DNA from: Antedon mediterranea
Lineage: Eukaryota > Echinodermata > Crinoidea > Comatulida > Antedonidae
Direction: 5' to 3'
Length of the DNA: 64,000 nt
Assembly: GCF_964355755.1 (NCBI RefSeq)
Contig: NC_092675.1
Span: forward strand, 6,420,312-6,484,311
The notes below the pieces were generated by a model. That model searched no databases and was not told where the DNA came from. It saw nothing but the letters and a program-made list of their open reading frames with translations. Shown here one piece after another: positions 1-64,000 of the stretch; position 1 is the first letter of the stretch, and every line of letters begins with the position of its first letter. Position numbers and translations under genes: made by a program.

Positions 1-1729
1 TTTTAAACGTTAATTATTAGAACAAGATCAGTATTAATTTAACAGTGAAGTACTTTTGATTAACAACAAACAAAATCTTAAAAATATATTTAGGAACCAT
101 GGCGGTACGGTAACTTTCATATTTTCTGGGCCTTGCATGATTGCGACAAACCACGCACTTCATAGCGTAACAAGAAAGCGCTAGGCCCAGAGCCATATAT
201 ATAAAGAGTTACGACATTGGATTATAGTCACGTGATATGCAGATCAATTTGTGTCAAACTTGTCTCCGTTAATGCATGTAAAGTATAGGAGCAAGAAAAT
301 ACTTTAAACTTTTTCTTATATTTAAAAAAATTTAATTGCACATTTTACGGTGAAATATCGATGTGCACAGCGTACAGAAGTACTTGTGCCAAAGAATATT
401 GCGCGCGCGTGCGCTACAGTAGTACATTATAAAGTTCGATTGATTGATTTTGGAACAAAACATCCCATAACTACGTCCTATTAATAACAATTATGTAATA
501 TTTTCAATTCATAATGCATGCTTTGATGACTAAATAAAATAATAAAGTGTCGTGGATATATTTGTTAATATACAGAAAAGGGTATGAACAATATTTAAAT
601 AATAAAGGCAAATTATTACAAATGAAATGATGAACGAGTCTCTGAAAGTTTGTGTCAAAAACACACAGAGAGCCATATACTGTATAATAAGAGGGGTGAA
701 TTTGTGTGTTTTTTGTATTGGTTCATGCTTTGATGTATCCTGACTTGCATGTAGGCCCTGGCATTTATTCTTTTGTTATTATAGACACAATATATATATG
801 TTACCAAATTAATACCATTAATAAAATTAATTACTAAAAACAAAAACGGAATATAAGCGTTATTTCATAGACAAAAAAATCTAAAAATAATGCATGAACT
901 ACACGAAAACGCTATAAAATAGACGCTTGGGCCCTCAGCGTGCGAATTCTTTAACACAAAAATGGCTTCTAATTTTCAATGTCGTAACTCTTTATATATA
1001 TGGCTCTGGCTAGGCCCCCTAAACATTCCATCGCGAGGTGAATTTCCGCATCTCCCATTGTCGCTATGGTGTGACATAGTTCAAGTCGGACTTGCGCGAA
1101 GAAAATAATGTAATTTGTATACGGTTATAAATAAAGATGATTTTCATTATTATAACTTATACCAATGTATATTTAATTAAGCTAATATAAAAATAGATAT
1201 TTCATTCTTCAATATCTGGCCAATATAACAACTCAATGACTATTACGTTTTTCATAAACATCGTTTAAAAACCATTTAGTTGACCATTTAGCCTGCCCTC
1301 CAGGACTAAATAAATCGATCAAAATCCGTCTCGATTTAGTCGAGGTTGGCCTGATTTAGTCGGCGATTTAGTTGAAGTTCGGTTTATGAATTAAAATGAG
1401 GTCATTTTTAAAGTTTTAGCTCGAACTAAGACTAAAGTCCGGTTTTAGAATACGGGCGAAAGTCTTGAAGTCGAGGACTGAAGCACCTGAATGAGTAGTA
1501 CTAAGTGTGTTAAAACCAACTCGGACAGCATCGTGTGACTTGCCCAACGTCGGTGCTGTCTGAGTTGAATTCAGATGAGACTTAAGATAGGGTCGGGCGT
1601 AGTTTTAGGTTATCGGGAGAAGTTTAAACGTGTTTAGTTTTCTCCCAACATTGTACGACCTGTCTAAGTTGGCATTTAGTGTGAGTAGACACTTCACTGA
1701 TTGTCTTGTTTCATTGTATTTTTAAATAG
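1..1729. other. Intergenic or upstream intronic DNA, no gene seen
   Basis: No coding exon could be supported here. The stretch holds an inverted-repeat element (separate entry), several short GACTAAA/GATTTAGTC motifs between about 1265 and 1460, and a small hairpin near 1520-1565 (arms CTCGGACAGCA and TGCTGTCTGAG). Since the first visible SHOC1-like exon (1730) begins inside a codon, this is most likely an intron of that gene, with the first exon or exons outside the window. Confidence 0.5.
181..1013. mobile_element. DNA transposon or MITE with 31-bp perfect terminal inverted repeats
   Basis: The 31 bases at 189-219 (core AGAGCCATATATATAAAGAG) recur as an exact reverse complement at 977-1007. 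The outer flanks are similar but not identical (CTAGGCCC outside the left arm, GGCTAGGCC outside the right). The ~760 bases between the arms have no long ORF, which fits a non-autonomous element. I could not fix the target-site duplication, so superfamily and exact ends are open. Confidence 0.6.
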
Positions 1730-4700
1730 AAATGACAGACTGTACAGCCAGAAAAACACAGAGATTATTCAGCCTAGTAATTTATACTATGAACAATTTG
1801 AATTGCAAGAACTTGAAAAACGGGTAAGAATGATCATAGAGATATTGTTCACTATAATATCTCTATGGAATGATCCAAACAATTTTCGGAAAATACACAA
1901 GTTCAAATTCAAATATTCTTTATTCATCCTCAATCATGAAAATATACAACAACAATATATGAGAACATAAAAAAGATGAAAAGGAAACACATAAAAACTC
2001 AAAAGAGCTTGATTAGTTGTGTCCCCCTATGTCCCTAAAAACTAGCCTAAAAAACTAAAACATAAATAATAAAAAAAGCTAAATCCTGCAACAAGTATTA
2101 TTTTTAAAATTATTTGTAAAATGATAATAAATGTTCTTTAAACAATGATTTAAATATATATATTGATTTGGTACTTTGTAGTTCGTAATTCAAGTCATTC
2201 CACAATTTGGGTCCCACACATGACACAGTAAAACTAGTAGAAGTACGATTACGTTTTCTGAGTCTCATTTTGTCTTTAGATCTTGTATTATAATTATGGT
2301 AAGAACCATTTTTAATAAAGAGCGATGAAAAACGCACGTCCTGATTAGTAGTAACATTATACATGAAAAGCCCAATTTGGTACTTATTGATATCCGCAAT
2401 TTTAAGAAGTTTAAATTTATAGAAACATTCAGTCATTGAATCATTAAACTTTGACCATGTTATAGCTCGTAATGCCCTTTTCTGGAGTTTAAATAACTCA
2501 TCTAAATAACTTGGAAATGTGCTACACCATATTATGTTGCAATAATTTAATACTGGTTCAATGAGTGATTTGTATATTGTCCAGAGAGCATAGGTTGGTA
2601 AAAAATGTCTTACTTTATATAGTATGCCTACATATCGAGATATTTTCCTAGCTGTAACATTGATGTGGTTCTTATATGTGAGAAATTCATCAATATGTAC
2701 TCCAAGGAATTTAGTCGATTTAACTCTATCTATTCTTTTATTGTTGACATAAATATTTACATTCTCTAAATTACTTGGATTTCGCTGATTGCGGAAAATT
2801 ATGTAATTAGTTTTTTTAACGTTGATTGATAGTTTATTGCACATGAACCATTCCGAAACATTTTAACTAGTTCTATGAGCGTATCCAAGTTTTCGTGAGA
2901 TGCAGATATGTTTGTGTCGTCAGCAAATAAAACAAAAGATAACGAGTTTGAGCAATTAAATACATCGTTAATGTACAAAATAAAAAGTAGAGGCCCCAGA
3001 ATTGAACCCTGTGGTACACCGCAATTTATATCCATCAAACACGAACTTGTGTTATCAATAGACGTAAATTGTTTCCTTCCATTAATATAGTTTCTAAACC
3101 ATTTAAGGGCCGTGCCTCTTATGCCATAGTGTTCCAATTTTTTAAGAAGTATATCATGGTTGATGGTGTCAAACGCTTTTGACAAATCAATAAATATTCC
3201 GATGGTATTTTTTTTCTTATCAAGCGCATCGGTTATTCGTTCAACCAGATCTATAACGGCCATAAAAGTAGAACTGTTTTTTCTGAAACCATATTGTGCA
3301 TTATTAAGGATGTTAAACTTTGTGATATAATTATTTACTCTAATTTGAACAATTTTTTCAAGAATTTTTGAAGCGGTAGGCAGAATAGAGATCGGCCTAT
3401 AATTACTGACGTCACTTTTATTGCCAGATTTAAAAATTGGAACTACTTTAGCTACTTTCATACTATCAGGGACCATGCCTGTCTCAAGAGAGAGGTTAAA
3501 GATATGTACAAGAGGAGATGCCACAGCAGCAATAATATGTTTTAGAATGCGATTACTTAAGTTATCAACACCTTCTGAATTTGAATTTTTGATTTGACTA
3601 ACTATTTCAATGACCTCTTCTTCATTTGTAGGATTGAAAAATATGGATTGGGATTGACTCTCTTTCATATATTGTTTAAAGTCAGAATTGTTTACATTTG
3701 GTATTTTGTTTGCTAATTCATTTCCAATGTTGGAGAAGAAGTCATTAAAAGCGTCAGACACACCTTTTGGATCACATACCAAAGTTTTATTACTATGGTT
3801 AATTACCTCATTTGGCTTAACACTCGATTTTTTTCTATTTAGAACTTCATTTAAAACTTTCCATGTTTGCTTTGAATCGTGTCGAGCTGCATCCAGTTTT
3901 TTGGAATAATATTGTTTTTTCCGAATTCTAATTAAATGAGTTAATTTATTTTTGTACTTTTTATATATATTTTTTAATAATTGTGTTGGGTTTTTAAGGT
4001 ATTTTTTATAAAGTTTATTTTTCTTTTTTATTGAAATCAAAATTCCTGTTGTGATCCATGGTTTTTTCTTTGTATTACCATTTGGCTTATTACTTTTTGT
4101 AGGTATGTTATTATCTATGAGATTGGATAGTTTTTTAATAAATAGGTTATATGATGTATTGGTATCTGTGCATAAATATAGTTCACCCCAATCCTCATTA
4201 GAAATAGCAATAAGCAAGTTATTTAATGTTGTATCATTAATTATTTTTTGTTTTGTAATTGGAGCTTGTGTGTTAGTATTTAATGACAAGTGTGTTGTCA
4301 TGAAAATGGGTAGATGATCGGTAATGTCAGTGACTATTACTCCACAATGCGAAATGTTATCATCATTTGTAATAATATTATCTAAAATTGTAGCAGAAGA
4401 CGATGTTATTCTGGTGGGTAAGTTGATTAATGGACTAAAAGATGTTGAGTAAATAATGTTTGTGAATTCCTGTGTTGTTTTTTGAATGTCATATTTTAAT
4501 AAGTCTTGATTAAAATCTCCTAAGATATAGCAGTTTTTGTTTTCGCGATTAAGTTTATGTAAGATTTCTTCCAGATCAGAGTTAAATGAGTTGACGTTTG
4601 AATTTGGTGGTCGATACAACATACCTACAATAGTATTTTTGCCGTTTGTGTTTTTTATTTCTAGAAAAAGTGAATCAATGGAGTTATCATTAAATACAAA

Positions 4701-7700
4701 ATCATCACGTGTTACGGTGTTGATTTGTTCTTTTAAATATAGACAAACTCCACCACCGACTCTACCTTCTCTATTACAAGTGTACATATTGTATCCATTG
4801 ATATTTAATAAGTCAATTGGCGTGTTCTTATTTATCCAGGTTTCCGAGAAACCAAGTACATCAAACGCACGACCTATGGTATCTAACATAATGCTAATTT
4901 CGTCGAAGTGTTTTGGAAGACTACGTGCATTCATGTGTAACGTGGTAAAGATACCATCGTTATCAATTTGCGCCTGTAGCTCATTTAGTTGTGTTGGAGT
5001 GAAATATTTGCATAAACCAGCCTCGTCACTTTCAAAGCAATCTAAGGAATGTGTAGGACTCGATTTATTTTCATATTGAGTCGTGCTCATAAAGTAGTAT
5101 TGGAAAAGAACAAAATACAATCAATTCACCAAAGCTGTTAAGCAAAATGGCGTTCAAATAAATGACTAAAAACCGGCAGGTTAGCAATACAATAATAAAA
5201 AAAAACACAATTTACAATAAAAAGAATCACAATAAAGCACACACACCAAACAGTTAATGCAGTCTATAATGTATACAATAGTTAAAATTCTGGTTTCAGG
5301 GCAAAAACAAGAAATCTCACAATTTCACATTTAATGTACTACCACACGGTAAATTAGGTGGAATGCAGTTTGTTGAGATCGGAAAATTTTGTTACGACAA
5401 TCTTCTTATTATTCTTAGTTAGTACATGTATGCGTCCATCTTGGGTCCAGACTGCGGTCAAGGCGGAATTATGCTGGGTTTTGATGGTTCTTAACAATTT
5501 CATCCTTTTCATTGTTAGGTTCTCGTGTATAAAGTTGCTTTCCACTCAAAAGTGTTGGCAGCCAATGGGCATGCATATTCATATTTCCATCTATTTTTTG
5601 GGACACAACAACATTTTCAACCAATCATATCTCAGAAAATGTTTTATTTATTATACCCATAATATACTTTAATTTTTGTGTTTCTATAATTGTCAGGACC
5701 CGTGTTTGGAGGAAGTTGAAGTGAGCAGTGTAGTTGATACAAACATGCTGTACAATGTCAATGACAACCTGACTACAGAGAATGTCCTGGGCTCAATAAA
5801 TGATGGTAAGAACTTTCTACCTCCAATTCATAAAGAAATCATTCTTTAATCTATCATTTTTCAGTAACTACATTTATTGTCATATGACGATATAAATACA
5901 GTATAAATGCATTGTTATCCTTAACAGTAGGCCTATAAATGTTGTTTATCTTAGTCTACTACTTACAGAATAGAATGGCATTTCTGAACACTATTGGAAA
6001 CAGTCTTAATTTGGAGTTAGTATGCTACAAAAATTAGCCTATGTACCCTATGATACTTTTTTGAATAATAACAATGTGCTTAGATATTGAAAAACTTGGA
6101 GGAGTGAAACTGACCCAGAATGAACCATATGACTCAAGTCAACCAATCACAGTTAAGAAGTCACCAGAGGAGGCATTTATCGAGATCAACAAGACTGCCA
6201 ATGAAATATGTCAGCATCAGGATGATGGCATTCTAGAGTCTCCGTCAAAGACTGACATCAGCTTGCTGCCAATTTTTCTTCAGAACCTCACAGAATCATT
6301 GGCAAAAGAGATCATACCAACATTTGAATTTCCGTAAGAAACAGATGATACTAATTAACTATTTAAAAAATATTTTAATATTTAAATACTATTTTAATTT
6401 TAATTACTACTGTTTCCTTTGTTATCAAAGCATGTTTATATAAGTACTTACTTTTTTATACCATAATAATAACTAATACCACTTATAATAATATTTCTTG
6501 TTCTACATTTCTAAGAGTATTGATCTCAGCAGAAGAAAAAGAAAAACTGATGCAAGCATTGATCACGAGTGAGAGGTTCTTTAAGGATATTTCAACACTA
6601 ATATTAAAAGGTAAATTTTATTCCACAATTGTCTACAAAAATTTCATCTAGATCTTTTTATAAAAAGAAGTTTCTTTTCTCCTTTTGAAGGTAGAAAAAA
6701 ATGTATTATGTAAAATTAATCTTTTATTGTTTATGAAAATATGTAATGCTTTAATACTATTGAAAATGGAAGTCAATGCTTTCAAGAATAATATTTAAAA
6801 AAAAAAAAATAACATTTATAAAATTGTACTTTCAGTTCCTGTCAGTCCAACCAAAGTGCTTCTTGATAACCTCATTCAAGAAGCTCAGATGCTATTGAAT
6901 GCCAAACCAGAGCACTGTAGTGGAGAGCTAGAATTGAATCTGACATGGGATCCTGTAGCTGCATCAAAGCCTGATGTATATAGAGCTACAGAGCCACTGG
7001 ACATAGTAGCGAGCACAGAGGCTAAAGTTGTACCAACTGCGGCTGAGGAATTCTTTCCATTGGAATATAATGAAGGTACAGTAATATCTGCATAATATAT
7101 ATTTTACAGACATCAGTTGTGCTACAAATATTGCTAATGTGTGAATACACCATGGTTATTTTTTATGTTCAAAACTGTGAAATAAATGTGTACATTACAA
7201 CTAAAGCTTTGTCTACACTATCAAACTAGTTGGACAAAAAAAGTGTGATGTGCCCAAATATGATATTGATATGCCCAAATATGGTAGTGATATGTATATA
7301 TATATGTCCATATATGGGCACATCACATTTTTTTTGACAGTGTACCCATGGTATACATTTGTGAAAATCTTAAAATATAATACATAATAATATAATGCCG
7401 AAATAAAAAAGTTACTATTATGAGAACACGATTATCAACATTTAAATTTATACAGCAGCACACATTTATAGCATGCTATCAGCATTGCTTTACATCAATT
7501 ATAAAATTATGATTTTAATATGTATACCTGAAACAAAAATATAACTTGTATAGATTTGAAGAAAAACATTTATAAAACATTTTTACTCACTAAGCTTTGA
7601 ACACAATGGCAGAAGACAGAATGGACCTGACTCTGTCAGAGGTTTCTGGTGTTCCTTTAGTAGTTGTGGACCTGACTCTGTCAGAAGTTAATCCTGGTGT

Positions 7701-10700
7701 TCCTTCAGAATCAGAAGAGAAGATCGCTGATCAGCTTGAAGGCACGGTTAATGGACAAAGTAGTATTCAGACTAAAACAATGGATCAAAATAAGCAAGAA
7801 AACCAACATCATATGAATAATGAGCAATGTGAAGAAATCAGTGTGGAGAAAGATTGTATGGAAATTGAAGAAAACATCTTGAAATCACAAACACAAGAAA
7901 AAAAGTCCACTTATGCAGAAAAGGAAGAGGGGAATGATAATAGAATAGATATTGGAATACAACAACATAAATCACAAATAGATATCAGTGATGAAAAGAA
8001 ACAATGGGATTTGAAAAATGAAACTAGTTGTAATGATAAAACAGAAAAATATGGAGGAATATTATTTAAGGTGAAGAAAAATATAATTCAAACACAAGAC
8101 GGGATAAAAAGACGAAAACTAAAACATGATGAATCAAGTAGAATATCATTGCCTCTTACTGGGAACCCGGTTGATGATTTCTTCATGTTAAGAAATGGTA
8201 AAAGAAATTTAAAAATGGGTGAGGATACTACAAACATGACAGGAAGTGTAGAGAGTGCAGAGACATTTGGTAAAAGAAGTACGAAAATGGGTAAAGATAC
8301 TACAAAAATGACAGGAAGTGTGGAGAATGCAGAGAAATTTGGTAAAAGAAGTACGAAAATGGGTGAAGATATTACGAAAATGACAGGAAGTGTAGAGAAT
8401 GTGGAGAAATTTGGTAAAAGAAGCATAAAAACGGTTGAAAATGTTGTGGATATAAAAGCCGGGAAGGTTGAAAATACATCTGATGATATGAAAACAAGAA
8501 ATACAAACACAATTGGTCAGAAACTTTCTGGTGAGTATATGATTACATCTGTGAATTATAATGAATTGCAATTACTATATATACAAATATAATTGTTTAA
8601 CTGCTGCGAAATAGCTTTTTGCTACAGTGTTAAGTTAATCGATCAGATGTTTACCCTCTTGGGTGGGAGAGAATTACTTTGTTTTCAAAAAGTTGTCTAA
8701 ATGTACCGAGTGTACAGTACAATAATTATATCAGAGTAGGGGAATACATATCTGACGAATTATAAACATTTAAATATTTAAACAATTTTTAATTAAACTA
8801 CATTTCTACATTTTCTTAGAAACATTGACAGTTAATGAAAAATCAAGAGCAGATAATAAGAATATGGAAGAAGAAATAAGACCTATGAAAGAAAAACAAA
8901 GGAAAAGGACAAAATCCAAAATCATAGAAATTAATCTCCCAGGCAAGAATGCAGTTTACTATTTCTATTTGTTTAAATAAACACATTAGGCATAGAAAGT
9001 TAATTCTAAACAGCCCGGTGATATACTGAAATTTTATTAAATTATTAATTATTTATTTAAATAAATATACAATGTAAAAAAAAGATACTGTAAAAACAAA
9101 TTTCTTGTTTATTTAGAGTCCTACCAAAAAATACTGAATATTTTGGAAGATTGTGCAAAACCTGCTTTACGATTCTTAGTGTCAGTTGGACGTCTTCAAC
9201 AGACGGCTACATTCTACTTCCTAGAACCATGTGCTACCAGATTTATGATGAAACAACAACACCTTCAGCAAATGAACAATAATAATGGTAAGGACTGGTG
9301 ACAATACTTTCCTTTGTGTACACTCTTTCAGATCTGTAGGACCAGAACACGGATACCAGGCCCTACAGTATAAATTGCACATACTGGAGATATATAAATA
9401 GGCTCTATAAATGTCATTGTATGTTAAACATTGAAAGAAGCCCATCTCGAAAACAATGCCACCCTTCTTTGGTTTGCAATACTCATTTGGAAATGAAGCC
9501 CATCTAGCAAAGAAGTACCGTACATGAGATTCGGTATTAGGGGGTAGCCCTGGCTAGGTTAGTCCTGCTGCATATCACGATTAGAGTTTCGTCCTAATTT
9601 GTTTAAACAATCCTTTAAAGACTTCATTTATCATTGTATAGAGTACAAGTTTACCATTATTCTTCATGCTATGGTGTCTTCTGCTGACCTCTTGTGCAGA
9701 TGTGACCTTACCTCACATCCTAATTTGTTTAAACAATCCTTTAAAAACTTCATTTATCATTGTATAGAGTACAAGTTTACCGTTATTCTTCATGCTATGG
9801 TGTCTTCTGCTGACCTCTTGTGCAGATGTGACCTTACCTCACGTCCTAATTTGTTTAAACAATCCTTTAAAGACTTCATTTATCATTGTATAGAGTACAA
9901 GTTTACCATTATTCTTCATGCTATGGTGTCTTCTGCTGACCTCTTGTGCAGATGTGACCTTACCTCACGTCCTAATTTGTTTAAACAATCCTTTAAAGAC
10001 TTCATTTATCATTGTATAGAGTACAAGTTGACCGTTATTCTTCATGCTATGGTGTCTTCTGCTGACCTCTTGTGCAGATGTGACCTTACCTCATGTCCTA
10101 ATTTGTTTAAACAATCCTTTAAAGACTTCATTTATCATTGTATAGAGTACAAGTTTACCATTATTCTTCATGCTATGGTGTCTTCTGCTGACCTCTTGTG
10201 CAGATGTGACCTTACCTCACGTCCTAATTTGTTTAAACAATCCTTTAAAGACTTCATTTATCATTGTATAGAGTACAAGTTTACCATTATTCTTCATGCT
10301 ATGGTGTCTTCTGCTGACCTCTTGTGCAGATGTGACCTTACCTCACGTCCTAATTTGTTTAAACAATCCTTTAAAGACTTCATTTATCATTGTATAGAGT
10401 ACAAGTTTACCGTTATTCTTCATGCTATGGTGTCTTCTGCTGACCTCTTGTGCAGATGTGACCTTACCTCACGTCCTAATTTGTTTAAACAATCCTTTAA
10501 AGACTTCATTTATCATTGTATAGAGTACAAGTTTACCATTATTCTTCATGCTATGGTGTCTTCTGCTGACCTCTTGTGCAGATGTGACCTTACCTCACGT
10601 CCTAATTTGTTTAAACAATCCTTTAAAGACTTCATTTATCATTGTATAGAGTACAAGTTTACCATTATTCTTCATGCTATGGTGTCTTCTGCTGACCTCT

Positions 10701-13700
10701 TGTGCAGATGTGACCTTACCTCACGTCCTAATTTGTTTAAACAATCCTTTAAAGACTTCATTTATCATTGTATAGAGTACAAGTTTACCATTATTCTTCA
10801 TGCTATGGTGTCTTCTGCTGACCTCTTGTGCAGATGTGACCTTACCTCACGTCCTAATTTGTTTAAACAATCCTTTAAAGACTTCATTTATCATTGTATA
10901 GAGTACAAGTTTACCATTATTCTTCATGCTATGGTGTCTTCTGCTGACCTCTTGTGCAGATGTGACCTCCCTACAGTATACATTCATCTCAGAGCTTTTC
11001 AGCAACAGTACAGGAACATTCTTAATGGTAAGAAATTTTAGTTAAAACATGTAGTTCTTGTTTTCGTAATTATAAAGATACATTACATATTTCAAGAGAT
11101 TGTGGGAGATTGTAATTGCATCAGTGTATATTGTAATACATGCTTTGGAAAACTGAAGAATTTTATGCGTTGTTATGTGTTATGATTTTACAGATGAACT
11201 GCAAAATGTGATAGACAAAATGTTTGATAAGTTACAGATACTTGATAAGGAGCAAGTTCAGTCACCAAAAATTACAGAGCTTATTGAACAGCTTCAGAGC
11301 TGGTACACTCGTAAGATAACAAAGGAAGGAAGTGATCACCAGCCTAAGGTTTGCATATCAACTCATTTTTATCCTCATTATGAATGTAAAGAATTAAGAT
11401 AAAATAGATATAAAAGATAAGGAGAATTTAATTGTGGTGTGGTGTTATTATTATCATCATCATCGGTACAATCACAAAGCCATAATCTACAATGATGTCA
11501 ATTGCCTTTACTCCTTCTCAAAATCAATTATCATTGGTGGATACCATTAACTCCAAAAAAAAACTAAATCCTCCGCAAAATATTTTTCCTTTTTTTCCAT
11601 GTCTAATATATTAAATTATATATTCAATTTACAGATACTAATTATTGTATCATTTGATGTTCCTAGCTTAGTGAACTCAATCTGCAAATCCATTGGTCAA
11701 TTACCTTGTAAGTATTCAATTCAACTTGTCATAACAAGTGTATAACACAGAGTCTTTGAGAGAAGATGTATTTTTATTCATATTAATGCTAGTTTAGACT
11801 AAATAGGCTTGTATAGATTTTGTACACTGCTAACTAGTTTAATATATCACTGCTTGACAAAGGCCTCTGATCTAAAATCAACTTTCTCTATCTTTGGCAT
11901 TCCATGTCCATACTGGTGAGTCTGCTAAACTTACTATTTCGTACTACATTGAAAGTAATGCATATAATAAGAAATTCTAAGCTGTCTATCAAAAATATAG
12001 AAAACAAATTATATGTGAATGATATGTATTAATAAATGAGAAAACATGCAAGTGAAAACATTTCCCAACCAAGACTTTTTTCCCTAAAATGTTCATTTGT
12101 ATCATGTATAATATAAAATACAATTTTCATTTTTCCATTATATAGATTTTATATGCAAATACTTTGCTGGTAGTGGCTATAGAGATATATCATCCCAACT
12201 GGACCACTGTAACTGCCTGGTCCTTAAGGAAAGCCAGATTGGTGAGGACTTTCCCTGGGCTCATTTCTCCCTGGTAGTAGGGTATGCACACCGCATAGAA
12301 TCACCATGGGAAGAAATGTGTAATAGACAGAATATACGGTATATTGCACTCAAGATGGTCTGGCCACCGCACAATGACAAGAATCATCTGGGTAAGAGTG
12401 CATATACAAATAATGAATGTTTAGTTGAATGGAGAAAATGTTTTTCTGAACTGAAAGATGGACTGGTCTATTCAATAATTTTTTTTCTAATCTAAAGCCC
12501 TGTTTACACTATCAAACTAGTTTAACAAAAACAGTGTGATGTGCATAAATATGGTAGTTATATGCCCAAGGGTGATATGACATCATCATGTCCATATATT
12601 GGCACGTAACATTTTTTTGTCACATAAAGTTTGATAGTGTAGACATAGCTTTATGCTCTTTAACAAATATGGTGCTTGAAATTTGGCCACTCACATATTA
12701 GTTTTTGATTGGGCATTTCATAATTAAGCCTACCACTTTGCACACAATTCATGGATATACTCCAGTACATTTTTTTTTTATGTCGTAGAATTGCCTTACT
12801 GTTCTAAAAGCAGACTATTATTTTAGAGGAATGGAAAAAATTATTAAATCATTTTGTTTTCTTAAATAGGAACATCCACAGCAGGTGAGACTGAACCGAT
12901 TGTGAATGCTGTTATAGGCTCATCAGCAGTCACTTCCAATCATCATCTTCTGCAATTGTTAGAAGCAAGGTTAGTCTAAGTTTGTAGGCAGAAAATTTAA
13001 AATTATATACATTAACATGTTGTGTTATACCTGAGCTCTACCATAACTTGGGGAAATTCTAATCAAATGCAATATCAAAAGATAATTGATTTGATTAGAA
13101 CATGGAGCTTATTCCTCCATGGTTAGAACTAGGTTTAATAATAATGTGAAATATTTCATTAGGTTTAGAAACTATAACAATTTTTGTTTGTGTTTGTATT
13201 AATATATTTATTGTGGTGGTAGTGGCGTAATTCAGAAGCCCAAGGCCCCTGGGTTAGGGACCCTAAGTGACTCCGACGCTAGAGGCGTTTTTTTGCTTTT
13301 TTCAACATATTTTAATGCCTCTTTTTCCCTTTGGTCTGGGCCCTGGTTTAAGCCAGTAAAGCTCATAGCTGCAACACCGCTGTGGGGCGGGTCAAACATA
13401 TATAACTGTATTTCTATATTACACACAATGTTGCTATGTTTGTGGAAATAAATTAAAATGCATAGACATAAATATGCTTCTCAATTGAATTACGTCATGA
13501 GGTGGTTTCCCGAATGATCGTAAAATCAAAACGATACTGGGTATGACCAACTAGCATTCTTGTCACCAACTAGTCATCCATTCATAGAGTACTGATGTAG
13601 CAGCCTCTGTACGGTGACTATAGAATGTGACCTGAGACATGACTAACCATGAATTTTAGTTGATAGAAGATTGAAAAATTTGTTATGAAGAGTTAAACTT

Positions 13701-16700
13701 TATGTGGATGTTTAATGAATTTATGTCAATAATGTTTACATACTAGGCACAGTAATATTTCTTAGTACTGTATAAACAATTTTCAGTTAATATCGTGATG
13801 TGGTTTCCTAAATGATCGTAAAATCAAAACGGTACTACTATTACGTACTAAATTACTGTATCATTAAAGATTTAATTTCCAAGTGCTTGAAAGAGATTAT
13901 CTTACCGACCAATCTGCCTCAACTTGCCAGTCGTTTCCAGACATTGTGATCGATGAGAGGACCTGCATAATTCTACTACCTTCAAAGCAATTGACAGAGG
14001 AAAACGCTGTTGATTTCGTTATCAACAGGATAGTTGGGTTAAGTCTTCAATGTTGTTACTGTGCTGTCTTCATATGTAATGACGATGCATCTGCAAGGTA
14101 ACATATTTTGATATGTTCAATTCATAAGATATAGATGACAAAACAGTGGTCGTATTCACCATTCAAACTTAGGGAGAAAGGGAAAGGGAAGCACTTACCC
14201 AAAAAATAAATAGAAATTGTAGCTTTGTTTTCTTTTATTTATTATTAGTTTTTTTTTCTTTTTATTTTTCGTATTTAATGTTATATCTTGAGGTGGGTCA
14301 AACTTAAAGTGTTTCTGACTTAAGTATGACTCTCCCCCCACATGATTACTTCATTGTATTTATTATCCTGTATGTTATGTGATTATACTGTGGAAATAAA
14401 TTGAATTGAATTGAAAATTTAAACAAATTCCTATCTATTCTAAGTAAATACAATTGAAGGGAAATATTTAAATACTTACTGAGATAAGTAAAATACACAA
14501 TATTTAAGGGAAATATCTCACTAACTTTGATTGTTGAATAAGAGTAAGACCACCGAGTCTCAAGGATGTTGTCTTTCTGATACATGTACGTCAAGCGCAA
14601 TAATACAAAAATACATAAAATAAAGGTAATTAAAAAGATTGAAGCCACTTTTCCCTTTTCCCACAGATAGCAATTATGCATTTAAGTTCAAACTTAATGG
14701 ATATGTACATTGTTGATTGATATATCAATATTTAATGTTTTTCCTCACAGCTACACATATTCAGGGCAGATGATAAACAACCTAGCAAGATTACATGCAG
14801 TAGCTGCACAATATTCTCCTTCCACCAATGATTTTGAAATCAAGGTATAATAATATTGTGTGAATAATTATGATAAAAATAATAACATTAAAATAAATCA
14901 TCATTATAAAATAGACATCACTGTCTACACTAACTTTATGTGACAAAAATTGTAATGTGCACATATATGGACATGATGACATATTACTACCATATTTGGG
15001 AACATCAAACTAGTTTGATAGTGTAGACAGAGCTTTACTTTCTTCATTAACAGATACTGTATTGTTACAGTCAGGAGCAAACGGCACAACTTGTGAGATC
15101 TGTAGCGGATGCTTCGTTGGAAAGAAATCTTGAATGCAAAAGATATAAATTGTCTGAAACAATAAGCAAGGTACAGTAGTTAAAATCCAATACCCTTTTC
15201 ACATCTACATAAATTGTAACAACTTGTAACCAGGTTTGATCTCCCCCGATTTATTACACGTTTTCATACACACAAACACGAACCCTAAGAAATCTCGGAA
15301 GGAAAGCATAGTGTTGGTTCAAGACGGAGTTTTGTCTTAATATTAGTAAAAAGATAAATATTTTGGCACATATGGCGTTTCATATGTATACTACTTGATT
15401 TTGGATATGTATTTTCAGACAAAAATCGAAATAAAAACAAATAAATAAAAAAAAAGACAATGAATACAGACTTGGGGCAAGTCTACATAGTTGCATGCTA
15501 TTTGATTACTATGATTGGTCAGTTTAATACCAGGGCAATACACGCATGCACGGTAAGAACTGGAAACATTTCAGAACTAAAACAGGCCTCATCAGAGGCC
15601 CATCATCCTGAAATTGTCCACAAAATTGTATTCACACTGCAAACCTGGTTACAAGTTGTTACATTTTGCAGATGTGAAAGGGATATTAGTCGTTAAATCC
15701 ATTAACGCCCCTTAGCTTTCCTTTTGTGGGTTTTGGATCAACAGTTATACCCTTCAATATCCCTTGTTATTAATTTATTTTAATATAAGATAAATAATAT
15801 ATAATATCTATATTTTTGTATTTTCATTGTATAAATGTATTTTGTTGGGACTCCTTTGGAAACAAACCTTTGGGCTTAAAGGGTTATCCCTTGCTTTCCA
15901 TGTCTTTTTCTAAAGTCTTTGATGAATTATTCTATGTATTTATTTTCATTCATATTTTATGCTGTTTTATAAATTGTAATGTTCTTGGAAAGCAATAAAT
16001 ATTACTTAAATACTTCACATTGCTTAACAAAAACAAGTTTACACACACCATACAATACAAAATACAGGTGTTGTGTGTTGTTAAACTCCGGAGATAGCTA
16101 GGTGAAAGAGCTTCAAGATTCTAACAGACACAAGATCCTTTTGCAAGAGAAAAAAGAAATATAAACTTATTTTTTCTTGCAGCAAGAGAAGTTTCTTCTG
16201 TCCTTGCCATGTTTCAACTCCATCAGTGCCCAGCAGGTACTGTCCACTCACGGCCTTAGAAGCATCTTCCACATGTCCTTACCAAATATGATGAAAACAT
16301 TTGCATGGTTACCAAATAAAGTACTGGAGGTAATTTATAATTCTAAAGTTAAGGATGTATTGTCCTCCAAAAACATGAAAAATGAAGATTAATAAAATCA
16401 GACTTTGAATATGCTATTTTGTAGTTTTAACAAAGTTAATCACTTTCGTAGAAAAAAAAACGAAAAATGTTTTCAGTTATGAAGTGATAAACGGTTAAAT
16501 TCAACCAAAAACCCATTGGCTGGCAACCAATTTGACTATTTTTGCTTTAAATTACAGTTTTTTTAACTTTATAATATAAAAAATATTTTTTCACGGGGAC
16601 AATATATCTTTAAATAAAATATATATAATATAAGTAAAAGCAAATCTAATAGGGAGGTTTCGCAACCTTACGAATACGATAACGAAAACGGATACGTCAC

Positions 16701-18341
16701 ACATTTGTGAAACTTTTGAGCTGATTCCCATTTCATATTCGTAAAGCGTATTCGTGTTGACGAATATCACCAGTCATATTCGTAACTACAAAACGAGTAT
16801 AGTTTTTGATCTATTTTGCACATTTTGCATTTGAATTAGGAATGATTCATGATTATAATATAATTATAGATTTATTGAAAGTAATTTACTAAAGTAATTT
16901 ACTAAAATGCCAGGTCAATTTAGATAAATAGCAGTTTTTAAAGTCCTCACTCGCTTTGATGTTACGCTAGGCCTAGGCAGCCAAGCACCAAGTACCTGCG
17001 CTTCTCTCAAATTTACCGCAGTCATATTTTGGACGCACCTCAATATTTCGTTGCCATGCGAAACAGATTTTTTTATGGCTTACGAAAACGAATACGTGTG
17101 CGTGACGTATCCGTTTTCGTTATCGTATTCGTAAGATTGCGAAACCTCTCTATTATTGATTCAATTGTTATATCCTTTTTTAGGGGTTGTATTCGATCAT
17201 GCATCGTAATGAAGATATAAAACCAAAACTTGATCTACCTTTTACTGAGAACATTCCATTAGATTGTAGAGAGGAAGGCAAAGCTAAAAGCATGGCATCA
17301 TATGACCTTCACCCAAAGCCGAGTGAAATTAAAGTGGAACCATTTGAATTTCCTAGTTTAGATTTTAAAAAGAATGAATTCCATGACTTTGGTACCAAGG
17401 ATTCAATTGAACATTCTGTCTCTCGAAACTTATTCCCCGACAAATACGAAGCAATGGATCAACAATATGAACACGCTATGAAAGGTTGGCCAACATTTCA
17501 AGATTCTAACAGATTCTGTATTGATAATCGCATTACGAATCAACCAGCAACATTTGAACATTTACCATGGGATAGCCATGGTATACAATCCAATATGTCA
17601 GGTGTTTCAAATAGTATGTCACACCATGAACACTTAGCAGGTGATATTTTTGGTAATGCAGTACCTAAAGCATTTCAATCGCAACAGATGAATCATTATC
17701 ATACTTCACCGATGAATCATTATCATACTTCACCGATGAATCACTATCATACTTCACCGATGAATCATTATCATACTTCACCGATGCATCAATTCTCAAC
17801 GGACCTATGGAATAATGCTAGAATGACAATTCCAGGAAATTTGGAAACTCAAAATAAATATTCCACGTCTGGTGCATACAAGCCTAGGAAAACATTTGGC
17901 AATCATCTGTCAGAACAAAGTTTTATGTCTGGTGCATACAAGCCTAGGAATACATTTGACAATTCCCTATCAGAACCAAGTGTTCAGTCTGGTGCATACA
18001 AGACTAACAATACTCCTAATCATCTGTTACAAGAAAGTATTATGTCTGGTGCATGCAAGCCTACCAATATTTTTGGCAATCCCCAATCAGAACAAAGAAC
18101 ATTTCGTAGAGACAGTTATGGTTATGTAGGAATGAATGAAATGCCTTTTGATAGAGTAACAGCAAATACCCAGCAGGAACAGAAAGACTGTCGGTTCCCC
18201 AATAGATTTGTTAGCAGTGTTCAGGAGGATGAAGAATTTAATTGTGCTATGGCAAGACGTGTCATGAATCCTACAGATCCTCCAAATAGAAAGGCACACA
18301 CTCTACCTTGGGAAACATTTGATGCATGGAAGGATCCATAA
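1730..18341 (+). CDS. SHOC1: SHOC1-like XPF-fold meiotic crossover protein (5' incomplete, 18 visible exons)
   Basis: Exons: 1730-1823, 5697-5805, 6084-6333, 6516-6610, 6836-7075, 7595-8530, 8820-8942, 9117-9287, 9585-11027, 11194-11348, 11635-11707, 12146-12391, 12870-12969, 13870-14097, 14751-14844, 15054-15170, 16183-16329, 17184-18341. All junctions agree in phase; about 1926 residues are visible. Evidence for an XPF-family fold: a nuclease-like segment (QVLERDYLTDQ, then PDIVIDERTCIILL; exon at 13870) and a helix-hairpin-helix segment (LLSLPCFNSISAQQVL; exon at 16183). The canonical ERK of active XPF nucleases reads ERD, so it is probably non-catalytic, as is known for SHOC1/ZIP2 proteins, which work with SPO16 in stabilising meiotic recombination intermediates. 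A PVDDFFMLRNG motif lies in the 7595 exon. Without about 420 residues of repeat expansion the length approaches the ~1440 aa of mammalian SHOC1. The intron after 8942 uses a GC donor. The 1730 exon is the least certain. Another XPF-like family member is the main alternative name. Confidence 0.72.
2110..5090 (-). pseudogene. LINE ORF2: endonuclease plus reverse transcriptase, one frameshift
   Basis: The N-terminal part is an apurinic-endonuclease-like domain (LHMNARSLPKHFDE; GFSETWI; YILGDFNQDLL; TDITDHLPIF). The reverse transcriptase follows, with KVVPIFKSG, NYRPISILP, GIFIDLSKAFDTI, GVPQGSILGPLLF and the catalytic FADDT. Reading then passes to another frame near 2835-2845: the upstream frame ends soon after KMFRNG, while the downstream frame continues from FMCNKLSINVKKTN to a stop at 2110. 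A one-base indel is enough to explain this, so the copy is probably inactive but young. I place the start at the methionine of MSTTQYENK rather than ten residues upstream. Confidence 0.85.
5354..5545 (-). pseudogene. C-terminal fragment of LINE ORF1
   Basis: About 60 codons ending in a TAA stop at 5354. The segment FIHENLTMKRMKLLR followed by TAVWTQDGRIHVLT resembles the end of the ORF1 proteins carried by many echinoderm and cnidarian LINEs (a motif of the type 'ENLT..N..LL....KLK..G.I...WT.DGRI.V'). A stop lies just upstream in frame, so the 5' truncation of the element probably falls near 5540. Homology is by pattern recognition only. Confidence 0.6.
7205..7346. mobile_element. MITE family A copy 1 (PIF/Harbinger-like)
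   Basis: The left end reads AGCTTTGTCTACACTATCAA after a TAA. The internal GTGTGATGTGCCCAAATATG and the reverse-complement GGGCACATCACATTTTTTT are present. The right terminal repeat is degraded. Lies in a SHOC1-like intron. Confidence 0.75.
8200..8445 (+). repeat. 72-bp in-frame coding repeat, three units plus a partial fourth
   Basis: Within the 936-base SHOC1-like exon, units begin at 8200, 8272, 8344 and (partial) 8416. Each full unit encodes 24 residues starting KRSTKMGEDTTKMTGSVE and ending in a glutamate/phenylalanine/glycine stretch. The period is a multiple of three, so the frame is kept. It lies in a lysine- and glutamate-rich, probably disordered part of the protein. Confidence 0.9.
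9593..10977 (+). repeat. Eleven-copy 126-bp in-frame tandem repeat inside a SHOC1-like exon
   Basis: Units begin at 9593, 9719, 9845, 9971, 10097, 10223, 10349, 10475, 10601, 10727 and 10853; the period is exactly 126 bases (42 codons). Each unit encodes a segment starting PNLFKQSFKDFIYHC and ending VSSADLLCRCDLTSR. Units differ at only a few positions: isoleucine or valine after the lysine/phenylalanine/threonine, asparagine for aspartate in unit 2, leucine for phenylalanine in unit 4, and R/H/C at the unit end. The last unit runs into unique coding sequence (PTVYIHLRAFQQQYRN) and a GTAAGA donor at 11028. The whole array is open and in phase with the exons before and after, so it can be translated as one 1443-base exon. 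Confidence 0.95.
12496..12650. mobile_element. MITE family A copy 2
   Basis: Terminal inverted repeats AGCCCTGTTTACACTATCAA and TTTGATAGTGTAGACATAGCT are flanked by TAA on the left and TTA on the right. The internal sequence matches the other copies. Lies in a SHOC1-like intron. Confidence 0.85.
14150..14415 (+). mobile_element. Probable LINE 3' tail with (TTGAA)n end
   Basis: The segment ends GGAAATAAATTGAATTGAAT, a short TTGAA tandem typical of the 3' termini of Jockey/CR1-type LINEs. No coding part remains. It lies in the intron between the exons ending at 14097 and starting at 14751. Confidence 0.45.
14912..15034. mobile_element. MITE family A copy 3
   Basis: The left end (ACTGTCTACACTAACTTTAT) is slightly rearranged. 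The right end GATAGTGTAGACAGAGCT is intact and followed by TTA. It ends only about 20 bases before the exon at 15054, so it contributes much of the DNA just upstream of that splice acceptor. Confidence 0.8.
16652..17150. mobile_element. MITE family B copy 1 (TA-flanked, Tc1/mariner-like)
   Basis: The ends read GGGAGGTTTCGCAACCTTAC and the inverted CGTAAGATTGCGAAACCTCTC, flanked by TA on both sides (16650-16651 and 17151-17152). The repeats extend inwards through ACGATAACGAAAACGGATAC. It ends about 30 bases before the final SHOC1-like exon. Internally it is inverted relative to copy 2. Confidence 0.85.
17688..18100 (+). repeat. Two coding repeat arrays in the SHOC1-like C-terminus
   Basis: Array one (17688-17783) is four 24-bp units encoding MNHYHTSP. 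Array two (about 17868-18100) is four units of 57-60 bp, each starting SGAYKP or a close variant and rich in asparagine, serine and glutamine. Both lie in the last exon and keep the frame. The tail looks disordered and fast-evolving, as is common at the C-terminal end of meiotic scaffold proteins. Confidence 0.88.
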
Positions 18342-20891
18342 GCAATTGGCTAGAGAGCAATTTAGAGACCTTAATTTGCCTTCAGGTCAGGACACATGCA
18401 CTGTCTAGCTTACAATTTATGTCATCATCATCATCTTCGTCGCATCTTGAAATTAAATAAAAATGACAACAGATAACAATCAAATGTACTGTACAGCCCT
18501 GTAAAGGCCGATTTACACAGACGAGCAGCAATGGTAATATAAATATAGAATCTTATGTTATTCCTTATGACCATTTACACACAACGCGGAGTGGACGGGC
18601 AGTTTCCGCTCAGAGCAGATACAGATTCTATGTGGGACAAGCTACATAGTTTTCCGCTTGCCATTACTGTTCGTCTGTGTAAATTGGCCTTAAGGAATTA
18701 CTGTTAATGTAAATATATAAACATGTTTTTTGCAATTTAATTATATGCAAATTCAATCTTTCATTTTGTATTACCATATTGGTCTTATAGTATACCAAAC
18801 ATCTAGATGCAACTTGCCATTTGGTTGGTTCATATCACAATTTTTTTTTGTAATACAATAGGTAGTTAGAATAAAGGGCAACAGTTCACTTTAGAAATAA
18901 CAGTACTGTATACAGGTAGGCCTAGATGTAAACATGTTTTATATTCATTGACAACCTGACTGGCGCTGCCTCATTGAATGGAACAGTCAATTATTCTAAC
19001 CCATTAAACATTGTATATTTCAGATCTTTCAGTCGAACCAACTAAACAGTTTGATAATAATATGTAGACCTGTGCTGTAAAGCATGTTACATTAAACGAG
19101 TTGTATTATCTCAATCTAAAATAGCATTTATTGGAGTCCTTCAATTTCATTATGAACACAAAAATACAATTGTCATTAACATCAATCTACATTCAACAAA
19201 TATGGAAGTAAGCGTCACTAAAACTGTCAAAAGTTGTAAATATTGCAATATGTATGCACTAATGGTAATTGGAGATATGCAATATGATTTGTTTATCAAT
19301 ATAAATTTGCAATAGATTAATTCTGAACCAAGTTGTAACTGGTATATTTGTAATGATCATAAGATACAAACATGTTACAATGGGTTTGTCAATCAACAAC
19401 TCAATTTTGACACATACAATTATTACAATAATGTTGCAATATTAATAAAAAAATATCTGAACATGAAATATTGGGAAACATTTAACTATCATTATACAAT
19501 CAATTTATAAAAATTCAATTTGTGCGTTTCAATATAACATTTAATTAACAATAAAAATATTTCTACAAATCTTCAATGATAATTTTCAAAAATTAACTCA
19601 AATCAAACAAAGAATTTATTTAGACAATATGGTTTATTGCAGATAGCTTGATATCTGTATAAAGCATTGTTGCAAAATGCATGGTGGGAAGGAATGAACA
19701 AATCAAATAGCGAACGATTCGCCATTTCCTTCCCATCATGCAAGCTTTTTATCGCTATCTGAGATAAACCTAATAATTGCTACAAATACAGATAATGGCA
19801 ACGTTGACAATTCCAACAATGAAATAAATATTCCTTTTCTCAATACTGCCTTACCTGGATAGAATGACTTATTAAAGACGCTAAACAACATTTTCCTCAT
19901 TTGACTAAACTAAGATAGGATAGGCTATAACAACAATAACTCTATTCTGTCCCTAAAATTCTATAAAGTACGATGCGATCAATTAACATTAAAATGCTTG
20001 TTAAATAAGCCTATTTAAGTACAGCACACGCATTGATTTCTTTTACATTGTTTTATACAATCTTTTACTCCCAATTTGCATGCTATAAGACACAACAATG
20101 AATCCAAACAATATTATTTTAACATGAATTCCTCAATGAGTTGTAGATATGTTAACACAATACATTAATATCTTGAATGTTTTATGTACAAAACCTTTTC
20201 CCCACACAACTAAATTACAATCTGTTTTACAGTTGTGTTAATTCATTAAGTATTTTTATCCTATATATGTAATACGATCCTGAAATTTAATTAAGTTTCT
20301 GTTGTTAGGGTAGTAAAGTTAAGAGTCTACTAATTTTGCATGCAAAATGCTATGTACAATTTTAAATTTAACTACAGCTAAAAATGTAAAACAATCTAAT
20401 ATTACAAGGTTAGTTTATGGTACAATAAAGTGCAAATCTCCATTAAAATTGTACATCTTGCACGTGTGTTAGTAAAGGCCAATATTGAAAATAATTATAC
20501 AGTATAAAAATTAAATACTTGTGAGAGATATAAAAAAAGAAGCTAAAACGCATGCATATTTGAGGTGATACCGTTGCTAGTGAGTTGCTACCTGTATTAC
20601 ACATTCAAATAAAATAAAATAAATAAATAAAAATAAATTTTGAGGTCAATTTTTGTCGGATTTATTTGCATTTCAGCGAGTTTAAATATACCTATTGTAC
20701 GGAGGTATTTGATTAAATATTGACAATTTTTTAGGTTTTTAAAATTCATTTCCTTGAATATGAATATGTTCAAATAAAACATTCATTTAATACTATCGAT
20801 AATGATCAAGTCATGACACAAACATATGCAAAATTATTAAATCTACGAGATACCACATAAACAATCAACTATGTTTATTATAGTACACACT
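18342..20891. other. Convergent 3' ends of SHOC1-like gene and UHRF1
   Basis: No coding exon seen. Probably the 3' UTR of the SHOC1-like gene on the left and of UHRF1 (minus strand) on the right, with a MITE at 18508-18693. The AT-rich sequence from about 19100 to 20890 contains several TTTATT motifs, that is AATAAA on the minus strand (for example near 19125), any of which could end UHRF1 transcripts. The 60-codon ORFs here look random. Confidence 0.5.
18508..18693. mobile_element. MITE family C with terminal inverted repeats
   Basis: The left end GCCGATTTACACAGACGAGC matches the right end GTTCGTCTGTGTAAATTGGC in reverse. The arms continue inwards, with GGTAATA near the left and a matching GCCATTAC near the right. 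Degraded relatives sit at about 24858-25042 (ends in AAATTGGCCTTTA) and 63067-63362 (TTTACACAGACGAGCGGTAA), so this is a dispersed family. Confidence 0.7.
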
Positions 20892-23800
20892 TTAACGCCC
20901 ATTTTCATACCCTGGGAACAGCTCCCTTAAGATGGTTGCAAGAACTTTGCTCTGCGCCATACTGTAACCTTTTCCCAGGTCATGTCGACAGGAAGGGCAG
21001 TTGTACACTTGTGCACGGAACGAGCGCTGCAAGCATGCCTGAAATGAAAAAGTATTTTAAATGGTAAAAAATGAAAGATAAAATAAACGATTATTTTAAA
21101 TAAGCACTGTCTACACTATCAAACTTTATTTGACAAAAAATGTATGTATATATGGACATGATGATATCATAACACTACTATACACTAGTTTGATAGTGTA
21201 GACATAGCTTAAGATGAAAAAAAAGTCATGAAATAGATTTCCTTCTGAATTTACAATATGTGTATTTGTAACTCTAACTACTGTGGAATAGCTTTGCGTA
21301 ATGGTGTCGAGAAATAAAGTTTTTTCCTACTCCGACGTAATTTTGATTTGCAGATGCTCAGACTGACGTGTCGTGGAATCAACTTCCATAAGGAATCATA
21401 ACAATTAGCTGTCCTCATTGCATCTAACATTCAGTACAATGTTTATTGTTTAGTAAAGCTCTGTCAATCAAACATAATGGACAAAAAATGTGATGTGTCC
21501 ATATATGGACATGATGTTATACCACTACCATATTTGGCTATATCACTATCATATTTGGGCACATCACACTTTTTTTTGTCGAACTAGTTTGATAGTGTAG
21601 ACAGATCTTAAAACAGATAGCACATTGTTGTGGATCTATGCAAACAATTGTCAACAACAATGGTTTGTTCTTTTATAACTTGCAATACAGTATTATACAG
21701 ATATTGCCCTGCTTAAAGGTGAAATATAAGATTTGACATCCCCTCGGGAATGATATTTTGCTCTCTGGAATATATTTTCCTCAGAGCTAGACGCTTCGGG
21801 AAATATATATATAAAATGCAATATAGCTACCGACAAGCACACACAGGTTAATATTGTTTCAGTTTTCCTTCCCTATAATGGATACACCCACCACCCATTT
21901 AATGCTCTTACCTTACAGACATTGTGTTTGCAAGGCGTTGTGATAGGTTGATAAACCAACTCCTGACAACAAATACACATGAAAACCTCTTCAACAGTTG
22001 ACAGGAAACTCTGAAAAAACAAAAAAAAAGGTTTAAAATAAGTAGAAATTACAATTTAAAAATTTATTGCTCTCCCAAAACCGGACAATCTTGGGCTGGC
22101 CCACAATGTCTGGTTGGCAGGATGCATGTCACTAGTCTCCAAGCCAATCTTGGGCTGGCCCACCATGTCTGGTTGGCAGGATGCATGTCACTAGTCTCCA
22201 TGCCAATCTTGGGCTGGCCCACTATGTCTGGTTGGCAGGATGCATGTCACTAGTCTCCATGCCAATCTTGGGCTGGCCCGCCATGTCTGGTTGGCAGGAT
22301 GCATGTCACTAGTCTCCAAGCCATTATACAAACCTTTCCTTTTTTCATCTCTTCCATGACATCATTCCATGCCTTTGTATTCTCTTCATCTTCCTTTATT
22401 TTTTTCTTCATCTCTGCGGGAATTTCTGCCTTCTCTATTTTCTTCTTTTTGGCCGGTGTACCAGATGTGGACTCTAAATACAAGATAAATTGGTTACTAC
22501 AATTTATTTACTGCAATTAACATCAGACAGATTTGCTGCCAGTTAGGAGTCTCACACATTTAAACTACCAATGCATGCAGTATCAAAGTATTAAATCTAA
22601 ATTCTATACCAGTTTTTTTTCTTTTGCCTTTCGACGTTCCCTCTGCTTTCTCCTCATCATCACCATCTTTTGATTTTCCCTTTTTCTTCAACTCTTTTTC
22701 TTTCTCCTTCGCAGCCATTGCCTCTAAGTATCCATCAGGGTACTGAAGAATATATCATAACTAAGTTAATTACATGTTTTTCTAAATAATTTCTTTTGCT
22801 GAAATTCATATTCATAAATGTATTTCTCAAATATGATGGCGCTATCGGCACAGCACTGGTATCCCAAGTGCTCAGACATAAAAACGAAATGTTATATTTA
22901 TATATTAATTTTTTCCAAACATGATCTTGTAAACCAAAAACATTAAAAAAGTATACCTGTACAGTAAGGCCGTGTTCTTTGATCAGTTTCTTTCCCATCT
23001 TCGTCCACGGAGCTGGAGATTCATCATCACGACGAAGCAAAAATCGCCAAACCCTGAAACCACTCTTACCCTTCTCAGGCCAATATTGCACAATCTAAAA
23101 ATAGATTTAGTTTCTAATATTAGAACCTTTTTTACCCCCTCACCTTTTTTAAACGTTACCTCTTAAAATCACAAAATGCTCAGACTGACGTGTCTTTGAA
23201 TCAGTTTCAAGTAAGAATCATAGCATTAGCTGTCCTCATTGCATTCATGTTGTAAACACCTAAATTTAGTACTATAATAGCCTTATGACAATTAAAAATT
23301 ATTCCAGGCATGAAATCCACATTATTTTGTATCAGGTAGGCTAGTAAACACTAAAATAATTGAAATTTGTTAAGAATACTGACAGAAACCCAGAATTCTG
23401 GTAAATTATTTAATCATACCTTGTATATTCCATCATATCTGCAACCATCCTCTGGCGCATATTTTGAATGTTTTCTTCCCTTACAGCTACGCACAACACG
23501 TACCGATTTACCTGCTTTCCAATCCTTAGCCTCACCTCCATTCTTTTTGTCCAATGGGCAGTTGCAGTTTCTTGCAAGGGCTCTAACAAGAAAAAAAAAA
23601 GAAAATGTTCTTTTAAATCTTTTTTTAGACTTAATTTATTCTCATATTATTTCGCCTTAATAAATTACTTACTGATTCATCTTTGTCAATTCTTGATCAC
23701 ATGATTGTTCAGCGGTTCGTTTGTTTCCAGAGAGGTCACGACCTCCACTTCCTGTGTATGTAAACTCTTCACCATTATCCTTAAAATAGTATAAACAGAG

Positions 23801-26800
23801 TGCAATTAATTCAATAATAAATAACCAATTAACACTGTGAACACATGGCAGAATTTCCTTTCTATATCATGCCATCGGGTCACTAATCTATTTCTTCTAA
23901 TCCATCATTAACGTAAATCTTCTAATTGTAACCCTGGGTCATTATTCTTTGATTTTAGGGTGGGTTACTATTAGAAGGGGGGGGGGGGGTTACTATTAGA
24001 ACTCTAACTTTATTTTATAAACTTAAAAACACTCAATCTTCACCCACTCCCGAGATCAACATGCATTATTTCCTTATTTTCAAAATACGGCTGCATCATA
24101 AACGATCAATAGTTTTTGTGACTCTAATAGTAACCCCTAGATTGACTTATAAGGTGGGTTACTATTAGAAGGTGGGTTACTATTAGAAGGAGGGTTACTA
24201 TTAGAAGGAGGGTTACTATTAGAAGGAGGGTTACTATTAGAAGGAGGGTTACTATTAGAAGGAGGGTTACTATTAGAAGGAGGGTTACTATTAGAAGGAG
24301 GGTTACTATTAGAAGGAGGGTTACTATTAGAAGGAGGGTTACTATTAGAGTAGTGGGTTACTATTAGAAGGTGGGTTACTATTAGAAGGAGGTTACTATT
24401 AGAAGGAGGGTTACTATTAGAAGGAGGGTTACTATTAGAGTAGTGGGTTACTATTAGAGTAGTGGGTTACTATTAGAAGGAGGGTTACTATTAGAAGGAG
24501 GGTTACTATTAGAGTGTGGGTTACTATTAGAGTAGTGGGTTACTATTAGAGTAGTGGGTTACTATTAGAAGATTGACGGTAATACATTCTTATAGCCTAC
24601 CTCATCATCTTCATAGCCACCTGCCAAAACAATTGAATAAGCACCTTCTATTTCACGGCCATGAATTCCTGCCACGTGAGGGCGGTGTATACCTACTTCG
24701 CTGACTTGAACCCTGAACTTCCACTGTGTTCCGACGTGTATTCCAGGTATTTCTCCAAAGTGATTGGGTGGTACAATGGTACAAATTTTTGACCGACCAA
24801 CGCATGCCATACCCTAAAAAAAAAAAGCAGACAATTTCAAGCAACACTTCAGGAACCCCTTTAAATGGAACATTACTTTTAAGTGGGCACTTTCCTGTGA
24901 AGCGAATGAGGGGTCTTATGAGCCTTTAACACAAAACGTGAAGCGGAAGTGTGGTTAAGCAGAAACCTGCCAAGGATAGATAAAAATTCTACGTGGGAAA
25001 ATCGCAGTTTTTCCGCTCACCGCTCGTGTAAATTGGCCTTTATGGCGCTGCACTGTTCAAACACACAACATCTAACATGCATTGGAAGTAAATCAAATAT
25101 AAAATGTGTTGAATCTACCTTTCCCCAATCACGTTTACAAGATGATTTCGACGACGCCATTTTGGCCTTCTTCTTGCTCTCCTTCAGTTTTTGACCAGCT
25201 TGCACCACTTCACTTGCATCATTTTTACATAGGGGACAATACCTTAAAAAACAATAATATTGCTTGGGTCCAATACAATCAACTTTGGCAAAGACAATTT
25301 TCTTTATTTCTTTCGCTAATCGAAGGTTTGCCCCATACTAATAAATACATTAAATACAAACAATAACACTGAAATAGCAAAAGCAATACATATCAATGAA
25401 ATTAGCATAATAAAAACACAAAAAAAACCCCATTAAGACTTGACCGTCTAGTCTAAACTAAATATCGAGAGACACATTTCTAATAGACACGATAGTTTCC
25501 ATAGCAAATCATATATTTGCTTGATTACATCACATTTTACAATAGGGAGGTTTCACAATCTTACAAATACGATAACGAATACGTCACGCACACGTATTCG
25601 TTTTTCGTAAGCCAGTAAAAATCTGTTTCGCATGGCAACGAAATATTGGGGGCCCCGTCCAAAATATGACTGCGGTAAATTTGAGCGAAGCACGGGTAAG
25701 TGTTGCTTGGTGCTTGGCTGCCTAGGCCTAGCGTAACATCAAAGCGAGTGAGGACTTTAAAAACTGCTATTTATCAAAATTGACTTGGCATTTTAGTAAA
25801 TTACTTTAGCAAATTATTTTCAATAAAAGTATAATTATTTTATAATCATGAATCATTCCTGATTGAAATGCAAAATGTGCAAAATAGCTCAAAAACTATA
25901 CTCGTTTTGTAGTTACGAATATGACTGGTGATATTCGTCAACACGAATACGCTTTACAAATATGGAATAGGTATCAGCTCAAAAGTTTCACAAATGTGCG
26001 ATGTATCCGTTTTCGTAAGGTTGTGAAACCTCCCTAATAACCATAAACTTACCATTCGTCAACATCTGGGATTGACGCAAGGGGCGGGTCTAGACAGTAC
26101 AGATGGTAGGCCATATCGCACTCGTCGCACATCAGCTGTTTATCAGGGTCTTCTTTCCCGCCACATTTATGACAGGCGCATTGCTTGCATTTCTTGTCTG
26201 GGTTATCTTTACAAACATTACAATCTGGCTGGTTAGTTCCTGCAAAAAATAAATAATAAAATATATTATATAATACCTAAATAAATTTCTGTCATTTGAT
26301 TTGACGATTGTGGGTCACATGGAATGCAATATACGCACTATTAAACGATCGTTTAATAGTACTTTTTTTTGTGTACAAAAAAAAAATCTGCTACCTTTTA
26401 TTCGATTCAAATGACAGGAATCTATTTAGATTTTATATAAAACAAATAATGAATGTTTTATATTCGTGTAATGGTACAAATAATGGCATTTAGCTGTCGC
26501 CTTGGTGATATATAACCTTTCATTATTCACCTTATGCCATTATTTATACCATTACACTCATAAACATTCATTATTTGTATAATATTATCTGTCAGCTGGG
26601 TGCAGTAGAGTTAAGGATCCATAGGAAGGAGTTGCGCTTATCTGAATAAAATATGTCTATTTTTGTGCTGTTGGTACAAATACTTTTTACATTATAGAGT
26701 ACTTACTTCTAACCGAGGATGGGTCTTCAAGATCAATGCTAGTTTCTCCGTATTTCTCAATTTTGTAAATTTCATCCGTGAACTTTATTTTGCAATCTTT

Positions 26801-29800
26801 TAGTGAATCACCAGCTGGGCCCAGAATAACGTCGCCTATCAGCTCATTAGACGTTCGACGAGATTTCTGAAGAAAATAATAAACAAATTATTTTGAGGTG
26901 GGCCTGGTATGAATGGAATACAGTAACAAACTATTACATAACACAAATAGATTCCTGTCATTTGATTGGACAATTGTGGGTCATATGATAAAACTTAAGT
27001 GCTTTTAATGTTCAGCATAACAATGTTTTGCGCATACTCCAGCGGCTTTGCGCATGCTCTATCTCTGTGTAATTCGGGGAATAAAACTCCAGACAATGCA
27101 TGTACACATTTTGACATTAATCCAGTATTTAAATATTGATTTCAAAAGTTCCAGTACCATAAATAACAAATTTTTATCAATATGGATAAAAAATATCAAT
27201 CAAATTTACCATGCTTGTGATTTCTAAATCATACCAAAAGCCTCGGTCAGCAGGGTCATCTGAATTGTAGTTTGCCATCACCAAATCGCCAACCTTCATC
27301 TCGTCCCACTTCAAAACTGTACGTGCCCGCGGCCTCATGTATTTGCTGTTCAAATTGGCAACTTCATTATCATCATACCTAACAAAATTTAAAGCAGAAA
27401 AATATTATTTCTTGGACCATAAAAATATTCTATCTAACTATAATTTGTTAAATAAGTCAATATTTTTATCCCCAAGTGAATAAAATCTGTACTTGGTTGA
27501 CCTCGTCAATTGTAAGTTTAAAATATTTATCCAAGCTATATATTAATCCAAAGGCAAATTACTGAAAATATGTCAGTGGCTGGATCTCAATGGAGATACT
27601 GTACAAAAAAAAAAGGCTAAATCAAAACGATAAAGTAAAACAGCCAGAACAATTAGCAGAGCTTTCAGGCAACACTAGCCCTAAATCAGTGCAAGTAAGC
27701 TATACATAATACATACCCCTCAAATTTTACATGATATATTAAAGATCCCTCTTCTGGTAAATCTATTCCATCCACTTTTGATTCAGTTTCCATGTCTTCA
27801 CATTTTTCTTCTTTCTTTTCCTTTTGTTCAGTGGTTTTCTCAACTGTCTCATTCTGATTTTGATCTACAATTTGTTCATTTGATTCTTCAGTTGTTTTAG
27901 GAGACTTAATTGTAATGCTTGTGATGCTTGCCTCAAACCAAGCACCCATACTTATATCCATGGCATCTACAATATCTCCAACCTGTAATAAACAGATTGC
28001 AATTAAAGTGCTACAAACAGATTTGTGTTTGGCGATACAAATGTTATTTGTAATAATTACATTTTCCTGGCAAAGTAAAAGACACACTGTAAGCTTAGCC
28101 TAGACTCATCTTTGCGATATCCTTACAAAAAATGAAATTTGTAATATCTGCCAAACAATCATACCAATAAGCAGATAAAATGAATTATATGGGCCTACTG
28201 ATCATAAAAAAATAGTAGAGCCGCTTTAGGGGACCAAAAAAATGTCCCTTAATGTAAGTCCATAAGTTATATAGTTTAGTTTGCTTAATTTGTTTCATGA
28301 GAAAGTGTATTTTTAACTGGATATAGGCGTCCCTCCCAAAGGACTGTATAAGAATTGAAGGAGAATTTGATTTTTACAATAAAGAATAGTTACCACATAT
28401 GTAAACTATCAAACAATGTAACAATGAATTATATAACTTAAATAATTTGACTATTGTACAAATACTACATTATTCCATTACAATACAATTATATTGTGTA
28501 TAAAATAGAAACATTGTTATAATGGTTAAATGTACTCAACCGTTTAACAATTATTTTTCACATTGCTTTGTTCCTTTATCTACAGTTGCTTAATACAAAG
28601 TTCAATGTTTTCCAGGACAATTACTAAGAAAGAAACACCAACTGGGATACATTTATATTTTATTTTTAACCACAAAATATTTCAAATTGTTTAATCACTT
28701 ACCTTGTAATGACCTCTAAGTTTATTGACCTCGCTACTGCTGGAGGGGCCATCTTCTGTTGCTATGGCTGCGTCGCCACTGTAGCTTCCGCTACCTGACT
28801 GTTCGGAGTCGCTAACCTCGGAGCAGAAACCACTCTCCGGTTTACCCTCCTCAGATTTTTCTTCATCGAGTTGAGGAGGCGGCTTTTGCACCATAATCTG
28901 TACGATTTCATTGAGACCAACTTTATAGTCAAACAGTGAGTGCCCATCAACAAGCTGAAAAATAAAAATGAAAAAAGAAATGTTTATATTTTATTATTAG
29001 AATCTGGCCAAATCCAAAAGCACAATATATTACAACAAAACATCACACCACATGTATGTAAACATGAGGGATAGTTTACTTTAAGAGTAGTTGACCTCAT
29101 GACCTTGCAGCTGCAAAATAGGGAATTTTTGTGATCATAAGGATAAAAACACAAAAAAAATAATGTTTAACAAATTTTGTTTAAATGCTATACAGTACAT
29201 TAATTAGAAAGAATGCAACTATTATGCCGCACTACTAAAGTTTTCCTTAAACTTATATTCAAGGCTTGTATAGCAATTAAAACTCAACACAAAGGTTTGT
29301 TTCTGGTTAAGACATTACAAATCATGTGGGCATATAAATAGGTCAGAAGGCCACAATGGTAAAGTTACTACATACAGAGATCAGATTCACACACAACATT
29401 TCGCATGAAATTCAGTACATTTGGCAAGTATCCCAAAAATACATTTTTGCAGTGATCAGGTAAAGATGACATTCTCAATAGACTTTATATATGAATTACA
29501 TATCATTGGGGAAAAAGAGAATATAAAGGTTGATATTTTATACAAATTCAATGCTGTTTTTCAAATGGCTATAACATTAGGCAATAATGTGAATGGAGAA
29601 TAGAAGATGGTATTTTGGCAAAGAGGATTGATAAAAGCCGAGCTGGTTTAAGACTAGTGGTTAGACATTAGGTCAAGGTTCAAGGGTAATACTAATAGAT
29701 GATCCGGAACACAGCCCAATTGTTAAGGGCCCACCTGCCACCTCAAATCGGTCAACAATTTTTGAGAAATTATTCAGATGATTAGGTTAATAATTTAGGA

Positions 29801-30846
29801 ATAAGATTCAGTTTGTAATTTAGTTATTGGACAGATCGTTGCCAACATTCCTGTATTGATGGCCGGGAGATTTTGGACTCGTCTCTCTGCCTACCAACGT
29901 GCTCCTGGCTTTCAATTTTTTTTCTAGTATTAGAAAAATAACTGAATTTTTATGTATATGTTTTTTGCAAAATAACAACAATTTTCAAACACAAATTTAC
30001 GATATTTATTCCACTGTACGGACCATCTGCAGCCATTATTATTATTATTAAACTAGACTGCTTTGTCACACTGGGCTCCCCTCACCTTCTGGTGTCTATA
30101 ATAAATGGAGGGCGACGTTCAGATAAAAAAATTACCACCTCCCAAATTTTGTAGGCATGTATGTTGTTTGCTGATTTTGTGTTAGAGATTATTTAGTGGG
30201 TTAGGCCCCCAACTTTCTGTGGTCACGACAGTTGCAATTGCGTAATCTTAATCCATCTATCAAACTCTTGATTCGGTGATTTTATTGGTCTGTCCCAAAT
30301 CCTAGTCTATAGTACTTTACCATTCGATATATTAAAAAAATCTATGACAGCAATTATTTTTTTGCAGACCCAGGTTACATGGATCTGAAGCGACAGATGA
30401 AATTGGTCAAGTTTTATTTCGGACGTGATAATTGTCTTACTAAAAGCAGAGCACTAAATAAGAAAGACATCCCCCGCAGTCTTGTATAAGGGGAACGAGC
30501 ATAGCAAGAAAACCAGAAAATATTGGTTCCACTGAAAAAAAAGACCTCGTCTGTCTGAAAAACAAAATACTGTAAGACGGTATATCACACAAAATTTGTC
30601 AAACATCATAAATGATTATCATTAATAAACATTACAAAATAATATATAGACTCTAAAGAAACTGAAAATAATACAATTTGAAAAACAAACCTGTTTGCCT
30701 CTAAAAAACAGGCGTTGATGTTCAGGTGGTGCATTGAATTCCTCAACGAGTTTTTCACGAAGTTCTTCAATTTTCGTAAGCTTCGAGAGGCCATCCACTC
30801 GAATAGACTTTTTACCATCAACAAAACCTCTCACTTGGATCCACAT
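20892..30846 (-). CDS. UHRF1: UHRF1, E3 ubiquitin ligase and hemimethylated-DNA reader (15 exons, 817 aa)
   Basis: Minus-strand exons: 30846-30691, 28954-28703, 27982-27717, 27378-27210, 26866-26707, 26239-26053, 25242-25119, 24813-24601, 23779-23673, 23582-23420, 23094-22957, 22742-22610, 22473-22334, 22010-21912, 21038-20892. All phases join and total 2454 bases. Domain order is the full UHRF1 set: ubiquitin-like (1-76), tandem Tudor (from 137; MGAWFEA, then [15 protein letters not shown] and GFWYDLEI), PHD (about 341-401; [12 protein letters not shown]), SRA (about 439-640; [19 protein letters not shown]) and C3HC4 RING (about 748-786; CICCQEL to CPSC). The SRA keeps the [15 protein letters not shown] finger that inserts beside flipped 5-methylcytosine. 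In known orthologues the protein reads H3K9me and hemimethylated CpG, ubiquitinates H3 and recruits DNMT1. Human UHRF1 is 793 aa. The lysine- and glutamate-rich linkers are the main differences. UHRF2 is less likely because invertebrates usually have a single gene. Confidence 0.96.
21104..21209. mobile_element. MITE family A copy 4
   Basis: Short copy flanked by TAA on both sides; ends GCACTGTCTACACTATCAAA and GATAGTGTAGACATAGCT. Lies in the last UHRF1 intron, about 65 bases from the terminal RING exon. Confidence 0.82.
21457..21608. mobile_element. MITE family A copy 5
   Basis: Flanked by TAA on both sides; ends AGCTCTGTCAATCAAAC and TTTGATAGTGTAGACAGATCT. The internal GTGATGTGTCCATATATGG and GGGCACATCACAC arms are present. 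Same UHRF1 intron as copy 4. Confidence 0.85.
22085..22322. repeat. 59-bp tandem repeat, four copies, next to a UHRF1 splice donor
   Basis: Units begin at 22085, 22144, 22203 and 22262 with a 59-base period; each contains TCTTGGGCTGGCCCACCATG and TCACTAGTCTCCA. Copies are nearly identical. The array ends about ten bases from the donor of UHRF1 exon 13 (exon end 22334), so on the minus strand the intron begins almost directly with it. Confidence 0.9.
23955..24571. repeat. 18-bp minisatellite in a UHRF1 intron
   Basis: The unit GGGTTACTATTAGAAGGA recurs about two dozen times from 24153 to 24571, with a variant unit in which GTAGT replaces AAGGA. A single related copy and a 14-base G run lie at 23955-23990. 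An inverted relative (TCTAATAGTAACCCC) at 24123 makes part of the array able to fold back. It sits between UHRF1 exons 8 and 9, whose acceptor/donor distances are otherwise ordinary. Confidence 0.93.
25545..26034. mobile_element. MITE family B copy 2 (TA-flanked)
   Basis: Ends GGGAGGTTTCACAATCTTAC and CGTAAGGTTGTGAAACCTCCC are flanked by TA at 25543-25544 and 26035-26036. It lies in the UHRF1 intron between exons 6 and 7, which split the PHD finger. Confidence 0.87.
26438..26580. repeat. Imperfect palindrome (foldback arms of about 55 bp)
   Basis: The left arm includes ATTCGTGTAATGGTACAAAT and ATAATGGCAT; the right arm includes the inverted ATGCCATTATTTATACCATT and ACACTCATAAACATTCATTA. The loop between them is about 40 bases. 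It looks like a small MITE or snap-back element in a UHRF1 intron, and may be part of a larger repeat, because TGTCATTTGATTTGAC at 26292 has partners at 26410 and 26957. Confidence 0.6.
27530..27695. repeat. Dispersed repeat D copy 1
   Basis: Shares GGCTGGATCTCAATG, GAGATAC, AACGATAAAGTAAA and GGCAACACTAGCCCT with 35307-35460, about 75-80% identical by eye. Same orientation. Function and family unknown to me. Intronic in UHRF1. Confidence 0.65.
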
Positions 30847-32178
30847 CCTGATTTATTTCGCTAAAACTCTCTTTTGTAAAATGGATGTGTACTTGATCCT
30901 CAAGTTGTTAATCAGACATGAACTATTCTTCAAGAATGTTTCAACGTTCTATATAGCCACTTTTTTCCCAGATAATCACAACACAACGCTAGCTATAAAA
31001 ACGTAACAACAACTGAGACCTCGCACAGATTACACATGTAGCAAGTGGCGCGAAAGGTCTTAAATGACCTTATTATAATTATGGTATCCAGACGTTGTTT
31101 AGACATAGGCCTATACACTATAAGTCAAATTTTTTTACATTTTCCGTATTGTTTATTATGATAAATCAATCATAATTTCAATTATATTTTAGATATTTCT
31201 TATACATATACTAACGCAGTCAATATTAGTATCATAATTTTCAAATAGGTAATCATCAATGATTATTTTATTCATCAATTTTAATTCTGTGCTAAACTAC
31301 TCCACAATTGCCTAGAGACTAGTATAGGGAATATTTTTTAATAAAATCCAATAGATTTTTGGATTTTTAAAGCTATTTTTGTACTCCAGTTCTTTATTAT
31401 TGTTTATTTTACATGCGTAAAATATAATCAATGGAAATATGAATAAATAGACATGAAAAATAGCAAAGTTGGTTTAGTGATTCCGTAAAAACGGCTGTTT
31501 ACAGAGTCTATTAAAACGACCCCTGGATGTTGTCGATGTTGCGGAGGGTTGTTTACAAAGTTGTGCAGGATAAACTGTTGGTTTTACATTTCGGTATCGC
31601 TAATTTCGTTGGTTTATGTCAACAATAATATGTGCACCTAATACTCAAATAGTTAAATTATTTATATAAATATTAATCAACTAAGTTGTGTTTTATTAGG
31701 GCTAAATAAAGCCCATGTTAGTTGTAAGCTAGGGCCTAGCTAAGATAAGCTAGCTTTGCTAGGCCTTGCATTTTATGCCATTTTATTTTTTTAATAGAAA
31801 GTAAGCCTACATTCCTTCCATTTTAGCCTTTTGTAGATAGCTAGTTTAGTAAGCTAGGGAGGCTAGCCTATGCAGGTTCTGGCACCTGAACCCTTTATTG
31901 AAATACATGGCTAGCTAGCAGTACTTAGTAGTAGCAGTGGAATTAACATGGTCTCATAATGGGTACTTCCTGATAAATATATAATCAAGAAATGATGACG
32001 TACAGTACTAACATAATGTACAGTACTAGCTAATCTACAGATTCACGGTTGACCATGCCTAAATAAAACTTTTAATTACTATGATCATGCCAACAGCGTC
32101 ATCCCTCTACTTGAAGTAAGTAAAGCTGTAAAATATATTAATAACTTATATTTTATACTTTTTATCCAAGCTCAAGCA
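30847..32178. promoter_or_regulatory. Head-to-head intergenic region of UHRF1 and PNKP
   Basis: The UHRF1 start codon (30846, minus) and the PNKP start codon (32179, plus) face away from each other across 1332 bases with no ORF of note. An upstream non-coding PNKP exon is possible, ending at a GTAAGT donor near 32114 and spliced to an acceptor just before 32177; it contains an ATG (32081) that would be out of frame with the PNKP start, that is an upstream ORF. I see no reliable TATA box. A shared bidirectional promoter is inferred from the arrangement only. Confidence 0.4.
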
Positions 32179-34980
32179 ATGTCGACCGGGAAAAGAAAAA
32201 AACTGAATATGGCAGATTCAACAGGCAACCAAACAGACACTCGTAAAAAATCCAAAAAAGGCGGGAAGGTTTCACAGGATGATGTTGACCATGATAGTGC
32301 ACATTGGACAGACCTAGGCCAGCCATCTGATAAAGGTTTGACACCGGTTTTAATGTACAATGGACCAGGTATTTCTGGATCGAGTAAAATTGCGGGATTT
32401 GATCTTGATTACACGTTAATACGTCCAAAAAGTGGTCGCAAATGGCCTACAGGTACTTTGACTCCAAAAGGGTATATTGCTATTTTAATTGTTATTCACT
32501 AATTTAACATATAATTCAGTACATTATTCTCTATACAACATTGTCAAAATAAAAAACAGCTATTTCCCCATACAATATTAAAATTAATAATAAAAAGTGT
32601 ACTGTGTACCTTACCTCTGTGCAGTTTGATACTTAATTGTCTATTTAAAACACAGTATACAGTGAAATACTACAGTCCTTTGGGACACCCCTATTCAGGG
32701 GATACTTTTTTATGAGCAAGGGAATTATTATAGATATGGGCCACCCTCTATTCAGTTAACAGAGATTCTACTCTATATTGAAATTTTCTGACAAATTTGT
32801 CCTACTTTTTAGGTCCAAAAGACTGGCAATTTATGAATGATGAAATTAAACCAAAGTTACAAAATATTCATCATGATGGTTACAAAGTTGTGATCTTTAC
32901 TAATCAACGTGGGATTGAAAAACAACACACCAACATTAAGCATTTTAAGACGAAATGTGAAGATATCATTTCAGCCATTGACATTCCTATTCAGGTAATG
33001 TAGTACCTTAATGCTTATATTTCACTTGTGAACATTTTTTTCAGATTTCTAATTAATATAAACATCAGAGTAAGAATTCTCAAAGATGGTGGTTAATGGA
33101 GTGTGACCTGGAAAATGTTTGTATACAGCAATTAAAAAATAGCAAAGTTAGCTACAAAATCTAGCTGGAAAACCCTTAAAATGTATCATTGGAACCTTTA
33201 AGAAGACAGTATAAAGGATGAATAAATAGGTATTATTTATTTATTTCAGGTTTTTGTATCAACCAGCGAAAGCCACTACAGAAAACCAAGCATAGTGCTC
33301 TGGGAAACCATGACCGAAAATAATGAAAACATCTCAGTAGATTTAAATGAATCCTTCTACATCGGTGACGCAGCAGGAAGACCCAAGGCGTGGTCTTCTG
33401 GTAAACCTAAAGACTTCTCCGCAAGTGATCGAATGTTTGCTGCAAATGTAGGGATCAAATTTCAAACTCCCGAAGAGTATTTTCTAGATGAGAGTCCGAC
33501 TGAATTTGAGTGGCGGTCAATTGATCCAAAAAAGCATCTTGATATTAAGAAAATAGATGCTGTTGAACCAAAGGTAAATATAATGTTATATGTTAATTAT
33601 ATGTTTATTGTTATTTCAATCATTTCATCATCTGGTGCGGTCATTAATAATAATAATTACCACATTTCTATAGCGCCCTTTTCGTGAATAATCGTTCAAA
33701 GGCCCTTTACATTCATTTTTTGGATTAAACATGTATGAAAACATACTCCCATAATGCAGCTACAGTAGTAATTAGCGCAAAGTTGTGTCTTGATCTAACC
33801 GGGTACCAATTTTATACACCTGGGTAGAGAAAGGCAACTGTAAGTAAGTGTCTTGCCTAAGGATACAAGCAATATGCGGCAGGAGTTGGATTTGAACCAC
33901 GATATCACAATCACAACACACACGCCCTCATATTAGATCACTATAGAACTGAGTGAACAACTTAAGCAGCAGATTTATGATGTTGGGAAAGAGGGTCTTT
34001 CTCCTCTCCAAAAAACTTTTCCTAAAGGCCCTTTTTTAGCTTAAAAAAGCAGGGCAGGGAAGAGATAAGATCAACAAGTGCGGAGAGCATAGTGAGATAT
34101 AGTATTCCGAGAAATGTCCACTCGGCCAACTAACATGCTGCGAAATCGGTATTGCAATTAAATAGCATTCTACACAAATTATGACAATTTGGGCAGTTAC
34201 AAAAGCATTGATAAAACAATAAATAAATAAATAAATAAATGATGTTGGAATATACTGTATTAATGTACGTGTGTATATGTTTATAAATAATTAGTAATTG
34301 TTAGATGTATAGTATTAGTAATTATAAACTTTTATTTTGAAGGATAAAGACTTAATCATTATGGTAGGACCACCAGCTTGTGGGAAAAGTGCATTTTATC
34401 GAAACTACCTTGAGAAACATGGCTATGTACGAGTAAACCAAGACACACTGAAGACCCAAGCCAAATGCCTCGCCCTTGCATCTGATTCAATTAAAGGTGG
34501 CAAAAGTGTTGTTATTGACAATACCAATCCATCATCAGTGACCAGGGAGGCTTACATTCAAGTTGCTAAGAAAAACGGTTAGTTTATTTCATGTAACGAT
34601 GGTTTGATAATAAATGACATGACATGACATATTCTAATTAATTAAAGTATGTCAGCGCGCACCGTATAGAGTAGTAAGTAATTATCCAATTATAGTCATA
34701 CACTTCACTCTACATCTCACTACAAATTTCAGGTTATGGAGTAAGATGCGTTGTCATGGATGTGCCTGTGGAACTAGCCAAACATCTAAACTACGTCAGA
34801 CAAAACTATACTAAAAGTGCAGTACGGCGAATTCCAAACGTGGCGTATAACATGTATAAGAAAAACTTTACCGAACCAAAAAAATCAGAGGGTATAGATG
34901 AGATTTTTCGCTTACCCTTTTTGCCTCATTTTCAAGATGAGGATCATAAAAAGTTATTTCTGCAATGGACAGATTATTAA
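32179..34980 (+). CDS. PNKP: PNKP, polynucleotide kinase 3'-phosphatase (5 exons, 420 aa, no FHA domain)
   Basis: Exons 32179-32452, 32813-32994, 33250-33573, 34343-34577 and 34733-34980 join in phase (1263 bases). The protein removes 3' phosphates and phosphorylates 5' ends at DNA breaks, so that polymerases and ligases can work. The HAD phosphatase is at about 70-215: motif I is FDLDYTL (75-79 DLDYT), then VVIFTNQ (117-123), YRKP (162-165) and YIGDAAGRP. The kinase starts at about 262, with P-loop GPPACGKS (269-276) and VNQDTL carrying the likely catalytic aspartate (294); DNTNP follows. Instead of the ~110-residue FHA domain of the 521-aa human enzyme, there are about 65 residues with basic clusters (KRKK, RKKSKKGGK) that look like nuclear-localisation signals. 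An FHA-coding upstream exon is not visible before 32179. Confidence 0.95.
33640..33930 (-). mobile_element. SINE-like repeat E copy 1 in a PNKP intron
   Basis: Contains TCTATAGCGCCCTTTTCG, GCAAAGTTGTGTCTTGATCT, CACCTGGGTAGAG, GTGTCTTGCCTAAGGA and, at the end, GGATTTGAACCAC. The last motif is a reverse-complemented RNA polymerase III B box (GGTTCRANNCC type), so the element would read on the minus strand as a tRNA-derived SINE. Partial relatives lie at about 39000-39110 and 42210-42510. The same signature is common in marine invertebrate genomes. Confidence 0.6.
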
Positions 34981-35306
34981 ATTGGGTTTTTTTTGTTTTT
35001 TTTTACATTTATTATTTGTTTACAGTACTTTTAACTTTTCTGAGGTCGCACTTGGCTTGTTTCAAAGTGTGTTTTTAAATTATATAAAAAAAATGATTAG
35101 ACATTTTATGAAAGTCTTAAGTATAAGTATTCAGGTTTTGGGATTGTATACTTAATTATGTATTATTTATGTATGGTATGATAGTAGTAGTTTTTCTTTT
35201 GTATATAGTTACCGTCTCAATCATTCTAGAACTAGAAGGTGGAGTGGGGGTGGAGGGAAAGGTACCTGGGGTGGGGCTATTTATTTTAATCTGTATATAT
35301 ATATAT

Positions 35307-35460
35307 AAATCCAAAGGCAAAGAAAAAAAATTACAATGCCGTGGGTATCGGTGGCTGGATCTCAATGAAGATACAAAAAAAAGTGAAATGCTAAATCGAA
35401 ACGATAAAGTAAAGTTAGCAGAGCTTTCGGGCAACACTAGCCCTTCATCAGTGCAAGTGA
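35307..35460. repeat. Dispersed repeat D copy 2
   Basis: Relative of 27530-27695, sharing GGCTGGATCTCAATGAAGAT, AACGATAAAGTAAAG and GGGCAACACTAGCCC. It is followed at 35516 by TTCTAAACCGCCCAGTGATA, which recurs in altered form at 9003, so a larger dispersed repeat may end here. Confidence 0.6.
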
Positions 35461-35604
35461 AAGTACTTTGACAAAGATAGATCTGTATGTGTATATACAT
35501 CACAGGCACAGAATAAATTCTAAACCGCCCAGTGATATACTGAAATTTAATTAATTAATTTGAAACGATAAAGATGAAGAAATCTGTGAGAATGAGAAAA
35601 AGTC

Positions 35605-35676
35605 GCCCCAACTAAGACTCGAACCCGAAACCTTCCGCTTGATATGCAGATGTCCTAATCATTAGACCACTGGGGC
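35605..35676 (-). pseudogene. tRNA-like pseudogene (anticodon-position ATC)
   Basis: Read on the minus strand, the 72 bases fold as a full cloverleaf: acceptor GCCCCAG/TTGGGGC (7 bp), D-arm GTC/GAC, anticodon stem TCTGC/GCGGA with 7-base loop ATATCAA, and T-arm TCGGG/CTTAG with loop TTCGAGT. The internal promoter boxes resemble those of tRNA-Glu/Asp genes. Against a working gene: the T stem has a C-A mismatch and G-U pairs, and the D loop lacks the GG pair (ATGATTAG). It may also be the head of a SINE. An ATC anticodon would be unusual for an aspartate tRNA. Confidence 0.55.
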
Positions 35677-36118
35677 TTTCATGGTATTGTTCAAACTCGA
35701 TCTCTCTCATCGTGAATGTGTAACTGATATGGATTTAAAATTATCCGAAATAAAGGTAGAACAGAAAGTTTTTAAAATATATACATTTTCTGGCTGGATT
35801 CTGTGAAGTCAGTGAAGTAGTAGAAATGTTTTTGCAATTAATTATTCTAATGAATTTTTTTAATAATGCTATATTATATAGTTTAATTTAATATACTAAT
35901 ATATATTGAGGGTTTGTATTAAATTTGTCACTAATGTGTAACTGTATAGAACAATTGTCTTTCAGCTTTTAATAAATATTAGATATTTTTAAATATTTTT
36001 AAATCTTTATTTCATTGCAATTATTTGACTTTTTGTTTTTAAGCAACAAAACTACTTCAATTTCTTAAAAAACTCCAGAACCAAATCTGATGTAATTGAA
36101 ATAGGGGATAAGAATTCA

Positions 36119-36277
36119 AAATGTGTCTACACTATCAAACTTTATGTGACAACAAAAATGTGATGTGCCCATATATGGACATGATGATGTCATATCACTA
36201 CCATATTTGGGCATATCACGACCATTTCGGCACATCACACTTTTTTGTCAAAGTAGTTTGATAGTGTAGACAAAGCT
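36119..36277. mobile_element. MITE family A copy 6
   Basis: Left end TGTGTCTACACTATCAAACT (outermost bases altered), right end TTTGATAGTGTAGACAAAGCT followed by TAA. Internal arms GATGTGCCCATATATGG and GGGCATATCACGACC. Confidence 0.83.
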
Positions 36278-37575
36278 TAACATGAAATGTTCCGTATGGC
36301 TGCCACAAATCAGCATATAAAGCCAGTTTAAAGCTGTACATGCAGTTTTCATTTATTCATTGTATTGAGGGAGAGGTGGCAAAATGATAAGGGATATCAT
36401 GCTAGCATGCCAGAGGCATTGGTTCGGAACTTGTCAAACTTGCTTGTATCCCGAGGCATGATATTTTATTCTCATTGCCCCATCCTTCTGAATCTGATGA
36501 GAAGTAAAGCTGTTGGTCCTGCATATATACATTGCACATGTCCACAATAAAGAGCTTACCATATTTAAAAAGAGTAGGGCAACGTCTTTGGCATTGCAGA
36601 TATGGTATGGTGTTTAAATGTTCTCAACTTTAGCTCCACCTTCTTAGATGTGCCCCTCCCTAATATTATGTGCCCTTCTCAACATCAAAATCAGTACACC
36701 CTTATTTTGTAACTGTATAATCTTCAAACAAAAAGAAAGAGCAAGACAAGTTTGAAATGTCCTTTTAATTATTTACATTCAACATATATTTACATACGAA
36801 TGTACTGTACTTACTGTAAATATTTGATTTAGATACATATAATAGTAATATTTAATATAGTACACTTAACAAAATTGAGAGGCAGAACAATGTAAACATC
36901 ATAATATGGTATTAATATTTTCTTTAAAAAATGACATAATTCTATGTAAACTAGTAAAATTATCATGAAAGAAATTACGCCCTTTTTGTTCGAAATAAGC
37001 ATTTAATTTTAATTTTAGAAGAATTAAAACCCAACGTCATGATTTAACATTGTAAATAAAATGTATTCTATATTAAAGGGACAGTACAATGTACAAATAC
37101 CACTAATAAAAACCAAGGTACGGTAATAACAAATACATCTTTTTAAAATTGAATTTTGAAGGAACAATGGCCATATTAATCAAACTCTCCCTGAACTGGG
37201 CATTCTTGGTCTGGTGGCTCAAAATGTGTTTTTGTAGATATTATACAATTTAATTAAAAGATACTGTACTGTATTTTCGATTTTTATTCTTAATCTTAAA
37301 AAGGGACAGTACAATGTACATACCACTATAAACAATTGACATACAGTATAAATAAATAATACAAACTTTTTAAAATTGAATTTTAAGGAACAATATTCTT
37401 GAGCTGGTTGAATATGTCTGGTTTTTAAGTTTGTAGATATAAAAGAATTTCAGGATATTATGATTGTTTTCAGAAAGTCTGGTTTCAAGAGAGTTGACTG
37501 TAAATTGTCATTATATTACATTATCTCGGGCATTATCTGTAATCTTCAAGGATACTTTTGTTATTCCTATGTTAA

Positions 37576-37694
37576 GCCCGGTCTACACTATCAAACTTTA
37601 TGTGACAAAAAAAAATGTGATGTGTCCATATATGGACAATGGACATATCACTATCATATTTTGGTGTATCACTACTAGTTTGATGGAGTAGAGT
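37576..37694. mobile_element. MITE family A copy 7
   Basis: Flanked by TAA on both sides; left end GCCCGGTCTACACTATCAAA. The right end TAGTTTGATGGAGTAGAGT is partly decayed and the centre is shortened. Confidence 0.75.
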
Positions 37695-40682
37695 TAAGAC
37701 AAAGTGGATGGAATAGTCAATGCCCAGTGTTTCTTAAGGGACACATAACAACATGAATAATGAACAGCCTATGGTATCTGGCAATATAAATAGAATACTG
37801 TGATACAATGAATAATACTACTGTAATTTTATAACGGAAAGTACCTTGTCAATGGCTTTAAAGCCCCGTTTCCATAGAATTGCTACCATGCCGCATAATA
37901 ATCAGTCCAAAGTTATACAACCATTCACACAATGCAGCAGCAGCAATATGCATAGTGATGCTATGGTAACCAGCTTTAACTTGATTATTTAACTACTGCA
38001 AAGTTTCTTGGCATTATGAAAAAAGTTAATTGGTCAGATGTTTTACACTACTACCCTTACATATTAATGTTTGTACTGAATACTTAATAAAATTGAGAAC
38101 GCTAGCGAAAAGTCCCACCAGAGAGTATCCAGTACAATTTCAGGGAAACATCTAACCAATCCATGATTCTTATATATTACTATTGAGGTATAATTTATAT
38201 ATTTATACCTCCATGCTTATACAGAGTTACAACTGTAAACCATGGAGGTACGTAATGCTGAAATTCTATAAAACCCTGAACATGCCTTCAAAGAAAAAAA
38301 AAGGTACCCAAAATTATCCAATAATTACCTCAAACAAATTGAATATTAGTTGATTAATGGACAACTTAATACACAAATAACATTTTACATAATGACCATC
38401 TTCATACAAAAGTAGCTTTTTTAAAGATTCTTTTCAAAACACACACAAAAAAACCTCTTTTTGTTGTTAAAATTAGTATTTTTCTTTCTTTTAAAAAAAA
38501 CAGGATTACAATTTTAAATAAACATCATTATCCAGATGTAAGACTATGAAAATTAAAACTTGTTTTAAATTATATTAAAAAACATAAGAGAATTATCGAA
38601 CACCTTTTTTTTATATAGTACACATCTGTGATATGAAATAGTTAACAATTATGCTAATAATTCTTAATTCTCAACATTTTGCATGTAATTACAATATTTT
38701 AAACCCTTGAAACAACCGTTTACACAGACAACAAAAAATGATACGTACAGGTAATATGAACATTACTTCAATTTAAAAACTTAAAATGAAATTTAAAAAT
38801 GTTTTTATTTACAAAATGTTAATAAGCACCATTAATATTATTACGTAATTCATTCAAATAACTATGTTGTTTTGTTTTTATGGATCATTGCAGCATACGC
38901 TTCAGTACATGATAACAAGAGTACAACATTCCCTTTAATAATAATATCCTGGATTACAGAGCCTAATGTTGTGAAACCACCAAGCACTCAACATTATTAC
39001 CCCAGTCATTTTTTTTTGGATCAAACACGTATGGAAACACTCCCATAATTCAGCCAGTAATCAGCGCAAAGTTGTGTCTTGATCTAACTGGTACCCATTT
39101 ATACAAATTGGAAGTTAATTATGTGTTACATCTAAAAAGCGTTGCATGTTTCTTACATGCCTGAAATCCAATATTGTACAGACTAATGTAACTGAGGTGG
39201 ACAAAGCTAAATATGTAACTCATCGACGGCGACATTGAGAAAGGGGTGCCCAAGTATTGACAATTTTGTAGCTTGGTGCAATAATTCCAACTCATGTGTG
39301 AAAATGAAATTGTACTGACGTGAAAGCCAGATCATAAAAGTACACCTTAGCCACAATCATGAATAGGCCTATAGTCATTTTAAAACCATGGATACACAAC
39401 ACTACACAATTGTAAGCGATAATATTGAGGTTCAGCCTATACCTTTAGGGGTGGGTGTTTTAATCAAATATTTCCTAATAATCTGTTATACTGAATGTAC
39501 ATTCTGGCATCATGATATATTCTGTATCAAATAATTAAAAAAAAAAATATTTGGCATAAGCTAAGCGTATAACAATATAGGTTCAAAAGAAATAATTTAC
39601 TTTTCGTATTTAATTTAAATAATTTAGAAAGTATAATGAATATTATAATGGTACTTTATCTCAGCTACAGCAACTTGTTTACCAGGTGCCGTTTGCAAGA
39701 TTTTGAATAGCGAAGGTCCAGTGGCTGTATATATTATTTAAACTAATCAACCCCAACCCCTATCTATTAAAGTATATACCACTTGAGGGATATCCTTAAA
39801 CATGTTTTTGCTTAAGAGAAATACAATTTTCTGGTAATATCCCACATTTGTTAGATTGGTGAATGCCGACTCTGGGCCTAATAAAAAGTGCTGAGCTTCT
39901 ACTGTTCTTTTGCATGTATTTTATAGATATAGATTCTCATTTACCACCAGTTGAAATTGGTTAAAAATTGCAATAAAAAAGATTGGTCATTCTAGCATAC
40001 TTAGTACTGGCAGCCATTTTAAATTATTCCAACCTACAGTACTCATTTATTTCAATATCTTAGATTAGTTGTGCAAAAAGGTGGTAGTTACACAGATACA
40101 AAATATTGCAAATATAAAAATCATATTTACAGGACAATAAAAAAGATGACAAGATTTTAAAAAACAATGTCAATGCAATTAAATACTTTTGTGACCAGAA
40201 TATTATTTTCGGAGTTTTGGTCACATATTAGAATCCCTTTAACTAAATAATAGCTAATTAATTGGCAAAAGTAAGTGGTCTCTAATCGGAGGTTATCATT
40301 GACATAAAACCAATTTAAATTTACCAGATATAATAATATTGTTTGGTAAAAAAAAATATATATATTTCTAAAATTTCTTTCCATCTTGCAATCCTTTCTC
40401 AAATTAAAACACCAACAAATATATTAGTAATTTCAATGTTTTCAATAAGAGCACCAAAGTATACTGGCTATAGTTGTTGAGCTAATTGACATAATCACTC
40501 GGACAAAGAGGATGCCAAGGCGCCCATTTATGGTGATATCAGTTCACAAGTTATTATAATATAATATTATATTTGATCGTAATGTGACCGAAAGTTATCA
40601 CAATTATTAAAAAAAAATGTCTTTCCTTGTCTTTGCTTATCTGACATTGACATCAATAGTTCTTAAATGCACCTCCAAAATT

Positions 40683-40813
40683 AGGCTCAGTTCCCACTTG
40701 GACCCAACACAACGACTTATGCAAGCGAGTTGACCAATCACAAGCAGCAATTCAGATGACTTACTGGTGGGTGACTTATGCCTTTGTGTTGGGTACAAGT
40801 GGGAACCAAGCTT
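40683..40813. mobile_element. Small inverted-repeat element
   Basis: Left end CTCAGTTCCCACTTGGACCC with CCAACAC is mirrored by GTGTTGGGTACAAGTGGGAA at the right. The centre is about 80 bases, without an ORF. Looks like a MITE; family not identified. Confidence 0.6.
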
Positions 40814-41155
40814 TAAAAAGGAAAAAATGTAAAATACTTTTAAATAAAATAATAATTGCTTGAACAATTGCACCATGAATACAATAATAAATTACAGGAT
40901 AGAATACTACCGTCATCTCTTAATTAGTAGTAGTACCAATCACATAAGAAATTCAATACAGATGACTCACTAAAATATATATTTACATTAAAATAAATAT
41001 GAAAAATATATATAATTTTCAAAAAGAAAAAAGATGGAAATGTTGTATCAAAGCACAATGCAAAGGAGTATAAAATTGCATTGATGATATGGATTATGAA
41101 AATTTATTTTCATTTTTTTCTACATATTTTGCATTGATTTTGGCCACTCTTATTA

Positions 41156-41312
41156 AGCTCTGTGTACACTATCAAACTAGTTTGACAGGAAAGTGGTATG
41201 TGCCCAAATATGGTAGTGATATGTTAAAATATGGTAGTGATATGATGCCATCATGTCCATATAGGAACATCACAATTTTTGTCACATAAAGTTTGATAGT
41301 GTAGACAGAGCC
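41156..41312. mobile_element. MITE family A copy 8
   Basis: Flanked by TTA on both sides; ends AGCTCTGTGTACACTATCAA and TTTGATAGTGTAGACAGAGCC. Internal CCCAAATATGGTAGTGATAT present. Confidence 0.85.
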
Positions 41313-42209
41313 TTAGATTGATTAAAAAAAAACAAGAAACCTAGAGGTATATATCCCTACTAAACTGGACACTATTGGGCTGGCCCAGAAAGTTTAGTTT
41401 CCCAGAAATTCTGTATTGTTTATTCATTGTATTCAGTGTATGTAGGAAAGAATTTGGCACCACTTAAACAGTAAGAAAATATTGGTTTTGGGAAGAATTA
41501 TGGATTTTATTAATTACAAAGAGTTGACTGTATGACTGAACAATATTTTAAAATTCCTTTAAAAAAATGGCTTACTCCATTTTATGCACAATATTGGATA
41601 AATGTTGGTCAAAATGTCACATTATTTTTGATATTTCATATTTAGATTTCAATTTTAGATTGCCTTGTTTCACAGGCATGCAAATAAAAAATCTAAAAGA
41701 AAGCTTAAAAATGCATTTTTGAACCTCTCTACTTCCTTGAAACACATGTTTCAATGGTTAGTGTCACCTTGTGGATCACTAACAAATTATTTGTTTCTTA
41801 GCTTACATTTTCCTTTCATTTTTCTTATCTGAACACTCAACTTAGAAATTCTATACATTAAAATTTAATTTTATACAAAAGATTTTTTTTTTTAAAAAAT
41901 AAATTGTTAAAATAATATTTATACCATAAATAAGCTTAAACAAACAGTAACGAATAAATAAATTTCAAGCATACCTTGTAGCAAAAATTAAAATTAATAA
42001 AATTGTTTGTTTTTAAAGGAAATATGAATTAAAAAAATTTCCTATTAAGTATTAGGTAATGTGGCACATTACAACATGAATTAGCTACCAAAAAATTGGC
42101 TAAATACGTTTGCTTTTGTTACATATCCAGGCCAGTATCCAGGGGTGTCAAAGTTCTAACAAACCCCCAAGTGCTCTTTTTCTTAAGCTAGAGACTAGCA
42201 GTAACATTG

Positions 42210-42510
42210 ATGATAATTATAACAATAGTTCATTCTTATATAGCACATATAAGCAAGCTCTCAATGCGCTGCACATTATTAACCTGATCATCAAAAATAA
42301 AAAATGTAGGGAAACATACTCCCATAATAATGCAGCTAGTAATCAGTGCAAAGTTGTTTCTTGATCTAACAGGGTACCCATTTTATACACCTGGGTGGAG
42401 AGAGGCAAATGTATCTTAAGTGTCTTGCCTAAGGATACAAGCATTGTGGCGAGAGTTGGATTCACGATCTAACGATCAGTAATCTAACGTCCAACACAAT
42501 GAGCCACACG
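42210..42510 (-). mobile_element. SINE-like repeat E copy 2
   Basis: Contains CTTATATAGCACATATAAGC, AGTGCAAAGTTGTTTCTTGA, GTACCCATTTTATACACC, GGGTGGAGAGAGGCAA and GTGTCTTGCCTAAGGATAC, matching 33640-33930 in the same order. The B-box-like end is degraded. Confidence 0.6.
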
Positions 42511-42524
42511 CCTTCACATGCTTA

Positions 42525-43004
42525 CAGTAACTTATGATGATTTTTTCCCCTTTTGTGGAAAAAAGGGGCCTGTAAAAATATTGATATACTGACCCAATTG
42601 TAGATTATTACATGGGTGGGAAGGTACTCTGGTTTGAACTCGAAGATGTGTAAAACCTGTATAACCGTGACACCATGTTTAAACGTTACTTATGACAATT
42701 TCTGCCACTTTTTGTGAAAAAAAGTTCCCTGTAAAAATCCTTGCTACAGACTGCTATACTGACGCAATCACTTGTGTGGGAAGGTACACTTGCTTAAAAT
42801 TGAAGATCTGTAAAACCTGTATAACCGTGACACCATGTTTAAAAGTTACTTCTGACAATTTCTGCCGCTTTTTGTGGAAAAAAGGTGCCCTGTAAAAATC
42901 CTTGCTACAGACTTGATATACTGGCCCAATCACTTGTGTGGGAAGGTACACCTGCCTGAACTCGAAGATTTGTAAAACCTGTATAACCGTGACACCATGT
43001 TTAA
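42525..43004. repeat. About 160-bp tandem repeat, three copies
   Basis: Copies run about 42525-42685, 42686-42843 and 42844-43004. Each has AAAACCTGTATAACCGTGAC followed by ACCATGTTTAAA, TTCTGCC..CTTTTTGTG, CCCTGTAAAAATCCTTG and GTGGGAAGGTAC. The first copy is more diverged than the other two. The array ends about 50 bases from the stop codon of the receptor-like gene, so it probably lies in its 3' UTR. Confidence 0.85.
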
Positions 43005-43055
43005 ACTTAACGTTAAAAACAAGGACGTGGAATAACATCCTTGACCGACAAACGA

Positions 43056-46000
43056 TTATAACGTTATTTCTGCCATTCTTGAAGTTCCTTCTTCATCCTC
43101 GTCATCTGCTTGCATTTGTGCTAATAATGGCCTATTGAAAAAATCAAATGGTTTAATAATAGCACCATAACAAATGCAAAAATAAGGAAACAAAATTCAA
43201 AACAAGTTTACTAAAGCTCCTTCTACACTATCAAACTAGTTTGACAAAAAAAGTGTGATGCACCCAAATATGGTAGTGATATACCCAAATGGTAGTTTGG
43301 AATCTGTTTGGGCTTTAGCCTATTCTCATTCCTGGTTATTTTTACATTGATGACCGAATAAATATTATTATTATATGACATCATCATGTCCATGGGCACA
43401 TCACATTTTTTTGTCATTTAATGTTTGATAGTGTAGACAGAGCTTAAGGTGGTTCTTTGATATTTATTGATTCATGATCTGGAATAAAATCAGATTATCA
43501 CCAAATATCGGAAACGAAAAGCAGTTAAAAATGTGTTAAAGATGTCAAGCTGACAATCTCATAAACAAAGCTAAAGACGTTTAGTGATCGCTCATTTTCC
43601 ATAGCTGGATCAAAAATCTTGAACAATTTGTCGAGTAACATTTGGATGACTATAATCAGTTTAAAAAAAACTTTTATTTCAACCAATGCTATGACTGATT
43701 ATGAGCTTACCGTCTTTATTCAAATAAATGGCATGCTTCGAATAAGTGCCATGGTTTGAATAAACGCCTCCCTCAAATAAACGCCACCAATAGAACATCA
43801 TTTTGAATAAACGCTCCCCTCGAATAAATGCCCTGGAGCCTTTATTTATTTTCTTGAATAAATGCCTCGCCACATGCATGTATACACAATAATGTATTAC
43901 AACACATTTCTATTTGTAGTAGAATTCATTGACTGACATGATCTACAATTTACAAAGACTTTTGATACAATTTGTACTGTATTTTATCACTTTTCCCGAA
44001 TAAACGCCTCCCTCATATAAATGCCCTTCCTAAAAAAGTAAAAACATAACATTCTTACCTATCTGCGCGACGTGCCCGACGTATGTGCATATATCTATAT
44101 TGTTTATATCCTATCAAAATTAGCAGAAATACTAGTACTAAAAAGGCAGTGGCCATGAATATGGCTGCAGCTACTTCGTTTAAACCATTCTTAGCTGGTT
44201 CATCAATTTCAACATCGTCAATTCTGTTCCTTGTAGTTACATTTTGAGAGTCAACCACCATACCAGAGCACACATCGGTAGTGATATCTAAAACAAGTAA
44301 AATTTATTTTTTTAAAGATCGAAATAATCTTTCAAATTGTTTTTATTAAATTAAAAGAATAAGATACATAATTTGATAGAAATACAGATCTTTACTGTTT
44401 ATCAACATAGTAGAGCTGAATGCATTTTTTGGTTGGCTAGCAACCATGCAGCGCCTTCTATCGTCATGACATCACACCGTGATACCCTATAGGATACAAG
44501 ATGTAATACAGAATCTGAACCCCTCGATATTTAAGAAAAGCAACCTATAAGGAGACACTGTCATGTGAAATGAAAAAGGAAAAATATGTTTTAATATTAT
44601 GTTCACATTAAGGGGACACCTCTATTAAGGAAAATTTTGTTGGGTCCCAAAGGAATCCCCAAAAACATGAAAAATGAATCGGACTTTGAATAGGTTATTT
44701 TATAGTTTTAATATTAAAGTTAATCACATAAAAAAATATACATACAATACATATTATACATATACATACATATAAAAAGACAAAATAAATGTTTAAATTC
44801 AACCAAAAACACATTGGCTAGCAGTCAATTTGACTATATTTTGCTTTAAATTAGTTTTTTCAGGTAAATAAATTTGTTTTCAATCCAATTTTTGGTCAAA
44901 GTGGATAACCACTGTGTGACATTAAAATGGCATATTCAACACAAACTTTTTAAAGAATTATTTTTTCAGGGGGCAATACATCTTTAATGGGTTTGTATAT
45001 CTCAGGAATTGGTTTGTCAAAATGTTAAATCAATGTTTTAAAAATTAACACGTTACCTGGATAAACTCTTAGAATAGACACAAAGGTATGATTTGTTTTG
45101 CTACGGCACTCAAGATATACTGACAAGGTTAATTCTTTAAAGGGCACCATAAAGTAACCAGAACCATTGACAGGATTTTCTTGCTCTTTTCCATCATAAT
45201 ACTGATGAGTAATGGTACAGTTGACATTTTTTATAAATATCTGCCATTCAATTAAGGTGAAGTGATCTACGTTAACTACTGCACATAATTGCAAATAGAT
45301 GAAATCTGTGAAAATGAAAAGAAAGAATATGTTAATATCTTATCTTTGCCAAGTAAGACAATTTTCATATGGTATATGTTTTTTAAAATTATAACATATT
45401 TAAGTAAGTTAATTTATGTCAATAGAGAGGTTTCGCAATGCTACGAAGTTTTCCTAAGGCATTAAAAATCTGTTTCGCATGGCAACAATATTGAGGGCGC
45501 CGTCTAAAATATGACTGCGGTGAATTTGAGCGAAGCGCAGGTACGTGTTGCTTGGATGCCTAGGCTATTTATCAAAATTAACCTAGCATTTTAGTAAATT
45601 ACTTTTTTAGTAAATTGCTTTCAATAAATATATAATAATCATGAATCATTCCTGATTCAAATGCAAAATGTGCAAAATACATTAAGAACTATACTCGTTT
45701 TGTAGTTACGAATATGACTGGTGATATTTGTCAACACGAATACGCCTTACGAATATGAAGTGGGGATCAGTTGAAAAGTTTCACAAATGTGTGATTGTAT
45801 CTGTTTTCGTTATCGTATTCGTAAGGTTGCAAAACCTCCCCACAGTCATTACGAATAAAGTAACACTAGTTTAAGATAAACAATCAAAGGAATTATACCT
45901 GATTCAACAATAAAATGTGTATAACCATTGGTACACACAATCTCATCACTACTTGAAGAGCCTACATAAATGGAAGAGTGGTTCAAAATTAATTCAAAAT

Positions 46001-48540
46001 GATACTGAGTGTAAAACCTTAAAAGGAAGCCCATGGGCTTCTTTTTTTTTGGGACTCTTGGGTAGGCTTTTTTATTTTGTAAATTGCTAGTACAATAACA
46101 GGATTTTACAAAAATTTAATGACAAGATCGACGTTTCGGAACCATCATGGAACCATTTTCATGATGGTTCCGAAACGTTGATCTTCTTGTTTTCTGTCAT
46201 TAAATTTTATTGTAAAGTTATATAGTAAGCGTCTATTAATTCGTAATAACAGGATAACTGCCAATTTTACATATTTGCCAAAGAACCAGACGAGAAGAAG
46301 ATACAAGATACAATCAAATCAATTAAATTGGAAAACAATAGTGACATATGAGACTTGATTATTGAGTTAATTAAGAATTGTAATGTAAGGTCATTAATAT
46401 ATTGATGATAAACAGGAGTGGAGTTGTGGCTTGGTGGTTATGATGCTTGGCTACCACTCCAAGGGTCCTGGGTTCAAGTCCCGTCACATGTCAGGATTTT
46501 TTCTAAGAAACAAATTCTCCACTCCCAAAGACTTGTAATAAGACTTTGTTTATGTAGAGCATCTTGTGTATATGTTTGTCTTGTGAACCTCTGAGGGTCC
46601 CTAATGATCAGCAATAGCTGGATGGATCACCCTCATTAAATATGGTTAAAAAAAAAAACAAAGAAAAACAAAAAAAAAAACAGGACAATTGATTCAGTTT
46701 ATCTCAAAAAGAAGCTCATACTATCACGAAAAGAAGCCTAGATTTCGAGATGAGCTTCTTTCTGAGATTACTTTTCCAAACCAAAAAGGGGGCTTCTTTT
46801 TGAGATGGTCTTCTTTTCGAAAAGGGCTTTAGTGCCACTGGCACTGTTGACTGCAACAATAGACGCTTCCGAAAATGTCATTTTAACACTGGACAGTCAA
46901 GGCTCAAGAAATTATATTAATCCACTTTAATTTGTATTCGTCTGTATTGAGTATGAGCCCAACATTCAACATGAGAAATTAAAATTTTAAGAGGTTTCAA
47001 TGTATGTTTTTATACAAGGATTTATCAACTGCTTTTTTTGTTTCAATTGATGCAGTATGTCTTTGATTCGTTGATGTAATCTGCTATAATTTTCAACCGC
47101 CACCATTCAAACTTATTTTTATTTAAATTTTAAATTTTGGCCTCCATCCACACACCACCTTATCCTAATTTTGTTATTTCAGTTATCGAATACTATATTA
47201 TATTATCATGTGATAGTATTTATTTGTATGTGAAAAATCAATTAAAACAAACAAACAAACAAACTGTACCGTGCATACCTTGTCGAAATTCCAAGATGTT
47301 TGATCTCATACTATTGCATTCACTCCTATTGACGGACCATGGACAACAATCCAAACTGATTTGATACTGGGCATTCGCCACTAAATCATTCTTTGTGAAT
47401 GTGTTAATTGACTTTGGAAGAGGGTACTGATCTGTTGAATTAGTATCTAAGTTGCTGATAATAAAATTACATGGATGCTTATCACTCGATTCAAATATCC
47501 ACTGAACTTCAATACTTGTATTATGAACAGCAACGAGGCAAACATCTACTCCATAATCTGTTGGCTCTTTAAAAAGAAAAATTATTTTTATAGTTTAATG
47601 ATTATAGGAATTACACAATATCATTATTAATCAGCAGAGTAATAAAATAATAATATTCATTTTTCATACATTAAATACAGAATGAAAAATATAAATCAAT
47701 TAAACATAAGTTGTAACAAGGAAGAGTATAAGTTATAAAATAATTACAAATAATTATAATTTTAGGCACCTTTTAATTAAAACTACTGTATTTAATGTTT
47801 TTTTTAAAGTTATCCACCGAGAGCGCGTTTCATAAATAGGGTTGCAAAACAGAAGGACACATGCTTAATAATAAATGAACAAAATATGCATTTGGTACAT
47901 AGTTATAACTTAAACATTTGTTTATTTTATTTAAAAAATTAGTTTGGTTAATTTTCATCAAATAATCAATAATATTTTCATCAATATAATTTATAAAGTA
48001 TTTTTGGAAATTTAATAATTTAACTATAAAATAAAATACATTATTCATTTGTACTTTTTAATATGTATTTCAAATATATGTATTTGTTTACTAGGCCCAG
48101 GCCTACTCTAGAAATACACTTTCTTCTGCTGCACCTGTACTGTATATATTAATAAACAAATGTATTAACTATTATTAATTTAATTGAATTGTATTTGTAT
48201 GATTTCAAAAATCCAGTTCTACAATAAAAGTTACAAATCATTTTTTTTAATGATGAATGGAGAGATATAGATTCGCATGCATTGACACTGCACTGAAATT
48301 TGTTACCTATCTAGTCTAGGCTTTCTACCAATTCTAAAGCAACCTAGGCCTAGCCTACAAACAAGCAAGGGCCGAAAGGTATTCACTCAGCAGGGAAAGT
48401 ATTCACGAGCCGCCTTCGTGCTAGCTAGCTTAATTAATGAATAACGCCTGCCTTTTTGGGTTGCACTTACCTTCGGGTCTGCATGCTAAAATGTAATATT
48501 CTATTGCACCTAACATCAGAATAACATGTGATGTATACAT
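43056..48540 (-). CDS. Single-pass type I membrane protein, cytokine-receptor-like ectodomain (6 exons, 324 aa)
   Basis: Minus-strand exons 48540-48471, 47566-47279, 45961-45899, 45305-45057, 44287-44059 and 43131-43056 join in phase into 975 bases. Exon 1 encodes a short signal peptide (MYTSHVILMLGAIEYYILAC). Exon 2 is one beta-sandwich-like module with paired cysteines (VCLVAVHNTSIEVQW, YQISLDCCPW); exons 3-4 form a second (EIVCTNGYTHF, VNCTITHQYY, TLSVYLECRS). Both resemble fibronectin type III or cytokine-receptor modules in length and pattern. Several N-glycosylation sequons are present (NTS, NRS, NCT, NGS, NHT). Exon 5 carries the membrane span (AAIFMATAFLVLVFLLILIG) followed by a basic stop-transfer stretch. 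The tail is only about 45 residues, with an acidic cluster (QADDEDEEGTS) and no kinase, TIR or SEFIR domain. I do not recognise the family; an adhesion-type surface protein is the alternative. Confidence 0.78.
43215..43444. mobile_element. MITE family A copy 9, with an internal insertion
   Basis: TAA on both sides; ends AGCTCCTTCTACACTATCAA and TGTTTGATAGTGTAGACAGAGCT. About 80 extra bases (from TTTGGAATCTGTTTGGGCTT to AATATTATTATT) interrupt the usual centre, making this the longest copy. Intronic in the receptor-like gene. Confidence 0.83.
43725..44020. repeat. AATAAACGCC-type degenerate repeat
   Basis: Motifs such as GAATAAACGCCTCCCTC, AAATAAACGCC, GAATAAATGCC and GAATAAACGCTCCCC occur about nine times in two clusters (43725-43870 and 43997-44030), mixed with inverted GGCA-containing partners. 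Probably a decayed small transposon; it lies in the last intron of the receptor-like gene. Confidence 0.55.
45425..45840. mobile_element. MITE family B copy 3 (decayed)
   Basis: Left end GAGAGGTTTCGCAATGCTAC after TA; right end CGTAAGGTTGCAAAACCTCCC. The flanking TA on the right is lost. Internal TTGTAGTTACGAATATGACT and TTGAGCGAAGCGCAGGTACG match the other two copies; same orientation as copy 2. Intronic in the receptor-like gene. Confidence 0.82.
46107..46214. repeat. Near-perfect 108-bp hairpin
   Basis: The arm TTTCGGAACCATCATG is mirrored by CATGATGGTTCCGAAA around an 11-base loop. Pairing extends outwards through AATTTAATGACAAGATCGAC and the reverse partner, with a few mismatches and one small insertion. 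It would form a long stem-loop in RNA of either strand. Likely a MITE or snap-back element. Confidence 0.75.
46415..46650 (+). mobile_element. tRNA-derived SINE, copy 1
   Basis: Head with RNA polymerase III boxes: A box TGGCTTGGTGG and B box GGTTCAAGTCC about 40 bases apart. The body has AGACTTGTAATAAGACTTTG, TGTAGAGCATCTTGTGTATA and ATGTTTGTCTTGTGAAC, followed by an A-rich tail at about 46645-46680. The same sequence recurs around the LTR element at 50838-54122. Located in an intron of the receptor-like gene, in the opposite orientation. Confidence 0.85.
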
Positions 48541-50327
48541 AATTGAAGGTCTACATTAAAATCAACTGTCAACAATGATTTATCTTTACAAACTAATTAA
48601 AAAGCCATTCCATTGTCTAAAAAAACTTGTTTTTTAATCATTCGGTTCGCCATCTGACGGCGGCTGACCTTACAGGCTTACATTACATATCATTACCCTT
48701 TGACATTTGTGCAACCAACCGTAACAAGAAAGGTCCCTGGGATTTTAGCCAGCCGTTTTTTAGTACAGTACTTTCCATCCACATTTTATTGCTTAATTTT
48801 ACCTTGACCGCCGGCTAGGCTACCTATACGGTTTTATGTCTTTTTGGTAGAGAGTAGGTTTTTGATTTGTGTAATTATTTTAATAACCTATTACGACTAA
48901 GATTCTTTAATTATTTAGCAGCATTATTAAAGGTTATCTGATAGTAGGCCTAGCCTACTCTAGTAGTAGTACTAACCTAGTACTATATATATTATAATAG
49001 CTAGCTAGGCCGCTAGTAGTAGGCCTATTCCTACCTAGCTAGGCTCATGCTAGGTAGTACTACTAGCTTGGAGGTAGACCTAGCCTAGGCGAACCGCCTA
49101 GGCTAGGTAGAATAGAGGGCTGTTGAACCCACAAATGTGAAAACGCCCACAAATGTGAAAACAACCACAAATGTGAAAACGCATCACCCACAAATGTGAA
49201 AACAACCACAAATGTGAAAACGCATCACCCACAAATGTAATAAAACAGCGCCCACAAATGTGAAAACGACCATCACCCACAAATGTAAAAAAAAAATCAA
49301 ATCAAATTTTGTGCTAGACTCAAACAAGTTTGATCAAGTTAATACATTATATCATGTGTATTGAGTTGTTTCAATAATTGTGTGTTCACGATACGTCTGT
49401 TAGGGTCGTCATTAACGCGTTGGAATATTACCATGTTCGATGTTTTTTGCATCGACTTGGAACTATACGTACATAATAGTAAGTCAACCAGTTAACAACT
49501 AAACAACTACAAGCAACAATGATATAACATGGCCTTGATCTGGAAGGAAGTATCGTGCATGCGCGCAGCAAATATCGTCTTGAACTATACGTACATTAAA
49601 CCACCAACGAGTTAACATGCAAATATCGCGCGCACGTGCAGTAAATTGTAATAATCCAACGCGTTAACGACGACCCTAACAGACGTATCGTGAACACACA
49701 ATTATTGAAACAACTCAATACAATGTATATACATTAACATTAACTCGATCAAAATTGTTTGGGTCTAGCACTAAATTTGATTTGGATTCTTTTTTACATT
49801 TGTGGGCGACAAGATCTCTCTTTTTTTTCACATTTGTGGGCGCTGTTTTCACATTTGTGGGTGATGCGTTTTTACAATTGTGGTTGTTTTCACATTTGTG
49901 GGTGATGCGTTTTCACATTTGTGGTTGTTTTCACATTTGTGGGTGATACGTTTTCACATTTGTGGTTGTTTTCACATTTGTGGGCGTTTTCACATTTGTG
50001 GGTTCAACAAGGGCCTAGTCTAGCAAGCTACAGTAGGTAGGAAAGCATAGAGTAGGCAGGAAAAGCCTAGACTAGAGTAGGCTAGTAGGGCCATGATCAT
50101 TCTAATTTCTAGGCTAGGCTTGGCTAAACTTTTAAACTACAGTATTAGACTTAGTCTTTAATATTGTCATTAGATAGCTAACTTGCTCTCATCAAAAAAA
50201 ATCTGGATGTGAATCTTTATTCAAACAATACGAATACAATTTTCTATTTGGTCTTAATTATTAATTTAAAATTTAAGTTAAGTCATTTTATTCAATTACA
50301 GAGTTATACAAGTAATACATTTTCACC
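48541..50327. promoter_or_regulatory. Head-to-head region between the receptor-like gene and PLGRKT
   Basis: 1787 bases separate the two start codons (48540 minus, 50328 plus). About half is the foldback element at 49121-50009. Sequences rich in CTAGGCCTAG lie on both sides of it. No promoter element can be named with confidence. Confidence 0.3.
49121..50009. mobile_element. 889-bp foldback element with tandem repeats inside its inverted arms
   Basis: The ends are TGTTGAACCC and GGGTTCAACA, flanked by the direct repeat AGGGC (49116-49120 and 50010-50014). Each arm of about 300 bases starts with six to eight tandem copies of a CCCACAAATGTGAAAAC-type unit, then continues in unique sequence that is mirrored in the other arm: TAGGGTCGTCATTAACGCGT on the left, ACGCGTTAACGACGACCCTA on the right. 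The centre is only about 200 bases. There is no transposase ORF, so it is non-autonomous. TG..CA ends with a 5-bp duplication resemble DDE integrase-like transposons (Ginger type), but I cannot assign a superfamily. Confidence 0.82.
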
Positions 50328-53300
50328 ATGGGGTCAATGATGGGAAAAGTTATGGAAGAAAATCTGAAAAAGAGTCAAACATTTATGCTGGAAACTCAAA
50401 AGATGCAGGTAACAGTTAACACACCTAATCGTTTTCTTGCCTTTTTGATTGGTTGATTTTGTATCACATGTCATGCATTTTTTTTTCCCATCATAATACA
50501 ATGTTAATGTTAATTTTTTTACTGCTATAGTTATAGAGAAAATTTTAAAGTATGTATCAAAAAAACTTGTACGAAAATTTAAAAATAGACTATAAAAGTA
50601 AACAAATTAAATACTGTATTTTACATAGATGGAAAGACAATTACAAATGCAAAATTTGATGCGGGAACGACAAATGGCGATGCAAATAGCTGGATCACGA
50701 GAAATGTTTAACTGGACGGCGAGTTTTTACAGCATTGCTATGTTAGGAATGGTTGCTGGGTAAAGTTATAGATTGTTGTTGTTGTTTAATGTTAAGAAAA
50801 GGTTAATTAATAATTAAATAACTTAATACAGTAAAAGTGGAGTGGAGTTGTGGCTTGGTGGTTATGATGCTTGGTTACCAATCCAAGGATCCTAGGTTCA
50901 AGTCCTGTCTGTAGTAATATCATATGTGTATGCTGCCCCCAACCATATAACCATAGCAACGCTACTGCGCACTAAGGGCAGTTCTAATACAACGCCATGT
51001 TTGAAAATAATACCAATTAATAGATATATATTAAACATCAAAATAATCAGTAAAACGTGTCTGATAAACATTAAATGGTGGCAGCGGTATATTGTGAAAT
51101 AACAAGGAATAGAACTCCTGTAAGTAATCTTAGTACACTTACAGTTACGTGACATATTTTTGATTTCCGAGCAACAAGCCTCGCCGTAAAAAACACTCGT
51201 GTCCGTCCAACAACAGCAGCGCCGTTTGTAGGCGAATCACCATCACCGTTTTAGCGTGATAATTGCTCTGGTGGCTTAGGCTAGGCCGTACGTAACAATA
51301 ATCAATATGTCATCTAAAATGCCCAAGATGGATTGGGATGCAAGAGACCTGGCAGAGAGTCTCCGTGCGTTTAAAGCACGCATGAATTTATATTTTGAAG
51401 ACCACAATGTAACACTGGATGAGAAAAAAGCAACAAAGATTAAATTTGCTTTTGGTGATGAAGGTATGAAGAGAATTTTATCATCTGGGTTGTCTGATGC
51501 AAACCAAAAGGTACCCAAAGAAATATGGACCTTGTTTGAGCAGCAACTAGATGCGTCTGTCAAGATAAATTTTAGAGTTCATAGGTTAGAGTTTTCAACC
51601 TATAGGCAAAAGACAGATGAGCCCATCAGTGATTATGTTGCGCGTCTACGTGAAAAAGCATCAAAATGTTCTTTTAAAAAGGATGAACTAAATGAGCGAT
51701 TGATCGAAATGGTAGTGTTGTCCACACCATTCGAAGGTTTTCGTAAGGAACTGCTTACAAAACCGGAGAAATATCCTGTTGCGCAAGTTATTGAGCGTGG
51801 TCGTGAATATGAAGCAATCAGTGCATCTAATTGCACAATAAAGAAGATGCAGGATCAACAACAACCACCGACAGTAATTGCTCATGCAATGAAAACGAAG
51901 TATGAACGAAAATGTCGAAATTGCGACCGAAGTCATGAACCACGAAAATGTCCAGCATGGGGAGACACTTGTAGAAATTGTGGAAAAATGAATCATTGGA
52001 AAGTATGCTGTAAATCGCAATCCACATTTAAATCGCAACAATCCACATCTAAAGCTAAAGGTAAATTACATAATCGTTCTCGACACAACAACTTTCAAAA
52101 TCAAAAACGAAAGATGCATGCTGTAGATGAAAATGAACATCATGAGTTAGGCAGCTTAACATTATACGATAGTGTTTTTCTCGACGCTCAAAGACAAAAT
52201 AAAAACAATGAAGTTTTTACAAACTTGCACGTACATCATGACGACATACTTTCTAAGGGACTGATCCACTTAAAAGTCGACAGTGGAGCCAGTGGAAATA
52301 CGTTACCACTGAGAATATTTAAGAAAATGTTTAAAGAACAATCAGTTGACATTAAGCAAGATTACACTGATCTGTATTCATACAGTGGGCATAAAATTAA
52401 GTATCTTGGTTCGATAAATCTAGGACTACAACAAACAGATAGTGAAAAGATTTCTACACATAGGTTCCATGTTGTTGATGTAGATGGTCCAGCATTAATT
52501 GGAAAGAAATCTAGCGAATGCATGGGGCTAATTACATTTGATGAGCACATGACATATGATGCTGTTACTACGACATCCACATTATTTGATCACACGTCAG
52601 TTAAACCAATAAACACAGTCGAAGATTTGAAATGGAATTTTCCTGAATGTTTTGATAAAGTTGGATGTTTTAAAGAGCCAGTAGATCTCCATCTGATACC
52701 AGATGCAGAACCTTACATCGACGCTCCACGACGTTGTTCAATTCACATGAAACCAAAGATTAAAGCTGAGTTGGATAAAATGGAATTTGAAGGTATAATC
52801 CGAAAAGTAACAGGGCACACAGACTGGTGTTCTTCACTCACATATGTAACGAAAAGCGATGGTAGTCTACGTGTTTGCCTCGATCCCCGACGATTAAACG
52901 CAGCTCTGAAAAGATGCCCAAGAAAAATCCCTACTGTGGAAGAATTAAACCCGAACTTTGCTAAGGCTAAATTCTTCACCAAGCTTGATGCGAAGGCAGC
53001 ATATTGGAGCGTGAAACTTGCAGACAAGTCACAACTGCTCACGACTTTCCGAACGCCTTTCGGTCGCTATTGTTTTACGCGACTTCCATATGGCTTAGCG
53101 AGCTCCCAAGATGAATTTCAGGAGAAAATTGGAGAACTTTTAGACAAATGTGAAGGTGCAGTAGGTATAGCAGACGATATTATTGTGTATGGTACATCCG
53201 AACATGAACATGACCGAAACGTGTTAGAATTCATGAAATTGGCAAAGGACTATGGCCTTGCTCTTAACTCTAAAAAATGCCTGGTAAAGACAAACAGAAT

Positions 53301-56300
53301 TAATTTCTTTGGACGCATATACACAGACGAAGGTATCCTACCTGATCCAGAGAAGATAGAGGATATTTATGAAATGCCAGAACCTCGTGACAAGCGAGAA
53401 CTTCAACGCTTTATTGGCATGGTTACATTTATGTCAAACCATATTCCTAACTTGTCTAATAAACTGGCAAGTTTACGTGACCTTCTAAAGGAAGATGTTC
53501 CATTTGATTGGGACAAAAATTACCAAAAGAGTTACAAAGCGGTTAAGCAAGCGGTCGCAGACGGCGTATGTTTAAACTACTACGACCAGACAAAGCCAGT
53601 GACTTTGGAAGTTGACGCTTCAGGCAGAGGTTTAGGTGCTACATTGATGCAGGATAATCGTCCAATCGCATTTGCTAGTAAAACACTAACGCCGACGCAA
53701 TCAAATTACAGTAATATTGAACGTGAATGTCTTGGTGTAGTTCATGGCATCGAGAGATTTCACCACTACCTTTTTGGACAATTGCGGACACCGAAATAAA
53801 TAACTCTTAGCTATTATTAACCATATTATACTGTTATAAAAAACAGGGGGATGTAGTAATATCATGTGTATGCTGCCCCCAACCATATAACCATAGCAAC
53901 GCTACTGCGCACTAAGGGCAGTTCTAATACAACCCCATGTTTGAAAATAATACCAATTAATAGATATATATTAAACATCAAAATAATCAGTAAAACGTGT
54001 CTGACAAACATTAAACTGTCATGTCAGGATTTTTTCTACAGACAAATTACAACTCCACTCCTAAAGACTTGTAATATGACTTTGTTTATGTAGAGCATCT
54101 TGTGTATATGTTTGTCTTGTGAACAGGATTGCCACCTTTAGGAAGGAATGATTTTGCTTATGGTTATCCTTGGCAATTTGCCTCAACAAAACAAAACAAA
54201 ACACCTTTAAAACAAAATGGTGGGACAGCATTTGGCATACATAGTTTGTTACCTTATTATATTATATATATATATCGGTATTTTTAAGTTAAAAAAATTG
54301 TATAGCTCCATGTTCAAAACCATCATAAACGATAAAATAATGTAAAAAAATAAATTCCTTGGATGGCAGCCAGTTAGTTGAATTGATCACTCATGCTATC
54401 CCATATAGATATGTTTTAAATTAAAAAAAATATAAAGAAATAGCATAAGTAATACAGACACAAGAAAAAATGTAGAAGGCAGTATAAGAACCATAGGTGG
54501 ATTGCAATATAAAGACCTAGGCTTAGGGCGCGTTTATACAACACGCTATATAATTACACGCATATTCCACACGCCTACAAAAAGTGTGTTGTATAACTTC
54601 AAAGAGATTCCGTGTAATGAGATTTTAATTGCAAAAAAGGCTACTTGGCTGAATCCTAAAATTTTGTGGATTCCCGGTTGCTGTTGGCATGTTGGAAGTG
54701 TCCTCAGGGTATTGTTTTGACCTCTCGTTAAATAAAATTATGTGCTGTGAAAATGTTGACCAAATCTAGTAGATAATTGTGCTTTTTTGCATATTTTAAC
54801 CGATTTAGCACTAATCTAAGACCTAAAGTCTCAGTTAAGCCTACTGATTAAGCCTACTGCAATGTCAATACCCCTTTTCTACACTAGTATCATAAAATCA
54901 ATGCTCAGCATAGGTATAGCAGTATTTAAAGAAGTTAATTAATGATATCACTAGCTAGCCTAAGTAGTTTAACTCATGCGCTCGCATCACACGGTTAGCG
55001 TAAGCCTAGCCTGCCTGGAGGAGGCTTAGAACCTAAGACCACAGCGCTGAAAGTCTTAGGCGTAGACTTCTTACTGCAAAGACCATTGTTGCTAAGGGTT
55101 TCATCTTGGGCTTAAATCTAAGACTAGGCTTAAGACTTTTATTGCAATCCGCCCCTGGACTATTCCCCCCTGGACTATCCCCTTAATTACCCCAGATAAG
55201 GGAGCAACAATCATCAAGAGTGAATGAGATAAGGTATGAAAGAAATGAGTGCGTTAATTGATGAGATTAAGATAACTTACCTATTGGGCTATTTACAAAT
55301 CTAAAGCCCTGTCTACACTATTATCAAACTTTATGTTACAAAAAAATGTGATATGCATATATTATAGCAGTGATATATGGGCACATCACATTTTTTTGAC
55401 ACATAAAGTTTGATAATGTAGACAGAGCTTAATCATGGTACAACCATATTAGGCATGTTTTGGCTGATTCATGATTATTTTTTATTTTTTTCTGTTTATG
55501 TAGTTTTTTAAAATCAAAGAGGCCAGGTGTTCTAGTACCAGCTCTTCCTCTGACATTTGTGGTAGGCTATCAGTATGACTGGGCTTGGGGCAGCAAAGTT
55601 CACCGTATACGAGGTAAGAGCTTATCAAACGATATTTAATAGTACAGAAGGTACTTTGAGAGTAGCTAATCTAGGTTAATCGTTTCGTGAATGTAACCAA
55701 CTTTTTTACTTAGTTTTGGAAATACAATTTTAAGAACTGTGCATTTTTAGAATGATAGTATTTTCAGTAAATTTCCACCATACACATTATGGATTTGCCT
55801 TCTATTTATACAGTAATCCTTTGATCTATGTGGCCTTGATTCTTTTCTCAAACCAGGATACTGATGTGTATGTATGTGTTTCTATTAGTAGAAACTATTT
55901 ATCAGTATTAGCTCAGGAGGATTTGGAAGGAAAGGCTATTCTTGCTCCACCCACATAGTGGTAAACGTCTAGTTGTCCTAAAGCACATTCTAAACAACAA
56001 CAAAAAAAACCAGAAAACAGCATAACTTCATTTTTAATTAGCATTTTATTTCAGTTCATTCAATTTTACAAACAGACAAAAATGTAAAAAAAATAAGGCC
56101 TACAAGAAAACAATATTAACTGAATAAACTGAGTATAACCCAAGAAAGTTGAATGAAACAACTTTCCATCGGGGTTCCCCAAATATAACTTACTAATTTA
56201 AACTTTAAAAACATCATTACAACATCATATTACTTACCTTAGAATCTAAGACCAGAGGCACACACTGCTAACATGAAATTAAACAACTTTTTGATATCTA

Positions 56301-57156
56301 TTTTTGACAAACTATTTATTAATATTATATGTCAGTGCTTCCCCATTAAACAAATCCTGAATCTACTCCTGAAGACTGTGTTGAACTATTTTAACAAATG
56401 GATAAGTTAGAATGGTACAGACCTTTATAGTGTGCATTGTATGGGAAAATAAATGTTTAGGAGCTTTGATTACATTGCATATTATTGTAGTGTTGGTCAT
56501 AGTCTGGATATGGAAGGCAATCACCGCCAAAAATACAATTACAAACATACAACATATTCGTGGAAATGTACTCGCAGAAACGTATAACGTTTTTAGTGCA
56601 TGTCTTTTTGTTGTCCTTTTCTTCAAGTACGTTGTATATTTCCACAAAATATTTGTATGTTTGTAATTGTATTTTTGGCGGTGATTGCATTCCATATCGT
56701 AGACGTAGAATCTGTCAAAAACTGTGTTGAGGAAACACATTCAAGTTTCTTTTATTTATATCACTGTCACAGGTGAAGCTGAATTACTGTGTATTTACAT
56801 TAAAATGTATAAAACGATAAAAGTATTTAAAAACGGTAACAATTATAAATCCAAGAAACAAACAGGAAAAAACAGGAACGAATAAAAAGCACAATTACAA
56901 AGGAAAAACAGATAAACTGTAGTCGTGATACTGGTTGGGGTTATTTTAACATCTGTGCGAAAATGAGTTTACATAATGTAATTAATTCGTCGCAAATCAA
57001 TAGCTCCTCTAGTAATCTTATCCAACCTCTGTGGTGTCTTTTTTTTAAGATGATGCGGAAAAGCTACTTGTTGAAGAACGTGGGATTATTGCAATGCCTG
57101 GAGGAGTACCAACATTTACTGAGATTGATGCGGCTAGAAATGCAGCCAAAAAGTAG
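50328..57156 (+). CDS. PLGRKT: PLGRKT, plasminogen receptor with C-terminal lysine (4 exons, 142 aa)
   Basis: Exons 50328-50408, 50629-50759, 55504-55613 and 57050-57156 join in phase (429 bases). The start is preceded by a favourable TTCACC. Matches to the 147-residue mammalian protein include a hydrophilic N-terminus (MGSMMGKVMEENLKKSQ), the very conserved MRERQMAMQIAGSRE, a first membrane span (TASFYSIAMLGMVAG), a second (PGVLVPALPLTFVVGYQYD), and a tail ending RNAAKK and a stop. The terminal lysine, which in mammals binds plasminogen kringles at the cell surface, is kept. Whether that role exists in an animal possibly without plasminogen is unknown. Intron 2 (4.7 kb) is swollen by a SINE, an LTR retrotransposon, an inverted-repeat element and a MITE. 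Confidence 0.93.
50910..51075 (+). repeat. 5' LTR (166 bp)
   Basis: Begins TGTAGTAATATC and ends AAACATTAAA. It is unusually short, and the 3' end lacks the usual CA. It differs from the 3' LTR at ACGCC/ACCCC, at GATAAAC/GACAAAC, and by an extra AT near its start. Confidence 0.9.
51307..53799 (+). CDS. Gag-Pol polyprotein of the LTR element (830 aa, ends after RNase H)
   Basis: One open frame without gag/pol frameshift. Gag occupies about 1-200, then two zinc knuckles (CRNCDRSHEPRKC; CRNCGKMNHWKVCC) from about residue 202. The aspartic protease has VDSGASGNTL near 324. The reverse transcriptase runs from about 470, with AYWSVKLADKS, RLPYGLASSQDEF and the catalytic IADDI near 621. The RNase H start VDASGRGLGATL lies near 768, then SNYSNIERECLGVVHGIERF and HHYLFGQ. 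The frame stops a few residues later (LRTPK), about 40 bases before the polypurine tract. The rest of RNase H and all of the integrase and its zinc finger are missing, so this copy cannot integrate by itself. No stop codons interrupt what remains. Confidence 0.92.
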   Translation: MSSKMPKMDWDARDLAESLRAFKARMNLYFEDHNVTLDEKKATKIKFAFGDEGMKRILSSGLSDANQKVPKEIWTLFEQQLDASVKINFRVHRLEFSTYRQKTDEPISDYVARLREKASKCSFKKDELNERLIEMVVLSTPFEGFRKELLTKPEKYPVAQVIERGREYEAISASNCTIKKMQDQQQPPTVIAHAMKTKYERKCRNCDRSHEPRKCPAWGDTCRNCGKMNHWKVCCKSQSTFKSQQSTSKAKGKLHNRSRHNNFQNQKRKMHAVDENEHHELGSLTLYDSVFLDAQRQNKNNEVFTNLHVHHDDILSKGLIHLKVDSGASGNTLPLRIFKKMFKEQSVDIKQDYTDLYSYSGHKIKYLGSINLGLQQTDSEKISTHRFHVVDVDGPALIGKKSSECMGLITFDEHMTYDAVTTTSTLFDHTSVKPINTVEDLKWNFPECFDKVGCFKEPVDLHLIPDAEPYIDAPRRCSIHMKPKIKAELDKMEFEGIIRKVTGHTDWCSSLTYVTKSDGSLRVCLDPRRLNAALKRCPRKIPTVEELNPNFAKAKFFTKLDAKAAYWSVKLADKSQLLTTFRTPFGRYCFTRLPYGLASSQDEFQEKIGELLDKCEGAVGIADDIIVYGTSEHEHDRNVLEFMKLAKDYGLALNSKKCLVKTNRINFFGRIYTDEGILPDPEKIEDIYEMPEPRDKRELQRFIGMVTFMSNHIPNLSNKLASLRDLLKEDVPFDWDKNYQKSYKAVKQAVADGVCLNYYDQTKPVTLEVDASGRGLGATLMQDNRPIAFASKTLTPTQSNYSNIERECLGVVHGIERFHHYLFGQLRTPK
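53852..54015 (+). repeat. 3' LTR (164 bp)
   Basis: Begins TGTAGTAATATCATGTGTAT and ends AAACATTAAA, followed by the target duplication CTGTC. About 98.8% identical to the 5' LTR apart from the 2-base indel. Confidence 0.9.
54491..55158. mobile_element. Inverted-repeat element of about 670 bp
   Basis: The left end GGTGGATTGCAATATAAAGA with CCTAGGCTTAG matches in reverse the right end, which has AGACTAGGCTTAAGACTTTT and ATTGCAATCCGCCCC. The centre has only a 70-codon open frame, likely random. A non-autonomous DNA transposon; duplication not resolved. In PLGRKT intron 2. Confidence 0.65.
55305..55429. mobile_element. MITE family A copy 10
   Basis: TAA on both sides; ends AGCCCTGTCTACACTATTAT and TTTGATAATGTAGACAGAGCT. 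Short internal GGGCACATCACATTTTTTT. Lies 74 bases before PLGRKT exon 3. Confidence 0.85.
56507..56698. repeat. Imperfect palindrome with 75-bp arms
   Basis: The left arm GATATGGAAGGCAATCACCG and AAAATACAATTACAAACATA is mirrored by TATGTTTGTAATTGTATTTT and CGGTGATTGCATTCCATATC around a loop of about 40 bases. This explains why ORFs of similar size appear on both strands here; neither is a gene. In PLGRKT intron 3. Confidence 0.75.
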
Positions 57157-59236
57157 TTTCTTACAAATAATAATAATAATAGTTATGAAATATATTTTCT
57201 TTATTTTTTATAAATGAGAATTCATTCCTATTTGGATCATGATAGTTTTGTCTTCTTAATTTTTAGAACCAAAAATCTTTCTCTAAATTATTCTTAAAGT
57301 ATAGATTTGAATGAATTTATTTCAATTTATATACTAGATTTGCCCTGTGTAATGATTTTATAACTTGCAGTATCATTGAATACAAATACAATATCGTGTT
57401 TATAGAAAGTGTATTAAATGTTATTAACTACAACTTTTACTTGTATTTTAATGTTTTTCTGTGTAAAGATGACCCTAATGTAATACAATAGAACATATAG
57501 TGAAGACACCTCTAATGGGGTGTCCCCAGAATATTGGTTTCACGGTAAATTGTTTTATCGTAATGTGTCCCTTAATTGGGGGTGTATCCTTAATATAGGT
57601 GTCCCAAAGTAGGAGGTGCTACTGTAATTTCCATCCACATACAATAGGTACATCTTATCTCATCCCACATCAAATTGACTTAGTATAGAGTCCCCACCAA
57701 ACAAAGTGACATTTTATAAAACGAATATTATATTTGTTTCAATCTACCTCATTTAAAATGAATGTAGATAATAAAGTAAGTTGATTTATGATAACCAAAC
57801 CAAACAATATCTATACAGTATTTCGATACGTAAAGAGTACATTTTTATCTGTACTTTTATTGGTGGAATTATACATGTATTCCAACAGTAGGATATGGAT
57901 TGTATGGAGAGATTAACGAAAACGTCAAACTGTAGTTAATATAACCGAAGTGTGTGTTGATAATAAAAAATACATAATTTAAAAGCAATTTGAATATGCA
58001 TGATTGTGTGATTTTCTAGAAAGGACAATTTCATAAGCGTGAGTCAGTTATTGGCAGATGTTTTTTTTTCTCCTTTCGTGTTTTTGGTTGATGTAGTATT
58101 CTTCGTTTACACTCTGACAGTAGTAGGCCTACAGTAGCAACGTCATATAAATTACAATTGCCAAGATAAAGGAAATTGGCACCCACATTGCACTGGTTAA
58201 TCATGGTTTTAATAAATAACACTGGACTGTATGGACTAGTATCTGGGACACGTTGAAGCATAATTGATCTTCGGAGATCAAAGGGTTTATCTGTGGCTAC
58301 GACACGATCACTTCCACGCCTCTTAATTAACAGATGTACAACAAAAAAACATTTATTCTTCTTTCTTTCCACCCTTTTTTTGTGCATCACGTTTCTCTAA
58401 AACGTGCAAACAACATTTCTCGACATTTACGTGAAGTTGTGCACCTATTTTTAAATGACGTCAGAGTTGCGCAACGTGACTTACGCGCAATTTATGAATT
58501 TCAATGATTGATCATAGATTAGAAACCAAAAGTAATTTTAGTGAAAATCTGATTCAAACAAAGTTACGCGCGCCCGCGCATTTGAAGGTTTAAAATGGGC
58601 AAAATTTATTTCTAATCAATTTTCTATACGTTTCAGGACATTTTGAGCAGTTCAAATCTAGTTGTATTTGTCGCAGCCAGACATTTAAGATCAAAGGACT
58701 GTTACGCGTTCCAATATTGGCAAGGCGAGCTCGTTGTCCTGTTGTTAGATTGCCTTGGTTGAAGTGTGTTCGATAGTGTCACATAAATTTGTCTAAAAAC
58801 ACATTACTCGTGTAAATCGATGCTAGCCTAAACAAAGGACAATAATCGTGGTTTTAAAAAAAAATGGAGAAAAAGGTTTTAGACACTATTATTATTATTT
58901 AATCACAGATATGAAGAACTAAAAAAACAATATGAAAAGCAAAGAAACGATGTTCGTACCAGTCCGAAATTACTTTACTGCGGTGTCAATGACTTAAAAT
59001 GCGCTCGTACAATAATACATTAGACGGTGTCAATGGTGGCTTAAATGCGCTTGTACAATAATAATACATTAGACGGATTGTATTCATATATTAATTTATT
59101 ATCTCTTATACAACATGGAAATTAGTTGCATTAATTATTTACAGATATTCCTGTAAAACTGAAGACACAGACAATTACATTGTTCTGATAATTTATTAAA
59201 CATTTCCTATCTGACGTTTGTGTTATAATAATTACG
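57157..59236. other. PLGRKT 3' UTR and intergenic DNA
   Basis: No supported gene. Contains CCTCTAATGGGGTGTCCCCA-like sequences (57505-57630), a dispersed repeat with relatives near 28210, 32680 and 44610. A 119-codon minus-strand ORF at 58031-58390 is discussed among the rejected items. The minus-strand gene ending at 59237 may have its 3' UTR in the right part. Confidence 0.45.
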
Positions 59237-61979
59237 TCATACCCAAAATTGAGTTTGACGCAGCACGGGAACAAACGCACCATTCGCATAACTTACATCA
59301 ACATGTCTGCTTTTATAAGATGGGTCAAAGCTGTCCCAAACAAATGAACTATCTGTTTCTGTATGTATGGTAATATTCATATTCGAGTCAGACGATACAA
59401 TATGTTTAGTAACTCCGGCACTGGCGCCAAAATCTATATCCGTAGTTTGCGTATTGTTGCAACTTGGCGTTGATGAACTGATCGATTTCACTGGTGTATT
59501 CATTGGAACTAAAAGGCAAGATGGCGACGACGTTGTTTGCTGAAAGAAACACAATAGAATATTGTTATCCTCTTAATAAAATGGTGGTAATGAAAGAATA
59601 ATAAACAGCCGAAATTCAAGAAAGAAAAGTAGGCCTACTAGGGTGGTTTTGTAATATATGCTACTCCAATGAAATAAATAATGTCATTTCTAATTTAAAT
59701 TTCATTTTCTTTCTTTAAGATTGAAACAAAAAATGAAATTTGAAATAATTCGTTCGTTCGTTCATTTTATTTCACATTGCATCTCACTTTTCACTATTGT
59801 TTTCTATCAAAATGTCATTTTTTTGTAATTGTAATGTGTCCGTCTATGTTTTATGTTTAACTACAAAGACAAGCCACTTTGGCTTATGTGTGTCTTGACC
59901 ATAAACAATGTAAACTGTCTGTTGATGTTGAATAAATGTTGTTATTAATACTAAAGAAAAATTCAAAGTATTAAATAAAAGATGCACAGCCTGGAAAAGA
60001 CCAAACAACCGAGCTTTAAGTCTGGTTTCATCAGAAAGTAACTATATAATTGTATCAAATACTTAAATCTTTAATAGTAATAATATAAAAATATGTTTAA
60101 AAAAAAATAAAAATTACACAATTACGCTACAGGACCACACAAACACAACAAGAGGACAAACGTAAAGGGTATACGTACCATCATATTTATTTGCAGGAAG
60201 TGACAAAAAAGTTCAATTAATGGTATCTGTACTGTGATAAAAGGAATTGTTTATAATTGGACTTAAATGTATTTAGAATTTAGTAAGGATTGACTTAAAT
60301 TATTCCATATTAGATATAATAAAAAAGGAAGAAGGCAGTATACCAGAAAGATGCAAGATCTTGAGTCAGGTCTGCCTGAGATACAGGAACAAAGGAACAC
60401 AGACGAAAGGACAAATCAACAGAAAACAACCAGGACAGTATTATATTTCATCATGGTAGAGCCCGTACTGATGCTTTTAAATACTCAGGGATAGTACGGT
60501 TTCCTAAAATGTTTTCAGAACTTGGTGCTTCGATCAGAAACAATCTTATTGAAGAGTCGTTTTTTAAGTTTAAACACAGTTTAAAGCAACATTTTATAGA
60601 TTTTTAACTTTTCATATTTTTATAAACCAAATGTTTTTCAAATGTACATGATTTTTTTTAGATTGCACATACTCTGAATTTTTAATTTTTTAACTTTTAT
60701 ACAATCAGAATTTTTAACTTTTAAACAATCAGAATTTTTAAAAACTTTTTAACTTTTATACAATCAGAATGTTCAGATAGCAATTATATTTTTAGAACAC
60801 TTTTATTAACATTTTATTATAGCATATTTTTCTATGTATTTTTCTAAATCGGTTTTATTGTATCGTCCTAGTTGACAGGGGCTGGTCAACAGCTGATAAA
60901 AAAACAATGTTAAGGAGTAGAAAATACGTATGTTGTCTAGATTGATAAAGAAATAAAAGTGGGACGAACTCACGTAAAAGAAATATTGACATGGTCGAAT
61001 AATGGTAATGGCTGTCGTACAACTGTGTTGATTGTGGTAATAAGGAAGTTAAAATATTAATATCGGGATGGAACAAAAATCATGGTATGATGTAATTTTA
61101 AGATGATTCAGCAGGAACCATACATCCGGCACACAGTTATTTTAACGTTATTACATTAATGTATGTACGTGTGTGATATTTAATTTGATAGTGTCAATGA
61201 TACGGATATGATGTGGAATGATTAGTTGACAATGATTGGAGTGAAGAAGATATAAAAATCAAAATAATGGTATATAAAAATGACCTTACCTCTATTGTAG
61301 TAAGCGTGGTAGCAAACGGCGGTGTACAGCGTTGGTCAAGTGAGCTCGGAATATCGTCAAAATACTGGACGCCACTGACCGGGGATAATGAGTCCGTCAA
61401 CTGATCCCCGGCTAAATTAAATACGGGTAGTTTAGGCGGATGCTTAACTCTCCTACCTGTACTGCATCTCGGTGGTGGAAAGGATTTGGCCCGAGTTCGT
61501 GGATTTGCTTTTTCCGGTTCTACATGCCTACACTGTTTTTCTCGCTTATATCCCCAATAATTATTCACAACTTCAACTTTGTCTGTGTCTACCCTTCCAA
61601 TTTTTGAAAAACGTGAGTCCATTGTAGAATGTTCTGTTGGATCCGAAAGGTCCTTCCTTTTCAAAGGAGACTGTTTAGAATCTAAACATTCAGTATTTGA
61701 CTGTCCTGCTGGCTCAATAACACGTAACTCAAGCAAGCCGGCTGACTGGTTCGATTCGTGCGATGAATCAGACGTTCGGTATATTCCATCCACATGCAAA
61801 CTTCTTGAGGCATTCCGCTTAGCAAAATACGTATGTCTCCGCCTAAATATCTTGTAATATATTACCGCCATATTTATGGGCACTAACAGGAGTAATATAA
61901 TAGCTAAAACAATCAACGGAATAACAAGAGCATTCTGTGGCGTTGTAGGTACTTCTTCTCCTGTCTCGTTGTTGTACAT
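59237..61979 (-). CDS. Single-pass membrane protein with long cytoplasmic tail (5' end uncertain)
   Basis: Exons 61979-61290 and 59539-59237 join in phase (331 codons with stop); donor GTAAGG at 61289, acceptor TTTCTTTCAG before 59539. From the first ATG the protein begins MYNNETGEEVPTTPQNALV, then a strong membrane span (IPLIVLAIILLLLVPINMAV), a basic stop-transfer segment (IFRRRHTYFAKR) and a tail of about 280 residues rich in serine, proline and basic residues (AKSFPPPRCSTGRRVKHPPK; PSYKSRHVDVSYANGAFVPV). The orientation suggests N-terminus outside. The open frame continues upstream to 61994, just after a possible acceptor (GTTAG), so the real protein may have an ectodomain encoded further left on the minus strand. 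Two sequons are present near the N-terminus and in the tail; only the former would be extracellular. Family not recognised. Confidence 0.6.
60443..60607 (+). pseudogene. Remnant of a LINE reverse-transcriptase C-terminus
   Basis: An open segment reads HHGRARTDAFKYSGIVRFPK, then MFSELGASIRNNLIEESFF and KFKHSLKQHFIDF before a TAA. The pattern (basic stretch, FPK/GPK, 'IRN', then 'F.FK..LK.HF..F' and stop) is that of the end of many LINE ORF2 proteins. AT-rich sequence and GACAGGGGCTGGTCAACAGC at 60877 look like its 3' tail. Weak evidence; it lies in the intron of the membrane-protein gene. Confidence 0.4.
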
Positions 61980-62539
61980 AATCGGTTTCACCGGCTAACT
62001 GACCTTACTCAAGCCCTGCATTCCAGAATTGCCTTATTAGCATATCATAACACATGTTCCTGTTTTGTGACTTCTCTTGTACTTTGTGTGAATAAAAATA
62101 TGTTGGTAAGAACACGATATTATATCAGATACTTTTATATCAGGATTGAGTGCCATAGTAACGTGCACGGTCAGTGTTTGTCCCACAATATGACGCACGC
62201 ATTCAATTAGTGATGTTGAAAGTTTCGTTTTTTTAGTGACGTGGTTCACAACTGCAGTTTCTACGTTTGTGACCGTGGAAGTAGGCCTAACAACAGAAGT
62301 GACATAACGCCTATTAATTAATCGATATTACAAAACTATGACACTATAACAGTTCGATGTGTTAGGACCTAAGAACTAGTTACGTCATAATGCGTGCTTC
62401 GTCATTCGATTCTCTGACACGGTATGTCCAGGCGACGACCAATGGCATAGTTTACGGAGGTCCGGGACCGTCGTGGATTGCATGGATAGGAAGTCCGATA
62501 AGCCGAACGTAAATAAAAAACATAGTAATAATAACACTC

Positions 62540-62571
<32 letters not shown>

Positions 62572-63838
62572 CGACATGGAATATTATTTATATTAAATTA
62601 AAAAATAATGTGACTACGTGAACTCAGTAAAATTGTATTTTGTAATTTTATATATTGTGACATATATTGGGGGTGTAAAGTGCATTATGATAATACGTAG
62701 TTTTATCAACAGGCGTAGTAGAGTACAGCGATAATGTTATTATTGTAAGTTCGTTTAAACAAACAAATCTGTACGCATATCAATCACACACAAAAAAATG
62801 TACGCCTGTACTATGACAGGAACCACTATGTGTCCAGGGCGCGTTAGTATGATAATTGATAGCGAGTATTTTATATTTGATAAACAACAGACTTTATACG
62901 ACAGAATTGCCGCACACGCATTGGCGTGTGCGGCCTCAATTTCTAAAATCAGTACTGCTTTTAACATCATATAAATGTACAATTCAATTTAACAATAGAT
63001 AGATGATAATATCGTTTAGACAAATATCAATACAGTAGCCTACACTTAGACAACCCTATAAAGTCTAATTTACACAGACGAGCGGTAACGGTAAGCGGGA
63101 AAGCGTAGCTTATCTCACGTATATCACTTATCGTTTCAATAATCGTTTCAAGTATCGTTATACATAATAAATGTTTAGTATAATTATATCACCGGGATTT
63201 GCCTGTTGTGTTTATATATATAATTATATCATCTATCCCAAGAGGATTTCCGTTTCCGCGTTTTTATTTTGGAGTAAATGGTAATAAAAAATAATATAGA
63301 TTCTGTATTTTTGTATGTTTTCCACTTACTGCTTACCGTTACCACTCTCTGTGTCTGTGATTGTAGGCTTTGTGTTTAATCTTTGATAAGGACTTCTTCT
63401 AACAATGATTTGTTTAAAAAAATATTTAAATGAATTTGATCGTGATTCGATGGAAATATCATTGCTATATCACATTGTTTGTGGGTATAAAAGAGGAGGG
63501 GGGGGGGGATAATTCTGGTAAAGGAGTAAAACAGTTACTCACATGAGATTGGAGTTTAATGAGATGAATTAGGGCGTGTCTCTGTCCTCTTCAGATCGTG
63601 AAAACACTCTGACAATGATGACGGGACATCATTGACAACAATATTAAAACAACAGTTACAGTCGACTAATTATTATACGTACTGTCCAAAGTGCAGTAAT
63701 AATTATAAATACAAACGTCTAGAATAATTTCAAAGCACGCAATATAAATATTAATAATCAGTAGTCACTAACTTAAGGTGGACGAGTGCTGAATATTGGA
63801 ATACATAATATCTTAGCGTGTATATTGTAATTGTCAAA
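61980..63838. other. Intergenic or 5' part of the membrane-protein gene
   Basis: Holds one candidate minus-strand exon (62286-62133, see findings), a (TA)n run at 62545-62571, a relative of MITE family C at about 63067-63362, and a G run of 12 near 63498. The region just before 63839 is presumably the promoter and 5' UTR of the next gene, but no motif stands out. Confidence 0.4.
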
Positions 63839-63893
63839 ATGTATTCATTTGTTATAGCTGTTGCAGTTGTAATAGCATTGCCAAGCATTAAAG
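63839..63893 (+). CDS. Signal-peptide exon of a secreted or membrane protein (continues beyond window)
   Basis: ATG at 63839 opens a frame reading MYSFVIAVAVVIALPSIK, a classic short hydrophobic signal peptide, and the exon ends at a GTACAG donor after 63893 with one base left over. Nothing of the mature protein is in the window. The preceding CAAA is acceptable start context. Because only 18 codons are seen, this rests on the signal-peptide pattern and donor. Confidence 0.55.
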
Positions 63894-64000
63894 GTACAGT
63901 GTATATATATATATAATTTATTCTATTGTGTAGATATTAGGTGTTATTTTGTTTGTTATAATTAAGATATTAAATATCTGAATATATTTATATACACAAA

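Follow-up and report, generated by a model that had tools for sequence, protein, structure and literature searches.

Tandem alternative acceptors (NAGNAG and similar) are competing in-frame 3' splice sites, which give rise to isoforms with or without an insertion. Among duplicated 3' splice sites, the one nearest to the donor is often favoured under intron definition, and the one yielding the shortest exon is favoured under exon definition. The minisatellite of the human IFI6 gene (6-16/G1P3) reportedly has a unit of about 12 bp, with only a few residues being changed. According to the title of a 1995 report, this minisatellite contains multiple splice donor sites (Nucleic Acids Res. 1995, 23:1854; reference in PMC2572611). 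Minisatellite DNA has also been tied to splice-site choice in C. elegans, in which the intronic minisatellite CeRep25B is over-represented near alternative splicing regions (PMC4039745). In the meiotic-recombination gene PRDM9, a minisatellite of near-identical in-frame units encodes exonic zinc fingers, the DNA-contact residues of which are under positive selection (PMC3890296, PMC8925151). The binding of SHOC1 to SPO16/TEX11 and its role in crossovers are experimentally determined properties, and its XPF-like domain is required for crossovers in mouse and human (PMC13245411). Here we analysed a stretch of 64,000 nucleotides of the Antedon mediterranea genome (the window), in which a 126-bp minisatellite spans the intron 7/exon 8 junction of SHOC1. 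Judged from its sequence, the array is very probably an amplified copy of this junction, offering eleven near-identical in-phase 3' splice sites.

The repeat array and its host gene

The array extends from position 9590 to position 10968 of the forward strand and was delineated by Tandem Repeats Finder (TRF), a unit-by-unit comparison and a genome search. The period is 126 bp, with 10.9 copies, 98% matches and no indels. Six of the ten full units are identical to the consensus and the remaining four carry one to three substitutions; the eleventh unit is an exact copy until unique sequence takes over after position 10968. The differences between units are confined to positions 1, 2, 31, 63 and 67 of the unit, and the mean pairwise divergence is 0.98%. 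These values bear out a preceding interpretation of this DNA (the sequence-only reading) in its claim of a recent in-phase amplification of a near-identical 126-bp segment. Units 2, 4 and 7 share a variant at position 67, a pattern that shuffling of the copies by exchange would produce, and the changes at positions 1 and 2 (CG to TG, CG to CA) seem to resemble CpG decay. In the 354-Mb genome, the matches listed for the unit all fall at a single place, and its interpretation as a piece of a dispersed element was rejected, as the unit matches are confined to the array locus. A dispersed repeat is present within intron 7 (9424-9515, forward strand), for which about 40 further genomic matches are listed, and it stops about 75 bp short of the array.

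The array itself is far beyond chance. For the genomic background, we used a sample of 29 loci amounting to 89.5 kb of the same genome and biased towards one dispersed repeat. TRF returned 95 rows for this sample, none of which reached a period of 50 together with five copies and 95% matches. The array is therefore large and homogeneous by the standards of this genome, in which tandem repeats in themselves are nothing unusual. Near-identical copies are where assemblies err, and the real copy number might be much lower, or even one. We regard such an artefact as very improbable, given that an array of 1.4 kb is short for long reads and that the assembly comprises 18 contigs for 354 Mb. The scattered unit-specific substitutions also speak against an assembler having copied a single unit.

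Other features of the window include a non-LTR retrotransposon ORF that encodes endonuclease and reverse transcriptase domains (2802-5120, reverse strand) and an LTR-retrotransposon-like ORF encoding domains of reverse transcriptase and RNase H (51280-53796, forward strand). A probable gene for polynucleotide kinase 3'-phosphatase (PNKP), with 3'-phosphatase and kinase-type AAA exons, lies at 32053-34980 on the forward strand, and a UHRF1-like gene with a tandem tudor domain exon at 27689-28990 on the reverse strand. An 18-bp array of 23 copies (24147-24571) has an open minus-strand frame (NPPSNS repeats). A further two arrays, of about 18/41 bp (49127-49291 and 49825-50003), about 530 bp apart and near the LTR-type element, are apparently reverse complements of each other.

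Seventeen SHOC1 exons with matching phases were modelled in the window (5697-18341, forward strand), and the gene extends upstream of position 5697. The encoded protein matched PF17825 (DUF5587, SHOC1 family) with 151.7 bits against a cut-off of 25, in one stretch covering residues 546-1100 of 1449, which upholds the earlier assignment of the host to a meiotic SHOC1-like gene. A PF17825 profile search of the genome gave two matches, both at the array locus, among the matches listed. The array would consequently sit in the only SHOC1 candidate of the A. mediterranea genome, these counts being lower bounds. A search for a retrocopy revealing the spliced form of SHOC1 found none, and no solved structures of SHOC1 relatives were found by sequence. 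Exon 7 (9117-9287, forward strand) ends in phase 1 with the donor AATG|GTAAGG, and exons 6-7 alone match PF17825 at 571-641; exon 9 (11194-11348, forward strand) is likewise part of a PF17825 match. The introns other than intron 7 are 166-1012 nt long. Exon 6 (8820-8942) has an apparent GC donor (CCAG|GCAAG). Three more tandem repeats are located in exons 5 and 17 (8196-8423, 17687-17791 and 17867-18097), with periods of 72, 24 and 60 bp, respectively, which are multiples of three and in frame.

The start of exon 8 and the anatomy of the unit

The sequence-only reading had placed the whole array in a single exon of 1443 nt with an acceptor at 9585, encoding eleven full units of 42 residues. 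Acceptors were scored with a matrix trained on 16 other acceptors of the same gene, all from one gene; the left-out scores of these acceptors ranged from -4.0 to 9.3, which makes the scale rough. The proposed start (9585-9589, forward strand) is a weak acceptor with a score of -2.1, equalled or exceeded by 1355 of 3196 other AGs of the window, i.e. no different from a random AG. Each unit contains a further acceptor, CTTCATTTATCATTGTATAG|AGTACAAG (TATAG|AG), with a score of 8.1, a value matched by 58 of the 3196 AGs. The first of these eleven sites (9642-9643, forward strand) is in phase with exon 7 and followed by no stop; the other ten, with the same score, are located at 9768, 9894, 10020, 10146, 10272, 10398, 10524, 10650, 10776 and 10902 of the forward strand. 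The acceptor core sequence is identical in all eleven copies, and the scores fall within the range of the gene's own acceptors. The exons starting at 9642 and 10902 were both checked directly and are stop-free and divisible by three. The remaining nine acceptors are in frame because the period is 126 and the frame is open. A weaker in-phase AG (score -2.4) sits 21 bp upstream of every TATAG acceptor. The GC content steps from 0.27 to 0.42 across the TATAG acceptor, as at other junctions of SHOC1. Codon-usage scores, a weak test, did not cleanly separate the two halves of the unit, the exon part being low too.

Other acceptors were tried and rejected. Were the array wholly intronic and followed by a 51-nt exon at 10977 (CCCTACAG|TATAC), the acceptor score would be -5.0 and the loss of the unit would cost 27 bits of the family match. 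The use of TTGTGCAG acceptors leaves exon lengths with a remainder of 2 and shifts the frame. The earlier suggestion of partial skipping through TTGTGCAG fails on this point, exon lengths not being divisible by three. The site that would allow variable inclusion is TATAG|AG, which had been overlooked.

The start of the exon was also evaluated with the family profile, using a fragment of exons 7-11 into which different versions of the unit were inserted. The PF17825 score was 57.4 bits without the unit and 58.0 bits with only the 5' intron-like part of the unit. The best score, 84.1 bits with a continuous match over 599-847, was obtained with exon 8 starting from the 10902 acceptor. One whole unit gave 81.2 bits, and the advantage of the exon-part start (84.1 versus 81.2 bits) is small taken alone. 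The score was 65.7 bits when the exon part was shuffled and 56.6-65.2 bits when the whole unit was shuffled or reversed. Adding a second copy lowered the score from the best value to 75.7 bits, in agreement with the proposal of a single ancestral copy. For the whole protein, the match increased from 113.6 bits in two stretches to the above-mentioned 151.7 bits in one when exon 8 was taken from the last acceptor. The profile match to the unit plus its tail starts at residue 20, the E created by the TATAG acceptor; this start was seen in a profile run that predated any thought of such an acceptor.

Both lines of sequence analysis suggest that exon 8 most likely starts elsewhere than at 9585. A 1443-nt exon would be open and in phase, and the family fit remains good with one full unit. 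However, its acceptor is indistinguishable from a random AG and the extra 5' residues reduce the family score relative to a start at TATAG|AG, so that we give this version very little credence. The open frame through the units, as originally described, holds; the single exon from 9585 does not, given its poor acceptor and intron-like 5' part. The 52-bp 5' part does not improve the family match and has a strong in-phase acceptor at its end, which argues against the whole unit having been the ancestral coding sequence. The ancestral exon 8 is probably the segment 10902-11027 of the forward strand (126 nt, phase 1 to phase 1), which gave the best profile score together with exons 7 and 9-11. Its length equals the array period, which appears to be a coincidence.

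In each 126-bp unit, the end of the intron would account for 52 bp, the start of exon 8 for 67 bp and a filler (TACCTCA) for 7 bp. The intron-end part, found at 9590-9641 of the forward strand in unit 1 and recurring in every unit, makes no contribution to the family match, has a GC content of 0.27 and would carry a polypyrimidine-like tract in addition to the TATAG acceptor. This 5' part (CGTCC...TATAG; "FIYHCI...") looks like the end of intron 7. The exon part encodes EYKFTIILHAMVSSADLLCRCDL, about 23 residues, a stretch common to the SHOC1 family. By the profile comparison, the conserved, ancestrally coding portion of the unit would consist of these residues; an ancestral coding unit of 42 residues, as first proposed, did not survive the analysis. 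We propose that the minisatellite arose at the intron 7/exon 8 junction of SHOC1 by a single 119-bp duplication, after which the array would have grown by unequal exchange or slippage. The 7-bp filler at the duplication join would have happened to make the unit length divisible by three.

Putative splice outcomes

Splicing of exon 7 to the last acceptor (10902) would produce the standard SHOC1 protein. With the acceptor of the k-th copy, the junction of exons 7 and 8 would gain 11-k additional segments of 42 residues with no frameshift, and the putative products range from none to ten such segments. Mixed acceptor use is plausible because the SHOC1 introns, apart from intron 7, are short. It is quite possible, if short of probable, that more than one acceptor is used.

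The forward frame is open across all units (9563-11041, 492 codons from stop to stop). The Pfam hits of this raw ORF (Latexin, Aft1_OSA and others) were dismissed because they add up weak matches that recur along the array, and no stretch passes alone. For a 126-bp unit of this DNA, it is nothing special to have some forward-strand frame open, as 31% of random pieces treated as circular units do. Without selection, a unit would be open in the required phase with a probability of about 10%, estimated from a period divisible by three (1/3) and an intron part open in the needed phase (0.30). The intact in-phase frame may accordingly be luck; it speaks mildly, without being a proof, for inclusion being tolerated or used. 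Under the coding reading, the five types of difference between units would all be non-synonymous; they give no sign of protein constraint, although a set of five is too small to count.

The open frame would be a coincidence in the case of a passive intronic minisatellite: with the last acceptor alone in use, the ten upstream copies would be removed as part of a 1614-nt intron. The best family fit belongs to this acceptor, and repeats are common in the genome, as indicated by the TRF rows of the background loci. However, the array presents eleven acceptors with an identical core sequence, and the first of them lies at an ordinary intron length (354 nt, within the range of the other introns). 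We consider exclusive use of the last acceptor rather unlikely.

With the first acceptor, intron 7 would take this length of 354 nt, typical for SHOC1, and a constitutive exon from 9642 would comprise 1386 nt and 462 residues, with the frame open throughout and each protein carrying ten additional segments. When the array ORF was modelled by AlphaFold2 from its single sequence, a regular helical repeat was predicted, each unit having helices of about 15, 9 and 11 residues; the confidence was low (mean pLDDT 63.8, pTM 0.53, five models 35-64). Apart from the low confidence of this model, such an exon would exceed every other exon seen in SHOC1 and would insert 420 residues where PF17825 aligns without a large insertion. 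Predominant use of the first acceptor is, in our judgement, unlikely. The earlier claim that about 420 residues are inserted in SHOC1 is retained as one possible outcome, not as the default.

If several acceptors were indeed used, the array could act as a splice-site ladder. Graded SHOC1 isoforms would then contain 0-10 helical 42-residue modules near the XPF-like region, close to which the insertion point appears to lie. The set of isoforms would vary between individuals with the copy number, making the length of a crossover factor both spliced and genetically variable. We put this forward tentatively and regard it as rather doubtful in its full form. Use of the upstream copies would mean that the repeat copy number directly sets the range of protein isoforms, without a frameshift, in a crossover gene. 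It would also provide a natural experiment on spliceosome choice among near-identical acceptors at growing distance from the donor. If the upstream copies were unused, the locus would be an example of a repeat that mimics a giant coding expansion although a good part of it is intron.

Comparison with described systems

The SHOC1 array resembles CeRep25B in that minisatellite DNA is associated with splice-site choice; CeRep25B is enriched near alternatively spliced regions, whereas the SHOC1 repeat contains the splice site itself. Like PRDM9, SHOC1 is a meiotic-recombination gene with near-identical in-frame minisatellite units. The PRDM9 units, however, are exonic and selected at their DNA-contact residues, whereas those of SHOC1 contain the end of an intron and gave no sign of such selection. 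In-frame competing 3' splice sites are shared with NAGNAG acceptors, which consist of two sites a few bases apart; in the SHOC1 array, eleven sites are spaced at 126 bp and preceded individually by an upstream intron-end sequence. A literature search for acceptor counterparts of IFI6 found no match, which is weak evidence limited by the phrasing of the search.

By analogy, and as far as the title of the IFI6 report allows, IFI6 appears to be the closest precedent for the SHOC1 array. In both cases, a tandem repeat at an exon/intron boundary would multiply a splice site. As in an IFI6-like system, the splice site in each SHOC1 unit is of ordinary strength (eleven at 8.1), and the alternative sites are in frame, with a period of 126 and stop-free exons from the first and the last acceptor. 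The two loci differ in the type of site, which is a donor in IFI6, as its title states, and an acceptor in SHOC1, and in scale, the SHOC1 unit of 126 bp corresponding to 42 residues per step. The use of multiple sites is claimed by the title for IFI6 and only predicted for the SHOC1 array.
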